Source: Streptomyces lincolnensis (GTDB lineage: Bacteria > Actinomycetota > Actinomycetes > Streptomycetales > Streptomycetaceae). From it: a stretch of DNA of 64,000 nt. The notes beneath the pieces were generated by a model, which was not told the DNA's origin, searched no databases, and worked only from the letters and a program-made list of their open reading frames with translations. The stretch is from contig NZ_CP016438.1 in NCBI RefSeq assembly GCF_001685355.1, positions 8,370,001-8,434,000 on the forward strand, written 5' to 3'. Both the position numbers and the translations under genes were made by a program. Of the stretch, positions 1-64,000 are shown one piece after another; the stretch's first letter is position 1, and each line of letters opens with the position of its first letter.

Positions 1-1469
<1,469 letters not shown>

Positions 1470-1474
1470 TTACG

Positions 1475-3400
1475 TCACCTCACGATGGTCGCAACCGGGA
1501 GCTTCTCGATCCGGATCGCCGACGCCTTGAACTCCGCCGTCCCCGCGATCGGGCAGTTGGCCTCGATCGTCAGCTGGTTGGTGTCCACCTCGTCGGGAAA
1601 GTGCATGGTCATGAAGGCCAGCCCGGGCCTGAGAGCGGTGTCGATCCACACCGGCGCGACGACCGCCCCGCGCCGCGAGGAGATCTGGACCTCCTCGCCG
1701 ACCACGACCCCGTACTTCTCGGCGTCCTCCGGGCACAGCTCGATGAACTCGCCGCGCCGCAGCGGGGAGGCGTAACTCCCGCTCTGCACACCGGTGTTGT
1801 ACGAGTCCAGGCGCCTGCCGGTGGTCAGCCGGATCGGATACCGCTCATCCGTGAGGTCGACCGGCGGATCGTGCTGCACCAGCCCGAAGGGAGCGGGGCG
1901 CCCGCGGTCGGCGGGGTCCGGTTCCCACAACCGGCCGTGCAGATAGGTGGGTTCGAGCCGCGCGGGGTCCGGGCAGGGCCACTGGATGCCCTGGTGCTCC
2001 GCCAGGCGTTCGTACGTCATTCCGTAGTGGTCCGGCGAGACCGAGCGCAGCTCGTTCCAGACCGCCTCGGAGTCGGCGTACTTCCACTCGTGACCGAGCC
2101 GGGCCGCCAGGTCGCAGATGATGTCGATGTCCTCGCGGGCCTCGCCGGGCGGGGTGACCGCCCGGCGGACCCGCTGGACCCGGCGCTCGCTGTTGGTGGT
2201 GGTGCCGTCGGTCTCGGCCCACCCCGCGGTCGCCGGCAGCACGACGTCCGCCAGCTCGGCCGTCTTCGTCAGGAAGATGTCCTGCACGACGAGGAAGTCG
2301 AGTTGCCGCATCCGGCGTACGGCCTGTTCGCTGTCGGCCTCCGACTGCGCCGGGTTCTCGCCGATGCAGTAGACCGCGGTGAGCGAGCCCTCCTCCATCG
2401 CCTCGAACATCTCCGTCAGGTTCAGTCCGTAGTGCGGCTGGATGACGGTGTCCCAGGCCGACTCGAACTTCAGTCGGGTGTCCGGGTCCAGGATGTCCTG
2501 GAACCCCGGCAGACGGTTGGGGATCGCCCCCATGTCGCCGCCGCCCTGCACGTTGTTCTGGCCGCGCAGGGGCTGCAACCCGGCGCCGTAGCGGCCGACA
2601 TGGCCGGTCAGCAGCGACAGGTTGATGAGCGCCCGGACGTTGTCGGTGCCGTTGTGGTGCTCGGTGATGCCGAGGGTCCAGCACAGCTGGGCGCGCTCGG
2701 CGCGGGCGTAGGCGTGCGCCAACTCCCGTATGGCGGCGGCCGGTACGCCCGTCACCTTTTCCGCCAGCGAGAGCGTCCACGGCTCGACGAGCTTCCGGTA
2801 CTCCTCGAAGCCGCTGGTCGCCCGCTCGATGAAGGTCTCGTTCGCCAGCCCCGCGTGGATGATCTCGCGGCCGATCGCGTGCGCCATCGGGATGTCGGTG
2901 CCGACGTTCAGACCGAGCCAGCTCTCGGCCCACTCGGCGGTGGACGTACGGCGCGGGTCGACGGCGTACATGCGGGCGCCGTTCCTGATCCCCCTCAGCA
3001 CGTGCTGGAAGAAGATCGGGTGCGCGAAGCGGGCGTTGGAGCCCCACATCACGATGACGTCCGTGTGCTCGATCTCCTCGTACGAGGAGGTCCCGCCGCC
3101 CGAGCCGAAGGCGGCGGAGAGGCCGGCCACGCTCGGGGCGTGGCAGGTCCGGTTGCAGGAGTCGACGTTGTTGGTGCCCATGACGACCCGGGCGAACTTC
3201 TGCGCCACGAAGTTCATCTCGTTGGTGGCGCGGGCGCAGGAGAACATGCCGAAGGCGCCGCGGTTGCGTTCCAGGCCCCGGGCCGCCCGGTCCAGGGCCT
3301 CGTCCCAACCGGCCTGCCGGAAGGGTTCGTCACGGGAGTCGCGGACGAGCGGATGGGTGAGCCGTGTGTAGGTCTTCGGGGTCCGGTCGCGTTTCCTCAT
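1475..3400 (-). CDS. fdhA: Molybdopterin-dependent formate dehydrogenase alpha subunit, short form without N-terminal Fe-S domain
   Basis: A 641-residue molybdopterin oxidoreductase, predicted to oxidise formate to CO2 at a bis-MGD cofactor. The motif SCNRTCHAPSVAG near residue 85 corresponds to the catalytic Cys/Sec region of formate dehydrogenases (Cys here). The C-terminal molydopterin dinucleotide-binding domain contains LTTGRRLDSYNTG and ends with FKASAIRIEKLP. The ATG at 3400 has GAGGAG upstream and overlaps the previous stop in ATGA. The protein begins directly at the catalytic domain (RLTHPLVRD, then WDEALD). The usual N-terminal Cys-rich [4Fe-4S] domain is missing, so it is much shorter than typical NAD-linked alpha subunits of about 900 residues. 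The missing iron-sulfur part may be encoded as a separate gene beyond the left edge (inference). Confidence 0.87.
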   Translation of the reverse strand: MRKRDRTPKTYTRLTHPLVRDSRDEPFRQAGWDEALDRAARGLERNRGAFGMFSCARATNEMNFVAQKFARVVMGTNNVDSCNRTCHAPSVAGLSAAFGSGGGTSSYEEIEHTDVIVMWGSNARFAHPIFFQHVLRGIRNGARMYAVDPRRTSTAEWAESWLGLNVGTDIPMAHAIGREIIHAGLANETFIERATSGFEEYRKLVEPWTLSLAEKVTGVPAAAIRELAHAYARAERAQLCWTLGITEHHNGTDNVRALINLSLLTGHVGRYGAGLQPLRGQNNVQGGGDMGAIPNRLPGFQDILDPDTRLKFESAWDTVIQPHYGLNLTEMFEAMEEGSLTAVYCIGENPAQSEADSEQAVRRMRQLDFLVVQDIFLTKTAELADVVLPATAGWAETDGTTTNSERRVQRVRRAVTPPGEAREDIDIICDLAARLGHEWKYADSEAVWNELRSVSPDHYGMTYERLAEHQGIQWPCPDPARLEPTYLHGRLWEPDPADRGRPAPFGLVQHDPPVDLTDERYPIRLTTGRRLDSYNTGVQSGSYASPLRRGEFIELCPEDAEKYGVVVGEEVQISSRRGAVVAPVWIDTALRPGLAFMTMHFPDEVDTNQLTIEANCPIAGTAEFKASAIRIEKLPVATIVR

Positions 3401-4368
3401 GCGGCGCTCCTCAGCGCGAGCAGGTCCGAGATGGCGTGCACGGTGCGCAGGGTGGGCACGTCCACGCCGGTGATCTCCGCCAGTTCGACGACGGCCGCGA
3501 GCAGCACGTCGAGCTCCAGCGGTTTGCCGCGCTCCAGGTCCTGGAGCGTGGAGGTGCGGTGGTCGCCGACCCGTTCGGCGCCCGCGAGCCGGCGTTCGAT
3601 GGAGACGCCGACCTCGCAGCCGAGGGCCTCGGCGACCGCCAGGGTCTCGGTCATCATGATCTCGATGACCTTGCGGGTGCCGCCGTGCAGGCACATCTGC
3701 CGCATGGTGGCGCGGGCCAGCGCGCTGATCGGGTTGAAGGAGATGTTGCCGAGCAGCTTGAGCCAGATGTCGTTGCGCAGATCCGGCTCGACCGGGCACT
3801 TGAGGCCGCCGGCCCGCATGGCCTCGCCGAAGGCGAGACAGCGGGGCGAGCGGGAGCGGTCCGGCTCGCCGAGGGAGAACCGGGTGCCTTCCAGGTGTCG
3901 TACGACGCCCGGTCCTTCGAGTTCGGTGGCCGCGTAGACGACACAGCCGATGGCCCGTTCGGGCGCGAGCACCGCACTGACCGCGCCGCCGGGGTCCACG
4001 CTCTCGACGCGATGGCCGTCGTAGGGGCCGCCGTGCCGGTGGAAGTACCACCAGGGAATGCCGTTCTGGGCGGCTATGACCGCCGTGGTGTCGTGCAGCA
4101 GTGGCTCGATCAGCGGCCCGCACGCCGCGTACGAGTTGGCCTTCAGGCCGAGGAAGACGTAGTCGACCGGGCCGATCTCGGCCGGGTCGTCGGTGGCGTG
4201 GGCCCGGGCGGTGAAGTCGCCGCGCGGGCTGAGCACCTGGACGCCGTGCTGCCTCATGGCCGCCAGATGCGGTCCACGGGCGACGAGATACACGTCGGCG
4301 CCGGCGCGGTGCAGCGCGGCTCCGACATAGGCACCGATGGCTCCGGCGCCGAGTACTGCGACTTTCAT
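3397..4368 (-). CDS. Ketopantoate reductase-like NADP-dependent oxidoreductase (ApbA/PanE family)
   Basis: A 323-residue protein of the 2-dehydropantoate 2-reductase family. It opens with the Rossmann motif VAVLGAGAIGAYVG and has the family pattern of a central Lys (WLKLLGNISFNP) and a C-terminal helical domain with DVLLAAVVELAEITG. PanE reduces ketopantoate to pantoate for CoA synthesis. Here it is the first gene of the formate dehydrogenase operon and shares ATGA with the next gene, so it may act on a small 2-oxo acid from C2 metabolism or supply CoA precursors (inference). The ATG at 4368 is chosen because the Rossmann motif begins immediately; the upstream extension runs into the promoter and has no coding support. 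Confidence 0.8.
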   Translation of the reverse strand: MKVAVLGAGAIGAYVGAALHRAGADVYLVARGPHLAAMRQHGVQVLSPRGDFTARAHATDDPAEIGPVDYVFLGLKANSYAACGPLIEPLLHDTTAVIAAQNGIPWWYFHRHGGPYDGHRVESVDPGGAVSAVLAPERAIGCVVYAATELEGPGVVRHLEGTRFSLGEPDRSRSPRCLAFGEAMRAGGLKCPVEPDLRNDIWLKLLGNISFNPISALARATMRQMCLHGGTRKVIEIMMTETLAVAEALGCEVGVSIERRLAGAERVGDHRTSTLQDLERGKPLELDVLLAAVVELAEITGVDVPTLRTVHAISDLLALRSAA

Positions 4369-4408
4369 CCGAGGGAGCTCCGTTCGGTCGAGGGATACCG
4401 CGGAGATG

Positions 4409-4451
4409 GCACACAGTCGAAATCTGTCGACGGAATATTGTCTACAGTATG
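4409..4451. promoter_or_regulatory. Candidate GntR operator in the formate dehydrogenase operon promoter (site A)
   Basis: This intergenic stretch just upstream of 4368 contains GCACACAGTCGA (4409-4420), an inverted ATCTGT and a second TACAGT (4443-4448) before the divergent GntR-type core. The 12-base string GCAYACRGTCGA recurs at 9589 and 41548, and GAGGGATACCGC just upstream (4390-4401) is also found at 9572-9583. The rest of the 187-base gap holds nothing else I recognise. Confidence 0.45.
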
Positions 4452-4555
4452 GGAGTTGGTGCAGCAAGGGTTCGCGCAGGACCTGACCCGAGGGGGAAAC
4501 CGGTCGGTCTGACCGTTCGGCGCGCCGAGCCCGGCCCCGCGGGCCGTCGGCGGCG

Positions 4556-5200
4556 TCAGGCGCGCAGGAACAGCAGCACGGCCAGAACCCGGCGGGATTC
4601 GCTGCCGGTGGCCGGCAGGCCGAGCTTGGCGAAGACGCTCGACACGTACTTCTCCACGGCCCGCAGCGTGATCGTCATGTGGTCCGCGATGCCCTGGTTG
4701 GAGTTGCCGGCGGCCATCAGCTCCAGCACCTCGTGTTCCCTGGGCGTCAGTTGGCCGAGCGGGTCGTCGCTGCGCCGGCGGGACAGGAGGGTGGACACGA
4801 TGGTCGGGTCGATGGCCGAACCGCCCGTGGCCACCCTGCGCACGGCGGCGAGGAAGTCGGGCACGTCGCTGATGCGGTCCTTGAGCAGATAGCCCACGCC
4901 CTCGGCGGAGTCCGCCAGCAGCTTCATGGCTAGGCCGATCTCGATGTACTGCGACAGCACCAGGACCCCCACGCCGGGATGGGCGGCACGGATCTCCACG
5001 GCGGCGCGCAGGCCTTCGTCGCTGTGCGTGGGAGGCAGCCGGATGTCGACGATCACCACGTCGGGCAGCCGGCCCCGCAGCAGCAGACGCAGCTCGTCCG
5101 CGTCGCCGCAACGGCCCAGCACCTCGAAACCCGCGTCCGTGAGCAGCCGGGCCAGTCCCTCCCGGAGCAGAACGCTGTCCTCCGCGATGGCTACGCGCAC
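4556..5200 (-). CDS. NarL/FixJ-family response regulator
   Basis: A 214-residue two-component response regulator. The receiver domain (VRVAIAEDSVLLREGL, phospho-acceptor Asp in DVVIVDIRLPP, Lys in YLLKDR) covers residues 1 to about 125. The LuxR-type helix-turn-helix (LTPREHEVLELMAAG through VEKYVSSVFAKLGL) follows at about 145-205. The GTG start at 5200 lies inside the end of the kinase gene, with a 10-base overlap, so the two are translationally coupled. Its target is unknown; the divergent MMPL exporter gene beside the kinase is the obvious candidate, as this arrangement is common in actinomycetes. Confidence 0.92.
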   Translation of the reverse strand: MRVAIAEDSVLLREGLARLLTDAGFEVLGRCGDADELRLLLRGRLPDVVIVDIRLPPTHSDEGLRAAVEIRAAHPGVGVLVLSQYIEIGLAMKLLADSAEGVGYLLKDRISDVPDFLAAVRRVATGGSAIDPTIVSTLLSRRRSDDPLGQLTPREHEVLELMAAGNSNQGIADHMTITLRAVEKYVSSVFAKLGLPATGSESRRVLAVLLFLRA

Positions 5201-6930
5201 GGCAGTTCCGCCCTCACCCGGGTGCCGCCGCCGCGTGGCGTCCACACCCGGAGCCGGCCGTCGAGGGCCTCCACGCGGTCCGCCAGCCCGCGCAGCCCAC
5301 TGCCGCCCTCGGTGTCCGCGCCCCCCAGACCGTCGTCGACCACCTCGATGACGACCTGACCGCTGTCGCGCACGACACTCACCGTCGCGGTGGTGGCCCG
5401 CGCGTGCTTGCCGATGTTGGCCAGGCTCTCGCAGACCACGTAGTACGCGGCGACCTCCACGGCCTCGGTCACTCGGCCCTCCAGGGTGACGGTCAGGCGT
5501 ACGGGCACGGCGGCCCGCGCCGCGAGGGATTCGAGGGCGACCGCGAGGCCGTGCGCGCTGAGCACCGCGGGGTGCAGGCCGCGTGCCACATCGCGCAACT
5601 CGCCCAGAGAGGCCGCGATCTCCTTCTTGGCCCGGGTCAGCAGGGCCCGGGACGCGGCGTCGCCGTCCAGCCGTGCCTCCAGGATCCCCAGCTCCAGGGA
5701 GAGGGCGACGAGGCGCTGCTGGGCTCCGTCGTGCAGATCGCGCTCCAGCCGCTGACGCTCTTTCTGTCCCGCCTCGATGACCCGGGCGCGAGATCCGCGC
5801 AGTTCGTCGACGTTGGCCCGCAACTGCGCCTGGAGGCGGCCGTTCTCCAGCGCGATGGCCGCCGCGGCGCTGACCGCGTCGAGCAGTTCGGGCTCGTCGT
5901 GCAGGGCCGGGTCGTGGACGAGGGCCGCCACGGGCTCTCCGGCGCTCCGGGTCAGCGTGGCCACCCGCCTGCCGTCGGTGGGCAGTTCGACCGGCTTGCC
6001 CTCCTGGTCGGCCCAGCACCCGAACTGTGGCAGCCAGTACACCAGCGACAGCGTCGGATCACGTAACGCCCTGGCCAGCGGGGCACGCAGATCCACCGGC
6101 TCGGCCCGGAGCTCGACCATGAGTTCCGCGACGGCGCTCCGGGCCAGCCGGGCGCTGAGCAGACCGGCGAGGAAGGCAGTGGGAGCCAGACTGATCACCG
6201 CGATGCTCACCTGCTGCACCGTCGGGAACGCCCGCCCCTCGAACACCCCGACCAGCAGCAGGACGCCGATCATCACCAGTCCCAGCGCGAAGGAGTCGAT
6301 CAGCAGGGCCAGGGACCGGCGCAGCGGCCGCCCGCCGGCCCGTCGCCTGACGACGAGCCGCGCCACGCCGATGAGCGACACCCCCGCGATGACCACCAGT
6401 TCGACGTCGTGCAGGACCATGGCGGCATCCGGCTCATGGGCGAGCCGGAGCCCCGGGCCCAGACCGCCGAGCACCATCACGGCCACCTGCGCGCCGATCG
6501 CGGCGGTGTAGCCGACGGCGACGAGCAGCCGCTCCGGCCGTCCCACCAGCCGCCCGTCCGGGTAGGCCAGGAACACGTGCAGCACCAGCACCGGCGGGAC
6601 CAGGTCGAACGTCTGGCCCACGGTGTGCAGGACGGTGTTCTCCGCCCACCCCAGCGCGGCCGCGAACACGCTGAAGCCGGTGAGGATCATCAGCGGGCCG
6701 ATGCGCAGCGCCGGCCGGTGCCACCACGCGACCAGGCCGGCGCAGGCGTAGGACAGTCCCAGCCACAGGAGCAGCGCGGCGTGCACCGCGTCCGTGTCGC
6801 CGTCCGCCGCCAGGAAGACCAGGGCGCCGACCATCAGGACCGTGGCGGCGGCCAGGGCGACGACGGCCGGCCGGCCGGGCTTCTCGGACCGGTCGCGCCG
6901 CCGCGCGAACCCGGGCGGGTTCCTGCCCAT
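5191..6930 (-). CDS. NarL-type sensor histidine kinase (HisKA_3 family)
   Basis: A 579-residue membrane sensor kinase. The N-terminal half has about eight hydrophobic segments (for example VVALAAATVLMVGALVFLAA and VLLLVGVFEG). A GAF-like or linker region, the dimerisation/phosphorylation motif ERDLHDGAQQRL with His near residue 400, and an HATPase domain ending in DDGLGGA and GLRGLADRVEALDG follow. It pairs with the overlapping response regulator. An in-frame TTA leucine codon lies at 6064-6066 (residues ARALRDPT), so translation in Streptomyces should depend on the bldA tRNA. The start at 6930 is the first Met before the first membrane segment. The signal sensed is unknown. Confidence 0.92.
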   Translation of the reverse strand: MGRNPPGFARRRDRSEKPGRPAVVALAAATVLMVGALVFLAADGDTDAVHAALLLWLGLSYACAGLVAWWHRPALRIGPLMILTGFSVFAAALGWAENTVLHTVGQTFDLVPPVLVLHVFLAYPDGRLVGRPERLLVAVGYTAAIGAQVAVMVLGGLGPGLRLAHEPDAAMVLHDVELVVIAGVSLIGVARLVVRRRAGGRPLRRSLALLIDSFALGLVMIGVLLLVGVFEGRAFPTVQQVSIAVISLAPTAFLAGLLSARLARSAVAELMVELRAEPVDLRAPLARALRDPTLSLVYWLPQFGCWADQEGKPVELPTDGRRVATLTRSAGEPVAALVHDPALHDEPELLDAVSAAAAIALENGRLQAQLRANVDELRGSRARVIEAGQKERQRLERDLHDGAQQRLVALSLELGILEARLDGDAASRALLTRAKKEIAASLGELRDVARGLHPAVLSAHGLAVALESLAARAAVPVRLTVTLEGRVTEAVEVAAYYVVCESLANIGKHARATTATVSVVRDSGQVVIEVVDDGLGGADTEGGSGLRGLADRVEALDGRLRVWTPRGGGTRVRAELPCA

Positions 6931-7162
6931 GCGTCCCCCTTTCCCGGCCGCGGCCGGGAAGGCCTGACCGGAGGCCCACCGTCCACGGGCCCGGTGCCGA
7001 AGCGGCGGCCGGACAGGGCGGGAGACGTGTCCCGCACGCTACTCCGACGATCTCGCGGCCACCAGAAAACCGCCCCCCTCAATCGCCAGTGGCCCGCCTT
7101 ACCGCCACCACCGCCTGCTGTCAGCGTCGAGGGCACACCTCACGCACCGCCGAGGAGCCCAG

Positions 7163-9478
7163 ATGAAGACCCGGGTCATCCAGGACGAACCCGAAGAGCC
7201 CCTGCGGCCTCGCTACGACAGCCCTCGCACCTCCGACAGCCCCCGCACCTCCGACCGTTCGGAAAGGCTCACCATGTCCCGACTGCTCTACCGGATCGGA
7301 CACTTCTCCGGCCGGCACCCCTGGCGCGTACTCGTCACCTGGCTGGCGATCGTGGCCGCCGCGTTCCTGCTCAACCAGTCCGTCGGCGGCGCCAACGACG
7401 AGAGCTTCCGGCTGCCGGGCGCGGAGTCCCAGAAGGCCGCCGACGCGCTCAGGGACAGGTTCCCGCAGGAGACCGTGGCCACGTCGGACATCGTCTTCCA
7501 CTCCGACGAGGGCCTGACCGGCCCCGCCGCGAAGGCCGCCCTGGCCAGGGCCCGCACCGACCTCGCCGCGATACCGCACGTGATCGCCGTGTCGGACCCC
7601 TACGACGCGCGCAGCCCGACGGTGAGCCGCGACGGGCGGATCGCCTTCACCACCGTGGCCTTCGACTCCAACGAGAAGATCACCGCGGCCCAGTTCGACG
7701 CCGCGCAGCAGGCCATCGAGCCCGCCCGCGCCGCCGGCCTCCAGGTCGAGTACGGCGGCGGCCTGGCCGAGGCGAAGGGCGACGACGGGGGCAACAGCGA
7801 GATGCTGGGCATCGGGCTCGCCGTGGTCATCCTCGCGATCGCGTTCGGTTCCCTGGTCGCCATGAGCCTGCCCGTGGTGGTGGCGCTGGCCGCCCTCCTC
7901 TTCGGCATCAGCGTGATCGGCATCCTGTCCGGTGTCGTCGACGTCCCGAAGATCGCCACCGTCGTCGCCATGATGCTGGGGCTCGGAGTCGGCATCGACT
8001 ACGCGCTGTTCGTCCTCACCCGGTACCGCCAGAACCTGGCCGGCGGCATGCCCGTCCCCGAGGCGGCGGGTCGCGCCAACGCCACGGCCGGCCTGTCCGT
8101 GCTGTTCGCCGGGATCACCGTCATCGTCGCGATCGTCGGGCTCCAGGTGGCGGGCATTCCGATGCTCACCGTGATGGGCTGGATCTCCGCGCTCATGGTG
8201 GCCGTGACCCTGCTCGCCGCGCTCACCCTGCTGCCCGCCATGCTCGGGCTGGTCGGCACCCGGGTCGACAGCCTGCGGATTCCCCTCGTGAAGCGGCGGC
8301 CCACCTACAACCCGAGGTCCAAGTCGAGCCGTTGGTCCGCCCTGGTGGTACGCAAGCCCCTGCGCTACGGCATCGCCGCCGCCGTCCTGCTCGGTGCCCT
8401 GGCCGTGCCCGTCTTCTCCATGCGGCTCGGCATCCCGGACGCGGGCAACGACCCGCCCGGCACCACCACGCGCACGTCGTACGACCTGCTCGCCGAGGGC
8501 TTCGGCCCCGGCGTCAACGGTCCGCTCCAAGTGGTGATCGAGCTGAACGGCGCCGACCGGTCCGCGCTCGACGGGGTGGACACGGCGGTGCGCGCCGATC
8601 CGGGTGTCGCCTCCGTGGGCGCGATCGCACTCAGCCCGAAGAACGACCTGGCCGCGTTCTCCGTCACCCCGGCCACCGCACCGCAGAACGCCGCCACCGA
8701 CCGGCTCGTCGACCGCCTCCGCGACGACGTACTGCCCACGGCCCTGCGCGGCACCGACGCGGCACCCATGCTCACCGGCGAGACCGCCATGGTGAAGGAC
8801 CTGTCCGCGCAACTCCAGGCGCGCATGCTGTGGTTCCTGGGCGCCGTCATCGGACTCTCCTTCATCGTCCTGATGATCGTGTTCCGGTCGGTGCTGGTGC
8901 CCCTCAAGGCGGCCGCCCTCAACCTGCTGAGCATCGGCGCGTCGTACGGGGTCGTCGTGGCCGTCTTCCAGTGGGGCTGGGGCGCGAGCCTGCTCGGCGT
9001 GCACGAGACCATGCCGATCTTCTCCCTGGCGCCCATGCTCATGTTCGCGGTCCTCTTCGGACTGTCCATGGACTACGAGGTGTTCCTGCTCAGCCGGGTG
9101 CGTGAGCAGTACCGCCGCCACGGCGACCCGCATGCCGCGATCATCGAGGGCGTCGGCTCCACGGCCCGCGTCATCACGAGCGCGGCACTGATCATGATCG
9201 GTGTGTTCGGCGCGTTCGTGCTGGACCCGAACGTCCAGACCAAGGTGTTCGGCGTCGGACTGTCCGTGGCCGTCCTCCTGGACGTCACGCTGGTGCGGAT
9301 GGTGCTCGTCCCGTCCGCGATGAGTCTGCTCGGACGGCACGCCTGGTGGCTGCCCGGCCCGCTGGACCGGATCCTGCCGGACATCCACCCGGACATGGAC
9401 GACGCCGACGCGCTGCTGCCCGCCGACGCGCCGAGCGAAGGGAAGACTCCGGGCGCACGTCCGGCGGAACTGGTCTGA
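7163..9478 (+). CDS. MMPL/RND-type membrane transporter
   Basis: A 771-residue exporter of the MMPL family, which moves lipids or hydrophobic compounds across the inner membrane. It has the two-fold RND plan: one membrane helix, an extracytoplasmic loop, five helices (VVILAIAFGSLVAM onward), a soluble segment, then a second helix-loop-five-helix repeat. Conserved pieces are MMLGLGVGIDYALFVLTRYR and MLMFAVLFGLSMDYEVFLLSRVREQY. The ATG at 7163 has GAGGAG 5 bases upstream and the following codons keep high GC3, but a second ATG at 7274 with GGAAAGG would start at the more usual MSRLLYRIGHF. The extra stretch carries two copies of SPRTSD. It is divergent from the two-component system, which may control it. 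Substrate unknown. Confidence 0.9.
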   Translation: MKTRVIQDEPEEPLRPRYDSPRTSDSPRTSDRSERLTMSRLLYRIGHFSGRHPWRVLVTWLAIVAAAFLLNQSVGGANDESFRLPGAESQKAADALRDRFPQETVATSDIVFHSDEGLTGPAAKAALARARTDLAAIPHVIAVSDPYDARSPTVSRDGRIAFTTVAFDSNEKITAAQFDAAQQAIEPARAAGLQVEYGGGLAEAKGDDGGNSEMLGIGLAVVILAIAFGSLVAMSLPVVVALAALLFGISVIGILSGVVDVPKIATVVAMMLGLGVGIDYALFVLTRYRQNLAGGMPVPEAAGRANATAGLSVLFAGITVIVAIVGLQVAGIPMLTVMGWISALMVAVTLLAALTLLPAMLGLVGTRVDSLRIPLVKRRPTYNPRSKSSRWSALVVRKPLRYGIAAAVLLGALAVPVFSMRLGIPDAGNDPPGTTTRTSYDLLAEGFGPGVNGPLQVVIELNGADRSALDGVDTAVRADPGVASVGAIALSPKNDLAAFSVTPATAPQNAATDRLVDRLRDDVLPTALRGTDAAPMLTGETAMVKDLSAQLQARMLWFLGAVIGLSFIVLMIVFRSVLVPLKAAALNLLSIGASYGVVVAVFQWGWGASLLGVHETMPIFSLAPMLMFAVLFGLSMDYEVFLLSRVREQYRRHGDPHAAIIEGVGSTARVITSAALIMIGVFGAFVLDPNVQTKVFGVGLSVAVLLDVTLVRMVLVPSAMSLLGRHAWWLPGPLDRILPDIHPDMDDADALLPADAPSEGKTPGARPAELV

Positions 9479-9486
9479 CGCGTGCC

Positions 9487-9530
9487 GCACGGCTCGGCCC
9501 CGGTCACCGACGACCGGGGCCGAGCCGTGC
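9487..9530 (+). terminator. Strong hairpin terminator after the MMPL gene
   Basis: A perfect 19-base-pair stem (9487-9505 with 9512-9530) around the 6-base loop ACCGAC begins 8 bases after the MMPL stop. There is no T-run, which is usual for Streptomyces terminators. Confidence 0.75.
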
Positions 9531-9570
9531 GCCGGGACCGCTCGCCCGGTTCCGGCGACCGTTCGTCGCG

Positions 9571-9607
9571 CGAGGGATACCGCTCACCGCATACGGTCGA
9601 CGATTCG
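9571..9607. promoter_or_regulatory. Candidate GntR operator upstream of the MFS antiporter (site D)
   Basis: GCATACGGTCGACGATT (9589-9605) matches GCATACAGTCGACGAAT in the oxc/sucC divergent promoter (from 41548) at 15 of 17 positions. GAGGGATACCGC just before it also occurs beside site A. It ends about 50 bases before the transporter ATG. Confidence 0.5.
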
Positions 9608-9655
9608 GGGTGGGCGGGTTCCCAACCGCGTGGCCGATTCCTATCGTTCGGGATC

Positions 9656-11056
9656 ATGAGTCCCCCAGTCGCACCGCCGGGATGGAGCCGCTGGCTTGTC
9701 CCCCCGGCCGCTCTCTCGGTCCACCTCTCCATCGGCCAGGCATACGCGTGGTCCGTGTTCAAGCCGCCGCTCGAATCGGCCCTCGACCTCAGCGGCACCC
9801 AGAGCGCGCTGCCGTTCCAGCTCGGCATCGTCATGCTCGGTCTGTCCGCCGCGTTCGGCGGCACGCTCGTCGAGCGCAACGGTCCGCGCTGGGCGATGAC
9901 CGTGGCCCTGATCTGCTTCTCCTCCGGCTTCCTGCTCTCCGCGCTGGGCGCGGCCACCGAGCAGTACTGGCTGATCGTCCTCGGCTACGGCTTCGTCGGC
10001 GGCATAGGCCTCGGCATCGGCTACATCTCGCCCGTCTCCACACTGATCAAGTGGTTCCCGGACCGGCCCGGCATGGCCACCGGCATCGCCATCATGGGCT
10101 TCGGCGGCGGCGCGCTGATCGCCTCGCCCTGGTCCGCGCAGATGCTGGAGTCGTTCGGCAGCGACAACGAGGGCATCGCGCTCGCGTTCCTCGTCCACGG
10201 ACTGACGTACGCCGTCTTCATGACACTGGGCGTGCTGCTGGTACGGGTGCCGCGCACCGAGAAGCCGGTCGAGGGGGCGCCCAGCATCCTCGCCGGCCCG
10301 CAGGTCTCGGCCCGCCAGGCCGTGCGCACCCCGCAGTTCTGGTGTCTGTGGGTCGTGCTCTGCATGAACGTGACCGCGGGCATCGGCATCCTGGAGAAGG
10401 CCGCGCCGATGATCACGGACTTCTTCAAGGAGACCTCGACGCCGGTGTCGGTCACCGCCGCAGCCGGGTTCGTCGCCCTGCTGTCCGCCGCCAACATGGC
10501 GGGCCGGATCGGCTGGTCGTCCACCTCCGACCTGATCGGCCGCAAGAACATCTACCGCGTCTACCTGGGCGTGGGCGCCGCGATGTACGCGCTGATCGCC
10601 CTGTTCGGCGACTCCTCCAAGCCGTTGTTCATCCTGTGCGCGCTGGTGATCCTGTCCTTCTACGGCGGTGGCTTCGCCACCATCCCCGCCTATCTCAAGG
10701 ACCTCTTCGGCACCTACCAGGTCGGCGCGATCCACGGGCGGCTGCTCACCGCCTGGTCCACGGCCGGCGTCCTCGGACCCCTGATCGTGAACTGGATCGC
10801 CGACCGGCAGGAGGAGGCGGGCCGGTCCGGCGCCGCCCTGTACGGTCTGTCCTTCGTCATCATGATCGGGCTGCTCGTCGTCGGCTTCGTCGCCAACGAA
10901 CTCGTCCGGCCCGTCGATCCCCGCCACCACATTCCCGCGCCCGGCGACGCGTCGAGCCCTGCGTCGACGACCGATGCGTCGAGTGATGCGTCGAGCGATG
11001 CCCTGAGTGAGAAGGAGACCGCCGATGTCCAGCGACAGCAGCCAGAGTCCGCCTGA
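9656..11056 (+). CDS. OxlT-like MFS transporter (oxalate/formate antiporter family)
   Basis: A 466-residue major facilitator protein with twelve predicted helices. It has the N-terminal pattern of the oxalate:formate antiporter family (AYAWSVFKPPLE, then GIGLGIGYISPVSTLIKWFPDRPGMATGIAIMG). The central loop is short, and the second half includes NMAGRIGWSSTSDLIGRKN and YLKDLFGTYQVGAIHGRLLTAWS. Charged residues that bind the dicarboxylate in OxlT cannot be assigned safely by eye. The C-terminal tail is low-complexity, coded by 12-base repeats. The ATG at 9656 starts just before the first helix; its ribosome site is weak. A 44-residue membrane protein gene overlaps its end. Export or import of oxalate or formate is likely because of the oxalate genes elsewhere in the window and the shared operator motif, but other monocarboxylates are possible. 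Confidence 0.85.
   Translation: MSPPVAPPGWSRWLVPPAALSVHLSIGQAYAWSVFKPPLESALDLSGTQSALPFQLGIVMLGLSAAFGGTLVERNGPRWAMTVALICFSSGFLLSALGAATEQYWLIVLGYGFVGGIGLGIGYISPVSTLIKWFPDRPGMATGIAIMGFGGGALIASPWSAQMLESFGSDNEGIALAFLVHGLTYAVFMTLGVLLVRVPRTEKPVEGAPSILAGPQVSARQAVRTPQFWCLWVVLCMNVTAGIGILEKAAPMITDFFKETSTPVSVTAAAGFVALLSAANMAGRIGWSSTSDLIGRKNIYRVYLGVGAAMYALIALFGDSSKPLFILCALVILSFYGGGFATIPAYLKDLFGTYQVGAIHGRLLTAWSTAGVLGPLIVNWIADRQEEAGRSGAALYGLSFVIMIGLLVVGFVANELVRPVDPRHHIPAPGDASSPASTTDASSDASSDALSEKETADVQRQQPESA
10973..11008 (+). repeat. 12-base tandem repeat in the 3' end of the MFS gene
   Basis: Three units: GATGCGTCGAGT, GATGCGTCGAGC and the diverged GATGCCCTGAGT, preceded by a related GACGCGTCGAGC at 10946. 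They encode the disordered Asp/Ala/Ser-rich tail of the transporter. Confidence 0.7.
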
Positions 11057-11159
11057 CCGGCGAGGGCTCATCGCCTTCGCCTGGGTGTGGGTGGGCGTGC
11101 CGCTCGCCTACGGGGTGTACGAACTCGTACAGAAGGCCACCCAGCTGTTCACCGGGTGA
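11025..11159 (+). CDS. Small single-helix companion protein of the MFS transporter
   Basis: A 44-residue protein with a short polar N-terminus (MSSDSSQSPPDRRG), one predicted membrane helix (LIAFAWVWVGVPLAYGVYEL) and a short amphipathic end (VQKATQLFTG). The start overlaps the last 32 bases of the MFS gene in another frame, with AAGGAG about 8 bases upstream, so translation is probably coupled. Small one-helix subunits are annotated next to oxalate/formate-type MFS genes in other bacteria; a stabilising or regulatory role is inferred, not shown. Confidence 0.78.
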   Translation: MSSDSSQSPPDRRGLIAFAWVWVGVPLAYGVYELVQKATQLFTG

Positions 11160-11185
11160 CCGTTCGGTGAGTGTTCGGGAAGTGT

Positions 11186-11231
11186 TCGGGCGCCCGAGGG
11201 TCTGACGGAAGCTGACAACCGGGGCGCCCGA
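11186..11231 (+). terminator. Inverted repeat after the MFS unit
   Basis: TCGGGCGCCC (11186-11195) pairs perfectly with GGGCGCCCGA (11222-11231) across a 26-base loop. It lies between the small membrane protein and the KAS III gene and may end the transporter transcript. Confidence 0.45.
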
Positions 11232-11279
11232 TTCCTGTGGCATCACTTGCCGTCGTACCCGCGAGTCACTGATCAGACT

Positions 11280-11320
11280 GGTGGATCCCGCTACCTGAAG
11301 TCCAACGAGGGGGATCCACC
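11280..11320 (+). promoter_or_regulatory. Inverted repeat covering the KAS III ribosome binding site
   Basis: GGTGGATCCC (11280-11289) pairs perfectly with GGGATCCACC (11311-11320), which runs into the bases just before the ATG at 11322. The purine-rich GAGGGGGA Shine-Dalgarno stretch is partly inside the right arm, so the fold would hide it. A translational switch or a dyad operator are both possible. Confidence 0.45.
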
Positions 11321-11321
11321 C

Positions 11322-12269
11322 ATGACCGGCTCGCGCATCGCCGCCATCGGCCACTACCAGCCCGCCAGGGTACTCACCAACAAGGACCTGGCGGGCATGG
11401 TCGACACCAGTGACGAGTGGATCACCAGCAGGGTGGGCATTCGCACCCGCCGTATCGCCGGCCCCGACGAGCCGGTGGACGAGCTCGCCGGGCACGCCGC
11501 CGCCAAGGCGCTGGCGGCGGCGGGTCTCACGCCCGGGGACATCGACCTGGTGCTGGTCGCCACCTCCACCGCCGTCGACCGCTCCCCGAACATGGCCGCC
11601 CGGGTCGCCGCCCGGCTCGGCATCCCCTCGCCCGCCGTGATGGACCTCAACGTGGTGTGCGCCGGGTTCACGCACGCGCTGGCCACCGCCGACCACACGG
11701 TCCGCGCGGGCGCGGCCACCCGCGCCCTGGTCATCGGCGCCGACAAGATGTCCGAGGTGGCGGACTGGACCGACCGGACCACCTGCGTCCTCGTCGGTGA
11801 CGGGGCGGGGGCCGCCGTCGTGGAGGCATGCGGGCCGGGCGAGGAGCCCGGCATCGGACCCGTGCTGTGGGGATCGGTGCCCGAGATGGGGAACGCGGTG
11901 CGGATCGAGGGGCAGCCCGCACGGTTCGCGCAGGAGGGGCAGAGCGTCTACCGCTGGGCCACCACGCAGCTCCCGGCCTTCGCCCGCAAGGCCTGCGAGC
12001 GGGCCGGGCTCACCCCCGCCGACCTCGCCGCGGTCGTCCTGCACCAGGCGAACCTGCGGATCATCGAGCCCCTCGCCGAGAAGATCGGCGCCGTGAACGC
12101 CGTGGTCGCCCGCGATGTCGTCGAGTCCGGGAACACCTCGGCGGCGAGCATCCCGATGGCCTTCTCCAAGCTGGTCGAGCGCGGCGAGATCTCCAGCGGG
12201 GACCCGGTGCTGCTGTTCGGCTTCGGGGGGAACCTGTCGTACGCCGGGCAGGTGGTCCGCTGCCCCTGA
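11322..12269 (+). CDS. Stand-alone beta-ketoacyl-ACP synthase III (FabH-like)
   Basis: A 315-residue thiolase-fold condensing enzyme that would join an acyl-CoA to malonyl-ACP. The catalytic triad is visible: Cys in DLNVVCAGF, His in VLHQANLRI and Asn in ESGNTSAAS. The KAS III opening TSDEWITSRVGIRTRR is also present. There are no neighbouring fabD, acpP or fabF genes, so it is not the housekeeping fatty-acid cluster copy. It sits between the MFS unit and the gntR gene. Its acyl substrate, and any link to the oxalate genes, cannot be told from sequence. Confidence 0.9.
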   Translation: MTGSRIAAIGHYQPARVLTNKDLAGMVDTSDEWITSRVGIRTRRIAGPDEPVDELAGHAAAKALAAAGLTPGDIDLVLVATSTAVDRSPNMAARVAARLGIPSPAVMDLNVVCAGFTHALATADHTVRAGAATRALVIGADKMSEVADWTDRTTCVLVGDGAGAAVVEACGPGEEPGIGPVLWGSVPEMGNAVRIEGQPARFAQEGQSVYRWATTQLPAFARKACERAGLTPADLAAVVLHQANLRIIEPLAEKIGAVNAVVARDVVESGNTSAASIPMAFSKLVERGEISSGDPVLLFGFGGNLSYAGQVVRCP

Positions 12270-12351
12270 GCGCGGCAGCGACGGGGGAGGGGTGTGACGA
12301 GGGGAGGGGTGTGACGAGGCCGACCCGGCGTTTGTCTGGCATCTGTGCGCC

Positions 12352-12368
12352 GTAGACTGTAGACGAAA
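12352..12368. promoter_or_regulatory. Candidate autoregulatory site upstream of gntR (site B)
   Basis: The bottom strand reads TACAGTCTA (12353-12361), related to the YACRGTCGA core of sites A, C and D. On the top strand ACTGTAGACGAAA resembles the reverse complement of part of site A (ACTGTAGACAATA). It lies about 75 bases before the gntR start, where an autoregulated promoter would be. Confidence 0.4.
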
Positions 12369-12441
12369 GACAATCGATACTGGTGTCCGCTGGCACCGGC
12401 TCACGGTCGCTGTGCACGGCCCGCCGAGGAGGGGGACCGCG

Positions 12442-13119
12442 ATGTTGTCGACAGGACTGCCGCAGGGGGCTGTTCCCAAGCTGGAACGACCCGGTCCGTT
12501 GCGCGACCGTGTCTACGAGGCGCTGCTCGAACTCATCACCACGCGTGCCCTTCAGCCCGGACAGCACCTCGTCGAGAGCGAACTCGCCGGGCATCTCGGG
12601 GTCTCCCGGCAGCCGGTGCGCGAGGCGCTCCAGCGGCTCAACACCGAGGGCTGGGTCGACCTGCGGCCCGCCCAGGGCGCGTTCGTGCACGAGCCGACGG
12701 AGGCGGAGGCCGACCAACTCCTCACCGTGCGCACACTGTTGGAGGCCGAGGCGGCCCGGCTCGCCGCCGCGAACGCCACCAGCGCCGGGATCAAGGCGCT
12801 GGAGGAGCTGTGCGCCGAGGGCGAGAAGGCCGTGGCCGCCGCCGACGTGGACGGCACGGTCGCGATGAACGCCCGCTTCCACGCCCTGATCATGGAGCTC
12901 GCGGGCAACGCCGTGCTCGCCGAGCTGGCCGCGCAGGTCGACCGCCGGGTGCGCTGGTACTACACGCCCATCGCCCGGCAGCGCGGCCACCAGTCCTGGA
13001 TCGAGCACCGGGCCCTGATCGCCGCCATCGCCGAGCGTGACGAGCAGCGCGCGACCCAGCTCATGCGGGAACACACCGAACACACGCGCCGCTCCTACCA
13101 CGCGCGTCAACAGGGCTGA
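12442..13119 (+). CDS. GntR-family transcriptional regulator, FCD subfamily
   Basis: A 225-residue repressor-type regulator. The N-terminal winged helix-turn-helix (LRDRVYEALLELITTRALQPGQHLVESELAGHLGVSRQPVREALQRL) covers about residues 18-75. The all-helical FCD ligand domain follows, with typical metal/ligand positions in NARFHALIMELAGN and IEHRALIAAI. The ATG at 12442 is preceded by GAGGAGGGGG. FCD regulators usually bind small carboxylates and act as repressors. Given candidate sites before the formate dehydrogenase, antiporter and oxalate operons and before its own gene, it is the best candidate for an oxalate or formate-responsive regulator. That link is inference. Confidence 0.9.
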   Translation: MLSTGLPQGAVPKLERPGPLRDRVYEALLELITTRALQPGQHLVESELAGHLGVSRQPVREALQRLNTEGWVDLRPAQGAFVHEPTEAEADQLLTVRTLLEAEAARLAAANATSAGIKALEELCAEGEKAVAAADVDGTVAMNARFHALIMELAGNAVLAELAAQVDRRVRWYYTPIARQRGHQSWIEHRALIAAIAERDEQRATQLMREHTEHTRRSYHARQQG

Positions 13120-13137
13120 TCGGGCCGGGGGTTCGGC

Positions 13138-13965
13138 TCAGAACTCCGTCGTGTGTGCCCGCGCCCAGTCGGCGAACGTCCGTGGCGCGCGGCCCGTGAC
13201 CTCCTCGACCGTCGGCAGCACCACGGACTCGTCCAGGGTGCCGTCGACGAAGAAGGCGAAGAACGCGTCGACGTACGGCTTGGGCGTGAACGCCTCCAGT
13301 TCGGTGCGCGTCTCCTCGTGCGAGAGTCCGACCGCGACGAGGTCCCGGCCCAGTGCCTCGCCGAGGATCCGCACCCGGTCGGCGGGCAACAGCGCCTGGG
13401 GCCCGGACACTTCGAGGGTCTGCCCCCGGTACTGGTCCGACAGCATGGCGGCCCGGGCGACGCGTGCGATGTCGTAGGGGTCGATGTCGGCCGTGGAGGC
13501 GTCCGGGAACGGCACCCGTACCGCGTCGCCCTTGCGGATCTGGTCCGCCAGCCGCAGCGCGTTCGACATGAAGCTCGTCGGGCGTACGGCCGTCCACGCC
13601 AGCCCCGACTCGCGCACCGCGGTCTCCGCGTCGATGAGGTAGCCGGCCACGGCGTTGCCCGTGTCGCCGGTCCGCGCCGACAGCCCGGACAGCAGCACCA
13701 CCCGCCGTACGCCCGCGGTCCTGGCGTCGGCCAGGACCTGCCGCTGGCCGCCGTACCCGGGCATCAGGAACAGGGCCTCCACTCCGTCCAGGGCGGGCCG
13801 TACCGTTCCGGGATCGTTCAGGTCGCCCGCGACCGCCTGAACCCCCGGCGGCAGCCCGTCGGTCCGGCCCGACCTGCTCAGCGCCCGCACCGGCTTGCCG
13901 ATCTCCGCCAGCCCGCGCACGAGTTCGGCGCCCACGTTGCCCGTGGCGCCCGTCACCAGAAACAC
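13138..13965 (-). CDS. NmrA-like NAD(P)-binding oxidoreductase / SDR
   Basis: A 275-residue Rossmann-fold protein of the atypical short-chain dehydrogenase NmrA group. It begins with VFLVTGATGNVGAELV. It lacks the classical Tyr-x-x-x-Lys pair in the usual place and has VVLLSGLSA and the family segment WTAVRPTSFMSNAL. The GTG at 13965 has GGAGAGGGGG upstream and gives the usual family N-terminus; an in-frame ATG at 14019 would add 18 residues without a clear ribosome site. It converges with the gntR gene (18 bases between stops) and is divergent from the ROK regulator. The function of this group ranges from redox sensing to quinone reduction; nothing here decides. Confidence 0.85.
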   Translation of the reverse strand: MFLVTGATGNVGAELVRGLAEIGKPVRALSRSGRTDGLPPGVQAVAGDLNDPGTVRPALDGVEALFLMPGYGGQRQVLADARTAGVRRVVLLSGLSARTGDTGNAVAGYLIDAETAVRESGLAWTAVRPTSFMSNALRLADQIRKGDAVRVPFPDASTADIDPYDIARVARAAMLSDQYRGQTLEVSGPQALLPADRVRILGEALGRDLVAVGLSHEETRTELEAFTPKPYVDAFFAFFVDGTLDESVVLPTVEEVTGRAPRTFADWARAHTTEF

Positions 13966-14186
13966 CCGGTCCCCCTCTCCCCGCCCCCCGGCGGCCGCCC
14001 GCCCGGGTGTGCTGCCCATCCTGCGGCGTGAACGCGGGGGACACCAGGGCAAGAAGCGTCTTTGTCCTGTGAGTGGAGAAAGTTGGCAGCAATCTCTGCA
14101 CAGCTTCTTCCCAGCCTCGGCAGCCGCTGCTACGTTCCCCCTCGAAAGCCGGACAGCAGGCGGCCGATTCAGGCGGGGAGGGGCTC

Positions 14187-15377
14187 GTGAGACGTATGAC
14201 GGCACGACCCGCGAACGCCCATCAGGCCCGGCTGCTGAAGCTGTTGCGTGACTCGGGCCCCAACTCCCGTGCACAGCTGGGCGATCAGGTCGACCTCTCG
14301 CGGTCCAAACTGGCCGTGGAGGTGGACCGGCTGCTGGAGACGGGCCTGATCGTGGCCGACGGACTCGCCGCCTCGCGCGGTGGCCGCCGCTCCCACAACA
14401 TCCGGCTCGCCCCGGCGCTGCGGTTCCTCGGCGTCGACATCGGCGCGACCTCGGTCGACGTCGCCGTCACCAACGCCGAACTGGAGATCCTCGGCCACCT
14501 CAACCAGCCCATGGACGTCCGCGAGGGCCCGGTCGCGGTCTTCGAGCAAGTCCTGTCCATGGCCGCGAAGTTGAGGGCCTCGGGACTCGCGGAGGGATTC
14601 GACGGCGCCGGCATCGGCGTCCCGGGCCCCGTCCGCTTCCCCGAGGGTGTACCGGTGGCTCCGCCGATCATGCCGGGCTGGGACGGCTTCCCCGTGCGGG
14701 AGGCGCTCAGCCAGGAGCTCGGCTGCCCGGTCATGGTCGACAACGACGTGAACCTGATGGCGATGGGGGAGATGCACGCGGGCGTCGCACGCTCCGTGGG
14801 CGACTTCCTCTGCGTCAAGATCGGCACCGGTATCGGCTGCGGGATCGTCGCCGGCGGTGAGGTCCACCGCGGGACGACGGGCAGCGCGGGCGACATCGGG
14901 CACATCCAGGCCGTGCCCGACGGACGACCGTGTGCCTGCGGCAACCGGGGCTGCCTGGAAGCCCACTTCAGCGGCGCGGCCCTGGCCCGGGACGCCACGG
15001 ACGCCGCGCACCAGGGACTGTCGGCCGAACTCGCGACCAGGCTGGAGACGAACGGCACCCTCAGTGCCGTCGACGTCGCCGCCGCGGCCGCCGCGGGTGA
15101 CGCCACCTCGCTCGACCTCATCAGGGAGGGCGGCAACCGCACCGGCCAGGTCATCGCCGGCCTGGTCTCCTTCTTCAACCCGGGCCTGGTGGTGATCGGC
15201 GGCGGGGTGACCGGCCTCGGCCACACCCTGCTCGCCGCGATCCGCACCCAGGTCTACCGTCAGTCGCTGCCCCTGGCGACGGGCAACCTGCCCATCGTCC
15301 TGGGGGAGTTGGGCCCCACCGCCGGAGTCATCGGCGCGGCCCGCCTCATCAGCGACCACCTGTTCTCACCCGCGTAG
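14187..15377 (+). CDS. ROK-family transcriptional regulator
   Basis: A 396-residue sugar-responsive regulator. The N-terminal winged HTH (HQARLLKLLRDSGPNSRAQLGDQVDLSRSKLAVEVDRLLE) is followed by the ROK kinase-fold domain: FLGVDIGATSVDVAVT for the phosphate loop, GAGIGVPGPV, DNDVNLMAMGE, KIGTGIGCGIV and the zinc motif CACGNRGCLEA. The GTG start at 14187 lies 6 bases after the GGAGG core at 14177-14181; an ATG three codons later is too far from it. It is transcribed with the sugar ABC transporter genes downstream and probably controls them, relieved by the imported sugar. The 221 bases upstream, shared with the divergent NmrA gene, show no certain operator. Confidence 0.9.
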   Translation: MRRMTARPANAHQARLLKLLRDSGPNSRAQLGDQVDLSRSKLAVEVDRLLETGLIVADGLAASRGGRRSHNIRLAPALRFLGVDIGATSVDVAVTNAELEILGHLNQPMDVREGPVAVFEQVLSMAAKLRASGLAEGFDGAGIGVPGPVRFPEGVPVAPPIMPGWDGFPVREALSQELGCPVMVDNDVNLMAMGEMHAGVARSVGDFLCVKIGTGIGCGIVAGGEVHRGTTGSAGDIGHIQAVPDGRPCACGNRGCLEAHFSGAALARDATDAAHQGLSAELATRLETNGTLSAVDVAAAAAAGDATSLDLIREGGNRTGQVIAGLVSFFNPGLVVIGGGVTGLGHTLLAAIRTQVYRQSLPLATGNLPIVLGELGPTAGVIGAARLISDHLFSPA

Positions 15378-15476
15378 TTCCGACCCGCACAGTTGTGACC
15401 CGCACAGTTCTGCTCCGCGTAGTTCTCGCACAGTTCTGATCCGCACAGGTCTGCCCCGCGTGGTCCTCATCCGCGC
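15361..15476 (+). repeat. 15-base tandem repeat array between the ROK and ABC transporter genes
   Basis: About eight imperfect units of AGTTCTGACCCGCAC, each 15 bases except one 11-base unit at 15421-15431. The first unit lies inside the last codons of the ROK gene, and the array covers over half of the 204-base gap. It is too short and has no unique spacers, so it is not a CRISPR array. The remaining gap up to 15581 holds only the ribosome site of the next gene. Confidence 0.8.
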
Positions 15477-15581
15477 AGGCACGTTTCCTCGAAGTACCGC
15501 CCTCGACACGGCACGCCAGCACCTCCCGCTGCTTCGCCCTGCCCTGATTCCGGCCCGTACGCCAGCCAGGGGGACCCGCAC

Positions 15582-17102
15582 ATGGCACCAGAATCACCGC
15601 TGCTCAGCATGTCCGGCATCACCAAGTCCTTCCCCGGTGTCCGGGCCCTCGACGGCGTCGACCTCGACGTCCAGGCCGGCGAGGTGCACTGCCTGCTCGG
15701 CCAGAACGGGGCCGGCAAGTCCACGCTCATCAAGGTCCTGGCCGGCGCCCACCAGCCCGACACCGGCACCATCCGCTGGCGCGGCGAGAACGTCACGCTG
15801 CGCTCACCGATCGCCGCGATGCGCCTGGGCATCGCCACCATCTACCAGGAACTCGACCTGGTGGAGCACCTGTCCGTCGCCGAGAACGTCCACCTGGGCC
15901 ACGAACCCACGGCGGCCGGTTTCGTCGTACGCACCAAGGTCGCGAAGGCGTCGACCGCGGCTCTCCTCAAGCGACTCGGGCATCCGGAGATCGATCCCGC
16001 CCGCCTGGTCGGGGAGTTGTCGGCCGCGCAGCAGCAGATCGTGTCGATGGCACGGGCGCTCTCGCACGACGTGCGGCTCATCGTGATGGACGAGCCCTCC
16101 GCCGCGCTCGACCCGGACGCGGTCGACAACCTCTTCCGGATCGTCGGCGACCTGACCGCCGACGGTGTCGCCGTCGTCTACATCTCCCACCGGCTGGAGG
16201 AGATCCGGCGCATCGGCGACCGGGTCACCGTCCTGAAGGACGGCCGGGCCGTCGCCGTCGGGCTGCCGGCGAAGTCGACACCGACGCGCGAGGTCGTGGC
16301 CCTGATGACGGGACGCAACGTCGAGTACGTCTTCCCCGAGCGGGCACCGGCCGACGCGGCCGACGGCACACCGCTGCTGGAGGTCCGGGGGCTGGCGCGG
16401 GAGGGGGAGTTCGAGTCCTTCGACCTGACCGTGCGCCCCGGGGAGATCGTCGGCCTGGCCGGACTCGTCGGCTCGGGACGGTCCGAGATCCTGGAGACGA
16501 TCTACGGCGCCCGCAAACCGACGGCCGGTCAGGTCGTCGTGGACGGCAAGGCGTTGAAGCCAGGCAGCGTGCGCGCCGCGGTCCGCGCCGGAGTCGGACT
16601 CGCCCCCGAGGAACGCAAGGCCCAGGCGCTGCTGATGCTGGAGTCCGTCACTCGCAACGTCTCGGTCTCCTCCATGTCCCGCTTCTCGCGCGCCGGCTGG
16701 ATCGACCGCGGCGCCGAACACGGCGCGGCCCGGGCCGCCACCCGTGAGTTGTCCCTGCGGCCCGACAACCCGGACGTGCCGGTGCGCACCCTGTCCGGCG
16801 GCAACCAGCAAAAGGCCGTCCTGGCCCGCTGGCTGCTGCGCGGTTGCCGGGTCCTGCTGCTCGACGAACCGACCCGGGGCGTCGACGTCGGCGCCCGCGC
16901 CGAGCTGTACGCGGTCGTCCGCCGCCTCGCCAACGAGGGCCTCGGCGTGCTCCTGGTCTCCAGCGAGGTCCCCGAGGTGCTCGGCCTCGCCGACCGCGTC
17001 CTGGTGCTGCGCGAGGGCCGTGTCGTCCACACGGCGCCCGCCCACGAGCTGGACGAACACCGTGTACTCGACCTCGTCATGGAAGGAAGCCCCGCGTCAT
17101 GA
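15582..17102 (+). CDS. Sugar ABC transporter ATP-binding protein, double NBD (RbsA/XylG type)
   Basis: A 506-residue ATPase with two fused nucleotide-binding domains, as in ribose, xylose and inositol importers. The first domain has Walker A GQNGAGKST, a diverged signature ELSAAQQQ and Walker B LIVMDEPSA. The second has the usual degenerate Walker A region (GLAGLVGSGRSE), the signature LSGGNQQK and LLLDEPTRGVDVG. The ATG at 15582 has AGGGGG upstream. It overlaps the permease gene by 4 bases (ATGA). It energises import through the membrane partner that follows. Confidence 0.94.
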   Translation: MAPESPLLSMSGITKSFPGVRALDGVDLDVQAGEVHCLLGQNGAGKSTLIKVLAGAHQPDTGTIRWRGENVTLRSPIAAMRLGIATIYQELDLVEHLSVAENVHLGHEPTAAGFVVRTKVAKASTAALLKRLGHPEIDPARLVGELSAAQQQIVSMARALSHDVRLIVMDEPSAALDPDAVDNLFRIVGDLTADGVAVVYISHRLEEIRRIGDRVTVLKDGRAVAVGLPAKSTPTREVVALMTGRNVEYVFPERAPADAADGTPLLEVRGLAREGEFESFDLTVRPGEIVGLAGLVGSGRSEILETIYGARKPTAGQVVVDGKALKPGSVRAAVRAGVGLAPEERKAQALLMLESVTRNVSVSSMSRFSRAGWIDRGAEHGAARAATRELSLRPDNPDVPVRTLSGGNQQKAVLARWLLRGCRVLLLDEPTRGVDVGARAELYAVVRRLANEGLGVLLVSSEVPEVLGLADRVLVLREGRVVHTAPAHELDEHRVLDLVMEGSPAS

Positions 17103-18118
17103 CGCAGCCCGTCTCCCCGCCCCGGGACAGCGCCGACAAGATGCCGGCGCCGCATGAGCCCCCGGCCTGGCGTGCCCTCGTCTTCCGCGCCGACGTGCGC
17201 ACCCTCTCCCTCGTCGGCGTCCTCGCCGTGCTGATCCTCATCGGCGGCGTCACCAAGCCCGACGAGTTCCTCGACACCCGCAACCTCCAACTCGTCCTCA
17301 CCCAGGCCTCGGTGATCGGCGTCGTCACCGTCGGGATGACCTTCGTCATCACCTCCGGCGGCATCGACCTCTCCGTCGGCGCGATCGTCGCCCTCGCCTC
17401 GGTCTGGGCCACCACCGTCGCCACCCAGGAGTACGGCTTCGCGGGCATCCTCTTCACCGCGGTGCTCGTCGGCGTCGGCTGCGGCCTGGTCAACGGACTG
17501 CTCATCGCGTACGGCGGAATGGTCCCGTTCATCGCCACCCTCGCCATGCTGGCCTCGGCGCGCGGACTCGCCCTCCAGATCACCGACGGCCAGACGCAGA
17601 TCGTCAGCGTCTCCTCGATCCTCGACCTGGGCGAACGCGACGCCTACGTGCTCGGCGTCCCGCCGCTGGTCATGGTGTTCGCGGTCGTGACGATCATCGG
17701 CTGGCTGGTGCTGAACCGCACCACCTTCGGGCGCCGCACGGTCGCCGTCGGCGGCAACGCGGAGGCGGCCCGGCTCGCCGGAATCGACGTCCGCCGCCAG
17801 CGGCTCTACCTCTACCTGCTGTCCGGACTGTGCTGCGGCATCGCCGCCTTCCTGCTGATCATCCTGTCCGGCTCCGGCCAGAACACCAACGGCAACCTCT
17901 ACGAACTCGACGCCATCGCCGCCGCGATCATCGGCGGCACCCTGCTCAGCGGGGGCCGGGGCACCATCACCGGCTCCGTGCTGGGCGTCCTGATCTTCAC
18001 CACGATCACCAACATCTTCGCCCTGAACAACCTGCAGAGCGACGTCCAGCAGATCGCCAAGGGCGCGATCATCGTCGCCGCCGTGCTGGTCCAGCGCCGT
18101 ACCGCGAGCACGACCTGA
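17099..18118 (+). CDS. Sugar ABC transporter permease (RbsC type)
   Basis: A 339-residue membrane subunit with about nine to ten helices of the BPD_transp_2 family. Signatures are GMTFVITSGGIDLSVGAIVAL and the coupling-loop region NRTTFGRRTVAVGGNAEAARLAGIDV, with AIAAAIIGGTLLSGGRGTITGSVLGVL near the end. The N-terminal 30 residues are cytosolic and proline-rich. It starts within the stop of the ATPase gene. It works as a homodimer with the double ATPase and the lipoprotein encoded next. Confidence 0.94.
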   Translation: MTQPVSPPRDSADKMPAPHEPPAWRALVFRADVRTLSLVGVLAVLILIGGVTKPDEFLDTRNLQLVLTQASVIGVVTVGMTFVITSGGIDLSVGAIVALASVWATTVATQEYGFAGILFTAVLVGVGCGLVNGLLIAYGGMVPFIATLAMLASARGLALQITDGQTQIVSVSSILDLGERDAYVLGVPPLVMVFAVVTIIGWLVLNRTTFGRRTVAVGGNAEAARLAGIDVRRQRLYLYLLSGLCCGIAAFLLIILSGSGQNTNGNLYELDAIAAAIIGGTLLSGGRGTITGSVLGVLIFTTITNIFALNNLQSDVQQIAKGAIIVAAVLVQRRTASTT

Positions 18119-18135
18119 GGAAAGGGTTCACCGTC

Positions 18136-19197
18136 ATGCCAGAGCCGACCGATTTCACGAGCCGCTTCACCAGTCGCAGAGGGCTGCTCTTCGGGACCGC
18201 CGCCGTGTCGGCCGGGGCCCTCATCACCGGGTGCACCAGCAACGACCCCAAGGAGAGCGAACAGGCCGCGAGCAACGAGCCGGCCGCCGACGACAAGCCG
18301 GGCAAGGAGGTCACCATCGGCTTCGCCGGCCCGCAGGCCGACCACGGCTGGCTCAACGCCATCAACGACAACGCCACCAACCGCGCCAAGAAGTACTCCG
18401 ACGTCACCCTGGAGATCACCGAGGGCTCCAACGACACCGCCGCGCAGATCGGCCAGATCGAGACCCTCATCAACAAGAAGGTCGACGTCCTGGTGGTCCT
18501 GCCCGCCGACGGCAAGGCCCTCACCCAGGTCGGACTGAAGGCGATGCGCGCCGGCATCCCGGTGATCAACCTCGACCGGGTCTTCAACACCCCGCAGGCC
18601 TACCGCTGCTGGATCGGCGGCGACAACTACGGGATGGGCCTCAACGCCGGCCACTACATCGGCGAGAAGCTCAAGGGGAAGTCGGGCGCCCGCGTCATCG
18701 AACTCGCCGGCATCGACAACCTGGAACTCACCAGGCAGCGCACCCAGGGCTTCGACGACGCCCTGAAGAACTACCCCAACATCCGCAAGGTGGCCCGCCA
18801 GGCCGCCGAGTTCACGGTCGAGTCGGGACAGGCCAAGATGGCCCAGCTCCTCCAGGCGCAGTCGAACTTCGACGCGCTGTGGAACCACGACGACGACCAG
18901 GGCGTGGGCGCGATGCGCGCCATCGAGCAGGCGGGGCGCGACGACTTCCTGATGGTCGGTGGCGCGGGCGCGCTCTCCGCGTTCCAGGCCATCAAGCAGG
19001 ACAACGGCGTCCTGAAGGCCACCGTGCTCTACCCGCCGACCATGGCCGCCTCCGCGATCGACCTCGCCCGCGCCCTCGGCCAGGCCAAGGGCATCGGGGG
19101 CATGGCCGAGTACGAGATCCCGGCGTCCATCACGCTCTACTCGGCCGTCGTCGACAAGACCAACGTCGACCAGTACATGTCCACCGGCTTCAAGTGA
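18136..19197 (+). CDS. Sugar-binding lipoprotein of the ABC importer (Peripla_BP_4)
   Basis: A 353-residue type I periplasmic-binding protein. The signal peptide has twin arginines (TSRRGLLFGTAAVSAG) followed by a lipobox ITGC, so it is probably exported folded by Tat and lipid-anchored. The mature part has the two Rossmann-like lobes of ribose/galactose/inositol binders (VTIGFAGPQADHGWLNAIND, INKKVDVLVVLPADG, DALWNHDDDQGVGAMRAIEQAG). The ligand cannot be read off by eye; the operon context suggests a sugar or oxidised sugar. The 86-base gap to the next gene holds only its ribosome site. Confidence 0.92.
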   Translation: MPEPTDFTSRFTSRRGLLFGTAAVSAGALITGCTSNDPKESEQAASNEPAADDKPGKEVTIGFAGPQADHGWLNAINDNATNRAKKYSDVTLEITEGSNDTAAQIGQIETLINKKVDVLVVLPADGKALTQVGLKAMRAGIPVINLDRVFNTPQAYRCWIGGDNYGMGLNAGHYIGEKLKGKSGARVIELAGIDNLELTRQRTQGFDDALKNYPNIRKVARQAAEFTVESGQAKMAQLLQAQSNFDALWNHDDDQGVGAMRAIEQAGRDDFLMVGGAGALSAFQAIKQDNGVLKATVLYPPTMAASAIDLARALGQAKGIGGMAEYEIPASITLYSAVVDKTNVDQYMSTGFK

Positions 19198-19283
19198 GGC
19201 GCGCCCCGCCCGACGGACCTCACCAGTTCCTCGGGCCGGGCCCCACCCCCCACCGCGCCACGAATGACGAGGAGGACATCTGC

Positions 19284-20492
19284 ATGGAACAGCCGCAGCA
19301 GTCAGCAGCACCGGAGGCCGGCAAGCCACCGCTGCGCGTCGGGATGGTCGGCTACGCCTTCATGGGCGCCGCCCACTCCCAGGGCTGGCGCACCGCGGGC
19401 CGTGTCTTCGACCTGCCGCGCCGCCCGGTGCTCTCCGCGATCTGCGGGCGGGACGCGGCGGCCGTGCGCGCGGCGGCCGACCGGCACGGCTGGGCGGCCG
19501 CCGAGACCGACTGGCGGGCCCTGATCGCACGGGACGACGTCGACCTCGTCGACATCTGCACCCCGGGCGACAGCCACGCCGAGATCGCCCTCGCGGCTCT
19601 GGCCGCGGGCAAGCACGTCCTGTGCGAGAAGCCCCTCGCCAACACCGTCGAAGAGGCCGAGGCGATGACGGCGGCGGCCGAAGCGGCCTACGGACGCGGC
19701 CAGTTGGCGATGGTCGGCTTCAACTACCGCCGGGTGCCCGCCACCGCGCTGGCCCGTTCCATGGTCGCCGAGGGCCGGCTCGGCACCCTGCGGCACGTCA
19801 GGGTGACGTACCTTCAGGACTGGCTGGTGGACCCGCAGTTCCCGCTGACCTGGCGGCTGCGCAAGGAGCTGGCCGGGTCGGGCGCGCTCGGCGACCTCGG
19901 CGCCCATGTCGTCGACCTCGCCCAGTACCTGGCGGGCGAGCAGCTCGCCGGGGTCTCCGCGCTCACCGAGACCTTCGTACGTCAGCGCCCGCTGCCCGTC
20001 GGCGCCAGCAGCGGCCTGTCCACCGTCGAGTCCGCCGGCACCGGCCAGGTCACCGTCGACGACGCCGCCGTGTTCACCGGCCGCTTCGCCTCCGGCGCCC
20101 TCGCCTCCTTCGAGGCCACCCGCTTCGCCACCGGCCGCAAGAACGCGCTGCGCATCGAACTCAACGGCGAGCTCGGCTCGTTGGCCTTCGACCTGGAGCG
20201 CCTCAACGAACTCGCCTATTACGACGGCACCGAACCCGCGACTCGGGGCGGCTTCCGTCGCATCCTGGTCACCGAGCCGGACCACCCCTACGTCGACGCC
20301 TGGTGGCCGCCGGGCCACGGCCTCGGCTACGAGCACACCTTCATCCACCAGGCCCGCGACCTGGTGCACGCCATCGCCGAGGGCCGCCCGCCCCGCCCCT
20401 CCTTCGCCGACGGGCTCCAGGTGCAGCGGGTGCTCGCCGCGGTGGAGGAGAGCGCCGAGAAGAACTCCGTCTACACACCCATAGCCGTCTGA
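19284..20492 (+). CDS. Gfo/Idh/MocA-family sugar dehydrogenase
   Basis: A 402-residue NAD(P)-dependent oxidoreductase of the glucose-fructose/inositol dehydrogenase group. The N-terminal Rossmann domain starts with [18 protein letters not shown] and contains the family motif [11 protein letters not shown]. The C-terminal domain has [19 protein letters not shown], with the typical conserved GxHxxD. Members oxidise or reduce one sugar hydroxyl, often at C3. It lies 16 bases before a TIM-barrel isomerase gene, a pair typical of inositol or 3-keto-sugar catabolism. The start at 19284 follows GAGGAGG with normal spacing. Confidence 0.92.
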
Positions 20493-20508
20493 GGAGGGTC
20501 TCGTAGCC

Positions 20509-21496
<988 letters not shown>

Positions 21497-21507
<11 letters not shown>

Positions 21508-21604
21508 GCCTGCTCGGCAACTGAACCTGCTCGGCCTCGGCGGCCACTGAGTGTTCTGGCCCACAGAGCCTTCTCGACCGCTCCGGGATGACGGCGCATC
21601 CCGG
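21497..21604 (+). repeat. 17-base direct repeat over a stop codon, then a small hairpin
   Basis: TCGGCAACTGAGCCTGC (21497-21513) and TCGGCAACTGAACCTGC (21514-21530) repeat with one difference; each contains the in-frame stop region of the isomerase gene. A short hairpin, CCGGGATG (21583-21590) with CATCCCGG (21597-21604), follows and may trim or weaken readthrough into the secreted-enzyme genes. The rest of the 141-base gap shows only a TGGAGG ribosome site. Confidence 0.6.
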
Positions 21605-21648
21605 CGTTCGCACCCGCCCGTACAACCAGCCCCTTTCTGGAGGCACCC

Positions 21649-24156
21649 GTGCACGGGAAAGACAGCACCACCGGCACCGACAGAATCGAGACCCACAGAC
21701 GACGCGCCCCGTGGCGCAGAGCGGCGGCCCTGATCAGCGGGCTGCTGCTGGCGGGAGCGTCCCTCGGTCTCACCGCTCCCCAGGCCGGCGCAGCCGTCGC
21801 CGGCGAGGGGGCCGCCGCGGCGGCCGCCGAGGACTTCCAGCAGGTCACCCTCGCCAAGGGCGAACCGGAGGTCGGCGAGCCCATGTCGCTCGCCGTCCTC
21901 CCGGACCGCTCGGTCCTGCACACCTCCCGCGACGGCGAACTCCGTCTCACCGACGCGGCCGGCACCACCAAACTGGCGGGCAAGCTGGACGTCTACAGCC
22001 ACGACGAAGAGGGCCTCCAGGGCATCGGCGTCGACCCGGGCTTCACCGAGAACCGTTTCATCTACCTCTACTACGCGCCCCCGCTCAACACCCCCGCGGG
22101 CGACGCCCCCGAGACCGGCGCCGCCGCCGACTTCGCGCCCTTCGACGGCGTCAACCGGCTCTCCCGGTTCGTCCTGAAGGCCGACGGCACCCTCGACAAC
22201 GCCAGCGAGACGAAGATCCTCGACGTCCCGGCCTCGCGCGGCATCTGCTGCCACGTCGGCGGCGACATCGACTTCGACGCGGCGGGCAACCTGTACCTGT
22301 CGACGGGCGACGACTCCAACCCCTTCCAGTCGGACGGGTTCACGCCCATCGACGAGCGGGCCGACCGCAACCCCGCCTTCGACGCCCAGCGCACCTCGGG
22401 CAACACCAACGACCTGCGCGGCAAGATCCTGCGCATCAAGGTCGGCGCCGACGGCTCGTACTCCGTCCCGGCCGGCAACCTCTTCGCACCCGGCACGGAC
22501 AAGACACGGCCCGAGATCTACGCCATGGGCTTCCGCAACCCGTTCCGCTTCAGCGTCGACAAGGCCACCGGCATCCTCTACGTCGGTGACTACGGCCCCG
22601 ACGCCGGCGCCGCCGACCCGGCGCGCGGACCGGCGGGCCAGGTCGAGTTCGCCCGGGTGACCGGCCCCGGCAACTTCGGCTGGCCGTACTGCACCGGCGA
22701 CAACGACGCCTACGTCGACTACGACTTCGCCACCGGCACCTCGGGCGCCGCCTTCGACTGCGCCGCCCCGAAGAACACCTCGCCGAACAACACCGGCCTC
22801 ACCGACCTGCCCCCGGCCCAGACGGCCTGGATCCCCTACGACGGCGGCTCCGTGCCCGAGTTCGGCAGCGGCTCCGAGTCCCCGATGGGCGGCCCGGTCT
22901 ACCACTACGACCCCGCGCTCGACTCGCCCGTGAAGTTCCCCGAGGTCTACGACGGCGACTTCTTCGCCGGTGAGTTCGGCCGCCGCTGGATCAAGCGGAT
23001 CTCCAGCGACGCGGGCGGCACCGTGGAGTCGATCAACGACGTCCCGTGGACCGGCACCCAGATCATGGACATGGCCTTCGGCCCGGACGGCGCGCTGTAC
23101 GTCCTCGACTACGGTCTCGCCTGGTTCGGCGGCGACGAGAACTCGGCCCTCTACCGCATCGAGAACGCCACCGACGGCCACTCCCCGGTCGCCCAGGCCG
23201 CCGCGAACCGCACCTCCGGCCAGGCCCCGCTGAGGGTGGGCTTCTCCTCCGCGGGCACCAGCGACCAGGACGGCGACGCCCTCACCTACAGCTGGGACTT
23301 CGGCGACGGCCGCACGTCGACCGCGGCCAACCCGACCCACACGTACCGCAAGAACGGCACCTACACGGCGACACTGACCGCCAAGGACGCCTCCGGCCGT
23401 ACGGGCAGCGCGAGCGTGCAGATCGTGGTGGGCAACACCGCACCCAAGGTGACCCTCGAACTCCCGCGTGACGGCCAGCTGTTCAGCTTCGGCGACGCCG
23501 TCCCGTTCAAGGTGAGGGTCACCGACCCCGAGGACGGCCGGACCATCGACTGCTCCAAGGTCAAGGTCACCTTCATCCTCGGCCACGACAGCCACGGCCA
23601 CCCGGTCACCTCCGCCAACGGCTGCACCGGCACCATCCAGACCAGCGCCGACGGCGGCCACGACGACGACGCCGACATCTTCGGCGTGTTCGACGCCGAG
23701 TACACCGACAACGGAGGCGGTGGCCAGGCCCCGCTGACCACCCACGACCAGAACGTCCTCCAGCCCAGGCACCGCCAGGCCGAGCACTTCGGCGCCTCCT
23801 CCGGCGTCACCGTCATCGCCAAGGACACCGCGCACGGCGGCAACACGGTCGGCGACATCAACAACGGCGACTGGATCTCCTTCACGCCGTACGTCCTGAG
23901 CAACGCCAAGTCGATCACCGCGCGCGTCTCCTCGGGCGGTGCCGGCGGCACCCTGGAGGTCCGCGCCGGATCCGCCAAGGGCACCCTGCTCGGCAAGGCC
24001 ACCGTGCCCGTGACCGGCGGCTGGGAGACCTTCCAGGACGTCAGCGCCAACCTGTCCCGCGCCCCCAAGGGCACCACCACCCTGTACCTCGTCTTCAAGG
24101 GCAGCGGCACCGGCGCCCTGTACGACGTGGACGACTTCACCTTCACCACGAGCTGA
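21649..24156 (+). CDS. Secreted PQQ-type glucose/sorbosone dehydrogenase-like protein with PKD and CBM6-like domains
   Basis: An 835-residue exported protein. Residues 1-50 form a signal peptide with Arg pair and AGA cleavage region. About residues 60-510 form a six-bladed beta-propeller of the glucose/sorbosone dehydrogenase (GSDH) family (YSHDEEGLQGIGVDPGF, HVGGDIDFD, GFRNPFRFSVD, FGPDGALYVLDYG). A PKD domain follows at about 515-595 (SYSWDFGDG-like TYSWDFGDGRTS, then NPTHTYRKNGTYT). The C-terminal 120 residues resemble a carbohydrate-binding jelly roll (ending ALYDVDDFTFTT). The start is GTG at 21649 after TGGAGG. It likely oxidises or binds sugars outside the cell. Whether it uses PQQ is not shown, since no PQQ synthesis genes are in view. 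Confidence 0.88.
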   Translation: MHGKDSTTGTDRIETHRRRAPWRRAAALISGLLLAGASLGLTAPQAGAAVAGEGAAAAAAEDFQQVTLAKGEPEVGEPMSLAVLPDRSVLHTSRDGELRLTDAAGTTKLAGKLDVYSHDEEGLQGIGVDPGFTENRFIYLYYAPPLNTPAGDAPETGAAADFAPFDGVNRLSRFVLKADGTLDNASETKILDVPASRGICCHVGGDIDFDAAGNLYLSTGDDSNPFQSDGFTPIDERADRNPAFDAQRTSGNTNDLRGKILRIKVGADGSYSVPAGNLFAPGTDKTRPEIYAMGFRNPFRFSVDKATGILYVGDYGPDAGAADPARGPAGQVEFARVTGPGNFGWPYCTGDNDAYVDYDFATGTSGAAFDCAAPKNTSPNNTGLTDLPPAQTAWIPYDGGSVPEFGSGSESPMGGPVYHYDPALDSPVKFPEVYDGDFFAGEFGRRWIKRISSDAGGTVESINDVPWTGTQIMDMAFGPDGALYVLDYGLAWFGGDENSALYRIENATDGHSPVAQAAANRTSGQAPLRVGFSSAGTSDQDGDALTYSWDFGDGRTSTAANPTHTYRKNGTYTATLTAKDASGRTGSASVQIVVGNTAPKVTLELPRDGQLFSFGDAVPFKVRVTDPEDGRTIDCSKVKVTFILGHDSHGHPVTSANGCTGTIQTSADGGHDDDADIFGVFDAEYTDNGGGGQAPLTTHDQNVLQPRHRQAEHFGASSGVTVIAKDTAHGGNTVGDINNGDWISFTPYVLSNAKSITARVSSGGAGGTLEVRAGSAKGTLLGKATVPVTGGWETFQDVSANLSRAPKGTTTLYLVFKGSGTGALYDVDDFTFTTS

Positions 24157-24171
24157 GAGGAGGTACGCGTC

Positions 24172-25533
24172 ATGCGCTCAACCGGACGACTGAGCACGGC
24201 AGTCGTGGGCGCGGCCCTGCTCCTCGGCTGCGTCTCGGGACCCGCCGCCTCGCAACCGAGCGACTCCGCACGGGTGCTGGTCTTCTCCAAGACGGCCGGC
24301 TTCCGGCACGACTCGATCCCCGAGGGCGTGGCCACGGTCAAGCAACTCGGTGAGACCGAGGGCTACACCGTCGACGCCACCGAGGACGCGGGCGCGTTCA
24401 CCGACCGCAACCTGCGGCGGTACGACGCGGTCGTCTTCCTCTCCACCACGGGAGACGTCCTCAACGCGGCCCAGCAGCGGGCCTTCGAGGGCTACATCCA
24501 CCGCGGCGGCGCCTACGTCGGCATCCACGCCGCCGCCGACACCGAGTACGACTGGGAGTTCTACGGCGGCCTCGCCGGCGCCTACTTCCAGTCGCACCCG
24601 GCGATCCAGCCGGCGACGGTGGAGGTCGAGGACCACGCCCACCCGGCGACCTCGGCGCTCCCCGAGGCCTGGGAGCGCACCGACGAGTGGTACAACTACC
24701 GCAGCAATCCCCGGGAACGCGCCCATGTCCTCGCCTCGCTCGACGAGTCGTCGTACACCGGCGGCACCATGGACGGCGACCATCCGATCGCCTGGTGCCA
24801 GAACTACCAGGGCGGCCGTTCCTTCTACACCGGGGGCGGCCACACCAAGGAGTCCTTCGCGGAGCCGGCGTTCCGGCAGCACCTGCTGGGCGGCATCCGC
24901 TGGGCCGTCGGCGAGGCACAGGCCGACTGCCGCCCGGAGAACGGCTACCGGGCCCTGTTCGACGGCGGCTCTCTGGACGGCTGGCGGCAGTCGGGTCCGG
25001 GAACGTTCGATCTCGACGGCGACGGCACGATCACGTCGTCCGGCGGGATGGGGATGCTCTGGTATGCCGACTCGGGCTTCTCGTCGTACTCCCTGAAGCT
25101 CGACTGGAGGATGGCCGGCGCCTCGGGTGACGACAACTCCGGTGTGTTCGTGGGCTTCCCGCCCTCGGACGACCCGTGGTCGGCCGTGAACAACGGCTAC
25201 GAGATCCAGATCGATGCCACCGACGTCCCGGAGAAGACCACCGGGTCCGTCTACGGCTTCCGCTCCGCCGACCTGAAGAAGCGCGACCGTGCGCTGAACC
25301 CGCCGGGGGAGTGGAACACGTACGAGATCCGCGTGGAGGGCGAACGACTCCGCGTCTACCTCAACGGCGTGAAGATCAACGATTTCACCAACACCGATCC
25401 GGCCCGCTCGCTGCGGGACGGCCATGTCGGCATCCAGAACCACGGAGCCGACGACCGGGTGTCCTTCCGTGACATCCGGATCAAGGAACTGCCCGCGAAG
25501 GCCGGCACCGCTGTGCCTTCGCAGGGCGGCTGA
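24172..25533 (+). CDS. Exported ThuA-domain plus DUF1080 (3-keto-disaccharide hydrolase) fusion
   Basis: A 453-residue exported protein with a signal peptide ending in a possible lipobox (LLLGC). Residues about 35-250 form a ThuA domain (RVLVFSKTAGFRHDSI, GGAYVGIHAAADTEYDWEFYGGL, PIAWCQNYQGGRSFYTGGGHT). Residues about 260-440 form a DUF1080 jelly roll (YRALFDGGSLDGWR, NSGVFVGFP, NGYEIQID, WNTYEIRVEGERLRVYLNG). DUF1080 proteins are known to hydrolyse 3-keto-glycosides, and ThuA acts with a Gfo/Idh protein in trehalose 3-oxidation. It follows the propeller gene by 16 bases with AGGAGGT. This is the best clue that the operon handles 3-keto sugars. Confidence 0.88.
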   Translation: MRSTGRLSTAVVGAALLLGCVSGPAASQPSDSARVLVFSKTAGFRHDSIPEGVATVKQLGETEGYTVDATEDAGAFTDRNLRRYDAVVFLSTTGDVLNAAQQRAFEGYIHRGGAYVGIHAAADTEYDWEFYGGLAGAYFQSHPAIQPATVEVEDHAHPATSALPEAWERTDEWYNYRSNPRERAHVLASLDESSYTGGTMDGDHPIAWCQNYQGGRSFYTGGGHTKESFAEPAFRQHLLGGIRWAVGEAQADCRPENGYRALFDGGSLDGWRQSGPGTFDLDGDGTITSSGGMGMLWYADSGFSSYSLKLDWRMAGASGDDNSGVFVGFPPSDDPWSAVNNGYEIQIDATDVPEKTTGSVYGFRSADLKKRDRALNPPGEWNTYEIRVEGERLRVYLNGVKINDFTNTDPARSLRDGHVGIQNHGADDRVSFRDIRIKELPAKAGTAVPSQGG

Positions 25534-25537
25534 GCGG

Positions 25538-25571
25538 CGGCGGGCGGGGGACGCCGGACCCCCGCCCGCCG
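25538..25571 (+). terminator. Hairpin terminator ending the sugar operon
   Basis: A perfect 13-base-pair GC stem (25538-25550 with 25559-25571) around an 8-base loop starts 4 bases after the DUF1080 stop and is followed by a pyrimidine run (TCTTCTTCCC). It separates the sugar operon from the ebo block. Confidence 0.85.
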
Positions 25572-25683
25572 TCTTCTTCCCGCTGGCCCCGTGCACCAAG
25601 GGGCCCGCGGGGTTCGTACGCCGCGTCCACCACGCTCGATCGCACTCGACGGCGCTCGACCGTGTTCGTGAAGGAGGCTGCCC

Positions 25684-26886
25684 ATGTCCGCGTCCGTTTC
25701 CGCAGCGCGCGTCGGTGTCTGGCTGATCGGGGCCCGCGGTTCCGTCGCCACCACGGTCGTCGCGGGCTGCGCCGCCGTCACCGCCGGTCTGCATCCGCCG
25801 ACCGGACTGGTCACCGAGACCCCCGCGTTCGCCGACAGCGGCCTGCCCGCCCTGGCGTCACTCGTCTTCGGCGGCCACGACACGGTGGACTGCCCGCTGC
25901 CCAAACGCGCCGAGGCACTCGCCGCCGGCGGCGTCCTGCCCGTCGGCCTCCCGCCGGCGATCGCGGCCGAACTGGCCGCCGCCGACCGCGAGATCAGGCC
26001 GGGCGGCCCGCTCCGCGGCGACACCCGCGACGAGGAGGAGCTGATCACCGGCTTCGCCGCGGACATACGCGACTTCGTGAGACGGCACGGACTGGCACGA
26101 GCGGTGGTCGTGAACGTGGCTTCCACCGAGCCCGCCCCCGACGGCACGGCGCTGCCGCCCAGTTCCCTGTACGCGGCGGCGGCACTCCGCGCGGGCTGCC
26201 CCTACGTCAATTTCACCCCCTCCACCGGACTGCACCATCCCGCGCTTGCGGCCCCGGCGGCGACGAGCGGCCTGCCGTACGCGGGGCGCGACGGCAAGAC
26301 CGGCCAGACCCTGCTGCGCGCGGTCCTCGGCCCGATGTTCGCCCAGCGGGCGCTCGCCGTCCGGGCCTGGTCCGGCACCAACCTGCTGGGCGGCGGCGAC
26401 GGCGCGGCCCTGGCCGACCCGGCCGCCGCGGCCGCCAAGAACGCCGGCAAGGAACGCGTCCTCGCCGACACCCTCGGCACCGTCCCCGAGGGCGAGGTCC
26501 ACATCGACGACGTCCCCGCCCTCGGCGACTGGAAGACCGCCTGGGACCACATCGCCTTCGACGGCTTCCTCGGCGCCCGCATGATCCTCCAGACCACCTG
26601 GCAGGGCTGCGACTCCGCCCTCGCCGCCCCTCTCGTCCTCGACCTGGCCCGCCTCGTCGCCCGCGCCCACGAACAGGGCCTCTCCGGACCCCTGCCCGAG
26701 CTGGGCTTCTACTTCAAGGACCCGGTGGGGGACGGACCCGCGGCGTTGGGCGAGCAGTACGCGGCCCTGGTGGGGTTCGCGGAGCGGCTGCGAGGTGAGG
26801 TGGGCCGACGGCCGGACGCGGGGGGCGGCGAAGGCGGTGAGCGCTCGGCTCCTGGAGGCGACGCGAGCCCGGAGGCGGGTCGATGA
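25684..26886 (+). CDS. Inositol-3-phosphate synthase-like protein, first gene of the ebo block
   Basis: A 400-residue member of the myo-inositol-1-phosphate synthase superfamily. It has the NAD-binding opening VGVWLIGARGSVATTV, NVASTEP, YVNFTPSTGLHHP, GRDGKTGQT (with the conserved Lys), WSGTNLLGGGDG, and CDSALAAPLVLDL near the C-terminus. The classic enzyme converts glucose-6-phosphate to inositol phosphate. This one is diverged and ends in a Gly-rich tail. The ATG at 25684 has GAAGGAGG upstream, and the gene overlaps the EboC gene by 4 bases. It occupies the place of a cyclase in the ebo block, so it may supply a cyclitol phosphate to the next enzyme (inference). Confidence 0.88.
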   Translation: MSASVSAARVGVWLIGARGSVATTVVAGCAAVTAGLHPPTGLVTETPAFADSGLPALASLVFGGHDTVDCPLPKRAEALAAGGVLPVGLPPAIAAELAAADREIRPGGPLRGDTRDEEELITGFAADIRDFVRRHGLARAVVVNVASTEPAPDGTALPPSSLYAAAALRAGCPYVNFTPSTGLHHPALAAPAATSGLPYAGRDGKTGQTLLRAVLGPMFAQRALAVRAWSGTNLLGGGDGAALADPAAAAAKNAGKERVLADTLGTVPEGEVHIDDVPALGDWKTAWDHIAFDGFLGARMILQTTWQGCDSALAAPLVLDLARLVARAHEQGLSGPLPELGFYFKDPVGDGPAALGEQYAALVGFAERLRGEVGRRPDAGGGEGGERSAPGGDASPEAGR

Positions 26887-27929
26887 GCCGCCCCGGACAC
26901 GCGGGGGAGGGGCGCCCCGAGACCGGTCCCACCGGCCGTGCCGGGCGAGCGCGGGCCTGGGCCGAACTCCTGCGTCTCCCGGCCCTGTTCACCGTTCCCG
27001 GCGACGCCCTCGCCGGCGCGGCCGCCACCGGCGGGCGGGCGAACCCCCGCACGCTGCTCGCCATCGGCTCCTCCCTGTGCCTGTACGAGGCAGGAATGGC
27101 CCTCAACGACTGGGCCGACCGCGCCGAGGACGCCGTCGAACGCCCGCACCGCCCGCTCCCCTCCGGCCGCGTCCACCCCACCGCGGCCCTCGCGGCGGCC
27201 TGCGCCTTCACCGGCGCCGGACTGTCCCTCGCGGCCCTCGCCGGCCGCCCCGCCCTCACCGTCGCGGTCCCGCTGGCGACGACCGTCTGGGCGTACGACC
27301 TGTCCCTGAAGCACACCGCGGCAGGCCCGACGGCCATGGCGGCCGCCCGCGGACTGGACCTCCTCCTCGGCGCCGCGGCCACCACCGGCACCGGCGCCAT
27401 GAGCGGCGGCGTCCGTGCCGCCCTTCCCTCCGCCGCCGTCCTCGGCGCACACACCCTCGCGGTCACCACCGTCTCGCGCCGGGAGACCCAGGGCGGCGCA
27501 CCCCTGGCCGCCCTGGCCGCGCTGACGACGACGGCTGTCCTGTCCCGCCTGCTCACCCGCCCGCCGGGGAAACGGGGAAGCCCGACGGGGCCGGACATCG
27601 GACCGCGGGCCGAGCCCGGCACCGGAACACCGTCCATGCCCGCCACCACACCGGACACGCCCACACCCACCCCCGCCTTCCCGGTCACCGACGCCCTGCG
27701 CACCGCCCTCACCGCGGCCTACGCCACCACCGTCGCCCGCCCCTATTTCCACGCCACCCTCAATGCCTCACCCCCGCTCACCCAACGCGCGGTCGGCGCC
27801 GGAATCCGCGCCATGATCCCCCTCCAGTGCGCCCTCACCGCCCGCTCCGGGGCCCCTGTGGCCGCCCTGTTCACAGCCGCCCTGTCCCCGCTCGCGGCGC
27901 GGTTCGCGAGGAAGGTGAGCGTCACATGA
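26883..27929 (+). CDS. eboC: EboC-like UbiA-family prenyltransferase
   Basis: A 348-residue membrane prenyltransferase. The first Asp-rich motif is clear (ALNDWADRAEDAVERPHRPLPSGRV), and the second is degenerate (YDLSLKHTAAGPTAMAAARGLDLLLG). About eight hydrophobic helices are visible. A Pro/Thr/Gly-rich stretch (about residues 228-260) is inserted before the last helices. UbiA enzymes attach a polyprenyl chain to an aromatic, sugar or alcohol acceptor. Its start overlaps the synthase stop and its end overlaps the next gene, both as ATGA, so the block is tightly coupled. The acceptor is unknown; the upstream cyclitol-type synthase suggests a cyclitol. Confidence 0.87.
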   Translation: MSRPGHAGEGRPETGPTGRAGRARAWAELLRLPALFTVPGDALAGAAATGGRANPRTLLAIGSSLCLYEAGMALNDWADRAEDAVERPHRPLPSGRVHPTAALAAACAFTGAGLSLAALAGRPALTVAVPLATTVWAYDLSLKHTAAGPTAMAAARGLDLLLGAAATTGTGAMSGGVRAALPSAAVLGAHTLAVTTVSRRETQGGAPLAALAALTTTAVLSRLLTRPPGKRGSPTGPDIGPRAEPGTGTPSMPATTPDTPTPTPAFPVTDALRTALTAAYATTVARPYFHATLNASPPLTQRAVGAGIRAMIPLQCALTARSGAPVAALFTAALSPLAARFARKVSVT

Positions 27930-28885
27930 GCGCCGCAAGCCCCGCCGCCACCCCCCTCCGCTTCGGCTACGGCACCAACGGTCTCGCCGACCTCCGTCTC
28001 GACGACGCCCTCGCTCTCCTCGCCGACCTCGGCTACGACGGCGTCGGTCTGACCCTCGACCACATGCATCTCGACCCGATGGCCCCGGACCTGCCCGCCC
28101 GCACCGCCCGCCTCGCGCACCGGCTGAGCGCGCTCGGTCTGGAGGTCACCGTGGAGACCGGTGCCCGCTATGTGCTCGACCCGCGCCGCAAACACGGCCC
28201 CTCCCTGCTGGATCCCGACCCGGACGACCGCGACCGACGCGTCGACCTGCTGGTCCGTGCCGTGCGGGTCGCCGCCGACCTCGGCGCCCACGCCGTGCAC
28301 TGTTTCAGCGGGATCACCCCGGCGGGCACCGACGAGGACACCGCGTGGAAGCGACTCGCCGAGGCCCTCGCCCCCGTGCTGGAAGCCGCCGCCACCGCCG
28401 GCGTCCCCCTGGCCGTCGAACCCGAACCCGGTCACCTCCTCGCCACCCTCGCCGACTTCCACCGCCTGCGCCGCGCCCTCGGAGACCCCGAGCAGCTCGG
28501 GCTGACCCTCGACCTCGGCCACTGCCAGTGCCTCGAACCCCTGCCGCCCGCCGACTGCGTACGCGCCGCCGCCCCCTGGCTGTGCCACGTCCAGATCGAG
28601 GACATGCGCCGGGGCGTCCACGAACACCTCCCGCTCGGCGACGGCGAGATCGACTTCCCGCCCGTCCTCGCCGCCCTGTCCGCCGTCGGCTACCAGGGCC
28701 TGACCGTCGTCGAACTGCCCCGCCACTCCCACGCGGGACCCCACTTCGCCGCCCTCTCCCTCCCGTTTCTCCACCACGCCGCGTCCGTGTCCAACGGCAC
28801 GACCCCGAACCCGCCGCTTCCCCCTCCGCCCGACGCGCCACCTCCAGGCGAGCCCTCCGCCACCCCAGAAGGGAGCACCCCATGA
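27926..28885 (+). CDS. TIM-barrel sugar isomerase/epimerase of the ebo block
   Basis: A 319-residue AP_endonuc_2 family protein beginning LRFGYGTNGLADLRLDDALALLADLGYDGVGLTLDHMHLDP. Metal-binding positions are visible in LAVEPEPGHLL, GLTLDLGHCQC, LCHVQIEDMRRGVHEHLPLGDGEIDF and GLTVVELPRHSH. The C-terminal 40 residues are Pro-rich and probably disordered. It overlaps both neighbours by 4 bases. It is distinct from EboE, which lies three genes further on. The substrate is unknown. Confidence 0.87.
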   Translation: MSAASPAATPLRFGYGTNGLADLRLDDALALLADLGYDGVGLTLDHMHLDPMAPDLPARTARLAHRLSALGLEVTVETGARYVLDPRRKHGPSLLDPDPDDRDRRVDLLVRAVRVAADLGAHAVHCFSGITPAGTDEDTAWKRLAEALAPVLEAAATAGVPLAVEPEPGHLLATLADFHRLRRALGDPEQLGLTLDLGHCQCLEPLPPADCVRAAAPWLCHVQIEDMRRGVHEHLPLGDGEIDFPPVLAALSAVGYQGLTVVELPRHSHAGPHFAALSLPFLHHAASVSNGTTPNPPLPPPPDAPPPGEPSATPEGSTP

Positions 28886-29601
28886 CCCACCCCGGCGCCA
28901 CCCCCGTCACCCAGGGCACCACCCCCGCCCGCACCCCGCCGGCCGACCTGCACCGCCACCTCCGCTCCCACCTGGGCGACACCGCCCGTGCCTGGCTCGA
29001 CCAGGCCCTCGACGAGGCCGCCGCGAACCCCGGCGCCCACGGCCCGATCTCCGTGTGGGAGCTGCGCCTCGCCGAGGCCGGACGCCGCTGCGGCCCCGAA
29101 CACGCCGACGCCGTCCGCGTCCTGATCCTGCACGCGGCCCGCGCCGACACCGACGCCCTCAGCCGCGTCTACGCCCAGGGCACCGCCGCCGAACGCCGCG
29201 CCGTCCTGCACGCCCTGCCCCACCTGGTGCCCGGACCGGACGCGCTCCCACTCGTCGAGGACGCCCTGCGCACCAACGACACCCGGCTCCTGGCCGCCGC
29301 CGTCGGCCCGTACACCGCCCGGCACCTGGCCCCCCACCTCTGGCGCCACGCCGTCCTGAAGTGCCTGTTCACCGGCGTGCCCGTGGACGAGGTCACCGAC
29401 CTGGACCGGCGCGCCCACGCCGACGAGGAACTCGCCCGCATGCTCGGCGACTACGCCGCCGAGCGCTCCGCCGCGGGCCGCCCCGTCCCCGAGGACCTGC
29501 ACCGGGTCCTCACCCTGACCGGCACCACGGACCCGGCGTCCGCCGGGCACGGCACCCGCTCCTTCGACGGCTCTGACGGTATCGACGGCAAGGAGTCCTG
29601 A
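28882..29601 (+). CDS. eboA: EboA domain protein
   Basis: A 239-residue, mostly helical soluble protein. It is recognised as EboA from the pattern of a helix-rich N-terminus (LHRHLRSHLGDTARAWLDQAL), the segment ERRAVLHALPHL followed by VEDALRTNDTRLLAAAVGPYTARHL, and HLWRHAVLKCLFTGVPVDEVTDLDRR, together with its place between the TIM-barrel gene and the TatD-like gene. EboA has no known enzymatic activity. The ends overlap the neighbours (ATGA and TGATG), typical of a coupled operon. Confidence 0.85.
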   Translation: MTHPGATPVTQGTTPARTPPADLHRHLRSHLGDTARAWLDQALDEAAANPGAHGPISVWELRLAEAGRRCGPEHADAVRVLILHAARADTDALSRVYAQGTAAERRAVLHALPHLVPGPDALPLVEDALRTNDTRLLAAAVGPYTARHLAPHLWRHAVLKCLFTGVPVDEVTDLDRRAHADEELARMLGDYAAERSAAGRPVPEDLHRVLTLTGTTDPASAGHGTRSFDGSDGIDGKES

Positions 29602-30449
29602 TGCGCCTCTTCGACCCCCACATCCACATGACGTCGCGCACCACCGACGACTACGAGGCCATGTACGCCGCCGGCGTCCGGGCCGTCGTCGAGCCGTCCT
29701 TCTGGCTCGGCCAGCCCCGCACCTCCGTCGCCTCCTTCCTCGACTACTTCGACTCCCTCCTGGGCTGGGAGCCCTTCCGCGCCGCCCAGTACGGCATCGC
29801 CCACCACTGCACGCTCGCCCTGAACCCCAAGGAGGCGAACGACCCGCGGTGCGTCCCCGTCCTCGACGAGTTGCCCCGGTATCTCGTCAAGGACCAGGTC
29901 GTGGCCGTCGGCGAGATCGGCTACGACTCGATGACCCCCGCCGAGGACACCGCCCTGGCCGCGCAACTCCAGCTCGCCGCCGACCACGGGCTGCCCGCCC
30001 TGGTCCACACCCCCCACCGCGACAAACTCGCCGGCCTGCGCCGCACCCTCGACGTGGTCCGGGAATCCGCGCTGCCCGCGGACCGCGTCCTGGTCGACCA
30101 CCTCAACGAGACCACCGTCAAGGAGGCCAAGGACAGCGGCTGCTGGCTGGGCTTCTCCGTCTACCCGGACACCAAGATGGACGAGGCGCGGATGGTCGCC
30201 ATCCTGGAGATCCACGGCCCGGACAAGGTGCTGGTCAACTCGGCCGCGGACTGGGGCAGAAGCGATCCGCTCAAGACCCGCCGGGTCGCGGACGCCATGC
30301 TGGCGGCAGGCTTCGACGAGGACACCGTGGACCTGGTGCTCTGGCGCAACCCGGTCGCCTTCTATTCGCTGAGCGGCCGCCTCGACCTGACCGTCGCCGA
30401 CCCGGCCGGCACCCACGAGGGCAACTCGATTCTGCGTGGGGGCGAGTAG
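29601..30449 (+). CDS. eboB: EboB, TatD-family metal-dependent hydrolase
   Basis: A 282-residue amidohydrolase-fold protein. Metal ligands are visible in FDPHIHMTSRT, VGEIGYDS, LVHTPHRDK and VDHLNETTVK, with Asp in NSAADWGRSDPLK. This follows the TatD order H-x-H, E, H, H, D. It starts on the last base of the EboA stop codon and ends 3 bases before EboE. TatD proteins are nucleases or hydrolases; the role in ebo blocks is unknown, and scytonemin work in Nostoc places the cluster in export of a precursor to the periplasm. Confidence 0.88.
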   Translation: MRLFDPHIHMTSRTTDDYEAMYAAGVRAVVEPSFWLGQPRTSVASFLDYFDSLLGWEPFRAAQYGIAHHCTLALNPKEANDPRCVPVLDELPRYLVKDQVVAVGEIGYDSMTPAEDTALAAQLQLAADHGLPALVHTPHRDKLAGLRRTLDVVRESALPADRVLVDHLNETTVKEAKDSGCWLGFSVYPDTKMDEARMVAILEIHGPDKVLVNSAADWGRSDPLKTRRVADAMLAAGFDEDTVDLVLWRNPVAFYSLSGRLDLTVADPAGTHEGNSILRGGE

Positions 30450-30452
30450 GGC

Positions 30453-31667
30453 ATGCGTTTCCGCCACCCCGACGGCACCACCGTCCACCTCGCCTACTGC
30501 ACCAATGTCCACCCGGCCGAGACCCTGGACGGCGTCCTCGCCCAACTGCGCGACCACTGCGAGCCCGTCCGCCGCCGCCTCGGCCGCGACCGACTGGGCA
30601 TCGGACTGTGGCTCGCCAAGGACGCCGCACACGCCCTCGTCACCGACCCGTCCGCGCTGCGCGCCCTGCGCACCGAACTCGACCGGCGCGGCCTGGAGGT
30701 CGTCACCCTCAACGGCTTCCCCTATCAGGGCTTCGGCGCCGAGGAGGTCAAGTACCGCGTCTACCGGCCGGACTGGGCCGATCCCGAGCGCCTCGACCAC
30801 ACCACCGCCCTGGCCCGCGTCCTGGCCGGTCTTCTCCCCGACGACGTCACCGAGGGCAGCGTCTCCACCCTGCCCCTGGCCTGGCGCACCGACCTGCCGC
30901 CACACCCGAGCCCCACCGGACCGAGCCCGGCAGGCCCCCTCCCCGCGGACCGCGTGGAGAGCGGCCGCAAGGCCCTGGTCACCCTCGCCGAACGCCTCGA
31001 CGCGCTCGCGGAACTGACCGGCCGCTCCATCCGCGTCGGCCTGGAACCCGAACCCGGCTGTGTCGTCGAGACCACCCGCGACGCCATCGCCCCCCTGACC
31101 GCGATCGCCCACGACCGGATCGGCATCTGCGTCGACACCTGCCACCTCGCCACCTCCTTCGAAGACCCGCACACCGCCCTGGACGCGCTCACCTCGGCCG
31201 GCATCCCCGTCGTCAAGTCCCAGCTCTCGGCCGCCCTGCACGCCGAACACCCCCATCTCCCCGAGGTCCGTGCGGCCCTGGCCGCCTTCGACGAACCCCG
31301 CTTCCTGCACCAGACCCGCACGGCCACCGCCGCCGGTCTGCGCGGCACCGACGACCTCGGCGAAGCCCTCCGGGGGGACTCGCTCCCCGACGCGAGCCCC
31401 TGGCGCGCCCACTTCCACGTCCCGCTGCACGCGGCCCCCGCCGCGCCCCTCACCTCCACGCTCCCCGTCCTCAAGGCCGCCCTCGCCCGGCTCGTCGGGG
31501 GCCCGCGCCCGCTCACCCGCCATCTGGAGGTCGAGACCTACACCTGGCAGGCCCTTCCGCCCGAGCTGCGGCCCCGCGGCCGGTCCCAGCTCGCCGACGG
31601 CATCGCCGCCGAACTGTCCCTGGCCCGCGACCTGTTGACCGACCTCGGCCTGAAGGAGCTCCCATGA
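30453..31667 (+). CDS. eboE: Metabolite traffic protein EboE (xylose-isomerase-like)
   Basis: A 404-residue TIM-barrel protein with the EboE hallmarks LAYCTNVHPAETLDGVLAQL, LNGFPYQGFGAEEVKYRVYRPDWADP, the metal-site segments VGLEPEPGCVVET, GICVDTCHLATSFED and HFHVPLHA, and HLEVETYTWQALP near the C-terminus. It begins after GAGTAGGGC and overlaps EboF by 4 bases. The family is linked to transport of secondary-metabolite precursors across the membrane in cyanobacteria. The chemistry is not known. Confidence 0.9.
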   Translation: MRFRHPDGTTVHLAYCTNVHPAETLDGVLAQLRDHCEPVRRRLGRDRLGIGLWLAKDAAHALVTDPSALRALRTELDRRGLEVVTLNGFPYQGFGAEEVKYRVYRPDWADPERLDHTTALARVLAGLLPDDVTEGSVSTLPLAWRTDLPPHPSPTGPSPAGPLPADRVESGRKALVTLAERLDALAELTGRSIRVGLEPEPGCVVETTRDAIAPLTAIAHDRIGICVDTCHLATSFEDPHTALDALTSAGIPVVKSQLSAALHAEHPHLPEVRAALAAFDEPRFLHQTRTATAAGLRGTDDLGEALRGDSLPDASPWRAHFHVPLHAAPAAPLTSTLPVLKAALARLVGGPRPLTRHLEVETYTWQALPPELRPRGRSQLADGIAAELSLARDLLTDLGLKELP

Positions 31668-33061
31668 GCACCGAACGGACCACTCCCCGGCCGACGCCCC
31701 TGCTCGTCCTCGACGTCGTCGGCCTCACCCCCCGTCTTCTCCACCACATGCCCCACCTGAAGTCCCTCGCCCGGTCGGGCTCCCAGGCGCCCCTCGGCAC
31801 CGTCCTGCCCGCCGTCACCTGCGCCGCCCAGTCCACCTTCCTCACCGGCACCCACCCGTCGGAGCACGGCATCGTCGGCAACGGCTGGTACTTCCGCGAG
31901 CTCGGCGACGTCCTCCTGTGGCGCCAGCACAACGGGCTGGTCGCCGGCGACAGACTCTGGGACGCCGCCCGCCGCGCGCACCCCGGCTACACCGTCGCCA
32001 ATATCTGCTGGTGGTACGCCATGGGCGCCGACACCGACATCACCGTCACCCCCCGTCCGATCTACTACTCCGACGGCCGCAAGGAACCCGACTGCTACAC
32101 CCGGCCCCCGGCCCTGCACGACGAACTCACCGAGGAACTCGGCACCTTCCCGCTCTTCCACTTCTGGGGACCCGGCGCCGACCTCGTCTCCAGCCAATGG
32201 ATCATCGACGCGACCCGGCACATCGTCCGCACCCGCCAGCCTGACCTGACGCTCTGTTACCTCCCGCATCTCGACTACGACTTGCAGCGCTTCGGCCCCG
32301 ACGACCCGCGCTCCCTGAAGGCGGCCGCCGACCTGGACACCGCCCTGGCCCCGCTCCTGGACGACGCGCGCGCCGAGGGCCGTACCGTCGTCGCGCTGTC
32401 CGAGTACGGCATCACCCGCGTGGACCGGCCCGTCGACATCAACCGCGCCCTGCGCCGCGCCGGCCTGCTGGAGGTGCACACCCAGGACGGCATGGAGTAC
32501 CTCGACCCGATGGCCTCGCGCGCCTTCGCCGTCGCCGACCACCAGATCGCCCACGTCTACGTCCGCCGGCCGGAGGACCTCGACGCGACCCGGGCCGCCC
32601 TCGACGGACTGCCCGGCATCGAGCAACTCCTCGACGACGAAGGCAAGAAGGCACACCACCTCGACCATCCGCGCGCGGGCGAACTCGTCGCCGTCGCGGA
32701 ACCGGACGCCTGGTTCACGTACTACTACTGGCTCGACGACGACCGCGCTCCCGACTTCGCGCAACTGGTCGAGATCCACCGCAAACCCGGCTACGACCCG
32801 GTCGAACTCTTCATGGACCCCCTCGACCCCTATGTGAAGGTCAAGGCGGCCAAGGCCCTGGCACGCAAGAAACTCGGGATGCGCTACCGCATGGCGGTCG
32901 TGCCCCTGGACCCCTCACCTATTCGAGGCAGCCACGGCCGCCTCCCGGCGAGCGACGACGACGGTCCGCTCCTCATCTGCTCCACCCCCCGCGCTGTCGG
33001 AGACCGCGTCGCGGCCACCGATGTGAAAGCACTCCTGCTCCAACTCGCCGGTCTCACCTGA
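31664..33061 (+). CDS. eboF: EboF, nucleotide pyrophosphatase/phosphodiesterase family protein
   Basis: A 465-residue alkaline-phosphatase-superfamily protein. Metal/nucleophile regions are LLVLDVVGLT, VTCAAQSTFLTGTHPSEHGIVGNGWYF, LPHLDYDLQRFG, VVALSEYGIT and ADHQIAHVYV. No signal peptide is visible, so it appears cytosolic, as is usual for EboF. It is the last gene of the coupled block; an 88-base gap follows. Family members cleave phosphodiester or pyrophosphate bonds, so it could remove phosphate or a nucleotide from an ebo intermediate (inference). Confidence 0.89.
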   Translation: MSTERTTPRPTPLLVLDVVGLTPRLLHHMPHLKSLARSGSQAPLGTVLPAVTCAAQSTFLTGTHPSEHGIVGNGWYFRELGDVLLWRQHNGLVAGDRLWDAARRAHPGYTVANICWWYAMGADTDITVTPRPIYYSDGRKEPDCYTRPPALHDELTEELGTFPLFHFWGPGADLVSSQWIIDATRHIVRTRQPDLTLCYLPHLDYDLQRFGPDDPRSLKAAADLDTALAPLLDDARAEGRTVVALSEYGITRVDRPVDINRALRRAGLLEVHTQDGMEYLDPMASRAFAVADHQIAHVYVRRPEDLDATRAALDGLPGIEQLLDDEGKKAHHLDHPRAGELVAVAEPDAWFTYYYWLDDDRAPDFAQLVEIHRKPGYDPVELFMDPLDPYVKVKAAKALARKKLGMRYRMAVVPLDPSPIRGSHGRLPASDDDGPLLICSTPRAVGDRVAATDVKALLLQLAGLT

Positions 33062-33149
33062 CCGGCACCACCGGACCGGTCCTGTCCGACTGGTCCCCAG
33101 TGAAGCACTCACCACTGACAACGCCCTCCGACACCGAGGAGTTCCAGCA

Positions 33150-34211
33150 ATGAGCCGCACCTCCCAGCCCGACCCCGAGCTCACCCACCGACTCACCAGA
33201 CGCGGCATGCTGGGCGTGGCCGCCGGTGCCTCCGCCGCCGCCCTGCTCGGCGCGGCGGCCCCCGCTACCGCCGCCACCTCGGGCACCACCACCGGCTCCG
33301 CGACCGCGGCCGGCGGCCGTGGCCGTCCCGTCCTGCCGCCCGGGCGGCTCGGCATCCAGCTCTACAGCCTGCGCGACAAGGTCTCCACCCTGGGCTTCGG
33401 ACCCGTCTTCGCCGAGCTGGAGAAGTACGGCTACGACGAGGTCGAGTACGCCGGGTACACCCAGGGGTCGGCGGGCGCCATCACACTCGCCCAGCTCAAG
33501 CAGCTCACGCGTGACCACGGCCTGAACGCGATCGGCAGCCACGTCGGGTACTACTCCAACGACCCGAACGCCTACACCTTCGCGACGAACCTCACCAAGG
33601 TCCTGGACGACGCCGAGGCCCTCGGGCTCAAGCACATCGGCACGGCCTCGGGGCCGTTCCGCTACGGCGACACGGTCGACGCGTGGAAGCGCGCAGCCGA
33701 GGAGTTCAACACGTACGGGGCTGCGGCGAGGAAGCGCGGCATGAAGTTCTACCAGCACAACCACTCGGAAGAGTTCATGTTCGCCTCGGACAAGCCCAGC
33801 GTCCGCCTCTACGACGTGCTCCTCGCCGAAACCGACCCTGACCTGGTCTTCCTGGAGATGGACATCTTCTGGGCGTACGCGGGCCAGTTCCGCTTCTCCC
33901 AGCAGGTCGACGGCACCCCGCGCCCCTTCGACCCGCTGCGCTACGTCCTCAAGCAGCCGCACCGCTACCCGCTGTTCCACGTCAAGGACGGCACCAAGGA
34001 CCCAACGTCCACGTACGGCTACCGCATGACGGACGTCGGCGACGGCGACATCGACTACAAGCGGTTCCTCTCCGAGGTGACCCGTCGCTCCCACAACGGC
34101 CGCCGCTACCACCACTGGCAGGCGGAGCACGACAACCCGGCCGAATCCTTCGCGTTCGCCCGCAAGTCGAGCGAGCACCTGCATTCGCTGCGGGAGCGTT
34201 GCGGCGACTGA
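33150..34211 (+). CDS. Tat-exported TIM-barrel sugar isomerase/epimerase-like protein
   Basis: A 353-residue protein with a clear Tat signal (LTRRGMLGVAAGASAAALLGAAAPATA) followed by an AP_endonuc_2 TIM barrel. It begins LGIQLYSLRDKV, with metal-site segments FYQHNHSEEFMF, VFLEMDIFWAYAG, PLFHVKDG and HHWQAEHDN. The ATG at 33150 has GAGGAG upstream. It is separated from EboF by 88 bases, so it may be part of the same transcript. Secreted members of this family occur with 3-keto-glycoside enzymes, which would also fit the sugar operon upstream. Confidence 0.87.
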   Translation: MSRTSQPDPELTHRLTRRGMLGVAAGASAAALLGAAAPATAATSGTTTGSATAAGGRGRPVLPPGRLGIQLYSLRDKVSTLGFGPVFAELEKYGYDEVEYAGYTQGSAGAITLAQLKQLTRDHGLNAIGSHVGYYSNDPNAYTFATNLTKVLDDAEALGLKHIGTASGPFRYGDTVDAWKRAAEEFNTYGAAARKRGMKFYQHNHSEEFMFASDKPSVRLYDVLLAETDPDLVFLEMDIFWAYAGQFRFSQQVDGTPRPFDPLRYVLKQPHRYPLFHVKDGTKDPTSTYGYRMTDVGDGDIDYKRFLSEVTRRSHNGRRYHHWQAEHDNPAESFAFARKSSEHLHSLRERCGD

Positions 34212-34223
34212 CCGCGTACGACG

Positions 34224-34259
34224 GGTGAAGCCCCTGGCCTTGTGGCCAGGGGCTTCACC
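34224..34259 (+). terminator. Hairpin terminator after the secreted TIM-barrel gene
   Basis: A perfect 16-base-pair stem (34224-34239 with 34244-34259) around the loop TTGT starts 12 bases after the stop and is followed by TTGATG. It could serve both this gene and the convergent small-protein gene. Confidence 0.85.
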
Positions 34260-34312
34260 TTGATGCGGGCCGGGCGAGCGCGCTCAGAACTCAGCCGATC
34301 TCAGTTCAGGAC

Positions 34313-34717
34313 TCAACCGACCTCAGTGAAGCTCTTCCAGTTCGAGCACTGATTCGGATTCTCGTCGCCGGAGCCGTCCACTGTGCAGATCCTCATCCGG
34401 TGCGCGAAGGCGCTCAGCACATCGACGTCGTTGATCACGGTGTAGGAGTTCGCGCCGCCACCGTTGTACTTGGTGGCGAAGAAGTGCCAGCGCTCGGCGT
34501 AGAACCGTTCCACGTAAGCGCGCACGCCGTGGCCGTCCGCGCGCATGTCCCAGACGTGGAAGTCGTCTCCATCGTCGATGAAGTTCAGGATCGCGAGATT
34601 ACTTCCGCTCGAATTGCGCAGCGCTACCGAGTAGTCATCCGCATAGGCGGAATTGACGCCCGCGAAGGTGATGATCGCGACCCCCAGTGCAATAACCGCT
34701 TGTCTTCGTGCTCTCAA
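34313..34717 (-). CDS. Small secreted protein of unknown function
   Basis: A 134-residue protein. The start is TTG at 34717, with GGAGG 6 bases upstream; no ATG or GTG is placed as well. The N-terminus is a signal peptide (MRARRQAVIALGVAIITFAGVNSAYA, cleavage before DDYSV). The mature part has SGSNLAILNFIDDGDDFHVWDMRADGHGVRAYVE and two Cys (MRIC and NQCSNW) that could form a disulfide. I do not recognise a family. Base composition here is noticeably lower in GC than the neighbours, which may mean recent acquisition. Confidence 0.75.
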   Translation of the reverse strand: MRARRQAVIALGVAIITFAGVNSAYADDYSVALRNSSGSNLAILNFIDDGDDFHVWDMRADGHGVRAYVERFYAERWHFFATKYNGGGANSYTVINDVDVLSAFAHRMRICTVDGSGDENPNQCSNWKSFTEVG

Positions 34718-34850
34718 GAAGTGCCTCCAGATGACGGGGAGTTCCGTGCGACTCACGCTATGGGGGAGTATCAATCGGCGCAACGGTTTCTGCTGTCTCT
34801 GAGCATCAATTGAGATTGCATTTTCGATGCACATCCAGGATGGCGACGGA

Positions 34851-34884
34851 CAGGGCCCGCCCCCGAAGAAGCGGGCGGGCCCTG
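34851..34884 (-). terminator. Hairpin terminator after the OxlT-like gene
   Basis: CAGGGCCCGCC (34851-34861) pairs perfectly with GGCGGGCCCTG (34874-34884) around a 12-base loop, 25 bases beyond the OxlT-like stop. The remaining bases up to 34717 are AT-richer and show no other feature I can support. Confidence 0.75.
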
Positions 34885-34908
34885 ACAAGCGGGGGAGAGG
34901 GATCGGAT

Positions 34909-36297
34909 CTACTCGGCCTCCCGGCTGATCGGCTGGGGGTTGGGCCTGATGTGACGCCCCCTGTAGTCGCGTCCGGGCGCCTTGAGGAACAGCGCAATGA
35001 AGAACGCTGCGAAGGAAAGGGCGCCGGCCAGCGTGAAGGCGCCATTGAGCCCCCAGGCCGTCACTGCGACGGAGCCCATTCCGGCGCCCAGGCCGGAAAC
35101 GAGCTTGGAGCTGTACACCATGCCGTAGTTCGAGGCGTTGTTGTTCTCGCCGAAATAGTCCGCGGTCATGGCCGCGAACATGGGGAAGATGGCGCCGCCA
35201 CCGAATCCGGAGATGGCGGAGAAGAGCAGGAACAGTGGCAGGCTCTTGATGTCTGCGGACCAGATGATGCCGAACTGCGAGGCGCCCAGGACGATACAGA
35301 CGAAGAGCAGGCATTCCTTACGGCCGTATCGGTCCGAAAGCCAGCCGATGACACCGCGTCCAGTGCCGTTGACGATGGCCTTGAGGGACATGGCTGTGGC
35401 CACGATCCCAGCCGCGAATCCGGCGGCCTTGCCGATGTCGATCTGGAACGAGATACCGAAGATGTTGACGCCCGAGGTGAAGGCGAGACAGACCCACATC
35501 ACCGCGACACGGCCGGTCTTCCATGCCTCCTTGGGCGACATCTGCTTGATCGCCGGCGGGTTCTTCTGCAGGGAGCGGGCCGCACGCGGGTCCTGCGGCG
35601 GGTTGAGTGGGTCGATCTCCGCCGGCCACCAGTTCTTCGGCGGGTCCTTGAAGAAGAAGCCGGCGTACGCCACGGCTCCGGCGAGGAAGAGCCCCGCCGT
35701 GACCAGCACCCACTGGTAGTTGGTCACGTCCATGTAGCCGTGGAAGAGGAAGACGAACGGCACCGAACCGTAGGCGAACCCGCCGTTCACGAATCCGGTC
35801 TTGCCACCCTTGCGCTCCGGATACCACTTGCCGACCATGTTGACGCAGGTCGCGTACACCATGCCCGCGCCCATACCGCTGAACATGCCGAAGCCGATGA
35901 CGGCCAGCATGACGTGCGGTGCGAAGGCCAGCGACAGGTAGCCGATGAAGGTACCGGCGGCGCCGAGCATCATCGCCCAGCGAGCAGGCAGCTTTCCGGA
36001 CTCACGGAGCTTTCCCGCCGGGAAGGCGACCGCGGCCTGGAAGAAGACCCAGACGGTCAGCATCCAATAGATGCTGGTGCTGGACCATGCGTGCGCCTCG
36101 TGCAGTGTGTCCTCGGCGGACGCGAACGCGTACTCGGCCGACGAAATCCCCATCATGCCGATCCACGGCAGGATGACCATCCACTTGCGCTTACGCCCCA
36201 TGATGTCGATGTCGGTCTCGCCGACCCGATACACACGGCCGTTCTTGTCGGTCAGCTCCTGATATGGAGCCGACGTAGGCAGATCAGTTGTAGTCAT
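34909..36297 (-). CDS. oxlT: OxlT-like MFS oxalate/formate antiporter
   Basis: A 462-residue major facilitator with twelve predicted helices, last gene of the oxalate operon. Family segments are MVYATCVNMVGKWYPERKGGKTGFVNGGFAYG, NIFGISFQIDIGKAAGF, GRGVIGWLSDRYGRKE and FAAMTADYFGENNNASNYGMVYSSKL. It starts with a long polar cytosolic N-terminus and has a hydrophilic loop (about residues 215-260) between the halves. It would exchange oxalate for formate and so also help generate a proton gradient, as in Oxalobacter. Its GC content is lower than that of neighbouring genes. A hairpin lies between it and the acyl-CoA synthetase gene, so it may be expressed less or from its own promoter. Confidence 0.88.
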   Translation of the reverse strand: MTTTDLPTSAPYQELTDKNGRVYRVGETDIDIMGRKRKWMVILPWIGMMGISSAEYAFASAEDTLHEAHAWSSTSIYWMLTVWVFFQAAVAFPAGKLRESGKLPARWAMMLGAAGTFIGYLSLAFAPHVMLAVIGFGMFSGMGAGMVYATCVNMVGKWYPERKGGKTGFVNGGFAYGSVPFVFLFHGYMDVTNYQWVLVTAGLFLAGAVAYAGFFFKDPPKNWWPAEIDPLNPPQDPRAARSLQKNPPAIKQMSPKEAWKTGRVAVMWVCLAFTSGVNIFGISFQIDIGKAAGFAAGIVATAMSLKAIVNGTGRGVIGWLSDRYGRKECLLFVCIVLGASQFGIIWSADIKSLPLFLLFSAISGFGGGAIFPMFAAMTADYFGENNNASNYGMVYSSKLVSGLGAGMGSVAVTAWGLNGAFTLAGALSFAAFFIALFLKAPGRDYRGRHIRPNPQPISREAE

Positions 36298-36364
36298 TGA
36301 GCTTCAGCACCCCTAGCGTCGAAGAAGCCTGGCCAGCGCCCCCTGTCCAACTTCCTTCCGGTGC

Positions 36365-36398
36365 CGGGGCCTGCGGCGAGCGGTTGCCGCAGGCCCCG
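36365..36398 (-). terminator. Hairpin between the acyl-CoA synthetase and OxlT-like genes
   Basis: A perfect 13-base-pair stem (36365-36377 with 36386-36398) and 8-base loop lie 18 bases after the synthetase stop. No T-run follows. It may end part of the transcripts or act as an mRNA stabiliser, giving different levels of transporter and enzymes. Confidence 0.65.
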
Positions 36399-36415
36399 TG
36401 GTGAGCTCGGTCAGC

Positions 36416-38563
36416 TCATCGACCGCCCCCCAACAGCCCCGCCGCGCGCGCCCAGCGGTACTTCGCGCCGAGCACCGCGACCGGCTTCTCCGTGGTGTAG
36501 GGGTAGGCGACGACGCCGTGCTCGAAGAGGTACTGGCAGGCCTCTTCGACCTCGACATCGCCCGCGAGCGACGCGACCACCGGCTTCTCGATGCCGCGTT
36601 CCTTGAACTCGGCCACCACCCTCGCGGTGAGCTCGGCGAAGACCATCGGGGGAGTGACGATCGTGTGCCAGTAGCCGAGCACCAGGGAGTGGATCCGCGG
36701 GTCCTCGAGTCCGAGACGGATGGTCGCCTCGTACGTCGAAGGGGGTTCGCCGCCGGTGATGTCCACGGGGTTGCCCGCGGCGCCGAACGGCGGGATGAAC
36801 TTCCGGAAGGCCGCGTCCAGATCCTCCGGAATCTCCATCAGCTGGAGGCCGTTGTCCATCACCGCGTCGGACAGGAGCACACCGCTGCCGCCGGCGCCGG
36901 TGATGATCACGATGTTGTGGCCCTTGGGTGTGGGCAGGATCGGCAGCGCACGCGCGTACTCGAGCATGTCGTTGAGACCCGGAGCCCGGATCACACCGGC
37001 CTGCTTGAGGATGTCGTCGTACACCGCGTCGTCGCCGGCGAGGGCGCCGGTGTGCGAACCGGCCGCCTTGGCGCCGGCCGCCGTGCGGCCCGCCTTGAGG
37101 ACCACGACCGGCTTCTTCGGCACGGTCGCCCGCGCGGCCTCCACGAAGGCCCGGCCGTCCTTGAGGTCCTCCAAGTGCATCGCGATGCAGTCGGTGTTGG
37201 GGTCCTCGCCGAACCAGGTGAGCAGGTCGTCCTCGTCGAGGTCCGACTTGTTGCCGAGGCCGACGATCGCCGAGACACCCGTCTTGGTCGTCCGCGCGAA
37301 GCCCAGGATCGCCATCCCGATACCGCCGGACTGGCTGGTCAGGGCCACGCCGCCCTTGACGTCGTACGGCGTGCAGAACGTGGCGCACAAGTCGTGCCAC
37401 GTCGAGTAGTAGCCGTAGATGTTGGGTCCGAGGAGTCGTACGCCATGACGCTCGGCGATCTCCACGATCTCGTCCTGGAGGGCGTGCTCGCCGGTCTCGG
37501 CGAAGCCGGAGGGGATGAGGACGGCGTTCGGTATCCCCTTGCGACCCACCTCCTCGAGAGCCGAAGCCACGAACTTGGCGGGGATCGCGAAGACCGCCAC
37601 ATCCACCTCACCCGGAACGTCCGTGACACTCTTGTAGGCCTTGCGGCCCAAGATGTCATCGGCCTTGGGGTTCACCGGATGGATCTCTCCGCCGAAGCCG
37701 CCGTCGATGAGGTTGCGCATGACCGAATTGCCGATCTTGCCCTGCTCGTTGGAGGCACCGATCACCGCGACCGAGCTCGGCTGCATCAGCCGCTTCATCG
37801 AGCGCAGGATCTCCTCGCGGCTGTACTTGCGGCGCTCCTTGGGTACCTCGTCCGTGAGGATCACACGGATGTCCGCGGCCATCGCGCCCTCGGGCGTGGC
37901 GATCACCGGGTTGAGGTCGACCTCCGCGATGTCAGGGAAGTCCGTGACCAGTTCGGAGACCCGGCGGATCTGCTCGGCCACCGCCCAGCGGTCCACCGGC
38001 TGGGCGCCGCGGACGCCGCGCAGGATCTCCGCCGCCTTGATGGAGTCGAGCATCGACTGCGCCTCGTCGGCGCTGACCGGCGCGAGCCGGAAGGTGACGT
38101 CCTTGAGGACCTCCACCAGGACACCGCCGAGCCCGAAGGCCACGACCTTGCCGAAGGTCGGATCGGTGACGGCACCGACGATGACCTCCTGGCCGGGCGG
38201 CAGCATCTGCTGCACCTGGATGCCGTCGATCTTCGCCTCGGAGTTGTACGCCTTGGCGCTCTCGATGATCTTGTGGAACGCGGCCCGCACTTCTGCGGCC
38301 CCCTCGACGCCCACGATCACACCGCCGGCGTCGGTCTTGTGCAGGATGTCGGGGGAGACGATCTTCAGGACCACCGGTCCGTCGAAGCGCGCCGCCGCGG
38401 CGACCGCCTCGTCAACATCACGGGCCAGCTCCTCGCCGGGTACAGCGATGCCGTACGCATCGGCGATCACCTTGCCCTCCGGCGCGGTGAGTGTGCTGCG
38501 CCCCTCGGCGCGTACGGCATCGAGCAGGGCTCGCACCGTCAGCGCACGGTCTTCGGCCATCAC
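36416..38563 (-). CDS. NDP-forming acyl-CoA synthetase (fused alpha and beta domains)
   Basis: A 715-residue acetate-CoA ligase (ADP-forming)-like enzyme. The N-terminal ATP-grasp (beta) domain (GPVVLKIVSPDILHKTDAGGV, VDLNPVIA) covers about residues 1-230. The CoA-binding and ligase-CoA (alpha) domains follow (SVAVIGASNEQGKIG, SQSGGIGMAIL, KAGRTAAGAKAAGSHTGALAGDD with the phosphohistidine). These enzymes interconvert acyl-CoA plus ADP and acid plus ATP through a phospho-His. In this operon it could make oxalyl-CoA from oxalate or conserve energy from formyl-CoA (inference). GTG at 38563 is used (GGAG 9 bases upstream); ATG at 38560 is next in frame. Confidence 0.9.
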   Translation of the reverse strand: MMAEDRALTVRALLDAVRAEGRSTLTAPEGKVIADAYGIAVPGEELARDVDEAVAAAARFDGPVVLKIVSPDILHKTDAGGVIVGVEGAAEVRAAFHKIIESAKAYNSEAKIDGIQVQQMLPPGQEVIVGAVTDPTFGKVVAFGLGGVLVEVLKDVTFRLAPVSADEAQSMLDSIKAAEILRGVRGAQPVDRWAVAEQIRRVSELVTDFPDIAEVDLNPVIATPEGAMAADIRVILTDEVPKERRKYSREEILRSMKRLMQPSSVAVIGASNEQGKIGNSVMRNLIDGGFGGEIHPVNPKADDILGRKAYKSVTDVPGEVDVAVFAIPAKFVASALEEVGRKGIPNAVLIPSGFAETGEHALQDEIVEIAERHGVRLLGPNIYGYYSTWHDLCATFCTPYDVKGGVALTSQSGGIGMAILGFARTTKTGVSAIVGLGNKSDLDEDDLLTWFGEDPNTDCIAMHLEDLKDGRAFVEAARATVPKKPVVVLKAGRTAAGAKAAGSHTGALAGDDAVYDDILKQAGVIRAPGLNDMLEYARALPILPTPKGHNIVIITGAGGSGVLLSDAVMDNGLQLMEIPEDLDAAFRKFIPPFGAAGNPVDITGGEPPSTYEATIRLGLEDPRIHSLVLGYWHTIVTPPMVFAELTARVVAEFKERGIEKPVVASLAGDVEVEEACQYLFEHGVVAYPYTTEKPVAVLGAKYRWARAAGLLGGGR

Positions 38564-38564
38564 G

Positions 38565-39806
38565 TCAGATCACTCCGTTCGACTTGAGCAGGCGCAGCTC
38601 CTCGTCGCCGAGGCCGAGCTCGCCGACGTAGACCTCTTCGTTGTGCTCGCCGAGCAGCGGTGAACTGGTCACCTCGACGGGGGAGTCGGAGAGCTTGAGC
38701 GGACTGCCCACGGTGGTGAACTCGCCGCGCTCGGGATGCGGGACGGTGACGACCATCTCGTTGGCGACCAGGGAGTCGTCCTCGATGATCTCCCGGGTGG
38801 ACAGGATCGGCCCGCACGGGATGTTGTGGGCGTTGAGCCTCTCCAGCACCTCCCACTTGGGAAGCGTCGAGGACCACTCCTCGATCAGCTGGAACATCTT
38901 GTTGAGCTTGGGCAGCCGGGCCTCGGGGGTGGCCCACTCGGGGTCCTCGGCCAGCTCGGGCCGGCCGATGAGCTCGCTCATCGGCTTCCAGCCGACCGGC
39001 TGCACGATCACGTAGACGTAGTCGTTCGGGCCGCCCGGCGCGCACCTGACCGCCCAGCCCGGCTGCCCGCCGCCGGAGGCGTTCCCGGACCGGGGAACCT
39101 CCGTGCCGAAGTCCTCGTTGGGATATTCACGGAGAGGGCCATGGGCCAGGCGCTGCTGGTCGCGCAACTTCACCCGGCAGAGGTTGAGCACAGCGTGCTG
39201 CATGGCCACGTTGACCCGCTGGCCGCGCCCGGTCTGCTCGCGCTGGTACAGCGCCGCGAGAATGCCGGCCACGGCGTGGACACCCGTGCCCGAGTCCCCG
39301 ATCTGGGCCCCCGTCGCCAGCGGCGGCCCGTCCTCGAAACCGGTGGTCGACATCGACCCGCCCATGGCCTGCGCGACGACCTCGTACGCCTTGAAGTTGG
39401 TGTACGGGCCGTCGCCGAACCCCTTGATGGAGGCATAGACGATCCGCGGATTGATCTCCTGGATGCGGTCCCAGGTGAAGCCCATGCGGTCGACCGCGCC
39501 CGGTCCGAAGTTCTCGACCATGACGTCGGAGCGCCGGATCAGCTCGGTGAGGATCTCCTTGCCGCGCTCGGTCTTGGTGTTGAGGGTGATGCTCCGCTTG
39601 TTGCAGTTGAGCATCGTGAAGTAGAGCGAGTCGACGTCCGGGAGGTCGCGCAGCTGCTTGCGCGTGATGTCACCGGTCGGCGCCTCCAGCTTGACGACGT
39701 CGGCGCCGAGCCAGGCCAGCAGCTGGGTCGCGGAGGGCCCGGACTGCACATGGGTCATGTCCAGGACGCGGATGCCTTGGAGTGCCTTGGTGGACGTAGC
39801 GGTCAT
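38565..39806 (-). CDS. frc: Formyl-CoA:oxalate CoA-transferase (class III CoA transferase)
   Basis: A 413-residue class III CoA-transferase. It begins [33 protein letters not shown] and has the catalytic Asp in [11 protein letters not shown], the Gly-rich loop [11 protein letters not shown], and [14 protein letters not shown]. It transfers CoA from formyl-CoA (or another donor) to oxalate to give oxalyl-CoA. It lies directly after the decarboxylase gene with GAGGTG as ribosome site and before the NDP-forming synthetase. The nearby sucC/sucD-like genes could give succinyl-CoA as alternative donor (inference). Length and motifs agree with Frc of known oxalate degraders. Confidence 0.92.
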
Positions 39807-39815
39807 CGGGGCACC

Positions 39816-41498
39816 TCACTTGTACATGGTCTGGTTCATGGTTCCGGGGGCGTACGCGTCCGGGTCGACCCAGACGTTGATCAGTGACGGCTTGCCGGAC
39901 TCACGGGCACGCCGGAGCGCGGGGCCGATGTCGGCGGGGTCGCGGACCTCCTCGCCGTAACCGCCCAGCATCTGGGCGAACTTGTCGTAGTGGACGTCGC
40001 CGAGGGTGTTGCCGACGCGCTCGCGCTCCTCGCCGTACTTGGCCTTCTGGCCGTAACGGATCTGGTTCATGGAGGAGTTGTTGCCGACGATGCCGACGAA
40101 GGGGAGGTCGTAGCGGACGAGGGTCTCGAAGTCCCAGCCGGTGAGGGAGAAGGCGCCGTCGCCGAAGAGGGCCACCACCTCCTTGTCGGGCCGTGCCTGC
40201 TTGGCCGCGAGGACGAAGGGAACGCCGACGCCGAGCGTGCCGAGCGGTCCCGGGTCCATCCAGTGGCCGGGCGACTTGGGCTGCACGACCTGACCGGAGA
40301 AGGTGACGATGTCGCCGCCGTCGCCGATGTAGATGGAGTCCTCGGTGAGGAACTCGTTGATCTCGCTGACGAGGCGGTAGGGGTGGATCGGTGAGGCGTC
40401 CGACTTCAGGCTGGGCAGCCGCTTCTCGATGGCGGTCTGCTCGGCCGCGCGCAGCTCGTCGAGCCACTCCTTGCGCCGGGACGCCCCGCCGTTGACGCGT
40501 CCCGAGGCCGCCTCCGTCACCGACTTCAGGACCAGCCCGGCGTCGCCGACGATCCCGAGGTCGATGTCGCGGTTCTTGCCGACGGTCCGGTAGTCGAGGT
40601 CGATCTGCACGACGGTCGCGTCCGGGGAGAGCCGCTTGCCGTAGCCCATGCGGAAGTCGAAGGGCGTGCCGACGATGACGATGACGTCGGCGTTGGAGAA
40701 GGCGTACCGGCGCGACAGCTGGAAGTGGTGGGGGTCGCCGGGCGGGAGTGTGCCGCGGCCGGCGCCGTTCATGTAGGCGGGGATGTTGAGGGTGCGTACG
40801 AGGTCGATGGCCGACTCGGTGCCGCGGGTCGTCCAGACCTGGCTGCCGAGCAGGATGGCCGGCTTCTCGGCGTGCACCAGCAGGTCGGCGAGCTTCTCGA
40901 TGGCCTCGGGGTCGCCGGCCGAGCGGGTGGAGGCGCGGTAGGCACCGGGCTCGGGCACGCGCGCCTTGGCCACCGGGACCTTGGCGTCGAGCACGTCCCG
41001 CGGGATCTCCAGGAAGGAGGGCCCGGGCGCTCCGTGGTAGCACTCGCGGAACGCCATCGACACCATGTCCGCCGCTCGCGCCGTGTCCGGCACGGCCGCC
41101 GCGAACTTGGTGATCGGCGTCATCATGTCGACGTGCGGCAGGTCCTGGAGGGAGCCCATCTTGTGCTGGGTGAGGGCGCCCTGGCCGCCGATGAGGAGCA
41201 TCGGGGACTCCGCGCGGAAGGCGTTGGCGACACCGGTGACGGCGTCGGTCGTACCGGGGCCCGCGGTGACCACCGCGCAGCCCGGCTTGCCGGTGATGCG
41301 TGCGTAGCCGTCGGCGGCGTGCGCGGCTACCTGCTCGTGCCGGACGTCGACGACTTCTATGCCCTCATCGACGCAGCCGTCGTAGATGTCGATGATGTGG
41401 CCGCCGCACAGGGTGTAGATGCGATCGACCCCCTCTGCCTTGAGCGCCTTGGCAACGAGATGACCACCGGAAATGACGTCCTGGGTGTCGTCGGGCAT
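39816..41498 (-). CDS. oxc: Oxalyl-CoA decarboxylase (thiamine diphosphate enzyme)
   Basis: A 560-residue ThDP-dependent decarboxylase converting oxalyl-CoA to formyl-CoA and CO2. The N-terminal domain has the catalytic Glu in VVDVRHEQVAAHAADGYARITGKPG. The central domain binds cofactor or ADP. The C-terminal ThDP motif runs GDGAFSLTGWDFETL to VGNNSSMNQIRYG. The start MPDDTQDV at 41498 matches the known length (about 565); the upstream ATG at 41546 would put the start inside the operator, so it is rejected. It is the first gene of the oxalate operon. Other members of this family are acetolactate synthases, but the frc partner makes Oxc the clear reading. Confidence 0.92.
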   Translation of the reverse strand: MPDDTQDVISGGHLVAKALKAEGVDRIYTLCGGHIIDIYDGCVDEGIEVVDVRHEQVAAHAADGYARITGKPGCAVVTAGPGTTDAVTGVANAFRAESPMLLIGGQGALTQHKMGSLQDLPHVDMMTPITKFAAAVPDTARAADMVSMAFRECYHGAPGPSFLEIPRDVLDAKVPVAKARVPEPGAYRASTRSAGDPEAIEKLADLLVHAEKPAILLGSQVWTTRGTESAIDLVRTLNIPAYMNGAGRGTLPPGDPHHFQLSRRYAFSNADVIVIVGTPFDFRMGYGKRLSPDATVVQIDLDYRTVGKNRDIDLGIVGDAGLVLKSVTEAASGRVNGGASRRKEWLDELRAAEQTAIEKRLPSLKSDASPIHPYRLVSEINEFLTEDSIYIGDGGDIVTFSGQVVQPKSPGHWMDPGPLGTLGVGVPFVLAAKQARPDKEVVALFGDGAFSLTGWDFETLVRYDLPFVGIVGNNSSMNQIRYGQKAKYGEERERVGNTLGDVHYDKFAQMLGGYGEEVRDPADIGPALRRARESGKPSLINVWVDPDAYAPGTMNQTMYK

Positions 41499-41547
41499 GG
41501 CGAAGTCCTGTCCCTTCGTAGGGGGTTGGAACGCTCTCGAGTACATT

Positions 41548-41572
41548 GCATACAGTCGACGAATACTGTATG
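41548..41572. promoter_or_regulatory. Palindromic operator in the oxc-frc / sucCD divergent promoter (site C)
   Basis: A perfect 8-base inverted repeat, CATACAGT (41549-41556) and ACTGTATG (41565-41572), with an 8-base spacer lies midway between the divergent oxc and sucC-like starts. Its string GCATACAGTCGACGAAT matches site D at 15 of 17 positions and begins like GCACACAGTCGA of site A. It is a good position for one repressor to control both operons. Confidence 0.6.
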
Positions 41573-41641
41573 AACCTTGTTATCCCGCATCCGGTGGGTG
41601 GTGTCCAGGGGGCGTGCGGCACTTTTGAGTCAGGAGCCGGA

Positions 41642-42772
41642 ATGGACCTGTACGAACACCAGGCAAGGGAACTCTTCGAGGAACACGGCATCTTGGTGCC
41701 GCGGGCCGAGGTCACCGACTCGCCCAAGCAGGCACGCGAGATCGCCCGCAGGCTGGGCGGTCGTGTCGTGGTGAAAGCCCAGGTGAAGACCGGCGGACGG
41801 GGCAAGGCGGGCGGGGTCAAGCTCGCCGCCGACCCGGCCGCCGCCGAGATCACGGCCCGCCAGATCCTCGGCATGGACATCAAGGGGCACACGGTCGGCA
41901 CGGTGATGCTGGCCCAACCGGTGGACATCGAGAGCGAGTTCTACGTCTCCTACGTCCTCGACCGGGCGGCCGGGCGCTTCCTGGCGATCGCCTCGGCGGA
42001 GGGCGGCATGGAGATCGAGGAGGTCGCCGCCAAGCGCCCGGAAGCCGTCGCCCGCGTCCACATCGACCCGGCCGAAGGCGTCACCTCGGCGAAGGCGGCC
42101 GAGATCGCCGAGACCGCGGGCCTGCCGCCGCAGACCGTCGACGTCCTCGTCCGGCTGTGGGAGGTCCTCGTCCGCGAGGACGCCGTCCTGGTCGAGGTGA
42201 ATCCGCTCGTCCGCACCGAACAAGGCCGGATCCTGGCCCTCGACGGCAAGGTCACCCTCGACGACAACGCCCGTTTCCGGCAGGCCCGCTGGGGAACGCA
42301 GGGCGTGGCCCACGACGACCCGCTGGAGGCTGCGGCCGTCGCGAAGGGCCTCAACTACGTCAAGCTCGACGGCGAGGTCGGCATCATCGGCAACGGCGCG
42401 GGGCTGGTCATGTCGACCCTGGACGTCGTCGCCGGCTGCGGTGCCCGCCCCGCCAACTTCCTCGACATCGGCGGTGGCGCCTCGGCCCAGATCATGGCCG
42501 ACGGACTGTCGGTCATCCTCTCCGACCCCGCCGTGAAGTCCGTCTTCGTCAACGTCTTCGGAGGGATCACCGCCTGCGACGCGGTCGCCGACGGCATCGT
42601 GCGGGCCCTGGACACCGTCCGGTTGACCAAGCCGCTCGTCGTACGCCTCGACGGCAACAACGCCGCCCGCGGCCGGGCCGTCCTCGACGAGCACGCCCAC
42701 CCACTGGTCCAGCAGGTCACCACCATGGACGGCGCCGCCCGCCGCGCCGCCCAACTCGCCACCACAGCCTGA
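41642..42772 (+). CDS. sucC: Succinyl-CoA synthetase beta subunit-like (SucC)
   Basis: A 376-residue ATP-grasp subunit. It begins [22 protein letters not shown], has [18 protein letters not shown] for ADP-grasp binding, and the metal-binding EVNPLV and [12 protein letters not shown]. It closes with [19 protein letters not shown]. The ATG at 41642 has CAGGAG upstream. It partners with the alpha subunit gene 11 bases further. Divergent position from the oxalate operon and the shared operator suggest that this is a pathway copy, not the TCA-cycle enzyme. It may activate oxalate or another dicarboxylate, or make succinyl-CoA for the CoA-transferase. Confidence 0.88.
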
Positions 42773-42783
42773 GGAGACGGGAC

Positions 42784-43713
42784 ATGGCGATCTATCTCAC
42801 CAAGGAGAGCAAGGTCCTCGTCCAGGGCATGACCGGCGGCGAGGGCATGAAGCACACCCGGCGCATGCTCGCGGCCGGCACGAACGTCGTCGGCGGCGTC
42901 AACCCGCGCAAGGCGGGACAGACGGTCGACTTCGACGTCCCCCAGGGCCTTGAGGGCCTGGGAGGTACCCCCATGACCGTCCCCGTCTTCGGATCGGTGC
43001 GCGAGGGCATCGAGGCGACCGGCGCCGACGTCACCGTCGTGTTCGTGCCGCCGGCCTTCGCCAAGGCCGCCGTCCTGGAGGCCACCGACGCCGGAATCGG
43101 CCTCGCCGTCGTCATCACCGAGGGCATCCCCGTCCACGACTCCGTCGCCTTCACCACCCACGCGCGGGCCAAGGGCACCCGCGTCGTCGGCCCCAACTGC
43201 CCGGGCCTGATCACCCCCGGCCAGTCCAACGCGGGCATCATCCCCGACGACATCACCCGGCCCGGCCGCATCGGCCTGGTGTCCAAGTCGGGCACGCTCA
43301 CCTACCAACTCATGTACGAACTCCGGGACATCGGCTTCTCGACCTGCGTCGGAATCGGCGGCGACCCGGTCGTCGGCACCAGCCACATCGACTGCCTGGC
43401 CGCCTTCCAGGACGACCCCGACACCGAACTCGTCGTCCTCATCGGGGAGATCGGCGGCGACGCGGAGGAACGCGCGGCCGCCTACATCAAGGAACACGTC
43501 ACCAAGCCGGTCGTCGGCTACATCGCCGGATTCACCGCGCCCGAGGGCAAGACCATGGGACACGCCGGCGCCATCGTGTCCGGCTCATCGGGAACCGCGC
43601 GGGCGAAGCGTGAGGCGCTGGAGGCGGCCGGGGTGAGCGTGGGCAGCACCCCGACCGAGACGGCGAAACTCGTGCTCGCGCGTCTCGATGACCAGCGGCA
43701 GGCCACCCCATAG
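42784..43713 (+). CDS. sucD: Succinyl-CoA synthetase alpha subunit-like (SucD)
   Basis: A 309-residue CoA-binding ligase subunit. It has [69 protein letters not shown] and the active phosphohistidine in [12 protein letters not shown]. It forms the heterodimer with the beta subunit just upstream. These parts are normal for SucD; nothing odd is seen. It is followed by 55 bases to the aldehyde dehydrogenase gene. Confidence 0.9.
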
Positions 43714-43768
43714 TCGAGGTGAGCCACGCACCCCGCCCCCGACTGTGCACCGAGAGCGGAGCAACCCG

Positions 43769-45334
43769 ATGGCAACAACCACCCTCACCCCGACCACCCG
43801 GACCCTCACCCTCAAACCCGGCACCTCCTGGACCGACGCCTGGCAGCGCTGCCTCGCCGTGGCCCCCGAGGCCTTCCGCGACGACCGCGTCCTGAACCTC
43901 TGGGGCTCGGCCTGGCAGGCCGACGGCCGGGCCCTGCCCGCCGCCAGTCCCGTCGACGGCAGCCCGATCGCCGGCCCGCCGCGCCTGGACGCCGCCACCG
44001 CCCACCGGGCGGTACGCGCCTCCCTCGACCAGCACCGAGCCTGGCGGCACGTCCCCCTCGACGAGCGGCGCGCCCGCGTCGCGGCCACCCTCGACGCCCT
44101 CACCCAGCACCGCGAACTGCTCGCGCTGCTGCTCGTCTGGGAGATCGGCAAGCCCTGGCGGCTCGCCCAGGCGGACGTCGACCGCGCCATCGACGGAGTG
44201 CGCTGGTACGTCGACGGCATCGAACCCATGATCGCGGGCCGCGTCCCGCTCGACGGCCCGGTGTCCAACATCGCGAGCTGGAACTACCCGATGAGTGTGC
44301 TCGTTCACGCAGTGTTGGTACAGGCACTGGCAGGCAACGCGGTCATCGCCAAGACCCCGACCGACGGCGGTGTCGCCTGTCTGACCCTGGCCTCGGCGCT
44401 CGCCGCCCGCGAGGGAATTCCCGTCACCCTCGTCAGCGGCAGCGGGGGCGAGCTGTCCGAGGCGCTGGTGCGGGCGCCGGAGATCGGCTGCGTCTCCTTC
44501 GTCGGCGGCCGCGACACCGGCGCCGCGGTGGCCACGGCCGTCGCCGACCTCGGCAAACGACATGTACTGGAACAGGAGGGACTCAACACCTGGGGCATCT
44601 GGAACCACACCGACTGGGACGCGCTCACCGCGGTCATCCCCAAGCTCTTCGACTACGGCAAGCAGCGCTGCACGGCGTATCCGCGCTTCGTCGTCCAGCG
44701 CCACCTGTTCGACGAGTTCCTGGCGGCGTACCTCCCGGCGGTGCGCACGCTCAGGGTCGGACACCCGCTCGCCGTGGAGCGGCCCGACGATCCGCTGCCC
44801 GCGCTGGACTTCGGTCCGTTGATCAACGCGGCCAAGGCCAAGGAGCTGCGCGACCAGGTCGCCGAGGCCGTCGACCGCGGCGCCGTCCCGCTGCACCGCG
44901 GCGACCCGGCCGACGCGAGGTTCCTGCCCGGCCAGGACACCTCGGCGTACGTCCTTCCGGTCACGCTCCTGGGCCCGCCGCCGTCCTCGCCGCTGCACCA
45001 CGCGGAGCCGTTCGGCCCGGTGGACACCATCGTCCTGGTCGACACGGAAGCGGAACTGCTGGCCGCGATGAACGCGTCCAACGGGGCTCTGGTGGCCACC
45101 CTGTCCACGGACGACCGGGCCACCTTCGACCGGCTGGCCCCGCAGATCCGCGCCTTCAAGGTGGGCCACGGCACACCGCGCTCGCGGGGCGATCGCGACG
45201 AGCTGTTCGGCGGGTTCGGCGCGTCCTGGCGGGGTGCCTTCGTCGGCGGCGAACTGCTCGTGCGCGCGGCGACCCGGGGCCCGGCGGGGGAGCGGCTGCC
45301 CGGGAACTTCCCGGACTACCACCTCATGCCGTGA
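43769..45334 (+). CDS. NAD(P)-dependent aldehyde dehydrogenase-family protein
   Basis: A 521-residue aldehyde dehydrogenase-fold protein. The nucleotide-binding segment ASWNYPMSVLVHAVLVQALAGNAVIAKTPTDGG, the nucleophile Cys in KQRCTAYPRF, and the C-terminal EPFGPVDTIVLVDTEAEL and NASNGALVATLS are visible. The general-base motif is atypical (LEQEGLNTWG, not ELGGK-like), so the substrate may differ from common aldehydes. Third gene of the sucCD-like operon; ends at a strong terminator. Candidate substrates in an oxalate/glyoxylate context are glyoxylate or glycolaldehyde (inference only). Confidence 0.85.
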   Translation: MATTTLTPTTRTLTLKPGTSWTDAWQRCLAVAPEAFRDDRVLNLWGSAWQADGRALPAASPVDGSPIAGPPRLDAATAHRAVRASLDQHRAWRHVPLDERRARVAATLDALTQHRELLALLLVWEIGKPWRLAQADVDRAIDGVRWYVDGIEPMIAGRVPLDGPVSNIASWNYPMSVLVHAVLVQALAGNAVIAKTPTDGGVACLTLASALAAREGIPVTLVSGSGGELSEALVRAPEIGCVSFVGGRDTGAAVATAVADLGKRHVLEQEGLNTWGIWNHTDWDALTAVIPKLFDYGKQRCTAYPRFVVQRHLFDEFLAAYLPAVRTLRVGHPLAVERPDDPLPALDFGPLINAAKAKELRDQVAEAVDRGAVPLHRGDPADARFLPGQDTSAYVLPVTLLGPPPSSPLHHAEPFGPVDTIVLVDTEAELLAAMNASNGALVATLSTDDRATFDRLAPQIRAFKVGHGTPRSRGDRDELFGGFGASWRGAFVGGELLVRAATRGPAGERLPGNFPDYHLMP

Positions 45335-45340
45335 CCCGAT

Positions 45341-45375
45341 CCGGCCGGCGCCCCTTTTCCGGGGGCGCCGGCCGG
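45341..45375 (+). terminator. Strong hairpin terminator after the aldehyde dehydrogenase gene
   Basis: A perfect 14-base-pair stem (45341-45354 with 45362-45375) around TTTTCCG begins 7 bases after the stop. The following bases to 45553 hold only the tRNA promoter region, with no other feature I can support. Confidence 0.85.
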
Positions 45376-45553
45376 TGGGACACGGCTGGAGGTAACCGTC
45401 CGATCGCTCCCGGTGAAGCCGCGACGTCACCCGCACAGCCACTGCCGGACAGCCGTCCGCCCGACGGAAACGCAGGTGAAAGGCACCCCGAAAGCTTGGT
45501 ATTGTTGTCCACGTCGCCGCCGGGAACCTTCCTGGCAAGGCGGCGGACACCTC

Positions 45554-45638
45554 GTCCGGGTGGCGGAATGGCAGACGCGCTAGCTTGAGGTGCTAGTGCC
45601 CTTTATCGGGCGTGGGGGTTCAAGTCCCCCCTCGGACA
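45554..45638 (+). tRNA. tRNA-Leu, anticodon GAG
   Basis: An 85-base class II tRNA. The acceptor stem GTCCGGG pairs with CTCGGAC, the anticodon stem CTAGC/GCTAG encloses the loop TTGAGGT (anticodon GAG, leucine CTC codons), the long variable arm has GCCC/GGGC, and the T stem GGGGG/CCCCC encloses TTCAAGT. Discriminator A; the CCA end is not encoded. No integrase gene lies next to it. Confidence 0.95.
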
Positions 45639-45657
45639 CTCGCAAAGCACACACGGT

Positions 45658-45683
45658 AGGTGCTGGCCATACGGCCAGCACCT
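45658..45683. terminator. Bidirectional hairpin between tRNA-Leu and cchA
   Basis: AGGTGCTGGCC (45658-45668) pairs perfectly with GGCCAGCACCT (45673-45683), followed on the plus strand by TTCCTGTTT. It lies just after the tRNA and just after the convergent cchA stop, so it can end both transcripts. Confidence 0.8.
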
Positions 45684-45690
45684 TTCCTGT

Positions 45691-46638
45691 TTACGGCCGG
45701 TTGGTGAGATAGCCGCCCATGGACGTGAAGTACTCGGTGGCGGGCATCTCGCGGCCGTCCTCGGTCCGTACCCGGGTGATGGCCAGGCCGTGGTTGCGGC
45801 CGGTGCGGGCGTCGGCGCCGGCGACGATCACCACGCCGTCGCCCTCGCGGTAGAAGATGCGGCCGGGCGTGCCGCCGTACCGGCCCTGGGAGACCACCGC
45901 GGCGAGGACCTCAAGACGCCTGCCCTTGTGGAAGGTGAAGGCGCTCGGGTACGGCTCGGACTGGGCGCGGACCAGGCGGTCCAGGTCCTCCGCGGGCCAC
46001 GTCCAGTCGATGCGGATGTCCTCCGTGGCGCGCTTGTGGAAGAAGCTCGCCTGGGACCGGTCCTGCCGGATGAAGTCCGTGTGTCCGGAGGCGATGAGGT
46101 CCAGCGCGCCGATGGTGACCGGGGCGATCAGGTCGACGGTCTTGTGGAAGAGGTCGGTGGTGGTGTCCCTCGGTCCGACCGGCACCGCCTCCTGCCGCAC
46201 GATGTCGCCGGCGTCGAGTTCGTCGTTCATCATGTGCGCGGTCACGCCGACTTCGGGCTCCCCGTTGATCAGGGCCCAGATCAGCGGGGAGAAGCCGGCG
46301 TACTTCGGCAGCAGCGAGTCGTGCACGTTCAGCGTGCCGTGCCGCGGGAGGTCGAAGATGCGCGGGGGGATCCAGGTCCGCCAGTTGTTGGCCACGATGA
46401 TGTCCGGGTCGGCCTCCTTGAGGCGCGCGAACAGCTCTTCGTCGTCAGGGCGGTTGCGGATCAGCACCGGGACGCCGTGTTCCTCGGCGAGGTCGGCGAC
46501 GGAGTCGCTCCAGATCTTCTCGTAGGCGTGCTCGCTCTTGGGGTGCGTCACCACCAGCACCACCTCGTGGTCGGAGTCGAGAAGAGCTTGGAGGGTGCGG
46601 TGCCCCCAGGTCTGGTAACCGAACATGGCGACCCGCAT
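45691..46638 (-). CDS. cchA: Methionyl-tRNA formyltransferase-like hydroxyornithine formyltransferase (CchA)
   Basis: A 315-residue formyltransferase that would transfer formyl from 10-formyl-tetrahydrofolate to N5-hydroxyornithine. The N-terminal domain opens MRVAMFGYQTWGHRTLQALL, and the active-site Asn-His-Asp pattern is seen in NNWRTWIPP, NVHDSLLPKYAGFSPLIWALINGE and LDAGDIVRQE. The C-terminal OB-like domain follows from about residue 210. The start at 46638 has GGAGG upstream. It is divergent from cchB, with two iron boxes between. Order and content match coelichelin cluster gene cchA. Confidence 0.93.
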   Translation of the reverse strand: MRVAMFGYQTWGHRTLQALLDSDHEVVLVVTHPKSEHAYEKIWSDSVADLAEEHGVPVLIRNRPDDEELFARLKEADPDIIVANNWRTWIPPRIFDLPRHGTLNVHDSLLPKYAGFSPLIWALINGEPEVGVTAHMMNDELDAGDIVRQEAVPVGPRDTTTDLFHKTVDLIAPVTIGALDLIASGHTDFIRQDRSQASFFHKRATEDIRIDWTWPAEDLDRLVRAQSEPYPSAFTFHKGRRLEVLAAVVSQGRYGGTPGRIFYREGDGVVIVAGADARTGRNHGLAITRVRTEDGREMPATEYFTSMGGYLTNRP

Positions 46639-46676
46639 CGGGGTTCCTCCTCAGGCAGGGGGCAGAACGATGAAAG

Positions 46677-46695
46677 TAAAGCAAGGCTTACCTAA
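46677..46695. promoter_or_regulatory. Iron box upstream of cchA
   Basis: TAAAGCAAGGCTTACCTAA matches the 19-base IdeR/DmdR consensus TTAGGTTAGGCTAACCTAA at 14 of 19 positions by hand count. It lies 39 bases before the cchA start, so iron-loaded repressor would block cchA. Confidence 0.8.
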
Positions 46696-46781
46696 GGGTG
46701 CAATGGGCCCTACTGGGGCGGCTGTTGGCGGGGCGGTGCGATCCCGAGTGTCCGTTTTACCCTATCGACACTTTCACAGGT

Positions 46782-46800
46782 TCAGCTTAGCCTTACCTAA
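46782..46800. promoter_or_regulatory. Iron box upstream of cchB
   Basis: TCAGCTTAGCCTTACCTAA matches the consensus at 15 of 19 positions by hand count. With the box at 46677 it forms a divergent iron-controlled promoter region. The rest of the 263-base gap shows only promoter-like AT-rich stretches. Confidence 0.82.
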
Positions 46801-46901
46801 GTTTTGGGCCGCTGCTTCGTCGGTGTGCCCATTTCCGCAGCTTCCCGATGCTTGACAACGGCCGCCCCACCGGGCGGTTGCACCTGCACGATGGGAGTCA
46901 C

Positions 46902-48257
46902 ATGGCACAGGTTCTTCCTGGTGGCGCATCACCGGTCCACGACGTCATCGGTATCGGCTTCGGGCCGTCCAATGTCGCCATGGCGATCGCACTCAGCGAG
47001 CACAACGCACGTGTCGGAAGGCAGGAGTCGGTCACCGCTCACTTCTTCGAGCAGCAGCCGCGCTTCGGCTGGCACCGCGGCATGCTCATCGACGACGCCA
47101 CCATGCAGGTCTCCTTCCTCAAGGACCTGGTCACGCTCCGGGACCCCACCAGCGAGTTCAGCTTCCTGTGCTACCTCAAGAGCAAGGGGCGGCTGATCGA
47201 CTTCCTGAACCACAAGACGCTCTTCCCGCTGCGGGTGGAGTTCCACGACTACTTCGAGTGGGCCGCGGCCAAGGTCGACGACATGGTCTCCTACGGCCAC
47301 GAGGTCGTCGGCGTCACACCCGTCGTCCGCGAAGGAGTCGTGGACCACCTTGAGCTGACCGTCCGCTCGGGGGAGGGGCTCGTGGTCCACCGGGCCCGCA
47401 ACCTCGTGATCGGCACGGGACTGCGTCCCCTCATGCCCGACGGGGTGGAACGCGGCGAGCGCATCTGGCACAACTCCGAACTGCTGGCGAAGGTCGAGGA
47501 GTTGGCGGGCGGCTCGCCCTCCCGGTTCGTCGTCGTGGGCGCGGGGCAGAGCGCGGCCGAGAACGTCGCCTACCTGCACCGGCGCTTCCCCGAGGCCGAG
47601 ATCTGTGCCGTCTTCTCCCGCTACGGCTACAGCCCCGCCGACGACAGCAGCTTCGCCAACCGGATCTTCGACCCCTCGGCGGTGGACGAGTACTTCACCG
47701 CGCCCGACGAGGTCAAACGCCGTCTGATGGACTACCACGGCAACACCAACTACTCCGTGGTGGACATCGACCTGATCGACGACCTGTACCGGCAGATGTA
47801 CCAGGAGAAGGTCCTCGGCACCGAGCGGCTGCGCTTCCTCAACGTGTCCCGGCTCACCGGCGTCGAGGAGCGGCCGGACAAGGTACGCGCCACCGTGAAA
47901 TCCCTCGTCACCGGGGAGGAGACCCCGCTGGACGCCGATGTCGTGGTGTTCGCCACCGGCTACAGCCCGGCCGATCCGCTCGGGCTCCTCGGCGAGGTCG
48001 CGGACCGCTGCCGCCGCGACGACGAGGGCCGCGTACGCGTCGAACGCGACTACCGCGTCGCGACGGAGCCCGAACTGCGCTGCGGCATCTACCTCCAGGG
48101 CGGCACCGAGCACACGCACGGCATCACCTCGTCCCTGCTGTCCAACACCGCGATCAGGGTCGGTGAGATCCTCGACTCGATCCTCGACCGGGACCGCAAA
48201 CCCGCCTCCGACGAAGCGCGGCCGGTCGCCGACGAGATCGGCAGCACGGCACGCTGA
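46902..48257 (+). CDS. cchB: L-ornithine N5-monooxygenase (CchB)
   Basis: A 451-residue FAD/NADPH-dependent hydroxylase of ornithine. It has DVIGIGFGPSNVAMAIAL (FAD-binding, with the PSN of this family), VVVGAGQSAAENVAYLH (NADPH) and VVFATGYSP (ATGY motif). It would make N5-hydroxyornithine, which CchA formylates and the NRPS loads. The ATG at 46902 with GGGAG upstream is preferred; the longer frame from 46848 adds only 18 residues without support. It is followed by a hairpin and then cchC, so the operon may be split. It is called peptide monooxygenase in older annotation. Confidence 0.94.
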   Translation: MAQVLPGGASPVHDVIGIGFGPSNVAMAIALSEHNARVGRQESVTAHFFEQQPRFGWHRGMLIDDATMQVSFLKDLVTLRDPTSEFSFLCYLKSKGRLIDFLNHKTLFPLRVEFHDYFEWAAAKVDDMVSYGHEVVGVTPVVREGVVDHLELTVRSGEGLVVHRARNLVIGTGLRPLMPDGVERGERIWHNSELLAKVEELAGGSPSRFVVVGAGQSAAENVAYLHRRFPEAEICAVFSRYGYSPADDSSFANRIFDPSAVDEYFTAPDEVKRRLMDYHGNTNYSVVDIDLIDDLYRQMYQEKVLGTERLRFLNVSRLTGVEERPDKVRATVKSLVTGEETPLDADVVVFATGYSPADPLGLLGEVADRCRRDDEGRVRVERDYRVATEPELRCGIYLQGGTEHTHGITSSLLSNTAIRVGEILDSILDRDRKPASDEARPVADEIGSTAR

Positions 48258-48294
48258 GCACGCCGCCGCACCCGCGGCACTGCACACCCGGGGA

Positions 48295-48321
48295 GCCGCC
48301 GACCGGAGCACGGTCGGCGGC
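48295..48321 (+). terminator. Hairpin between cchB and cchC
   Basis: A perfect 11-base-pair stem (48295-48305 with 48311-48321), loop GAGCA, 38 bases after the cchB stop. No iron box is seen between it and cchC, so cchC is probably reached by readthrough or from a promoter I do not recognise. Confidence 0.6.
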
Positions 48322-48356
48322 CACTCCGGTCGATCAAAGGGATAACGTACGTCGCC

Positions 48357-49415
48357 ATGGGCACGACTACTGTGGAACGCCCCGCGCCCGGGGGGACAAA
48401 AGGGGCCCGTCGGCGGCGGGTTGTGGGCTTGGCCACGCTGGTCGTGATCCTCGTGGTCACGGGGGCGGTGTCCCTGGCCGTCGGTGCGCGCGCGTTGAGT
48501 CCCGCCGAGGTCTGGCACGGGCTGTTCGCGGAGCCGGACCCCGACCGTCGGCTCACCGAGATCAGACTCATCGTGGAGACCGTGCGGGTGCCCCGGACGG
48601 TCCTCGCGATCGTGTCGGGCATCGCCCTGGGGGTCGGCGGAGCGCTGATCCAGGGATACACGCGCAACCCGATCGCCGACACGGGTCTGCTGGGGGTGAA
48701 CACCGGCGCCTCGTTCGCCGTGGTGACGGTGATCGCCGTGTTCGGGTTCTCCAACCCGTTCCAGTACGTCTGGTTCGCCTTCCTGGGAGCGGCCGTCGCC
48801 GGCGTCGTCGTCTTCGGGCTGGCGAGCATCGGCCGGGGCGCCGGCAACCCCTTGACGCTCGCGCTGGCCGGGCAGGGGATCACGGTGTTCCTCGCGGCGA
48901 TGACCACCGCGGTCGCGCTGTCGGACCAGGCGTCGCTGAACGCGCTGCGGTTCTGGAGGGCGGGCTCCGTGGCCGGGGTCGGATTCGACGTCATCTGGCC
49001 GGTGACCGCGTTCATCGCCGCCGGGCTGGTGGCGGCGCTGACCACCTTGCCCGCCATCAACCTGCTCAACCTCGGCGACGACGTGGCGCGAGGACTGGGA
49101 GTGAACATCGCGCTGAGCCGGATCGTCGGCATCGTCGCCATCACCCTGCTCGCGGGCGCGGCCACGGCGGCGTGCGGGCCCATCGCGTTCCTCGGGCTCA
49201 TGGTGGCCCATGTGGCGCGGTATCTGACCGGCCCCGACTACCGCTGGCTGGTGCCCTACGCCGGTCTGCTCGGCGCCATCGTCCTGCTGGTCTGCGACAT
49301 CGTGGGCCGCCTGGTGGTACGGCCGGGCGAGTTGGACGCGGGTGTCGTCGTCGCCCTGCTCGGGGCCCCGTTCTTCGCGGGTCTGGTGTGGCGCGGAAAG
49401 TTCAAGAGCGCGTGA
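48357..49415 (+). CDS. cchC: Siderophore ABC permease (FecCD family, CchC)
   Basis: A 352-residue membrane permease with about ten helices. It has FecCD signatures RVPRTVLAIVSGIALGVGGALIQGYTRNPIADTGLLGVNTGASFAV, LALAGQGITVFLAAM and GPIAFLGLMVAHVARYLTGPD, and ends with GAPFFAGLVWRGKFK. It imports the ferric siderophore with CchD, CchE and CchF. It overlaps cchD by 4 bases (GTGA). The N-terminus has basic residues before the first helix. Confidence 0.93.
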   Translation: MGTTTVERPAPGGTKGARRRRVVGLATLVVILVVTGAVSLAVGARALSPAEVWHGLFAEPDPDRRLTEIRLIVETVRVPRTVLAIVSGIALGVGGALIQGYTRNPIADTGLLGVNTGASFAVVTVIAVFGFSNPFQYVWFAFLGAAVAGVVVFGLASIGRGAGNPLTLALAGQGITVFLAAMTTAVALSDQASLNALRFWRAGSVAGVGFDVIWPVTAFIAAGLVAALTTLPAINLLNLGDDVARGLGVNIALSRIVGIVAITLLAGAATAACGPIAFLGLMVAHVARYLTGPDYRWLVPYAGLLGAIVLLVCDIVGRLVVRPGELDAGVVVALLGAPFFAGLVWRGKFKSA

Positions 49416-50557
49416 ACAGGACAGACGTGGAGCCGGACGGGGCAGGCGTGGAGCCGAACAAGGCGGGCGTGGAGCCGAACGAGGCGGGCTTGAAGCCGAA
49501 CGGAACAGATGTGAAGCCGTCGGTGGCGCCCGGCGTGCGGCTCGGCCACGTGTCGTTCGTATGGCGGCCCTGGCTCGTCGGCGTCACGCTGCTGCTGGCG
49601 GCGGCGACCTTCCTGGTCTTCTGTGTGTCCATCGGCGTCGGGGACTTCCCCATCGGCCTGCCCCAGGTGATCGCCACTATCTTCGGCCGGGGCGAGCAGG
49701 TCGACGAGTTCGTGATCATGGATCTGCGGATGCCGCGGGCCATGGCCGGGCTCCTGGTGGGGGTCGCGCTCGGGGTGTCCGGGGCGATCACGCAGTCCAT
49801 CGCCCGCAATCCGCTGGCCAGTCCGGACATTCTGGGGATCACCTGGGGTGCGAGCGCGGTCGCGGTGTTCCTGGTGACGGTGTCGGGCGGCACCGCGGCG
49901 GCGATCGTCAGTTCCGTGGGCCTCTCGGCGGCGGCGCTCGCGGGCGGTCTCGGCACCGGGCTGCTGGTGTACTTCCTGGCGTGGCGGCGCGGGATCGACG
50001 GGTTCCGGCTCATCCTGATCGGCATCTCGGTGAGCGCCGTGATGGAGGCCATCACGAACTGGCTGCTGGTCAAGGCCGACATCAGGGATGTGGCCCGGGC
50101 CCAGGTGTGGCTGGTCGGTTCGCTCGACGACCGGTCGTGGGACGGGATCCGGGTGGCTCTGTGGTGCACCCTCGGCCTCCTGGTCGTCGTGGCGTGTGTC
50201 GCGTTCCAGTTCAAGCCGATGCACCTCGGTGACGAGGTCGCCGCGGGCCTGGGCGTGCGGTACTCGAGAGTGCGGGCGGTCCTGCTGCTGTGCGCGGTGC
50301 TGCTGGCCGCCGCGGCGGTGGGCGCCGCCGGCCCGGTCCCGTTCGTCGCCCTGGTGGCGCCGCAGGTGGCGATGCGGTTGGCGAGGTTCCCGACCCCGCC
50401 CATGGTGGCCTCCGGGCTGGTGGGCGCGCTGCTGCTGATCGGCTCGGACCTGCTCGCGCGGGCGGCGCTGCCGGTCTCGCTCCCGGTCGGTGTGGTCACC
50501 GCCGCGATCGGCGGCCCCTTCCTCGTCTATCTGCTGGTGCGGGCGAACCTCAAGTAG
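49412..50557 (+). CDS. cchD: Siderophore ABC permease (FecCD family, CchD) with N-terminal heptapeptide repeats
   Basis: A 381-residue permease. The first 40 residues are cytosolic repeats of about seven residues (DVEPDGA, GVEPNKA, GVEPNEA, GLKPNGT, DVKPS). The FecCD core follows: RMPRAMAGLLVGVALGVSGAITQSIARNPLASPDILGITWGASA, ILIGISVSAVMEAITNWLL and GPVPFVALVAPQVAMRLARFP. The GTG at 49412 sits in the cchC stop. It pairs with CchC as the membrane dimer. The repeat is not part of the family and is described separately. Confidence 0.92.
   Translation: MNRTDVEPDGAGVEPNKAGVEPNEAGLKPNGTDVKPSVAPGVRLGHVSFVWRPWLVGVTLLLAAATFLVFCVSIGVGDFPIGLPQVIATIFGRGEQVDEFVIMDLRMPRAMAGLLVGVALGVSGAITQSIARNPLASPDILGITWGASAVAVFLVTVSGGTAAAIVSSVGLSAAALAGGLGTGLLVYFLAWRRGIDGFRLILIGISVSAVMEAITNWLLVKADIRDVARAQVWLVGSLDDRSWDGIRVALWCTLGLLVVVACVAFQFKPMHLGDEVAAGLGVRYSRVRAVLLLCAVLLAAAAVGAAGPVPFVALVAPQVAMRLARFPTPPMVASGLVGALLLIGSDLLARAALPVSLPVGVVTAAIGGPFLVYLLVRANLK
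49424..49528 (+). repeat. 21-base tandem repeat in the 5' end of cchD
   Basis: Five in-frame 21-base units encoding (D/G)-(V/L)-(E/K)-P-(N/D/S)-x-(A/T). The Pro is fixed in all five. The array sits entirely before the first membrane helix. Confidence 0.8.
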
Positions 50558-50584
50558 ACGAACCCCGGTCGGATGATGCGAAAC

Positions 50585-50603
50585 TTAGGCAAGGCTAAAC
50601 ACG
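50585..50603. promoter_or_regulatory. Iron box-like site upstream of cchE
   Basis: TTAGGCAAGGCTAAACACG matches 13 of 19 consensus positions by hand count, with a strong left half. It lies directly before the cchE ribosome site, so it could also act by blocking transcription through the gap. Confidence 0.6.
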
Positions 50604-50613
50604 AGGGGGCCTG

Positions 50614-51453
50614 GTGGTCGGTCAGTCCATCACCGAGATCGAGTCCGGAGTCGACGCCGTCTCACGGCTGGCGGCCCGGAGTGTCACGGTCGGGTACGGC
50701 GCCCGGACCGTCATCGACGACCTGGACGTGGCGATTCCGCCCGGGGTGATCACCACGATCATCGGCCCCAACGGCTGTGGGAAATCGACCCTGTTGCGGA
50801 CGCTGTCGCGGCTGCTCAAGCCGGCCAGGGGGACGGTCGTACTGGACGGCGACGACATCGGCAGGCTCCGGACCAGGGACGTGGCCAAGAAGCTCGGCCT
50901 GCTGCCGCAGGCGCCGGTCGCGCCGGAGGGGCTGACGGTGTCCGACCTGGTGGCCAGGGGCCGCCACCCGCACCAGAGCTGGCTGCGGCAGTGGTCGTCG
51001 GACGACGCCGCCGTGGTGGAGCGGGCGTTGGCCATGACCGGGGTGTCCGATCTGGCGGACCGCCCGGTCGACTCGCTCTCCGGTGGACAGCGGCAGCGCG
51101 TGTGGATCTCGATGACCCTGGCCCAGGGCACCGATCTGCTGCTGCTGGACGAGCCGACCACCTACCTGGACCTGGCCCACGCGATCGACGTGCTCGACCT
51201 GGTCGACGACCTGCACGAGTCGGGCTGCACCGTCGTGATGGTGCTGCACGACCTCAATCTGGCCACGCGCTACAGCGACAACCTCGTCGTGATGAGGGAC
51301 GGGGCGATCCTCGCCCAGGGGCATCCGCGGGACGTCATCACCGCCGACCTGCTGCACGAGGCGTTCGGGCTGCGCGCCAAGGTGATCGACGACCCGGTGG
51401 GCGACCGTCCGCTCATCGTGCCGATCGGCCGCACCCACGTCCAGGTTCCCTAG
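50614..51453 (+). CDS. cchE: Siderophore ABC transporter ATP-binding protein (CchE)
   Basis: A 279-residue ATPase with Walker A IIGPNGCGKSTLL, Q-loop LGLLPQAP, signature DSLSGGQRQRVWISMTLA, Walker B LLLLDEPTTYLDL and switch His VMVLHDLN, all intact. It would drive CchC/CchD. The GTG at 50614 follows GAGGGGG. 56 bases separate it from cchD, with an iron-box-like site between. Confidence 0.94.
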   Translation: MVGQSITEIESGVDAVSRLAARSVTVGYGARTVIDDLDVAIPPGVITTIIGPNGCGKSTLLRTLSRLLKPARGTVVLDGDDIGRLRTRDVAKKLGLLPQAPVAPEGLTVSDLVARGRHPHQSWLRQWSSDDAAVVERALAMTGVSDLADRPVDSLSGGQRQRVWISMTLAQGTDLLLLDEPTTYLDLAHAIDVLDLVDDLHESGCTVVMVLHDLNLATRYSDNLVVMRDGAILAQGHPRDVITADLLHEAFGLRAKVIDDPVGDRPLIVPIGRTHVQVP

Positions 51454-51487
51454 CTCAAGTCCTCAGCGAACCAAGGTGTTTCAGCAC

Positions 51488-51506
51488 TTAGGCTAGGCTA
51501 ACCTGA
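51488..51506. promoter_or_regulatory. Iron box upstream of cchF
   Basis: TTAGGCTAGGCTAACCTGA matches 17 of 19 consensus positions by hand count, the best site in the window. It lies 70 bases before the cchF ATG and should repress cchF to cchH when iron is plentiful. Confidence 0.92.
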
Positions 51507-51576
51507 TTTCTGTGGATAAGGTTTGCCTGCCCTTAGAACGAGGCGCAGCGGACAGTGTGAAAGCAAGGGATTGCGG

Positions 51577-52629
51577 ATGTTCCTCCATAGAACGACGCTC
51601 GTGAAGCCCTGGCGGCGGATGGCGGCGATGTTGTCCGCCGCCACCCTCGGCGTCGGCCTCCTCGCCGGATGCGGTTCCGATTCGGGGAACGCGTCGAGCG
51701 ACGACACCACGGCCGCCGCCGCGGCCGGAGCCTTCCCGGTCACCGTGGAGCACGCGTTCGGATCCACCAAGGTCGACAAGGCCCCCAAGCGGGTCGTCTC
51801 CGTCGGCTACACGGACGACCAGACCATCCTGGCGTTCGGCATCAAGCCGGTCGGCATGGTCGACCAGTACCCGAACCCGGCGGGCCAGAGCCCGGACATC
51901 AACACGCAGTGGCCCTGGGTGAAGGACAAGTGGGGCGACACCAAGCCCGAGGTCATCATGAAGAACGGTGACTCCGGCCCCAACTACGAGAAGATCGCCG
52001 CCCTGCGGCCGGACCTGATCATCGCGGTGTACTCCGAGATCGACCAGGCCGCCTACGACAAGCTGTCCCGGATCGCGCCGACGGTGGGCCGTACCAAGGC
52101 CGAGAAGGAGCCGTTCAGCGCGCCGTGGCAGGACAATGCCCTCCACATCGCCAAGGCGCTCGGCAAGGCCGACGAGGGCGAGAAGATGGTGTCGGACATC
52201 CAGGGCCGGCTGGACTCGGCCAAGAAGGCGCACCCCGCGTTCGCCGGCCAGACGGCTGTCGTGCTGTCCTGGTACAAGGGCTCGGTGGCCCCGTTCACCT
52301 CCACCGACGTCCGCGGACGCCTGGTGACGGGCATCGGCTTCAAGTACCAGACCGAGATCGACAAGGTCGCGGGCGGCGACTTCTACACCACGCTCTCGCC
52401 CGAGCGCGTCGACCTGGTCGACGTCGACCGCATCTTCGTCATCAACGACAAGGCGGACACCGCGGCGCTGAAGAAGTTCAAGCTCTTCACCAACCTGGAC
52501 GCCGTCAAGAACGACAAGGTGTCGTACCTGTTGGACAGCGAGGGTCCGGCCGTCGGCGCGGCGATCTCCCAGGGCACCCTGCTGTCCATGCCGTACGCGA
52601 TCGACGAACTCGTCAAGTCGGCCGAGTAG
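51577..52629 (+). CDS. cchF: Ferric-siderophore binding lipoprotein (CchF)
   Basis: A 350-residue class III binding protein with a lipoprotein signal (AATLGVGLLAGCGSD). It has the segments KRVVSVGYTDDQTILAFGIKPVGMVD, EKIAALRPDLIIAVYSEID and SYLLDSEGPAVGAAISQGTLLSMPYAIDELVK, as in FepB-like siderophore binders. It would capture ferric coelichelin and deliver it to CchC/CchD. The ATG at 51577 is preceded by AAGGGATTGCGG. It is followed by cchG with only 2 bases between the stop and the GTG. Confidence 0.93.
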   Translation: MFLHRTTLVKPWRRMAAMLSAATLGVGLLAGCGSDSGNASSDDTTAAAAAGAFPVTVEHAFGSTKVDKAPKRVVSVGYTDDQTILAFGIKPVGMVDQYPNPAGQSPDINTQWPWVKDKWGDTKPEVIMKNGDSGPNYEKIAALRPDLIIAVYSEIDQAAYDKLSRIAPTVGRTKAEKEPFSAPWQDNALHIAKALGKADEGEKMVSDIQGRLDSAKKAHPAFAGQTAVVLSWYKGSVAPFTSTDVRGRLVTGIGFKYQTEIDKVAGGDFYTTLSPERVDLVDVDRIFVINDKADTAALKKFKLFTNLDAVKNDKVSYLLDSEGPAVGAAISQGTLLSMPYAIDELVKSAE

Positions 52630-52631
52630 GT

Positions 52632-54419
52632 GTGAGCACCACCGACACGCGCCCCGCCCCGGCGGCCCTGCACACGGCGACCGGACGCGAGGCGACTCGA
52701 TGGGTCGCGGCGCACTGCCGCGAGATGCCGTGGCTGACGGTCGCCACCGTGCTCACCACGGTGGCCGGAGCGGCGCTCCAGGTGCTCCCGGTGCTGCTGC
52801 TCGGCCGGGTCGTCGACGGGGTGGTCGAGGGCGATTCGCGCTCGATCCTCGTCAGGATCGGGGTGTTGATGGGGGCTGCCGCGCTGCTCGGCGCGGCGGC
52901 CACCGCGGTGTCGACCTATCTGATCGGGCGACTGGGCGCGGACCTGCTCGCCCGGCTGCGGGAAGGCGCCGTCCGGGCGGTGCTGGGGATGCCGAGCGCG
53001 CGCATCGAACACGTCGGCCGGGGAGACGTGCTGTCCCGTGTCGGCGACGACGTGGCCGTGCTGTCCAAGGGCATCCGCATGGCGGTCCCCACGGTGTTCT
53101 CGGCGGGCGTGCTGGTCGCCATCGCCACCGTCGGCATGTTCGGACTGGACTGGCGGCTCGGTCTGGCGGGCGTCGGCGCGCTGCCCGCGTACGCGCTGGC
53201 CCTGCGCTGGTATCTGCCCCGGTCCGCCCCGCTCTACCGCAAGCAGCGGGTGGCCCAGGCCGACCGCGCGCAGGCGTTGATCAGCGGTCTGAACGGGATC
53301 GACACGGTCCGGGCGTACCGCCTGGAGGACGCCTTCCGGGAGAAGGTCACCCGCGAGTCGTGGCGGGTGCGCGAGCTCGGCATCGAGGTCTTCCGGTTCT
53401 TCGGCCGGTTCGTGGGCCGGGAGAACCGGGCCGAGTTCATCGGACTGGTCCTCATCATCGTGGTGGGATACGCCCTTCTGGAGGCCGATGCCGCAAGCCT
53501 CGGCGAGGTGTCGGCGGCCCCCCTGCTGTTCCACCGGCTGTTCACCCCGCTGGGCATGATCATGTTCACCTTCGACGAGGCACAGAAGTCGGGCGCCAGC
53601 CTGACCCGCCTGGTCGGGGTGCTGAAGGAGCCCGCCGAGGACCGGCTGGTGGGCGACCCGGACGTGGTGCCCGCGGACATCGCGCCCTGGCCGGTGACGG
53701 TGGAGGGGGTGACGTTCAGCTATCCCGGCACCGAGGAGCCGGTCCTTCGGGACGTCGATCTGACGATCCCGGCGGGCGGTTCGCTCGCCCTGGTGGGGGC
53801 GACGGGCGCGGGCAAGACGACCCTGGCCGCGCTGATCGCGGGCATCGGGACCCCGCAGACCGGATCGGTGCGCGTCGGGCCCACCGACCTCGCCACGGTG
53901 GACGAGGCCGGGGCGCGGGCCCTGGTGAGCATCCTGACGCAGGAGACGCACGTCTTCTCCGGCCCGCTCGCCGACGATCTGCGCCTGGCCGCACCGGAGG
54001 CGACCGACGCCGAGTTGATGACCGCGTTGCGCACGGTCGGCGCCGACACCTGGGTCGACGCGCTGCCCGAGAAGCTCGACACCCCGGTCGGCGAGGGAGG
54101 CGAGCGGCTGGACGCCACCAAGGTCGCCCAGATCGCCCTGGCCCGGCTGGTGTTGAGCCGGTCACCGGTCGTGGTGCTCGACGAGTCGACCGCGGAGGCG
54201 GGCAGCGAGGGCGCCGCCGAACTGGAGCGCGCCGTGCTCGCCGCGTGCGCCGGCCGGACCACGTTGTTCGTGGCGCACCGGCTGACCCAGGCGATGGCGG
54301 CGGAGCGGATCGCGGTGCTGGACGCGGGACGCGTCGTGGAGCAGGGGACCCACGAGGAGCTGGTGGCCCTGGGCGGCCGCTACGCCCGGCTGTGGCGGGC
54401 CTGGCGAGAAGGCAGTTGA
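52632..54419 (+). CDS. cchG: ABC exporter, fused membrane and ATPase domains (CchG)
   Basis: A 595-residue half-transporter: about six helices (residues 30-310), then an ATPase domain. Walker A is VGATGAGKTTLA and Walker B is VVVLDESTAEAG. The signature region is odd: GEGGERLDATKVAQIALARLVL in place of LSGGQ. A His in LFVAHRL takes the switch role. The GTG at 52632 follows the cchF stop. It is probably the siderophore exporter, needing a second half-transporter that should lie beyond the window (cchI in the known cluster). The degenerate signature suggests an asymmetric heterodimer. Confidence 0.9.
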   Translation: MSTTDTRPAPAALHTATGREATRWVAAHCREMPWLTVATVLTTVAGAALQVLPVLLLGRVVDGVVEGDSRSILVRIGVLMGAAALLGAAATAVSTYLIGRLGADLLARLREGAVRAVLGMPSARIEHVGRGDVLSRVGDDVAVLSKGIRMAVPTVFSAGVLVAIATVGMFGLDWRLGLAGVGALPAYALALRWYLPRSAPLYRKQRVAQADRAQALISGLNGIDTVRAYRLEDAFREKVTRESWRVRELGIEVFRFFGRFVGRENRAEFIGLVLIIVVGYALLEADAASLGEVSAAPLLFHRLFTPLGMIMFTFDEAQKSGASLTRLVGVLKEPAEDRLVGDPDVVPADIAPWPVTVEGVTFSYPGTEEPVLRDVDLTIPAGGSLALVGATGAGKTTLAALIAGIGTPQTGSVRVGPTDLATVDEAGARALVSILTQETHVFSGPLADDLRLAAPEATDAELMTALRTVGADTWVDALPEKLDTPVGEGGERLDATKVAQIALARLVLSRSPVVVLDESTAEAGSEGAAELERAVLAACAGRTTLFVAHRLTQAMAAERIAVLDAGRVVEQGTHEELVALGGRYARLWRAWREGS

Positions 54420-54509
54420 TTCACCTCACGAGTTGATTCGTCTCACGTGGTGGCACGCCCGACCGGCCGTGCCTCACTTCCATGGTGTGGAAAGGGTGCT
54501 GAGTCTTCG

Positions 54510-57500
54510 ATGATGGAACCGAGCGCTCGTCTCGTCCTGCTCTCCGCGACCCGCCTGGCCGACGTGCGTCGGCGCACCGGCGACCGCTCCGACCGGACCA
54601 TCGCCGAAGCCTGCGCCATGGCGCTGCACTACTGGGCGACGGGCCGGAGCCCCGACGGCATCGACCTCACCCCCGCCACACCGTTCGCCGACGTCCTGGC
54701 ATGGGCCGACGGCGGGGGGACCGGACCCGGCAGCCGGGAGGCGGGCACGGACGGCTGGAGCATCGCCGTTCCCGAAGGCGTCGGGCAGGCCGAAGCGCAA
54801 CTGGCCCTGGACGACCTGGCCGACTTCCCCGACCGGCCCCTCGGCACCCTCGCCCCGGCCGACACGGCTGCCCGTCTCCAGGCCCTGGCCGAGTGGAACG
54901 ACACCCGAACCGACCGGATCCGCCCCACCATCGTGGAGATGTTCCGCGAGCAGGCGCGGACCAGGCCGGACGCCATCGCCGTGGTGGACGGGCACCGGTC
55001 GCTGACCTACCGTCAGGTGGCCGAGCTGTCCAGCCAGTTGGCCCACCATCTGCTCGACCGCGGACTGGCCGCCGAACAGGTCGTCGGCATCTCCCTGGGC
55101 CGCGGCGCCGACATGGTGATCGGGCTGCTCGGCGTGCTCCAGGCGGGCTGCGCGTTCGTCCCGCTGGACCCGCAGTGGCCCGCCGCGCGCCGGGCCGTCG
55201 TCATCGAGGACGCCGGGGTCGTCACGCAGCTCAACGCCTCGGGCGAGCACGACCCGGGTGAACCGGCAGCCGTGGCCGTCGACCTCGACGACTGGCGGTT
55301 CGGCTCCCTGCCCACCGGCGGGACCGGCGTCACCGTCCCCGGGGCCGCCCTGGCGTACGTCATCTTCACCTCCGGTTCGACCGGGCGGCCCAAGGGCGCG
55401 ATGATCCGGCACGAGGCGATCAGCGAGCGCCTGCTGTGGCAGGTGGAGGAGATCCTCGGCTTCGGCCACGACGACGCCTCGCTGTTCAAGGCCCCGCTGT
55501 CCTTCGACATCTCCATCAACGAGATCTTCCTGCCGCTGGTGTCCGGCGGCCGGCTGGTGGTCCTGCGGCCCGGCGGCGAACGCGACCCGCACCACCTGCT
55601 GAGCGTCATCGCCGAGCAGCGCGTCACCTTCACGTACCTCGTGTCGTCCATGCTGGACGTCCTGCTGGAGATCGCCGGCGACTCCGACCGCCTGGACAGC
55701 CTGCGGCACGTGTGGTGCGGCGGCGAAGTGCTGACCCCGGAACTGTACGAGCGGTTCCGCACCAAGCTCGACATCCCCATGTACCACGGCTACGGCCCCG
55801 CCGAGACGACGATCGGCGTCTCCCACGTCATCTACCGGGGCGCGGCCGAACGCCTGTCGACATCGATCGGCAAGGCCAACCCCAACACCCAGCTGTACGT
55901 GCTGGACGACGAACTGCGCCCGGTACCCGTCGGGGTCGGCGGCGAGCTGTACGTCGGCGGATTCCTCCTGGGGCGCGGCTACGTCGGCGCCCCCGGTCTG
56001 ACGGCGTCCCGGTTCGTCGCCAACCCCTTCGCCGACGACGGCTCCCGGCTCTACCGGACCGGTGACCTCGCCCGGTTCACGCCGGACGGCTCGCTGGACT
56101 TCCTCGGCCGCGCCGACAACCAGATCAAGATCCGCGGCATGCGGCTGGAGATCGAGGACGTCGAGTCCGGCCTCGCCGAGCACCCCCGGGTACGGCACAC
56201 CTGCGTCGTCGCCAGGAAGAACACGGCGGGCGGCACCTACCTGGTCGGGTACGTGATCCCGGCCACCGGGAGCGAGGACCTGCGGGCGGACGAGGTCAAG
56301 GCGTGGGCCGCCGAGCACCTCGTGGAGTACATGGTGCCCGCCCACCTCGTCGTCCTGGACGCGTTCCCGCTCACCGCGAACGGCAAGATCGACCGGCGCG
56401 CGCTGCCGGAGCCCGCGATCGGCACCGGCGCGCTCGTCCCGCCCGCCACCGACGACGAGCGCGCGGTGTGCGCGGCCGTCGCCGCGGTGCTGAGGCTGGA
56501 CGAGGTCGGCGTCGACCAGGACTTCTTCCAGCTCGGCGGAGACAGCATTCTGGCCATCTCCCTGCTGAGCGCGCTGCGGGAGAAGGGCCTGCACGTCACC
56601 GCCGGGCAGATCTTCACCCACACCACCGTGGGCGCGCTGGCGGCGGTGGCGAGCCGTGAGGACCTCACCACCGTGGACCACCGGGACGTCCCGACCGGTC
56701 CCGTCGTGGGATCACCCATCGTGCGGTGGCTTGGCGAGACCACCGACGCGATCGACGGGTTCGTGCAGTCGGCGGTGCTCAACACCCCCGCGGACCTGAC
56801 CGCCGACGCCCTCGACGCAATCCTCACCGCCCTGGCCGCACGGCACCCCATGCTGCGCGCCAGGCTCGTGCGCGGCGACCGCTGGAGCTTCGACATCCCG
56901 GAGGCGGACCATGCCGCCGTGGCATGGCAGGAGAGCGACCGCCCACTCGACGACTGCCTCGCCCTTGCCACCGACGGACTGGATCCGGCGGGCGGCGTGA
57001 TGCTGCGGGCCGTGTGGCGCCGCGCGGCACGCCAACTGGTCCTGGTCGCCCACCACGTGGTGATCGACGGCGTGTCCTGGCGGATCCTGCGGGACGACCT
57101 GGCCACCGCCTGGCGGCAGTTCGCCTCGGGCGCACCGGTCGAACTGCCCCCGGTGGGCACGTCGTTCCGGCGCTGGACCCAGCTGCTGGAACGCGCGGCG
57201 TTCGACGCGGACAGCGCCTACTACCGGCGCCCCCTGCCGGGAACGGACCAACCGGTGGGCAGGCGTGCCCTGTCCGGGGCGGACACCGTGGCCCGGGAGC
57301 GGCTGCGGACCGTCTCGGTCGGCCCCGACGTCACGGCCGCGCTCCTGGGCACGGTCCCCGCGCGCTTCCACGCCGGCGTCAACGACGTACTGCTGACAGC
57401 CCTCGCCGTCACCCTCGCCCGCTGGCGCCGCCGCCTCGGGCAGGACCAGACGTTCGCGCACATCGAACTGGAGGGGCACGGCCGTGAAGGCCGGTTCGTG

Positions 57501-60500
57501 GCGGCGACCGCCGGATTCGAACCCGAACTGTCGCGGACCGTGGGCTGGTTCACCACCCTGTTCCCGGTGACGGTCGACCCCGGCACGGCACCCGACCTCA
57601 CCGCCCCCGAGTACCTGGCCGCCGCGCTCAAGGCGGTCAAGGAGGATCTCGCCCGGGTCCCGGACAACGGCGTCTCCTACGGCGCCCTGCGCTACCTCGC
57701 CCACACCGAGTTCGACGCGCCAGCCCCGCAGGTGCTGTTCAACTACCTGGGCCGCTTCGACGCGGGCGTGTCCGGCGACTGGCAGCACGCGGGCACCACG
57801 GGCCAGTTGGGCGAGAAGCGCGACCCGGACATGCGCCTGCCGCGCGCCCTGGAGTTCAACGCCATCGCCGAATCCACCGCGACCGGCGGCGACTACGAGC
57901 TGGTCACCACCATCTCCTGGCCCGACGGACTGTTCACCGACGAGGACATCGCCACGCTCGGCGAGTACTTCCGGGCCTCCCTGACCGCACTGGCCGCTCT
58001 CGACGGGGGCGGACACTCGCCCAGCGACTTCCCCCTGGTGCCGCTCACGCAGGCCGACGTCGACGCCCTGGACGGGCCCGCGCTGCGGGACGTCCTGCCG
58101 CTGACCCCCTTGCAGGAGGGCCTGTACTTCCACTCGGTCTTCGACGACGACTCGGCAGGCAGCTACGTCGAGCAGCAACTGCTCACGCTCGACGGCGAGG
58201 TGGACGCCGCCCGGCTCGCGGCGGCGGCCACCCGGCTGCTCACGCTGTACCCCAACCTGTCCGCGCGGTTCGTGGCCCTCGCCGACGGCCGTGTGGTGTC
58301 CGTGCTGGAGAGCGGGGTGGAGGCGCCCTTCACCACACTCGACCGCCCCGGCGCCACCGACGCCGAGATCCGCGAGCACGCCGAGCGGGACCGCCGCGCC
58401 GGATTCGACCTGGCCACCGGCCCCCTGATGAGGTACACCCTCATCCGCGCGGGCTCCGGCCGGAACGTCCTGGTGCAGACCGTGCACCACATCATCGCCG
58501 ACGGTTGGTCGGTCCCGCCGATGCTCCGCGCCCTTCTGGCCGAGTACCACGCGCCGGGCACCGTGCATCCGATCGGCGGCTTCCCCGACTACGTACGGTG
58601 GCTCGCCGGACGCGACGACGACGAGAGCGACCGCGTGTGGGGCGACCAGCTCGCCGAACTGCCCGCCCCCTCGCTGGTGGCCCCGGAGCACACCCCGTCG
58701 GACCGGTTCGCCGACACCGCCGTGGAACCCGAAACCGACATCGACACGGCGGCCCGGTCGGCCGGCGTCCCGCTGAGCGTGGCCGTGCACAGCGCCTGGG
58801 CGGTGACGCTCGGCGGCATCCTGCACGGCAGGGACGTGGTGTTCGGCTCCACGGTGTCCGGGCGCGACGCCGACGTGCCCGGCATCGAGGACATGGTCGG
58901 GCTGTTCATCAACACCGTGCCCGTGCGCGCCCGTTGGGCCGACACCACCACCGCACGCGACCTGCTCGCCGCGGTCCGCAAGCACCAGAGCGCGGTCCTG
59001 CCGCACCAGCATGTCTCGCTCGCCAGGATCGGCCGCCGGGCAGGCGCCGGAGCCCTCTTCGACACCCTGGTGGTGTTCGACGTCGCCACCGACGTCGACG
59101 CGCTGCGGCGGCCCGACGACACCCTCGTCATCACCGACATCGTCAACGAGGGCGCCCCGCACTACCCGTTGACGCTCGTCGTGGAGCGCACCTCCGACGG
59201 TCGCCCGCGCCTCAATCTGATCTACGACGGTGAACTGCTGGGGGAGAGGGGCGCCCAGGACATCCTGCGCACCTTCACGCACACCCTCACCGGCCTGCTC
59301 ACCCGGCCCGACACCCTGGTCGACGACCTGGTGTCCGAGGGCAGCGGGCACCCCGCGACCGTCACCCCGACGACGCTGGGCGAGCTGTTCGACACCGCCG
59401 CGCGCCGCGCCCCGGACGCCACCGCCGTCACCCAGTGCGCTCTCGACGGCGCCGGACGCTCCCTGACGTACGGCGAACTGGCGGACGCGAAGAACGAGTT
59501 GGCCTCGGTGCTGCGCGCCGCTGGGGTCGCGCCCGGCAAGCGGGTCGCCGTGGCCGTACCGCGCTCCGTGGAGCAGGTCGTCGCCCTGGTCGCGATCGTC
59601 GGCGCGGGCGGGGCCTACGTGCCCCTGGACCCGGCCTACCCGGACGAACGCCTGGAGTACGTCCTCGCCGACTCCGCGCCGCAGGTCGTCCTCGTGGACC
59701 GTGCGCAGCGGGACCGCTTCACGGACCTGCTGTCCCGCGCGGGCGTGTCGGCCCACGTGCTGGTCCAGGGAGACCCGCTGCCGGACGGGCTGTCCGCGCG
59801 GAGCACCGGGCCCGGGCGCGAGGCCGGTCCGCACGATCCCGCGTACGTGATCTACACGTCCGGCTCGACCGGCAGGCCCAAGGGGGTCGTCGTCCCGCAC
59901 TCCAGTGTGGTGACGCTGCTCGCCAACACCCGGCCCGACATGGGCTTCGGGCCGCACGACGTGTGGGTCCAGTTCCACTCCTTCTCCTTCGACTTCGCGG
60001 TCTGGGAGCTGTGGGGCGCGCTGACGCACGGCGCCGAGCTGCTGGTTCCGGAGCACGGGCTGACCCGCTCCCCGCTCGACTTCCACCGGCTGGTCCGCGA
60101 GCGCGGGGTGACCGTCCTCAACCAGACTCCGTCGGCGTTCTACCAGTTCATCGAGGCCGACCGGCACGCCGGTGAACCGCTGCCCGCCCTGCGCCGGATC
60201 ATCTTCGGCGGCGAGGCGCTGGATCTCGGGCGGCTGCGCGGCTGGGTCGAACGACACGGCACCGCCTCGCCCGAGCTGGTCAACATGTACGGCATCACCG
60301 AGACCACCGTCCACGTCACCCACCGGGTGCTGACCGACGGGGACTTCGGCTCCGGCGACGACGTCAGCCCGATCGGCGGTCCGATTCCCGGCCTGGTCAC
60401 CCATGTGCTCGACGACCGGCTCCGGCCGGTGCCGCCGGGGCGGGTGGGTGCCATCTACGTCGCCGGCGACCAGGTGTCGCTCGGCTACCTGGGCAGGCCC

Positions 60501-63500
60501 GGGCTCACCGCCGGCCGGTTCGTGGCGAACCCCTTCGCGGGCGACGGCTCCCGCATGTACCACACCGGTGACCTCGCCCGCCGTACGCTCGGCGGCGAGC
60601 TGGAGTTCGTCGGCCGCGCCGACGACCAGGTCCAACTCAAGGGATTCCGCATCGAGTTGGGCGAGGTGGAGACCGCGGTCCGGGAGCTCGACGGCGTGGT
60701 CGACGTGGCCGTCACCGTGGCGGACAGCGATGATCATCTGGTGGCGCATGTGGTGGGCGGGGTGCCGGACGGCTTCACCGAGCTGCTGTCGGCGAAACTG
60801 CCCGCGCACATGGTGCCGGGCCGCGTGCTGACGATCGACGCGCTGCCGCTGACCGTGAACGGCAAGCTGGACAGGAGGGCGCTCGTCCAGCGCGCGGCCG
60901 ACGCACCCCCTGCGGGCGCGACCGGCCCCCACCGGGCCGCGGACGACACACTCGCCGCCCTGACCGGCATCTTCGCCGACACACTGCGCGGCACCCCCGT
61001 CGAAGCCGACACCGACTTCTTCCGTGCCGGAGGCGACAGCATTCTCGCCATCACCGTGATCAACCGGGCCCGGGCGCTGGGCCTGGCGATCGCGCCGCGG
61101 GACGTGTTCCTGCACAAGACACCGCGCGCCCTCGCCGCACACCTGGCGACGAGCACGCCCCCTGTCGCGGTGACGGTCCCCGCCCGCCGCGAGGACGGCC
61201 CGCTGCCCCCGACGCCGATCATCCTGCGGCAGCGTGAACTGGGCGGGTCGCTCACCGGGTTCGCCCAGGCCAGGACCCTCCAGGCCCCAGAAGGCACCGG
61301 CTTCACGGACGCCCAGCGCGCGGCCAATGCCGTAGTCGCCGCACACCCGGCCTTGAGGCTGCGGCTCCACACAGCACACGGAGTGTGGACCCTCCGCACC
61401 GAACCCGCCGGCGACGCCACCGTCGTACGCCCCGACACGACCGACGCGACGACGGCGGCGAACGAGGCCGCCGGGCGGCTCGATCCCGAATCCGGGGACG
61501 TCATCGCGTTCTCGTGGCTGGAGGCGAGCCGGACCCTCGTGGTCACCGTGCACCACCTCGCCGTCGACGCGGTGTCCTGGCTGGTCCTGCTGGACGACCT
61601 GGCCACCGCCCTGCGCGGCGAGAGCCTGGCGGCGCCGACCACGTCGTACGCCGAGTACGCCGAGGCACTGGCGGCCCGGTCGGCCGATGCCGTCGACGAC
61701 CTCCCGCACTGGATCGCCACGCTCCAGGCGCCCCCGCTGCTGCCCACGGCCGAGGAACCGCGAGAGACCACGGTGGTGCTCGCGCCCGAGGTCAGCGAAC
61801 GCCTGACACGCACCGCGCCCGCCGCCCTCGGCGTCGGGCTCACCGAACTGCTGTGCGGGGCGCTGCGCACCGCGCTGACCCGCATCCAGCCCTCGCCCAC
61901 CGATCTCGCGATCGATCTGGAGCGGCACGGCCGGGTGCCGGTCCTCGAACACCACGACTACACCCGCACGGTCGGCTGGTTCACCTCCATCGCGCCCGTA
62001 CGGCTCACGGCCCACACCGATCCCGTCGCGGCGGCGCGTGAGGTCACCGAACGCCAGCCCGACGAGCGCGCCCACGTCGCCTACGGCCGGCTCAGGTACC
62101 TCAACCCGCAGACGGCCCCCCTGCTGACCGCCCGCCCGCAGGTGCTGTTCAACTACCTCGGCCGGGGCAGCGAGGCCCAGGCACTGCACATCACCGGCGG
62201 CGAGCAGGGCAGCCCCTACGCCGTCGAGGTCAACGCCTGGCTCGACGAGGCCACCGGAAGCCTGCACGCCGCCTTCACCCTCGCCGAGGGCGTCCCCGAC
62301 GAGATCACCGAGCACTGGCACCGCGCCCTCCAGCGCATCGCGGACGCCGCCACGACAGCCGAGCGCACCGCACCGGTCACCCCGCTCCAGCGGGGCCTGT
62401 TCTTCCAGGCACAGATGGCCGGCTCGGCCGGACACTACGTCGCACAGAGCTGGTTCACCTTCGACCGGAGCCTGGACACCGAGGCACTGGCCGAGGCGAT
62501 GACGTACGTGATGGCGCGGCACCCGGTCGTGGGCGCCGGCTTCACCACCGACGACGACGGAAACCCGGTGCAGGTCCTTAAGGCGGGGCAGCGGGCTGAT
62601 GTCCGCACGGTCCGGCTGTCGACGGACGCGGAGGTCGACGCCCTGCGCGCCCGGGACCGGGACACGGGGTTCGACCCGGGGCGGCCGCCGCTGGTCCGGC
62701 TGACCGTGGTGCGCCTGCCCGACGACCGCGACGGCCTGCTGCTGAGCTACCACCTGCTGCTGTGGGACGGCTGGTCCCGCGAGATCGTGCTGCGGGACCT
62801 GTTCGACGCCTACGAGTCCATCCTCGCCGGTGACTCCCCGGACCCCGTCCCGGCCACCCCGGGCTTCGAGGACCACGCCCGGGCGCTCGACGCCAAGGAC
62901 TCCGCCGCGGCGGAACGCTTCTGGGCGGAGCACCTGGCCGCCCTCCCCGGCCCGACACTGCTCGCCGGACCGGCGCCGGCCCTCACGGACGACCTGCCGC
63001 GCACCCTCCTGCACACGCTGTCGCCGGAGCAATCGGACCTGCTGAGGGAAGCGGCCAAGGCGCACGGCGTCACGCTGAACTCGGTGCTCACCGGCGCCTT
63101 CGGCCTGCTTCTCGGCGCCCGCACCGGCCGAAGCGACGCCGTGTTCGGTGTGACCGTCTCCGGCCGGGAGGGCGAGGGCCTGGACGAGATCGTCGGCGTG
63201 CTCCTCAACACCGTGCCCCAGTGGACGCGGGCACGGCCGGACGACACGGTCGGCGCGTACCTGACGGCCGTGCAGACGGCCAGGGTCGAGGCGATGGAGC
63301 ACGAGCACCTCGGGCTCGGCGAGATCCAGCGGGCCATTGGGCACGACACCCTGTTCGACAACCTGTTCGTGCTCCAGAACTTCCTGGACATGGACGCCTT
63401 CGCCGCGATGAACGCCCGGCACGGCATCACCTCGGTGAAGGCGGACGACTCCACCCACTATCCGTTCACGTGGGTCGTCACGCCCGGCGACCGGCTCACG

Positions 63501-64000
63501 GTCAAGCTGGAATACCGCGACGAGGACACCGACAACGCCCGCCGGCTGCTCGACGACTATCTGCGCGTGCTCGACGACGTGGCCCGGGCGACCGGACCGG
63601 TCGGCGCGCTGCGCGGGCTGGGGCCGGACCCCTCGGCGGAGACGCGTACCGATGTCGGCACGGACACCGTCGTCGACCGGTTCGACCGGGCGGCGGACCG
63701 CGATCCGCAGCGGGTCGCGCTCGTCGCCCACGGGCGGACCATGACCTTCGCCCAACTGCGGGACCGCAGCCGCGCGGTGGCGGGCGTGCTCGCCCGGCGC
63801 GGCATCGGCCCCGAGACCAACGTGGGCCTCGCGATACCGCGCTCCCTGGACTCGATCGTGGCGCTGTTCGCCGTCCTGCGGGTCGGTGCCGCGTACGTGC
63901 CGCTGGAACTGGACCACCCGGACGAGCGGATCGCCGCGATCGTCGCGGACGCCCGCCCGGACGTGACCCTCACGGTGAGCGCGGTGTCGCCCCGGCTGAC
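54510..64000 (+). CDS. cchH: Coelichelin trimodular non-ribosomal peptide synthetase (CchH), partial, cut by window edge
   Basis: The visible 3,163 codons hold A-PCP-E, C-A-PCP-E, C-A(partial). Module 1: A about 54930-56410, PCP Ser motif LGGDSIL near 56535, E with HHVVIDGVSW near 57051. Module 2: C HHIIADGWS near 58486, A about 59370-60880, PCP AGGDSIL near 61030, E HHLAVDAVSW near 61552. Module 3: C SYHLLLWDGW near 62746 (first His replaced by Tyr), A from about 63660, cut before its core motifs. Hand-aligned specificity codes are DINYWGGIGK for A1 (known for N5-hydroxyornithine types) and DFWNIGMVHK for A2 (threonine). No starter C domain. This agrees with coelichelin's D-hfOrn, D-allo-Thr, hOrn order. 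ATG at 54510 is used; ATG at 54513 follows directly. Confidence 0.94.
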   Translation, partial: MMEPSARLVLLSATRLADVRRRTGDRSDRTIAEACAMALHYWATGRSPDGIDLTPATPFADVLAWADGGGTGPGSREAGTDGWSIAVPEGVGQAEAQLALDDLADFPDRPLGTLAPADTAARLQALAEWNDTRTDRIRPTIVEMFREQARTRPDAIAVVDGHRSLTYRQVAELSSQLAHHLLDRGLAAEQVVGISLGRGADMVIGLLGVLQAGCAFVPLDPQWPAARRAVVIEDAGVVTQLNASGEHDPGEPAAVAVDLDDWRFGSLPTGGTGVTVPGAALAYVIFTSGSTGRPKGAMIRHEAISERLLWQVEEILGFGHDDASLFKAPLSFDISINEIFLPLVSGGRLVVLRPGGERDPHHLLSVIAEQRVTFTYLVSSMLDVLLEIAGDSDRLDSLRHVWCGGEVLTPELYERFRTKLDIPMYHGYGPAETTIGVSHVIYRGAAERLSTSIGKANPNTQLYVLDDELRPVPVGVGGELYVGGFLLGRGYVGAPGLTASRFVANPFADDGSRLYRTGDLARFTPDGSLDFLGRADNQIKIRGMRLEIEDVESGLAEHPRVRHTCVVARKNTAGGTYLVGYVIPATGSEDLRADEVKAWAAEHLVEYMVPAHLVVLDAFPLTANGKIDRRALPEPAIGTGALVPPATDDERAVCAAVAAVLRLDEVGVDQDFFQLGGDSILAISLLSALREKGLHVTAGQIFTHTTVGALAAVASREDLTTVDHRDVPTGPVVGSPIVRWLGETTDAIDGFVQSAVLNTPADLTADALDAILTALAARHPMLRARLVRGDRWSFDIPEADHAAVAWQESDRPLDDCLALATDGLDPAGGVMLRAVWRRAARQLVLVAHHVVIDGVSWRILRDDLATAWRQFASGAPVELPPVGTSFRRWTQLLERAAFDADSAYYRRPLPGTDQPVGRRALSGADTVARERLRTVSVGPDVTAALLGTVPARFHAGVNDVLLTALAVTLARWRRRLGQDQTFAHIELEGHGREGRFVAATAGFEPELSRTVGWFTTLFPVTVDPGTAPDLTAPEYLAAALKAVKEDLARVPDNGVSYGALRYLAHTEFDAPAPQVLFNYLGRFDAGVSGDWQHAGTTGQLGEKRDPDMRLPRALEFNAIAESTATGGDYELVTTISWPDGLFTDEDIATLGEYFRASLTALAALDGGGHSPSDFPLVPLTQADVDALDGPALRDVLPLTPLQEGLYFHSVFDDDSAGSYVEQQLLTLDGEVDAARLAAAATRLLTLYPNLSARFVALADGRVVSVLESGVEAPFTTLDRPGATDAEIREHAERDRRAGFDLATGPLMRYTLIRAGSGRNVLVQTVHHIIADGWSVPPMLRALLAEYHAPGTVHPIGGFPDYVRWLAGRDDDESDRVWGDQLAELPAPSLVAPEHTPSDRFADTAVEPETDIDTAARSAGVPLSVAVHSAWAVTLGGILHGRDVVFGSTVSGRDADVPGIEDMVGLFINTVPVRARWADTTTARDLLAAVRKHQSAVLPHQHVSLARIGRRAGAGALFDTLVVFDVATDVDALRRPDDTLVITDIVNEGAPHYPLTLVVERTSDGRPRLNLIYDGELLGERGAQDILRTFTHTLTGLLTRPDTLVDDLVSEGSGHPATVTPTTLGELFDTAARRAPDATAVTQCALDGAGRSLTYGELADAKNELASVLRAAGVAPGKRVAVAVPRSVEQVVALVAIVGAGGAYVPLDPAYPDERLEYVLADSAPQVVLVDRAQRDRFTDLLSRAGVSAHVLVQGDPLPDGLSARSTGPGREAGPHDPAYVIYTSGSTGRPKGVVVPHSSVVTLLANTRPDMGFGPHDVWVQFHSFSFDFAVWELWGALTHGAELLVPEHGLTRSPLDFHRLVRERGVTVLNQTPSAFYQFIEADRHAGEPLPALRRIIFGGEALDLGRLRGWVERHGTASPELVNMYGITETTVHVTHRVLTDGDFGSGDDVSPIGGPIPGLVTHVLDDRLRPVPPGRVGAIYVAGDQVSLGYLGRPGLTAGRFVANPFAGDGSRMYHTGDLARRTLGGELEFVGRADDQVQLKGFRIELGEVETAVRELDGVVDVAVTVADSDDHLVAHVVGGVPDGFTELLSAKLPAHMVPGRVLTIDALPLTVNGKLDRRALVQRAADAPPAGATGPHRAADDTLAALTGIFADTLRGTPVEADTDFFRAGGDSILAITVINRARALGLAIAPRDVFLHKTPRALAAHLATSTPPVAVTVPARREDGPLPPTPIILRQRELGGSLTGFAQARTLQAPEGTGFTDAQRAANAVVAAHPALRLRLHTAHGVWTLRTEPAGDATVVRPDTTDATTAANEAAGRLDPESGDVIAFSWLEASRTLVVTVHHLAVDAVSWLVLLDDLATALRGESLAAPTTSYAEYAEALAARSADAVDDLPHWIATLQAPPLLPTAEEPRETTVVLAPEVSERLTRTAPAALGVGLTELLCGALRTALTRIQPSPTDLAIDLERHGRVPVLEHHDYTRTVGWFTSIAPVRLTAHTDPVAAAREVTERQPDERAHVAYGRLRYLNPQTAPLLTARPQVLFNYLGRGSEAQALHITGGEQGSPYAVEVNAWLDEATGSLHAAFTLAEGVPDEITEHWHRALQRIADAATTAERTAPVTPLQRGLFFQAQMAGSAGHYVAQSWFTFDRSLDTEALAEAMTYVMARHPVVGAGFTTDDDGNPVQVLKAGQRADVRTVRLSTDAEVDALRARDRDTGFDPGRPPLVRLTVVRLPDDRDGLLLSYHLLLWDGWSREIVLRDLFDAYESILAGDSPDPVPATPGFEDHARALDAKDSAAAERFWAEHLAALPGPTLLAGPAPALTDDLPRTLLHTLSPEQSDLLREAAKAHGVTLNSVLTGAFGLLLGARTGRSDAVFGVTVSGREGEGLDEIVGVLLNTVPQWTRARPDDTVGAYLTAVQTARVEAMEHEHLGLGEIQRAIGHDTLFDNLFVLQNFLDMDAFAAMNARHGITSVKADDSTHYPFTWVVTPGDRLTVKLEYRDEDTDNARRLLDDYLRVLDDVARATGPVGALRGLGPDPSAETRTDVGTDTVVDRFDRAADRDPQRVALVAHGRTMTFAQLRDRSRAVAGVLARRGIGPETNVGLAIPRSLDSIVALFAVLRVGAAYVPLELDHPDERIAAIVADARPDVTLTVSAVSPRL

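Follow-up and report, generated by a model that had tools for sequence, protein, structure and literature searches.

The window analysed here is a stretch of 64,000 nucleotides from Streptomyces lincolnensis (contig NZ_CP016438.1), in which seven overlapping genes on the forward strand, at positions 25684-33061, encode a protein resembling inositol-1-phosphate synthase (MIPS), a UbiA prenyltransferase, a TIM barrel, EboA, EboB, EboE and EboF. The block opens with a MIPS-like sugar-phosphate cyclase of 400 amino acids in the place of EboD (25684..26886), followed by a prenyltransferase of the UbiA superfamily in the EboC position (26883..27929; PF01040) and by a xylose-isomerase-like, MIPS-associated TIM barrel (27926..28885; PF01261, 157 bits). 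It continues with an EboA-domain protein (28882..29601; NF035938, 162 bits, cut-off 50), the TatD-like metal-dependent hydrolase EboB (29601..30449; PF01026, 49 bits), the TIM barrel EboE (30453..31667; NF035939, 421 bits, cut-off 250) and EboF, a member of the type I phosphodiesterase/nucleotide pyrophosphatase family (31664..33061; PF01663, 243 bits). Successive genes are spaced by -4, -4, -4, -1, +3 and -4 bases, and the coordinates and spacings given in the initial annotation of this DNA proved exact on recheck. For the fifth and seventh genes there was no match to an NCBIfam model under the name EboB or EboF, and they were identified through their counterparts in the EboD-type cluster L045 (EboB, 5e-61; EboF, 7e-155), which also has matches to the EboE (9e-51) and EboC (1e-14) positions of the block. 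EboA, EboB, EboE and EboF of the six-gene ebo definition are all present, and the conservation of the block across Actinomycetota families argues that the arrangement is not due to chance.

The block is flanked by further genes on the same strand. Upstream lie a GSDH-type sugar-dehydrogenase-like protein with PKD and CBM6 domains (21649..24156; PF07995, PF18911, PF03422) and a protein with ThuA and 3-keto-disaccharide hydrolase domains (24172..25533; PF06283, PF06439), which is kept beside other ebo blocks. Downstream follows a further PF01261 TIM barrel (33150..34211; 64 bits), a relative of which adjoins 13 of 28 fetched actinobacterial loci.

The missing member of the six-gene set is EboD, for which no gene was found in the block, as the initial annotation had stated, nor elsewhere in the genome by EboD profile. 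Outside the block the S. lincolnensis genome carries three genes of the DHQ-synthase family, but these are not EboD: they score 166, 195 and 124 bits, and at most 197 bits on the EboD profiles, against 560-569 bits for a true EboD (560 bits with that EboD left out of the profile, 569 bits being the upper value otherwise). Nor does an eboD homologue elsewhere regularly accompany such blocks, an outcome that would have spoken against a replacement. Across 396 Actinomycetota genomes the EboD profile retrieved a single EboD, located in the sole genome with an EboD-type ebo cluster, and 26 of the 27 EboE-bearing genomes gave no EboD match.

The protein in its place had been assigned to the inositol-phosphate synthase family, an assignment borne out by both domain models (PF07994, 120 bits, cut-off 25; PF01658, 99.9 bits, cut-off 27). 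Its closest solved structure is the MIPS of Archaeoglobus fulgidus (1u1i, 197 bits), whereas Mycobacterium tuberculosis INO1 (33 bits) and the cyclopentane cyclitol synthase Ari2 (6k96, 38 bits) are far more distant, and it falls well short of the mycothiol INO1 family TIGR03450 (27.7 bits, cut-off 638). In alignment to the A. fulgidus enzyme, the catalytic lysine and asparagine are in place, and the residues at the mutant-entry positions Asn255, Lys278 and Lys367, which have been tied to activity (PMC11348189, in excerpt), are retained. Among 31 aligned cluster enzymes, D203, N233, K252, K256, K284, D310 and K345 are conserved in all 30 complete sequences, including that of the window. These seven MIPS positions, the three mutant-entry ones and four more, are likewise invariant in a separate alignment of 30 sequences, in which the phosphate loop KTGxT also varies only at x. 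The MIPS-type ring closure proposed earlier is supported as far as the catalytic residues are concerned, and cyclase chemistry is a well-supported prediction for this enzyme. The host carries its own mycothiol-type MIPS in addition, from which 29 actinobacterial cluster enzymes stand apart as one group in the tree (SH-aLRT 82), and a plain supply of inositol is consequently not an obvious reason for the cluster gene.

The exchange of one cyclase for another extends well beyond the window. EboE occurs in 27 of the 396 Actinomycetota genomes, 25 of which have the cluster-type MIPS and one EboD; conversely, the cluster-type MIPS (373-581 bits) is found in 25 genomes, every one of them EboE-positive and none with EboD. 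The MIPS profile is matched by 137 of 199 sampled Streptomyces genomes. The initial annotation had suggested tabulating which cyclase family each ebo cluster carries, and a set of 122 ebo loci covering several phyla divides into 84 with EboD, 30 with MIPS, eight with neither and none with both. The ratio of 84:30 is skewed towards EboD, since 80 of the loci are the top-ranking ones among 591 ordered by their similarity to an EboD-type EboE. A MIPS-like gene in the place of EboD is thus mutually exclusive with it over a long evolutionary distance, and a Gemmatimonadota plasmid likewise bears a MIPS-type cluster.

Two further components appear to change along with the cyclase. The window prenyltransferase belongs to the SCO3242 family (NF045897, 392 bits, cut-off 260) and misses the EboC equivalog model (NF035940, 120 bits, cut-off 250), so that the earlier label EboC holds in the broad sense of a UbiA enzyme (PF01040) but not for this distinct subfamily. 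The first Asp-rich UbiA motif, NDxxDxxxD, is present (NDWADRAED in the window) and is conserved in both cluster types. All five other actinobacterial MIPS clusters scanned exceed the SCO3242 cut-off, as does locus L038, which combines the TIM barrel and an SCO3242 prenyltransferase with no cyclase in its fetched stretch; the three EboD-type prenyltransferases scanned lie far below it (80-102 bits) and also under the EboC cut-off (89-101 bits). In the six actinobacterial clusters tested, the MIPS type therefore has its own prenyltransferase subfamily, a joint change of cyclase and prenyltransferase that would be expected if the cyclitol or a derivative were the prenyl acceptor. The switch is incomplete in Gemmatirosa (L213), where MIPS and the TIM barrel are accompanied by a prenyltransferase scoring 172 on the SCO3242 model, below its cut-off. 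The additional TIM barrel was detected (E 1e-20) in 29 of the 30 MIPS loci, L048 being the exception, and in none of the 84 EboD loci. It had been noted before as an addition to the six-gene set, but it is part of the switch, and had been reported in Actinobacteria, fused to EboA (PMC5133447, in excerpt). EboD-type clusters are not entirely without a second TIM barrel, given the weak matches in L168 (6e-7) and L171 (6e-6) and a gene annotated as sugar phosphate isomerase/epimerase directly after EboB in L211.

The S. lincolnensis block lacks EboD, has in that place an Archaeoglobus-type MIPS with its catalytic residues, and keeps EboA, EboB, EboE and EboF. The MIPS-type cluster is best read as a second, new form of the ebo pathway, present in Streptomyces and relatives, that would arrive at a prenylated cyclitol by way of another cyclase, a reading we consider somewhat probable. 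This membrane compound would take the role of its EboD-derived counterpart. The MIPS with bound NAD would act on a hexose phosphate, glucose 6-phosphate being the likeliest, and cyclise it to one of the isomers of inositol phosphate. The TIM barrels, EboB and EboF may then adjust this product by isomerisation or epimerisation and by dephosphorylation or hydrolysis, before the membrane UbiA enzyme would attach a prenyl chain, perhaps through the kind of ether bond that DGGGP synthase forms. The resulting lipid would assist a process located on the cytoplasmic membrane or leading through it, with partner oxidases acting outside the cytoplasm, and may carry or mark a cargo, as the initial annotation put forward. 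Speaking against this scheme, EboF has no obvious single role: the MIPS product needs phosphate removal and the EboD product, in the excerpted sources, does not, yet EboF occurs in both types.

The idea of a prenylated cyclitol is not new, having been proposed for the EboD type (PMC5133447, PMC6282210, both in excerpt); what stands of the initial interpretation is the replacement of EboD by a MIPS with its catalytic residues kept, without the EboC label. In favour of the reading, the EboD-type L045 has a gene for a type 2 IPP isomerase after EboF (320 bits, cut-off 281). In Nostoc, passage of the scytonemin monomer into the periplasm depended on every ebo gene tested, eboD not among them (PMC6282210, in excerpt). 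Against the proposal, the excerpted ebo literature names no product of any ebo pathway. Furthermore, P. fluorescens NZI7 has a full ebo cluster within its EDB cluster (PMC6282210, in excerpt). In E. coli, this EDB cluster yields indole compounds made from tryptophan, and the excerpted account mentions no prenyl-cyclitol (PMC9655573).

Under either cyclase, the product might instead be a prenylated cofactor or electron carrier, derived from a cyclitol and used by secreted oxidoreductases of the beta-propeller type, and not a lipid that moves metabolites; this appears fairly unlikely, even though several neighbourhoods favour it. In 19 of the 27 ebo-bearing Actinomycetota genomes, from four of nine genera, a GSDH match is located no more than 4 kb from the ebo block, so that the block may serve oxidations outside the cytoplasm, and two Arenibacter clusters carry a fused GSDH-ThuA gene, between EboA and EboB in L198 and before EboB in L162, where no EboA was found. 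The Gemmatirosa cluster adjoins a 3-keto-disaccharide hydrolase and a DUF7133 protein just under the PVC-type heme-binding cut-off (120.4 versus 122.2), the MIPS-type block of S. camelliae is preceded by a ScyE-family gene (243 bits, cut-off 80) and followed by a multicopper oxidase gene, and the genes annotated near a Salipiger cluster include one for a PQQ-dependent dehydrogenase. In Nostoc, ebo mutants and scyE mutants pile up the same monomer, but it is cytoplasmic in the former and periplasmic in the latter (PMC6282210, in excerpt), which a pure ScyE cofactor leaves unexplained. Moreover, the fetched stretches contain a GSDH gene at just three of 84 EboD-type loci and lack one at 12 of 30 MIPS loci, and neighbourhoods within a genus are shared by descent.

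The host's mycothiol-type MIPS, which could itself supply inositol phosphate, suggests in turn that a dedicated cluster enzyme may make another isomer or ring, a point against the favoured reading. The swap would then serve to provide a different product, such as another inositol isomer or a five-membered cyclitol phosphate, the latter being formed from fructose 6-phosphate by the MIPS orthologue Ari2, an example of a product change within the family (PMC11188666, in excerpt). We regard this as distinctly unlikely, because the cluster enzyme is closest to A. fulgidus MIPS and distant from Ari2, it has the residues of MIPS at the catalytic and phosphate-loop positions, and the Ari2-like enzyme of the host is its INO1 (207 bits). 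It is very unlikely that the gene merely raises inositol phosphate for phosphatidylinositol, mycothiol or inositol catabolism, lies outside the ebo pathway and replaced nothing. Its public-record name, inositol-3-phosphate synthase, and the sugar-uptake and sugar-degradation genes around the block would fit such a role, but its confinement to EboE-bearing, EboD-free genomes, the lack of an EboD match in 26 of the 27 genomes with EboE, its separation from host-type MIPS in the tree and its four-base overlap with the prenyltransferase gene in the window all argue otherwise.

Returning to the second-pathway reading, it can be extended to a general scheme, which we put forward as unlikely but worth stating: ebo clusters would provide a prenylated cyclitol for extracytoplasmic oxidation, with the ring step solved twice by unrelated enzymes, the SPC-type EboD or MIPS plus a helper TIM barrel. 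The partners would be secreted oxidoreductases (ScyD/ScyE for scytonemin; GSDH-, PVC- and PQQ-type dehydrogenases in other settings) and the prenyl-cyclitol a hitherto unrecognised cofactor or substrate carrier in the membrane, serving in the window the oxidative attack of the GSDH and ThuA/3-keto-sugar proteins on extracellular sugars. This link to secreted sugar oxidases offers a concrete place for a phenotype search. The replacement by a non-homologous cyclase, together with the change of prenyltransferase subfamily, is evidence from nature itself that a cyclitol is required in the pathway and is connected with the prenylation step, and it renders directly testable the older guess that ebo clusters build a lipid-linked sugar-like ring. 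As substrate and product are known for MIPS relatives, this enzyme should be easier to assay than EboD. Ebo clusters, known from sunscreen-making cyanobacteria, are widespread, and Streptomyces are tractable hosts for the MIPS type.

Among known systems, the six-gene operon eboA-F of eustigmatophyte plastids, cyanobacteria and Bacteroidota (Yurchenko et al., 2016; Klicki et al., 2018) resembles the window in uniting EboA, EboB, EboE and EboF with a UbiA prenyltransferase in a single block; the window differs in lacking EboD and in having MIPS, the extra TIM barrel and an SCO3242-subfamily prenyltransferase. Archaeoglobus-type MIPS (PDB 1u1i, 3qvw, 3qvx, 3qw2) has the same two MIPS domains and catalytic Asn/Lys positions, whereas the window enzyme is placed in an ebo block and its product is only predicted. 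Mycothiol-type INO1 (PDB 1gr0, TIGR03450, Streptomyces InoA) is of the same superfamily, and both types coexist in the S. lincolnensis genome, but the cluster enzyme is very distant from it by the scores given above. Ari2, a five-membered-cyclitol-phosphate synthase of aristeromycin biosynthesis, is another relative of MIPS drawn into a secondary pathway, albeit nearer the INO1 type. Finally, SCO3242, the namesake of the window transferase's NCBIfam family, belongs with SCO3243 to the calcium-dependent antibiotic cluster of S. coelicolor, where it is numbered next to a MIPS gene, both being listed in that cluster (PMC3610822, in excerpt).

The ebo block of the window (25684-33061) comprises seven genes that run in the same direction and overlap or nearly touch, with spacings of -4, -4, -4, -1, +3 and -4 bases, exactly as read in the initial annotation. 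In domain scans they encode, in order, an inositol-1-phosphate synthase-like protein (MIPS), a UbiA prenyltransferase, a PF01261 TIM barrel, an EboA-domain protein, the TatD-like hydrolase EboB, EboE, and EboF of the PF01663 phosphodiesterase family; the EboA-domain protein and EboE score above their curated NCBIfam cut-offs. The gene initially called EboC does encode a UbiA prenyltransferase, but it misses the EboC cut-off (120 vs 250) and meets that of the SCO3242 subfamily (392 vs 260). Public annotation already names parts of the block, as inositol-3-phosphate synthase, SCO3242 family prenyltransferase and EboA domain-containing protein. Promoter and terminator scans gave no signal above chance, and a single-sequence search found no solved-structure relative of EboF or the prenyltransferase at E 0.001.

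The usual ebo cyclase, EboD of the DHQ-synthase family, had been described as missing here, and the rest of the genome bears this out, since its homologues reach at most 197 bits on EboD profiles whereas true EboD proteins reach at least 560. The genome, a single 10.3-Mb contig, holds one EboA match, two MIPS genes and three DHQ-synthase-family genes. On sequence inspection, one of the latter resembles AroB, and the other two seem EEVS-like and DOIS-like. The EEVS-like and DOIS-like cyclases lie at 6069097 and 9949966 of the contig, distant from the ebo block, and are possibly parts of other biosynthetic clusters. On the profile, built from 84 EboD proteins (including those from the best 80 of at least 591 stretches described below), the three genes score 166, 195 and 124 bits, against 560 for a true EboD when left out, and these low scores of all three rule out an EboD hidden elsewhere in the genome. 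Across 396 sampled Actinomycetota genomes, with the best few candidates per genome scored and only matches of E <=1e-45 used, a single protein stands out at 624 bits, and the runner-up, at 197 bits, belongs to the window genome. The 624-bit protein comes from G301, the sole genome among 27 ebo-bearing ones with EboD in its ebo cluster (locus L045). All 27 carry at least one DHQ-synthase-family gene, as AroB leads one to expect, and in 20 of them there is a single strong match (E <1e-20).

In the sampled Actinomycetota, most ebo loci carry MIPS and not EboD. EboE is present in 27 of the 396 genomes, in 26 of them above cut-off, and 28 ebo loci were fetched from the 26 EboE genomes other than that of the window. 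MIPS lies in the block in 25 loci (truncated in L043, where the sequence contains runs of N), EboD in one (L045), and neither in two, namely L038, the second cluster of a genome that also carries a MIPS-type one, and the frameshifted L064. A profile of the cluster MIPS, run over the 396 genomes at E <=1e-30 and again with the best few candidates per genome scored, picks out 25 genomes at 373-581 bits, all within the 27 with EboE, and the remaining MIPS of this broad type stay at or below 355 bits. In one genome (G335), a full-length MIPS and EboE lie on separate contigs, C10 and C3. In another (G237, with loci L037 and L123), no PF01658 match other than the cluster MIPS was found. MIPS alone, irrespective of ebo context, is matched in 137 of 199 Streptomyces genomes at E <=0.001, a few of these matches being weak or partial.

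Beyond this sample, at least 591 stretches were confirmed when the GTDB species collection was scanned with an EboE alignment. The best 80 of these, ranked by similarity to EboD-type EboE and therefore saying little on rare MIPS types elsewhere, contain EboD in 77 cases, MIPS in none and neither in three; none has an Actinomycetota name. Among plasmids, 47 records match EboE, and 14 loci picked for spread comprise eight with EboD (Deinococcota, Pseudomonadota, Bacteroidota), five with MIPS and one lone EboE. Four of the five MIPS-type loci belong to Actinomycetota and the fifth, L213, lies on plasmid 2 of Gemmatirosa kalamazoonensis (Gemmatimonadota), which rules out that the MIPS type is confined to Actinomycetota. 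The tabulation by cyclase proposed in the initial annotation now covers 122 loci besides that of the window, including the best 80 of at least 591, and at thresholds of 60 bits for EboD and 100 bits for MIPS it gives 84 loci with EboD, 30 with MIPS, eight with neither and none with both. Among the eight, L154 and L181 have an EboD truncated by the end of the contig, L210 is the lone EboE, L064 is the frameshifted locus, and no cyclase is seen within the stretches fetched for L038, L135, L152 and L174.

Other genes change together with the cyclase. With a threshold of E 1e-20, the additional TIM barrel occurs in 29 of 30 MIPS loci vs none of the 84 EboD loci, which include those from the best 80 of at least 591 (Fisher p 3e-26, the loci not being independent). 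Weak TIM-barrel matches are seen in two EboD loci (L168, 6e-7; L171, 6e-6), and in the EboD-type L211, EboB is followed by a protein annotated as sugar phosphate isomerase/epimerase. L062 encodes a fusion of the TIM barrel with EboA; such a hybrid is mentioned for Actinobacteria in the accessible text of Yurchenko et al. (PMC5133447). Prenyltransferases of the SCO3242 subfamily are encoded in the window, in L038 and in each of the five further actinobacterial MIPS clusters that were scanned, whereas three EboD-type prenyltransferases score 80-102 bits on the SCO3242 model and that of L213 scores 172 bits, below cut-off. Both kinds share an NDxxDxxxD motif and an SRxExxGG stretch, and therefore represent two variants of a single ebo-type UbiA enzyme. 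A joint change of cyclase and prenyltransferase is to be expected if the prenyl chain goes onto the ring or onto something made from it; this is an argument and not a proof. L038 (11800-16810) combines an SCO3242-type prenyltransferase and a TIM barrel without a cyclase, and upstream on the same strand lie genes for an FAD-dependent oxidoreductase and an inositol-monophosphatase-family protein.

The cluster MIPS is of a different kind from the mycothiol-type INO1 of the host. Among solved enzymes, the window cluster MIPS best matches that of A. fulgidus (197 bits; Ari2 38, M. tuberculosis INO1 33), and the order is reversed for the host MIPS (INO1 608 bits, Ari2 207, A. fulgidus 40). In a tree of 58 MIPS, from which the cut L043 and the duplicate loci L123 and L125 were left out, 23 host-type proteins split from all others with full support; together with the different best matches, this excludes the host enzyme as the source of the cluster MIPS. 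The 29 actinobacterial cluster MIPS form one group (SH-aLRT 82). In three other genomes (G050, G072 and G094), the second MIPS likewise belongs to the broad Archaeoglobus type, and these proteins (L117, L119 and L122) sit apart on a branch of their own with full support.

Asp225, Lys274, Lys306 and Asp332 of the A. fulgidus enzyme, which we take to be active-site residues, align by count to D203, K252, K284 and D310 of the window MIPS. Its mutant-entry positions Asn255, Lys278 and Lys367 correspond to N233, K256 and K345, unchanged; the accessible text on these mutants describes weaker activity and a conserved-lysine network (PMC11348189). All seven residues are identical in 30 of 31 ebo-locus MIPS (window included), the exception being the cut L043, and they are invariant across the window protein, 12 Streptomyces and 17 L213-like proteins. 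In EboD, E188, H251, H267, K146, K155 and K191 (AroB-fragment numbering) are kept in 84 of 84 proteins, again including loci from the best 80 of at least 591. The family's metal ligands and active-site lysines are presumably among them. With catalytic residues kept in both, the cyclases of both ebo types look intact as judged from their sequences.

The Gemmatirosa cluster, typed from its locus on plasmid 2, raises the question of how often the cyclase was exchanged. MIPS may have entered ebo clusters twice independently, in Actinomycetota and in Gemmatirosa. In its other proteins L213 is nearer to EboD-type clusters (EboB 487 vs 235 bits, EboE 383 vs 246, EboF 664 vs 572), and an EboE tree of the 122 loci requires two changes between types. 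However, a single clade for all MIPS-type EboE is not rejected in a 61-row tree (AU p 0.67), where the constrained tree even has a likelihood above that of the free quick tree. Since some branches of the 122-row tree (L064, L062) are very long and its deep nodes are weakly supported, no branching order is drawn from it. In the MIPS tree, L213 falls outside the actinobacterial cluster group; its branch is long and lies close to five MIPS of the broad Archaeoglobus type that are not from ebo clusters. The L213 MIPS has many close relatives; among the best 120, seven of the eight named ones are Gemmatimonadota (Longimicrobiales presumably counting as such), and ebo context is seen for L213 alone.

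The genes beside ebo blocks also recur. Before the block, the window carries (21649-25533) genes for a large sugar-dehydrogenase-like protein (GSDH) with PKD and CBM6 domains and then a ThuA/3-keto-disaccharide hydrolase, both conserved next to ebo blocks in other genera; a further TIM barrel (33150-34211) flanks the block. Of the 27 ebo-bearing genomes, 19 have a GSDH match at a distance of 1.5-3.7 kb from the block, in four of nine genera, and because these genomes of 3.4-11 Mb hold only 1-14 GSDH matches each, chance adjacency should be rare. G335, with a match 2 kb from MIPS on C10, is not among the 19. In the fetched stretches, GSDH is near 18 of 30 MIPS loci vs three of 84 EboD loci (including the best 80 of at least 591). 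Two Arenibacter loci of the EboD type (L198 and L162, about 3370-6737) have a fused GSDH-ThuA gene; in L198 it separates EboA from EboB, and in L162, in which no EboA was found, it immediately precedes EboB. The Gemmatirosa cluster is adjoined by a 3-keto-disaccharide hydrolase and by a DUF7133 protein that scores just below the cut-off for PVC-type heme-binding. On a Streptomyces camelliae plasmid (L218, 3200-15426), a ScyD/ScyE-family gene directly precedes a MIPS-type block, which is followed by an aromatic prenyltransferase gene on the opposite strand and by genes for a methyltransferase and a multicopper oxidase. Close to the Mycetohabitans cluster lies a PF12902 ferritin-like gene, which we take to be VioB-like and which has relatives in Aureibacter and Symploca (L217, L133); in L208, L217 and L133, a PF12902-type gene (the domain being checked for L208 alone) and a gene for a protein of about 630 aa lie beside EboD-type clusters. 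What these neighbours share is oxidative chemistry at the membrane or outside it, which suggests that ebo products may serve such enzymes.

Several loci lie near other biosynthetic genes. The lone eboE of L210 (Streptomyces sp. NBC_01244 plasmid, 8980-10158) sits within a type II polyketide synthase cluster, and on two further Streptomyces plasmids (L209, L220), a whole MIPS-type block lies in an apparent biosynthetic cluster with genes for a SARP regulator, 4'-phosphopantetheinyl transferases and a TauD dioxygenase. In the window, CoA-ligase, class III CoA-transferase and TPP-enzyme genes on the minus strand (36416-41546) look like a set for oxalate or formyl-CoA metabolism.

In the proposed pathway, MIPS would very probably convert a hexose phosphate to an inositol phosphate by ring closure. 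The TIM barrel shows distant similarity to sugar isomerases, epimerases and IolE and may rearrange what the cyclase makes, dephosphorylation may fall to EboF, and EboB and EboE might act before or after prenylation. The UbiA enzyme would attach a prenyl chain to the ring. Weak NCBIfam matches relate the window prenyltransferase to DGGGP synthase, which forms an ether on a phosphorylated polyol according to the available part of PMC9385802. EboA would hold the complex together, a role suggested for Nostoc in the accessible portion of PMC6282210. In L045 of G301, the only EboD-type cluster in the Actinomycetota sample, a type 2 IPP isomerase gene (12622-13662; 320 bits vs a cut-off of 281) overlaps the end of eboF, which fits a need for prenyl diphosphate.

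For the EboD type, a prenylated cyclitol has already been proposed in print, as seen in the available text of PMC5133447 and PMC6282210. In the literature searched, most subscription papers lying outside its reach, we found no mention of MIPS replacing EboD in ebo clusters, and the word "inositol" occurs 0 times in the main text of PMC5133447, PMC6282210 and PMC9235831. The EDB cluster of P. fluorescens includes an ebo cluster (PMC6282210, in part), and in E. coli the EDB cluster yields tryptophan-derived indole compounds, according to the accessible text of PMC9655573. This indole result, in which no ebo product is shown, fits a service role of ebo clusters for pathways that make indole or other cargo.
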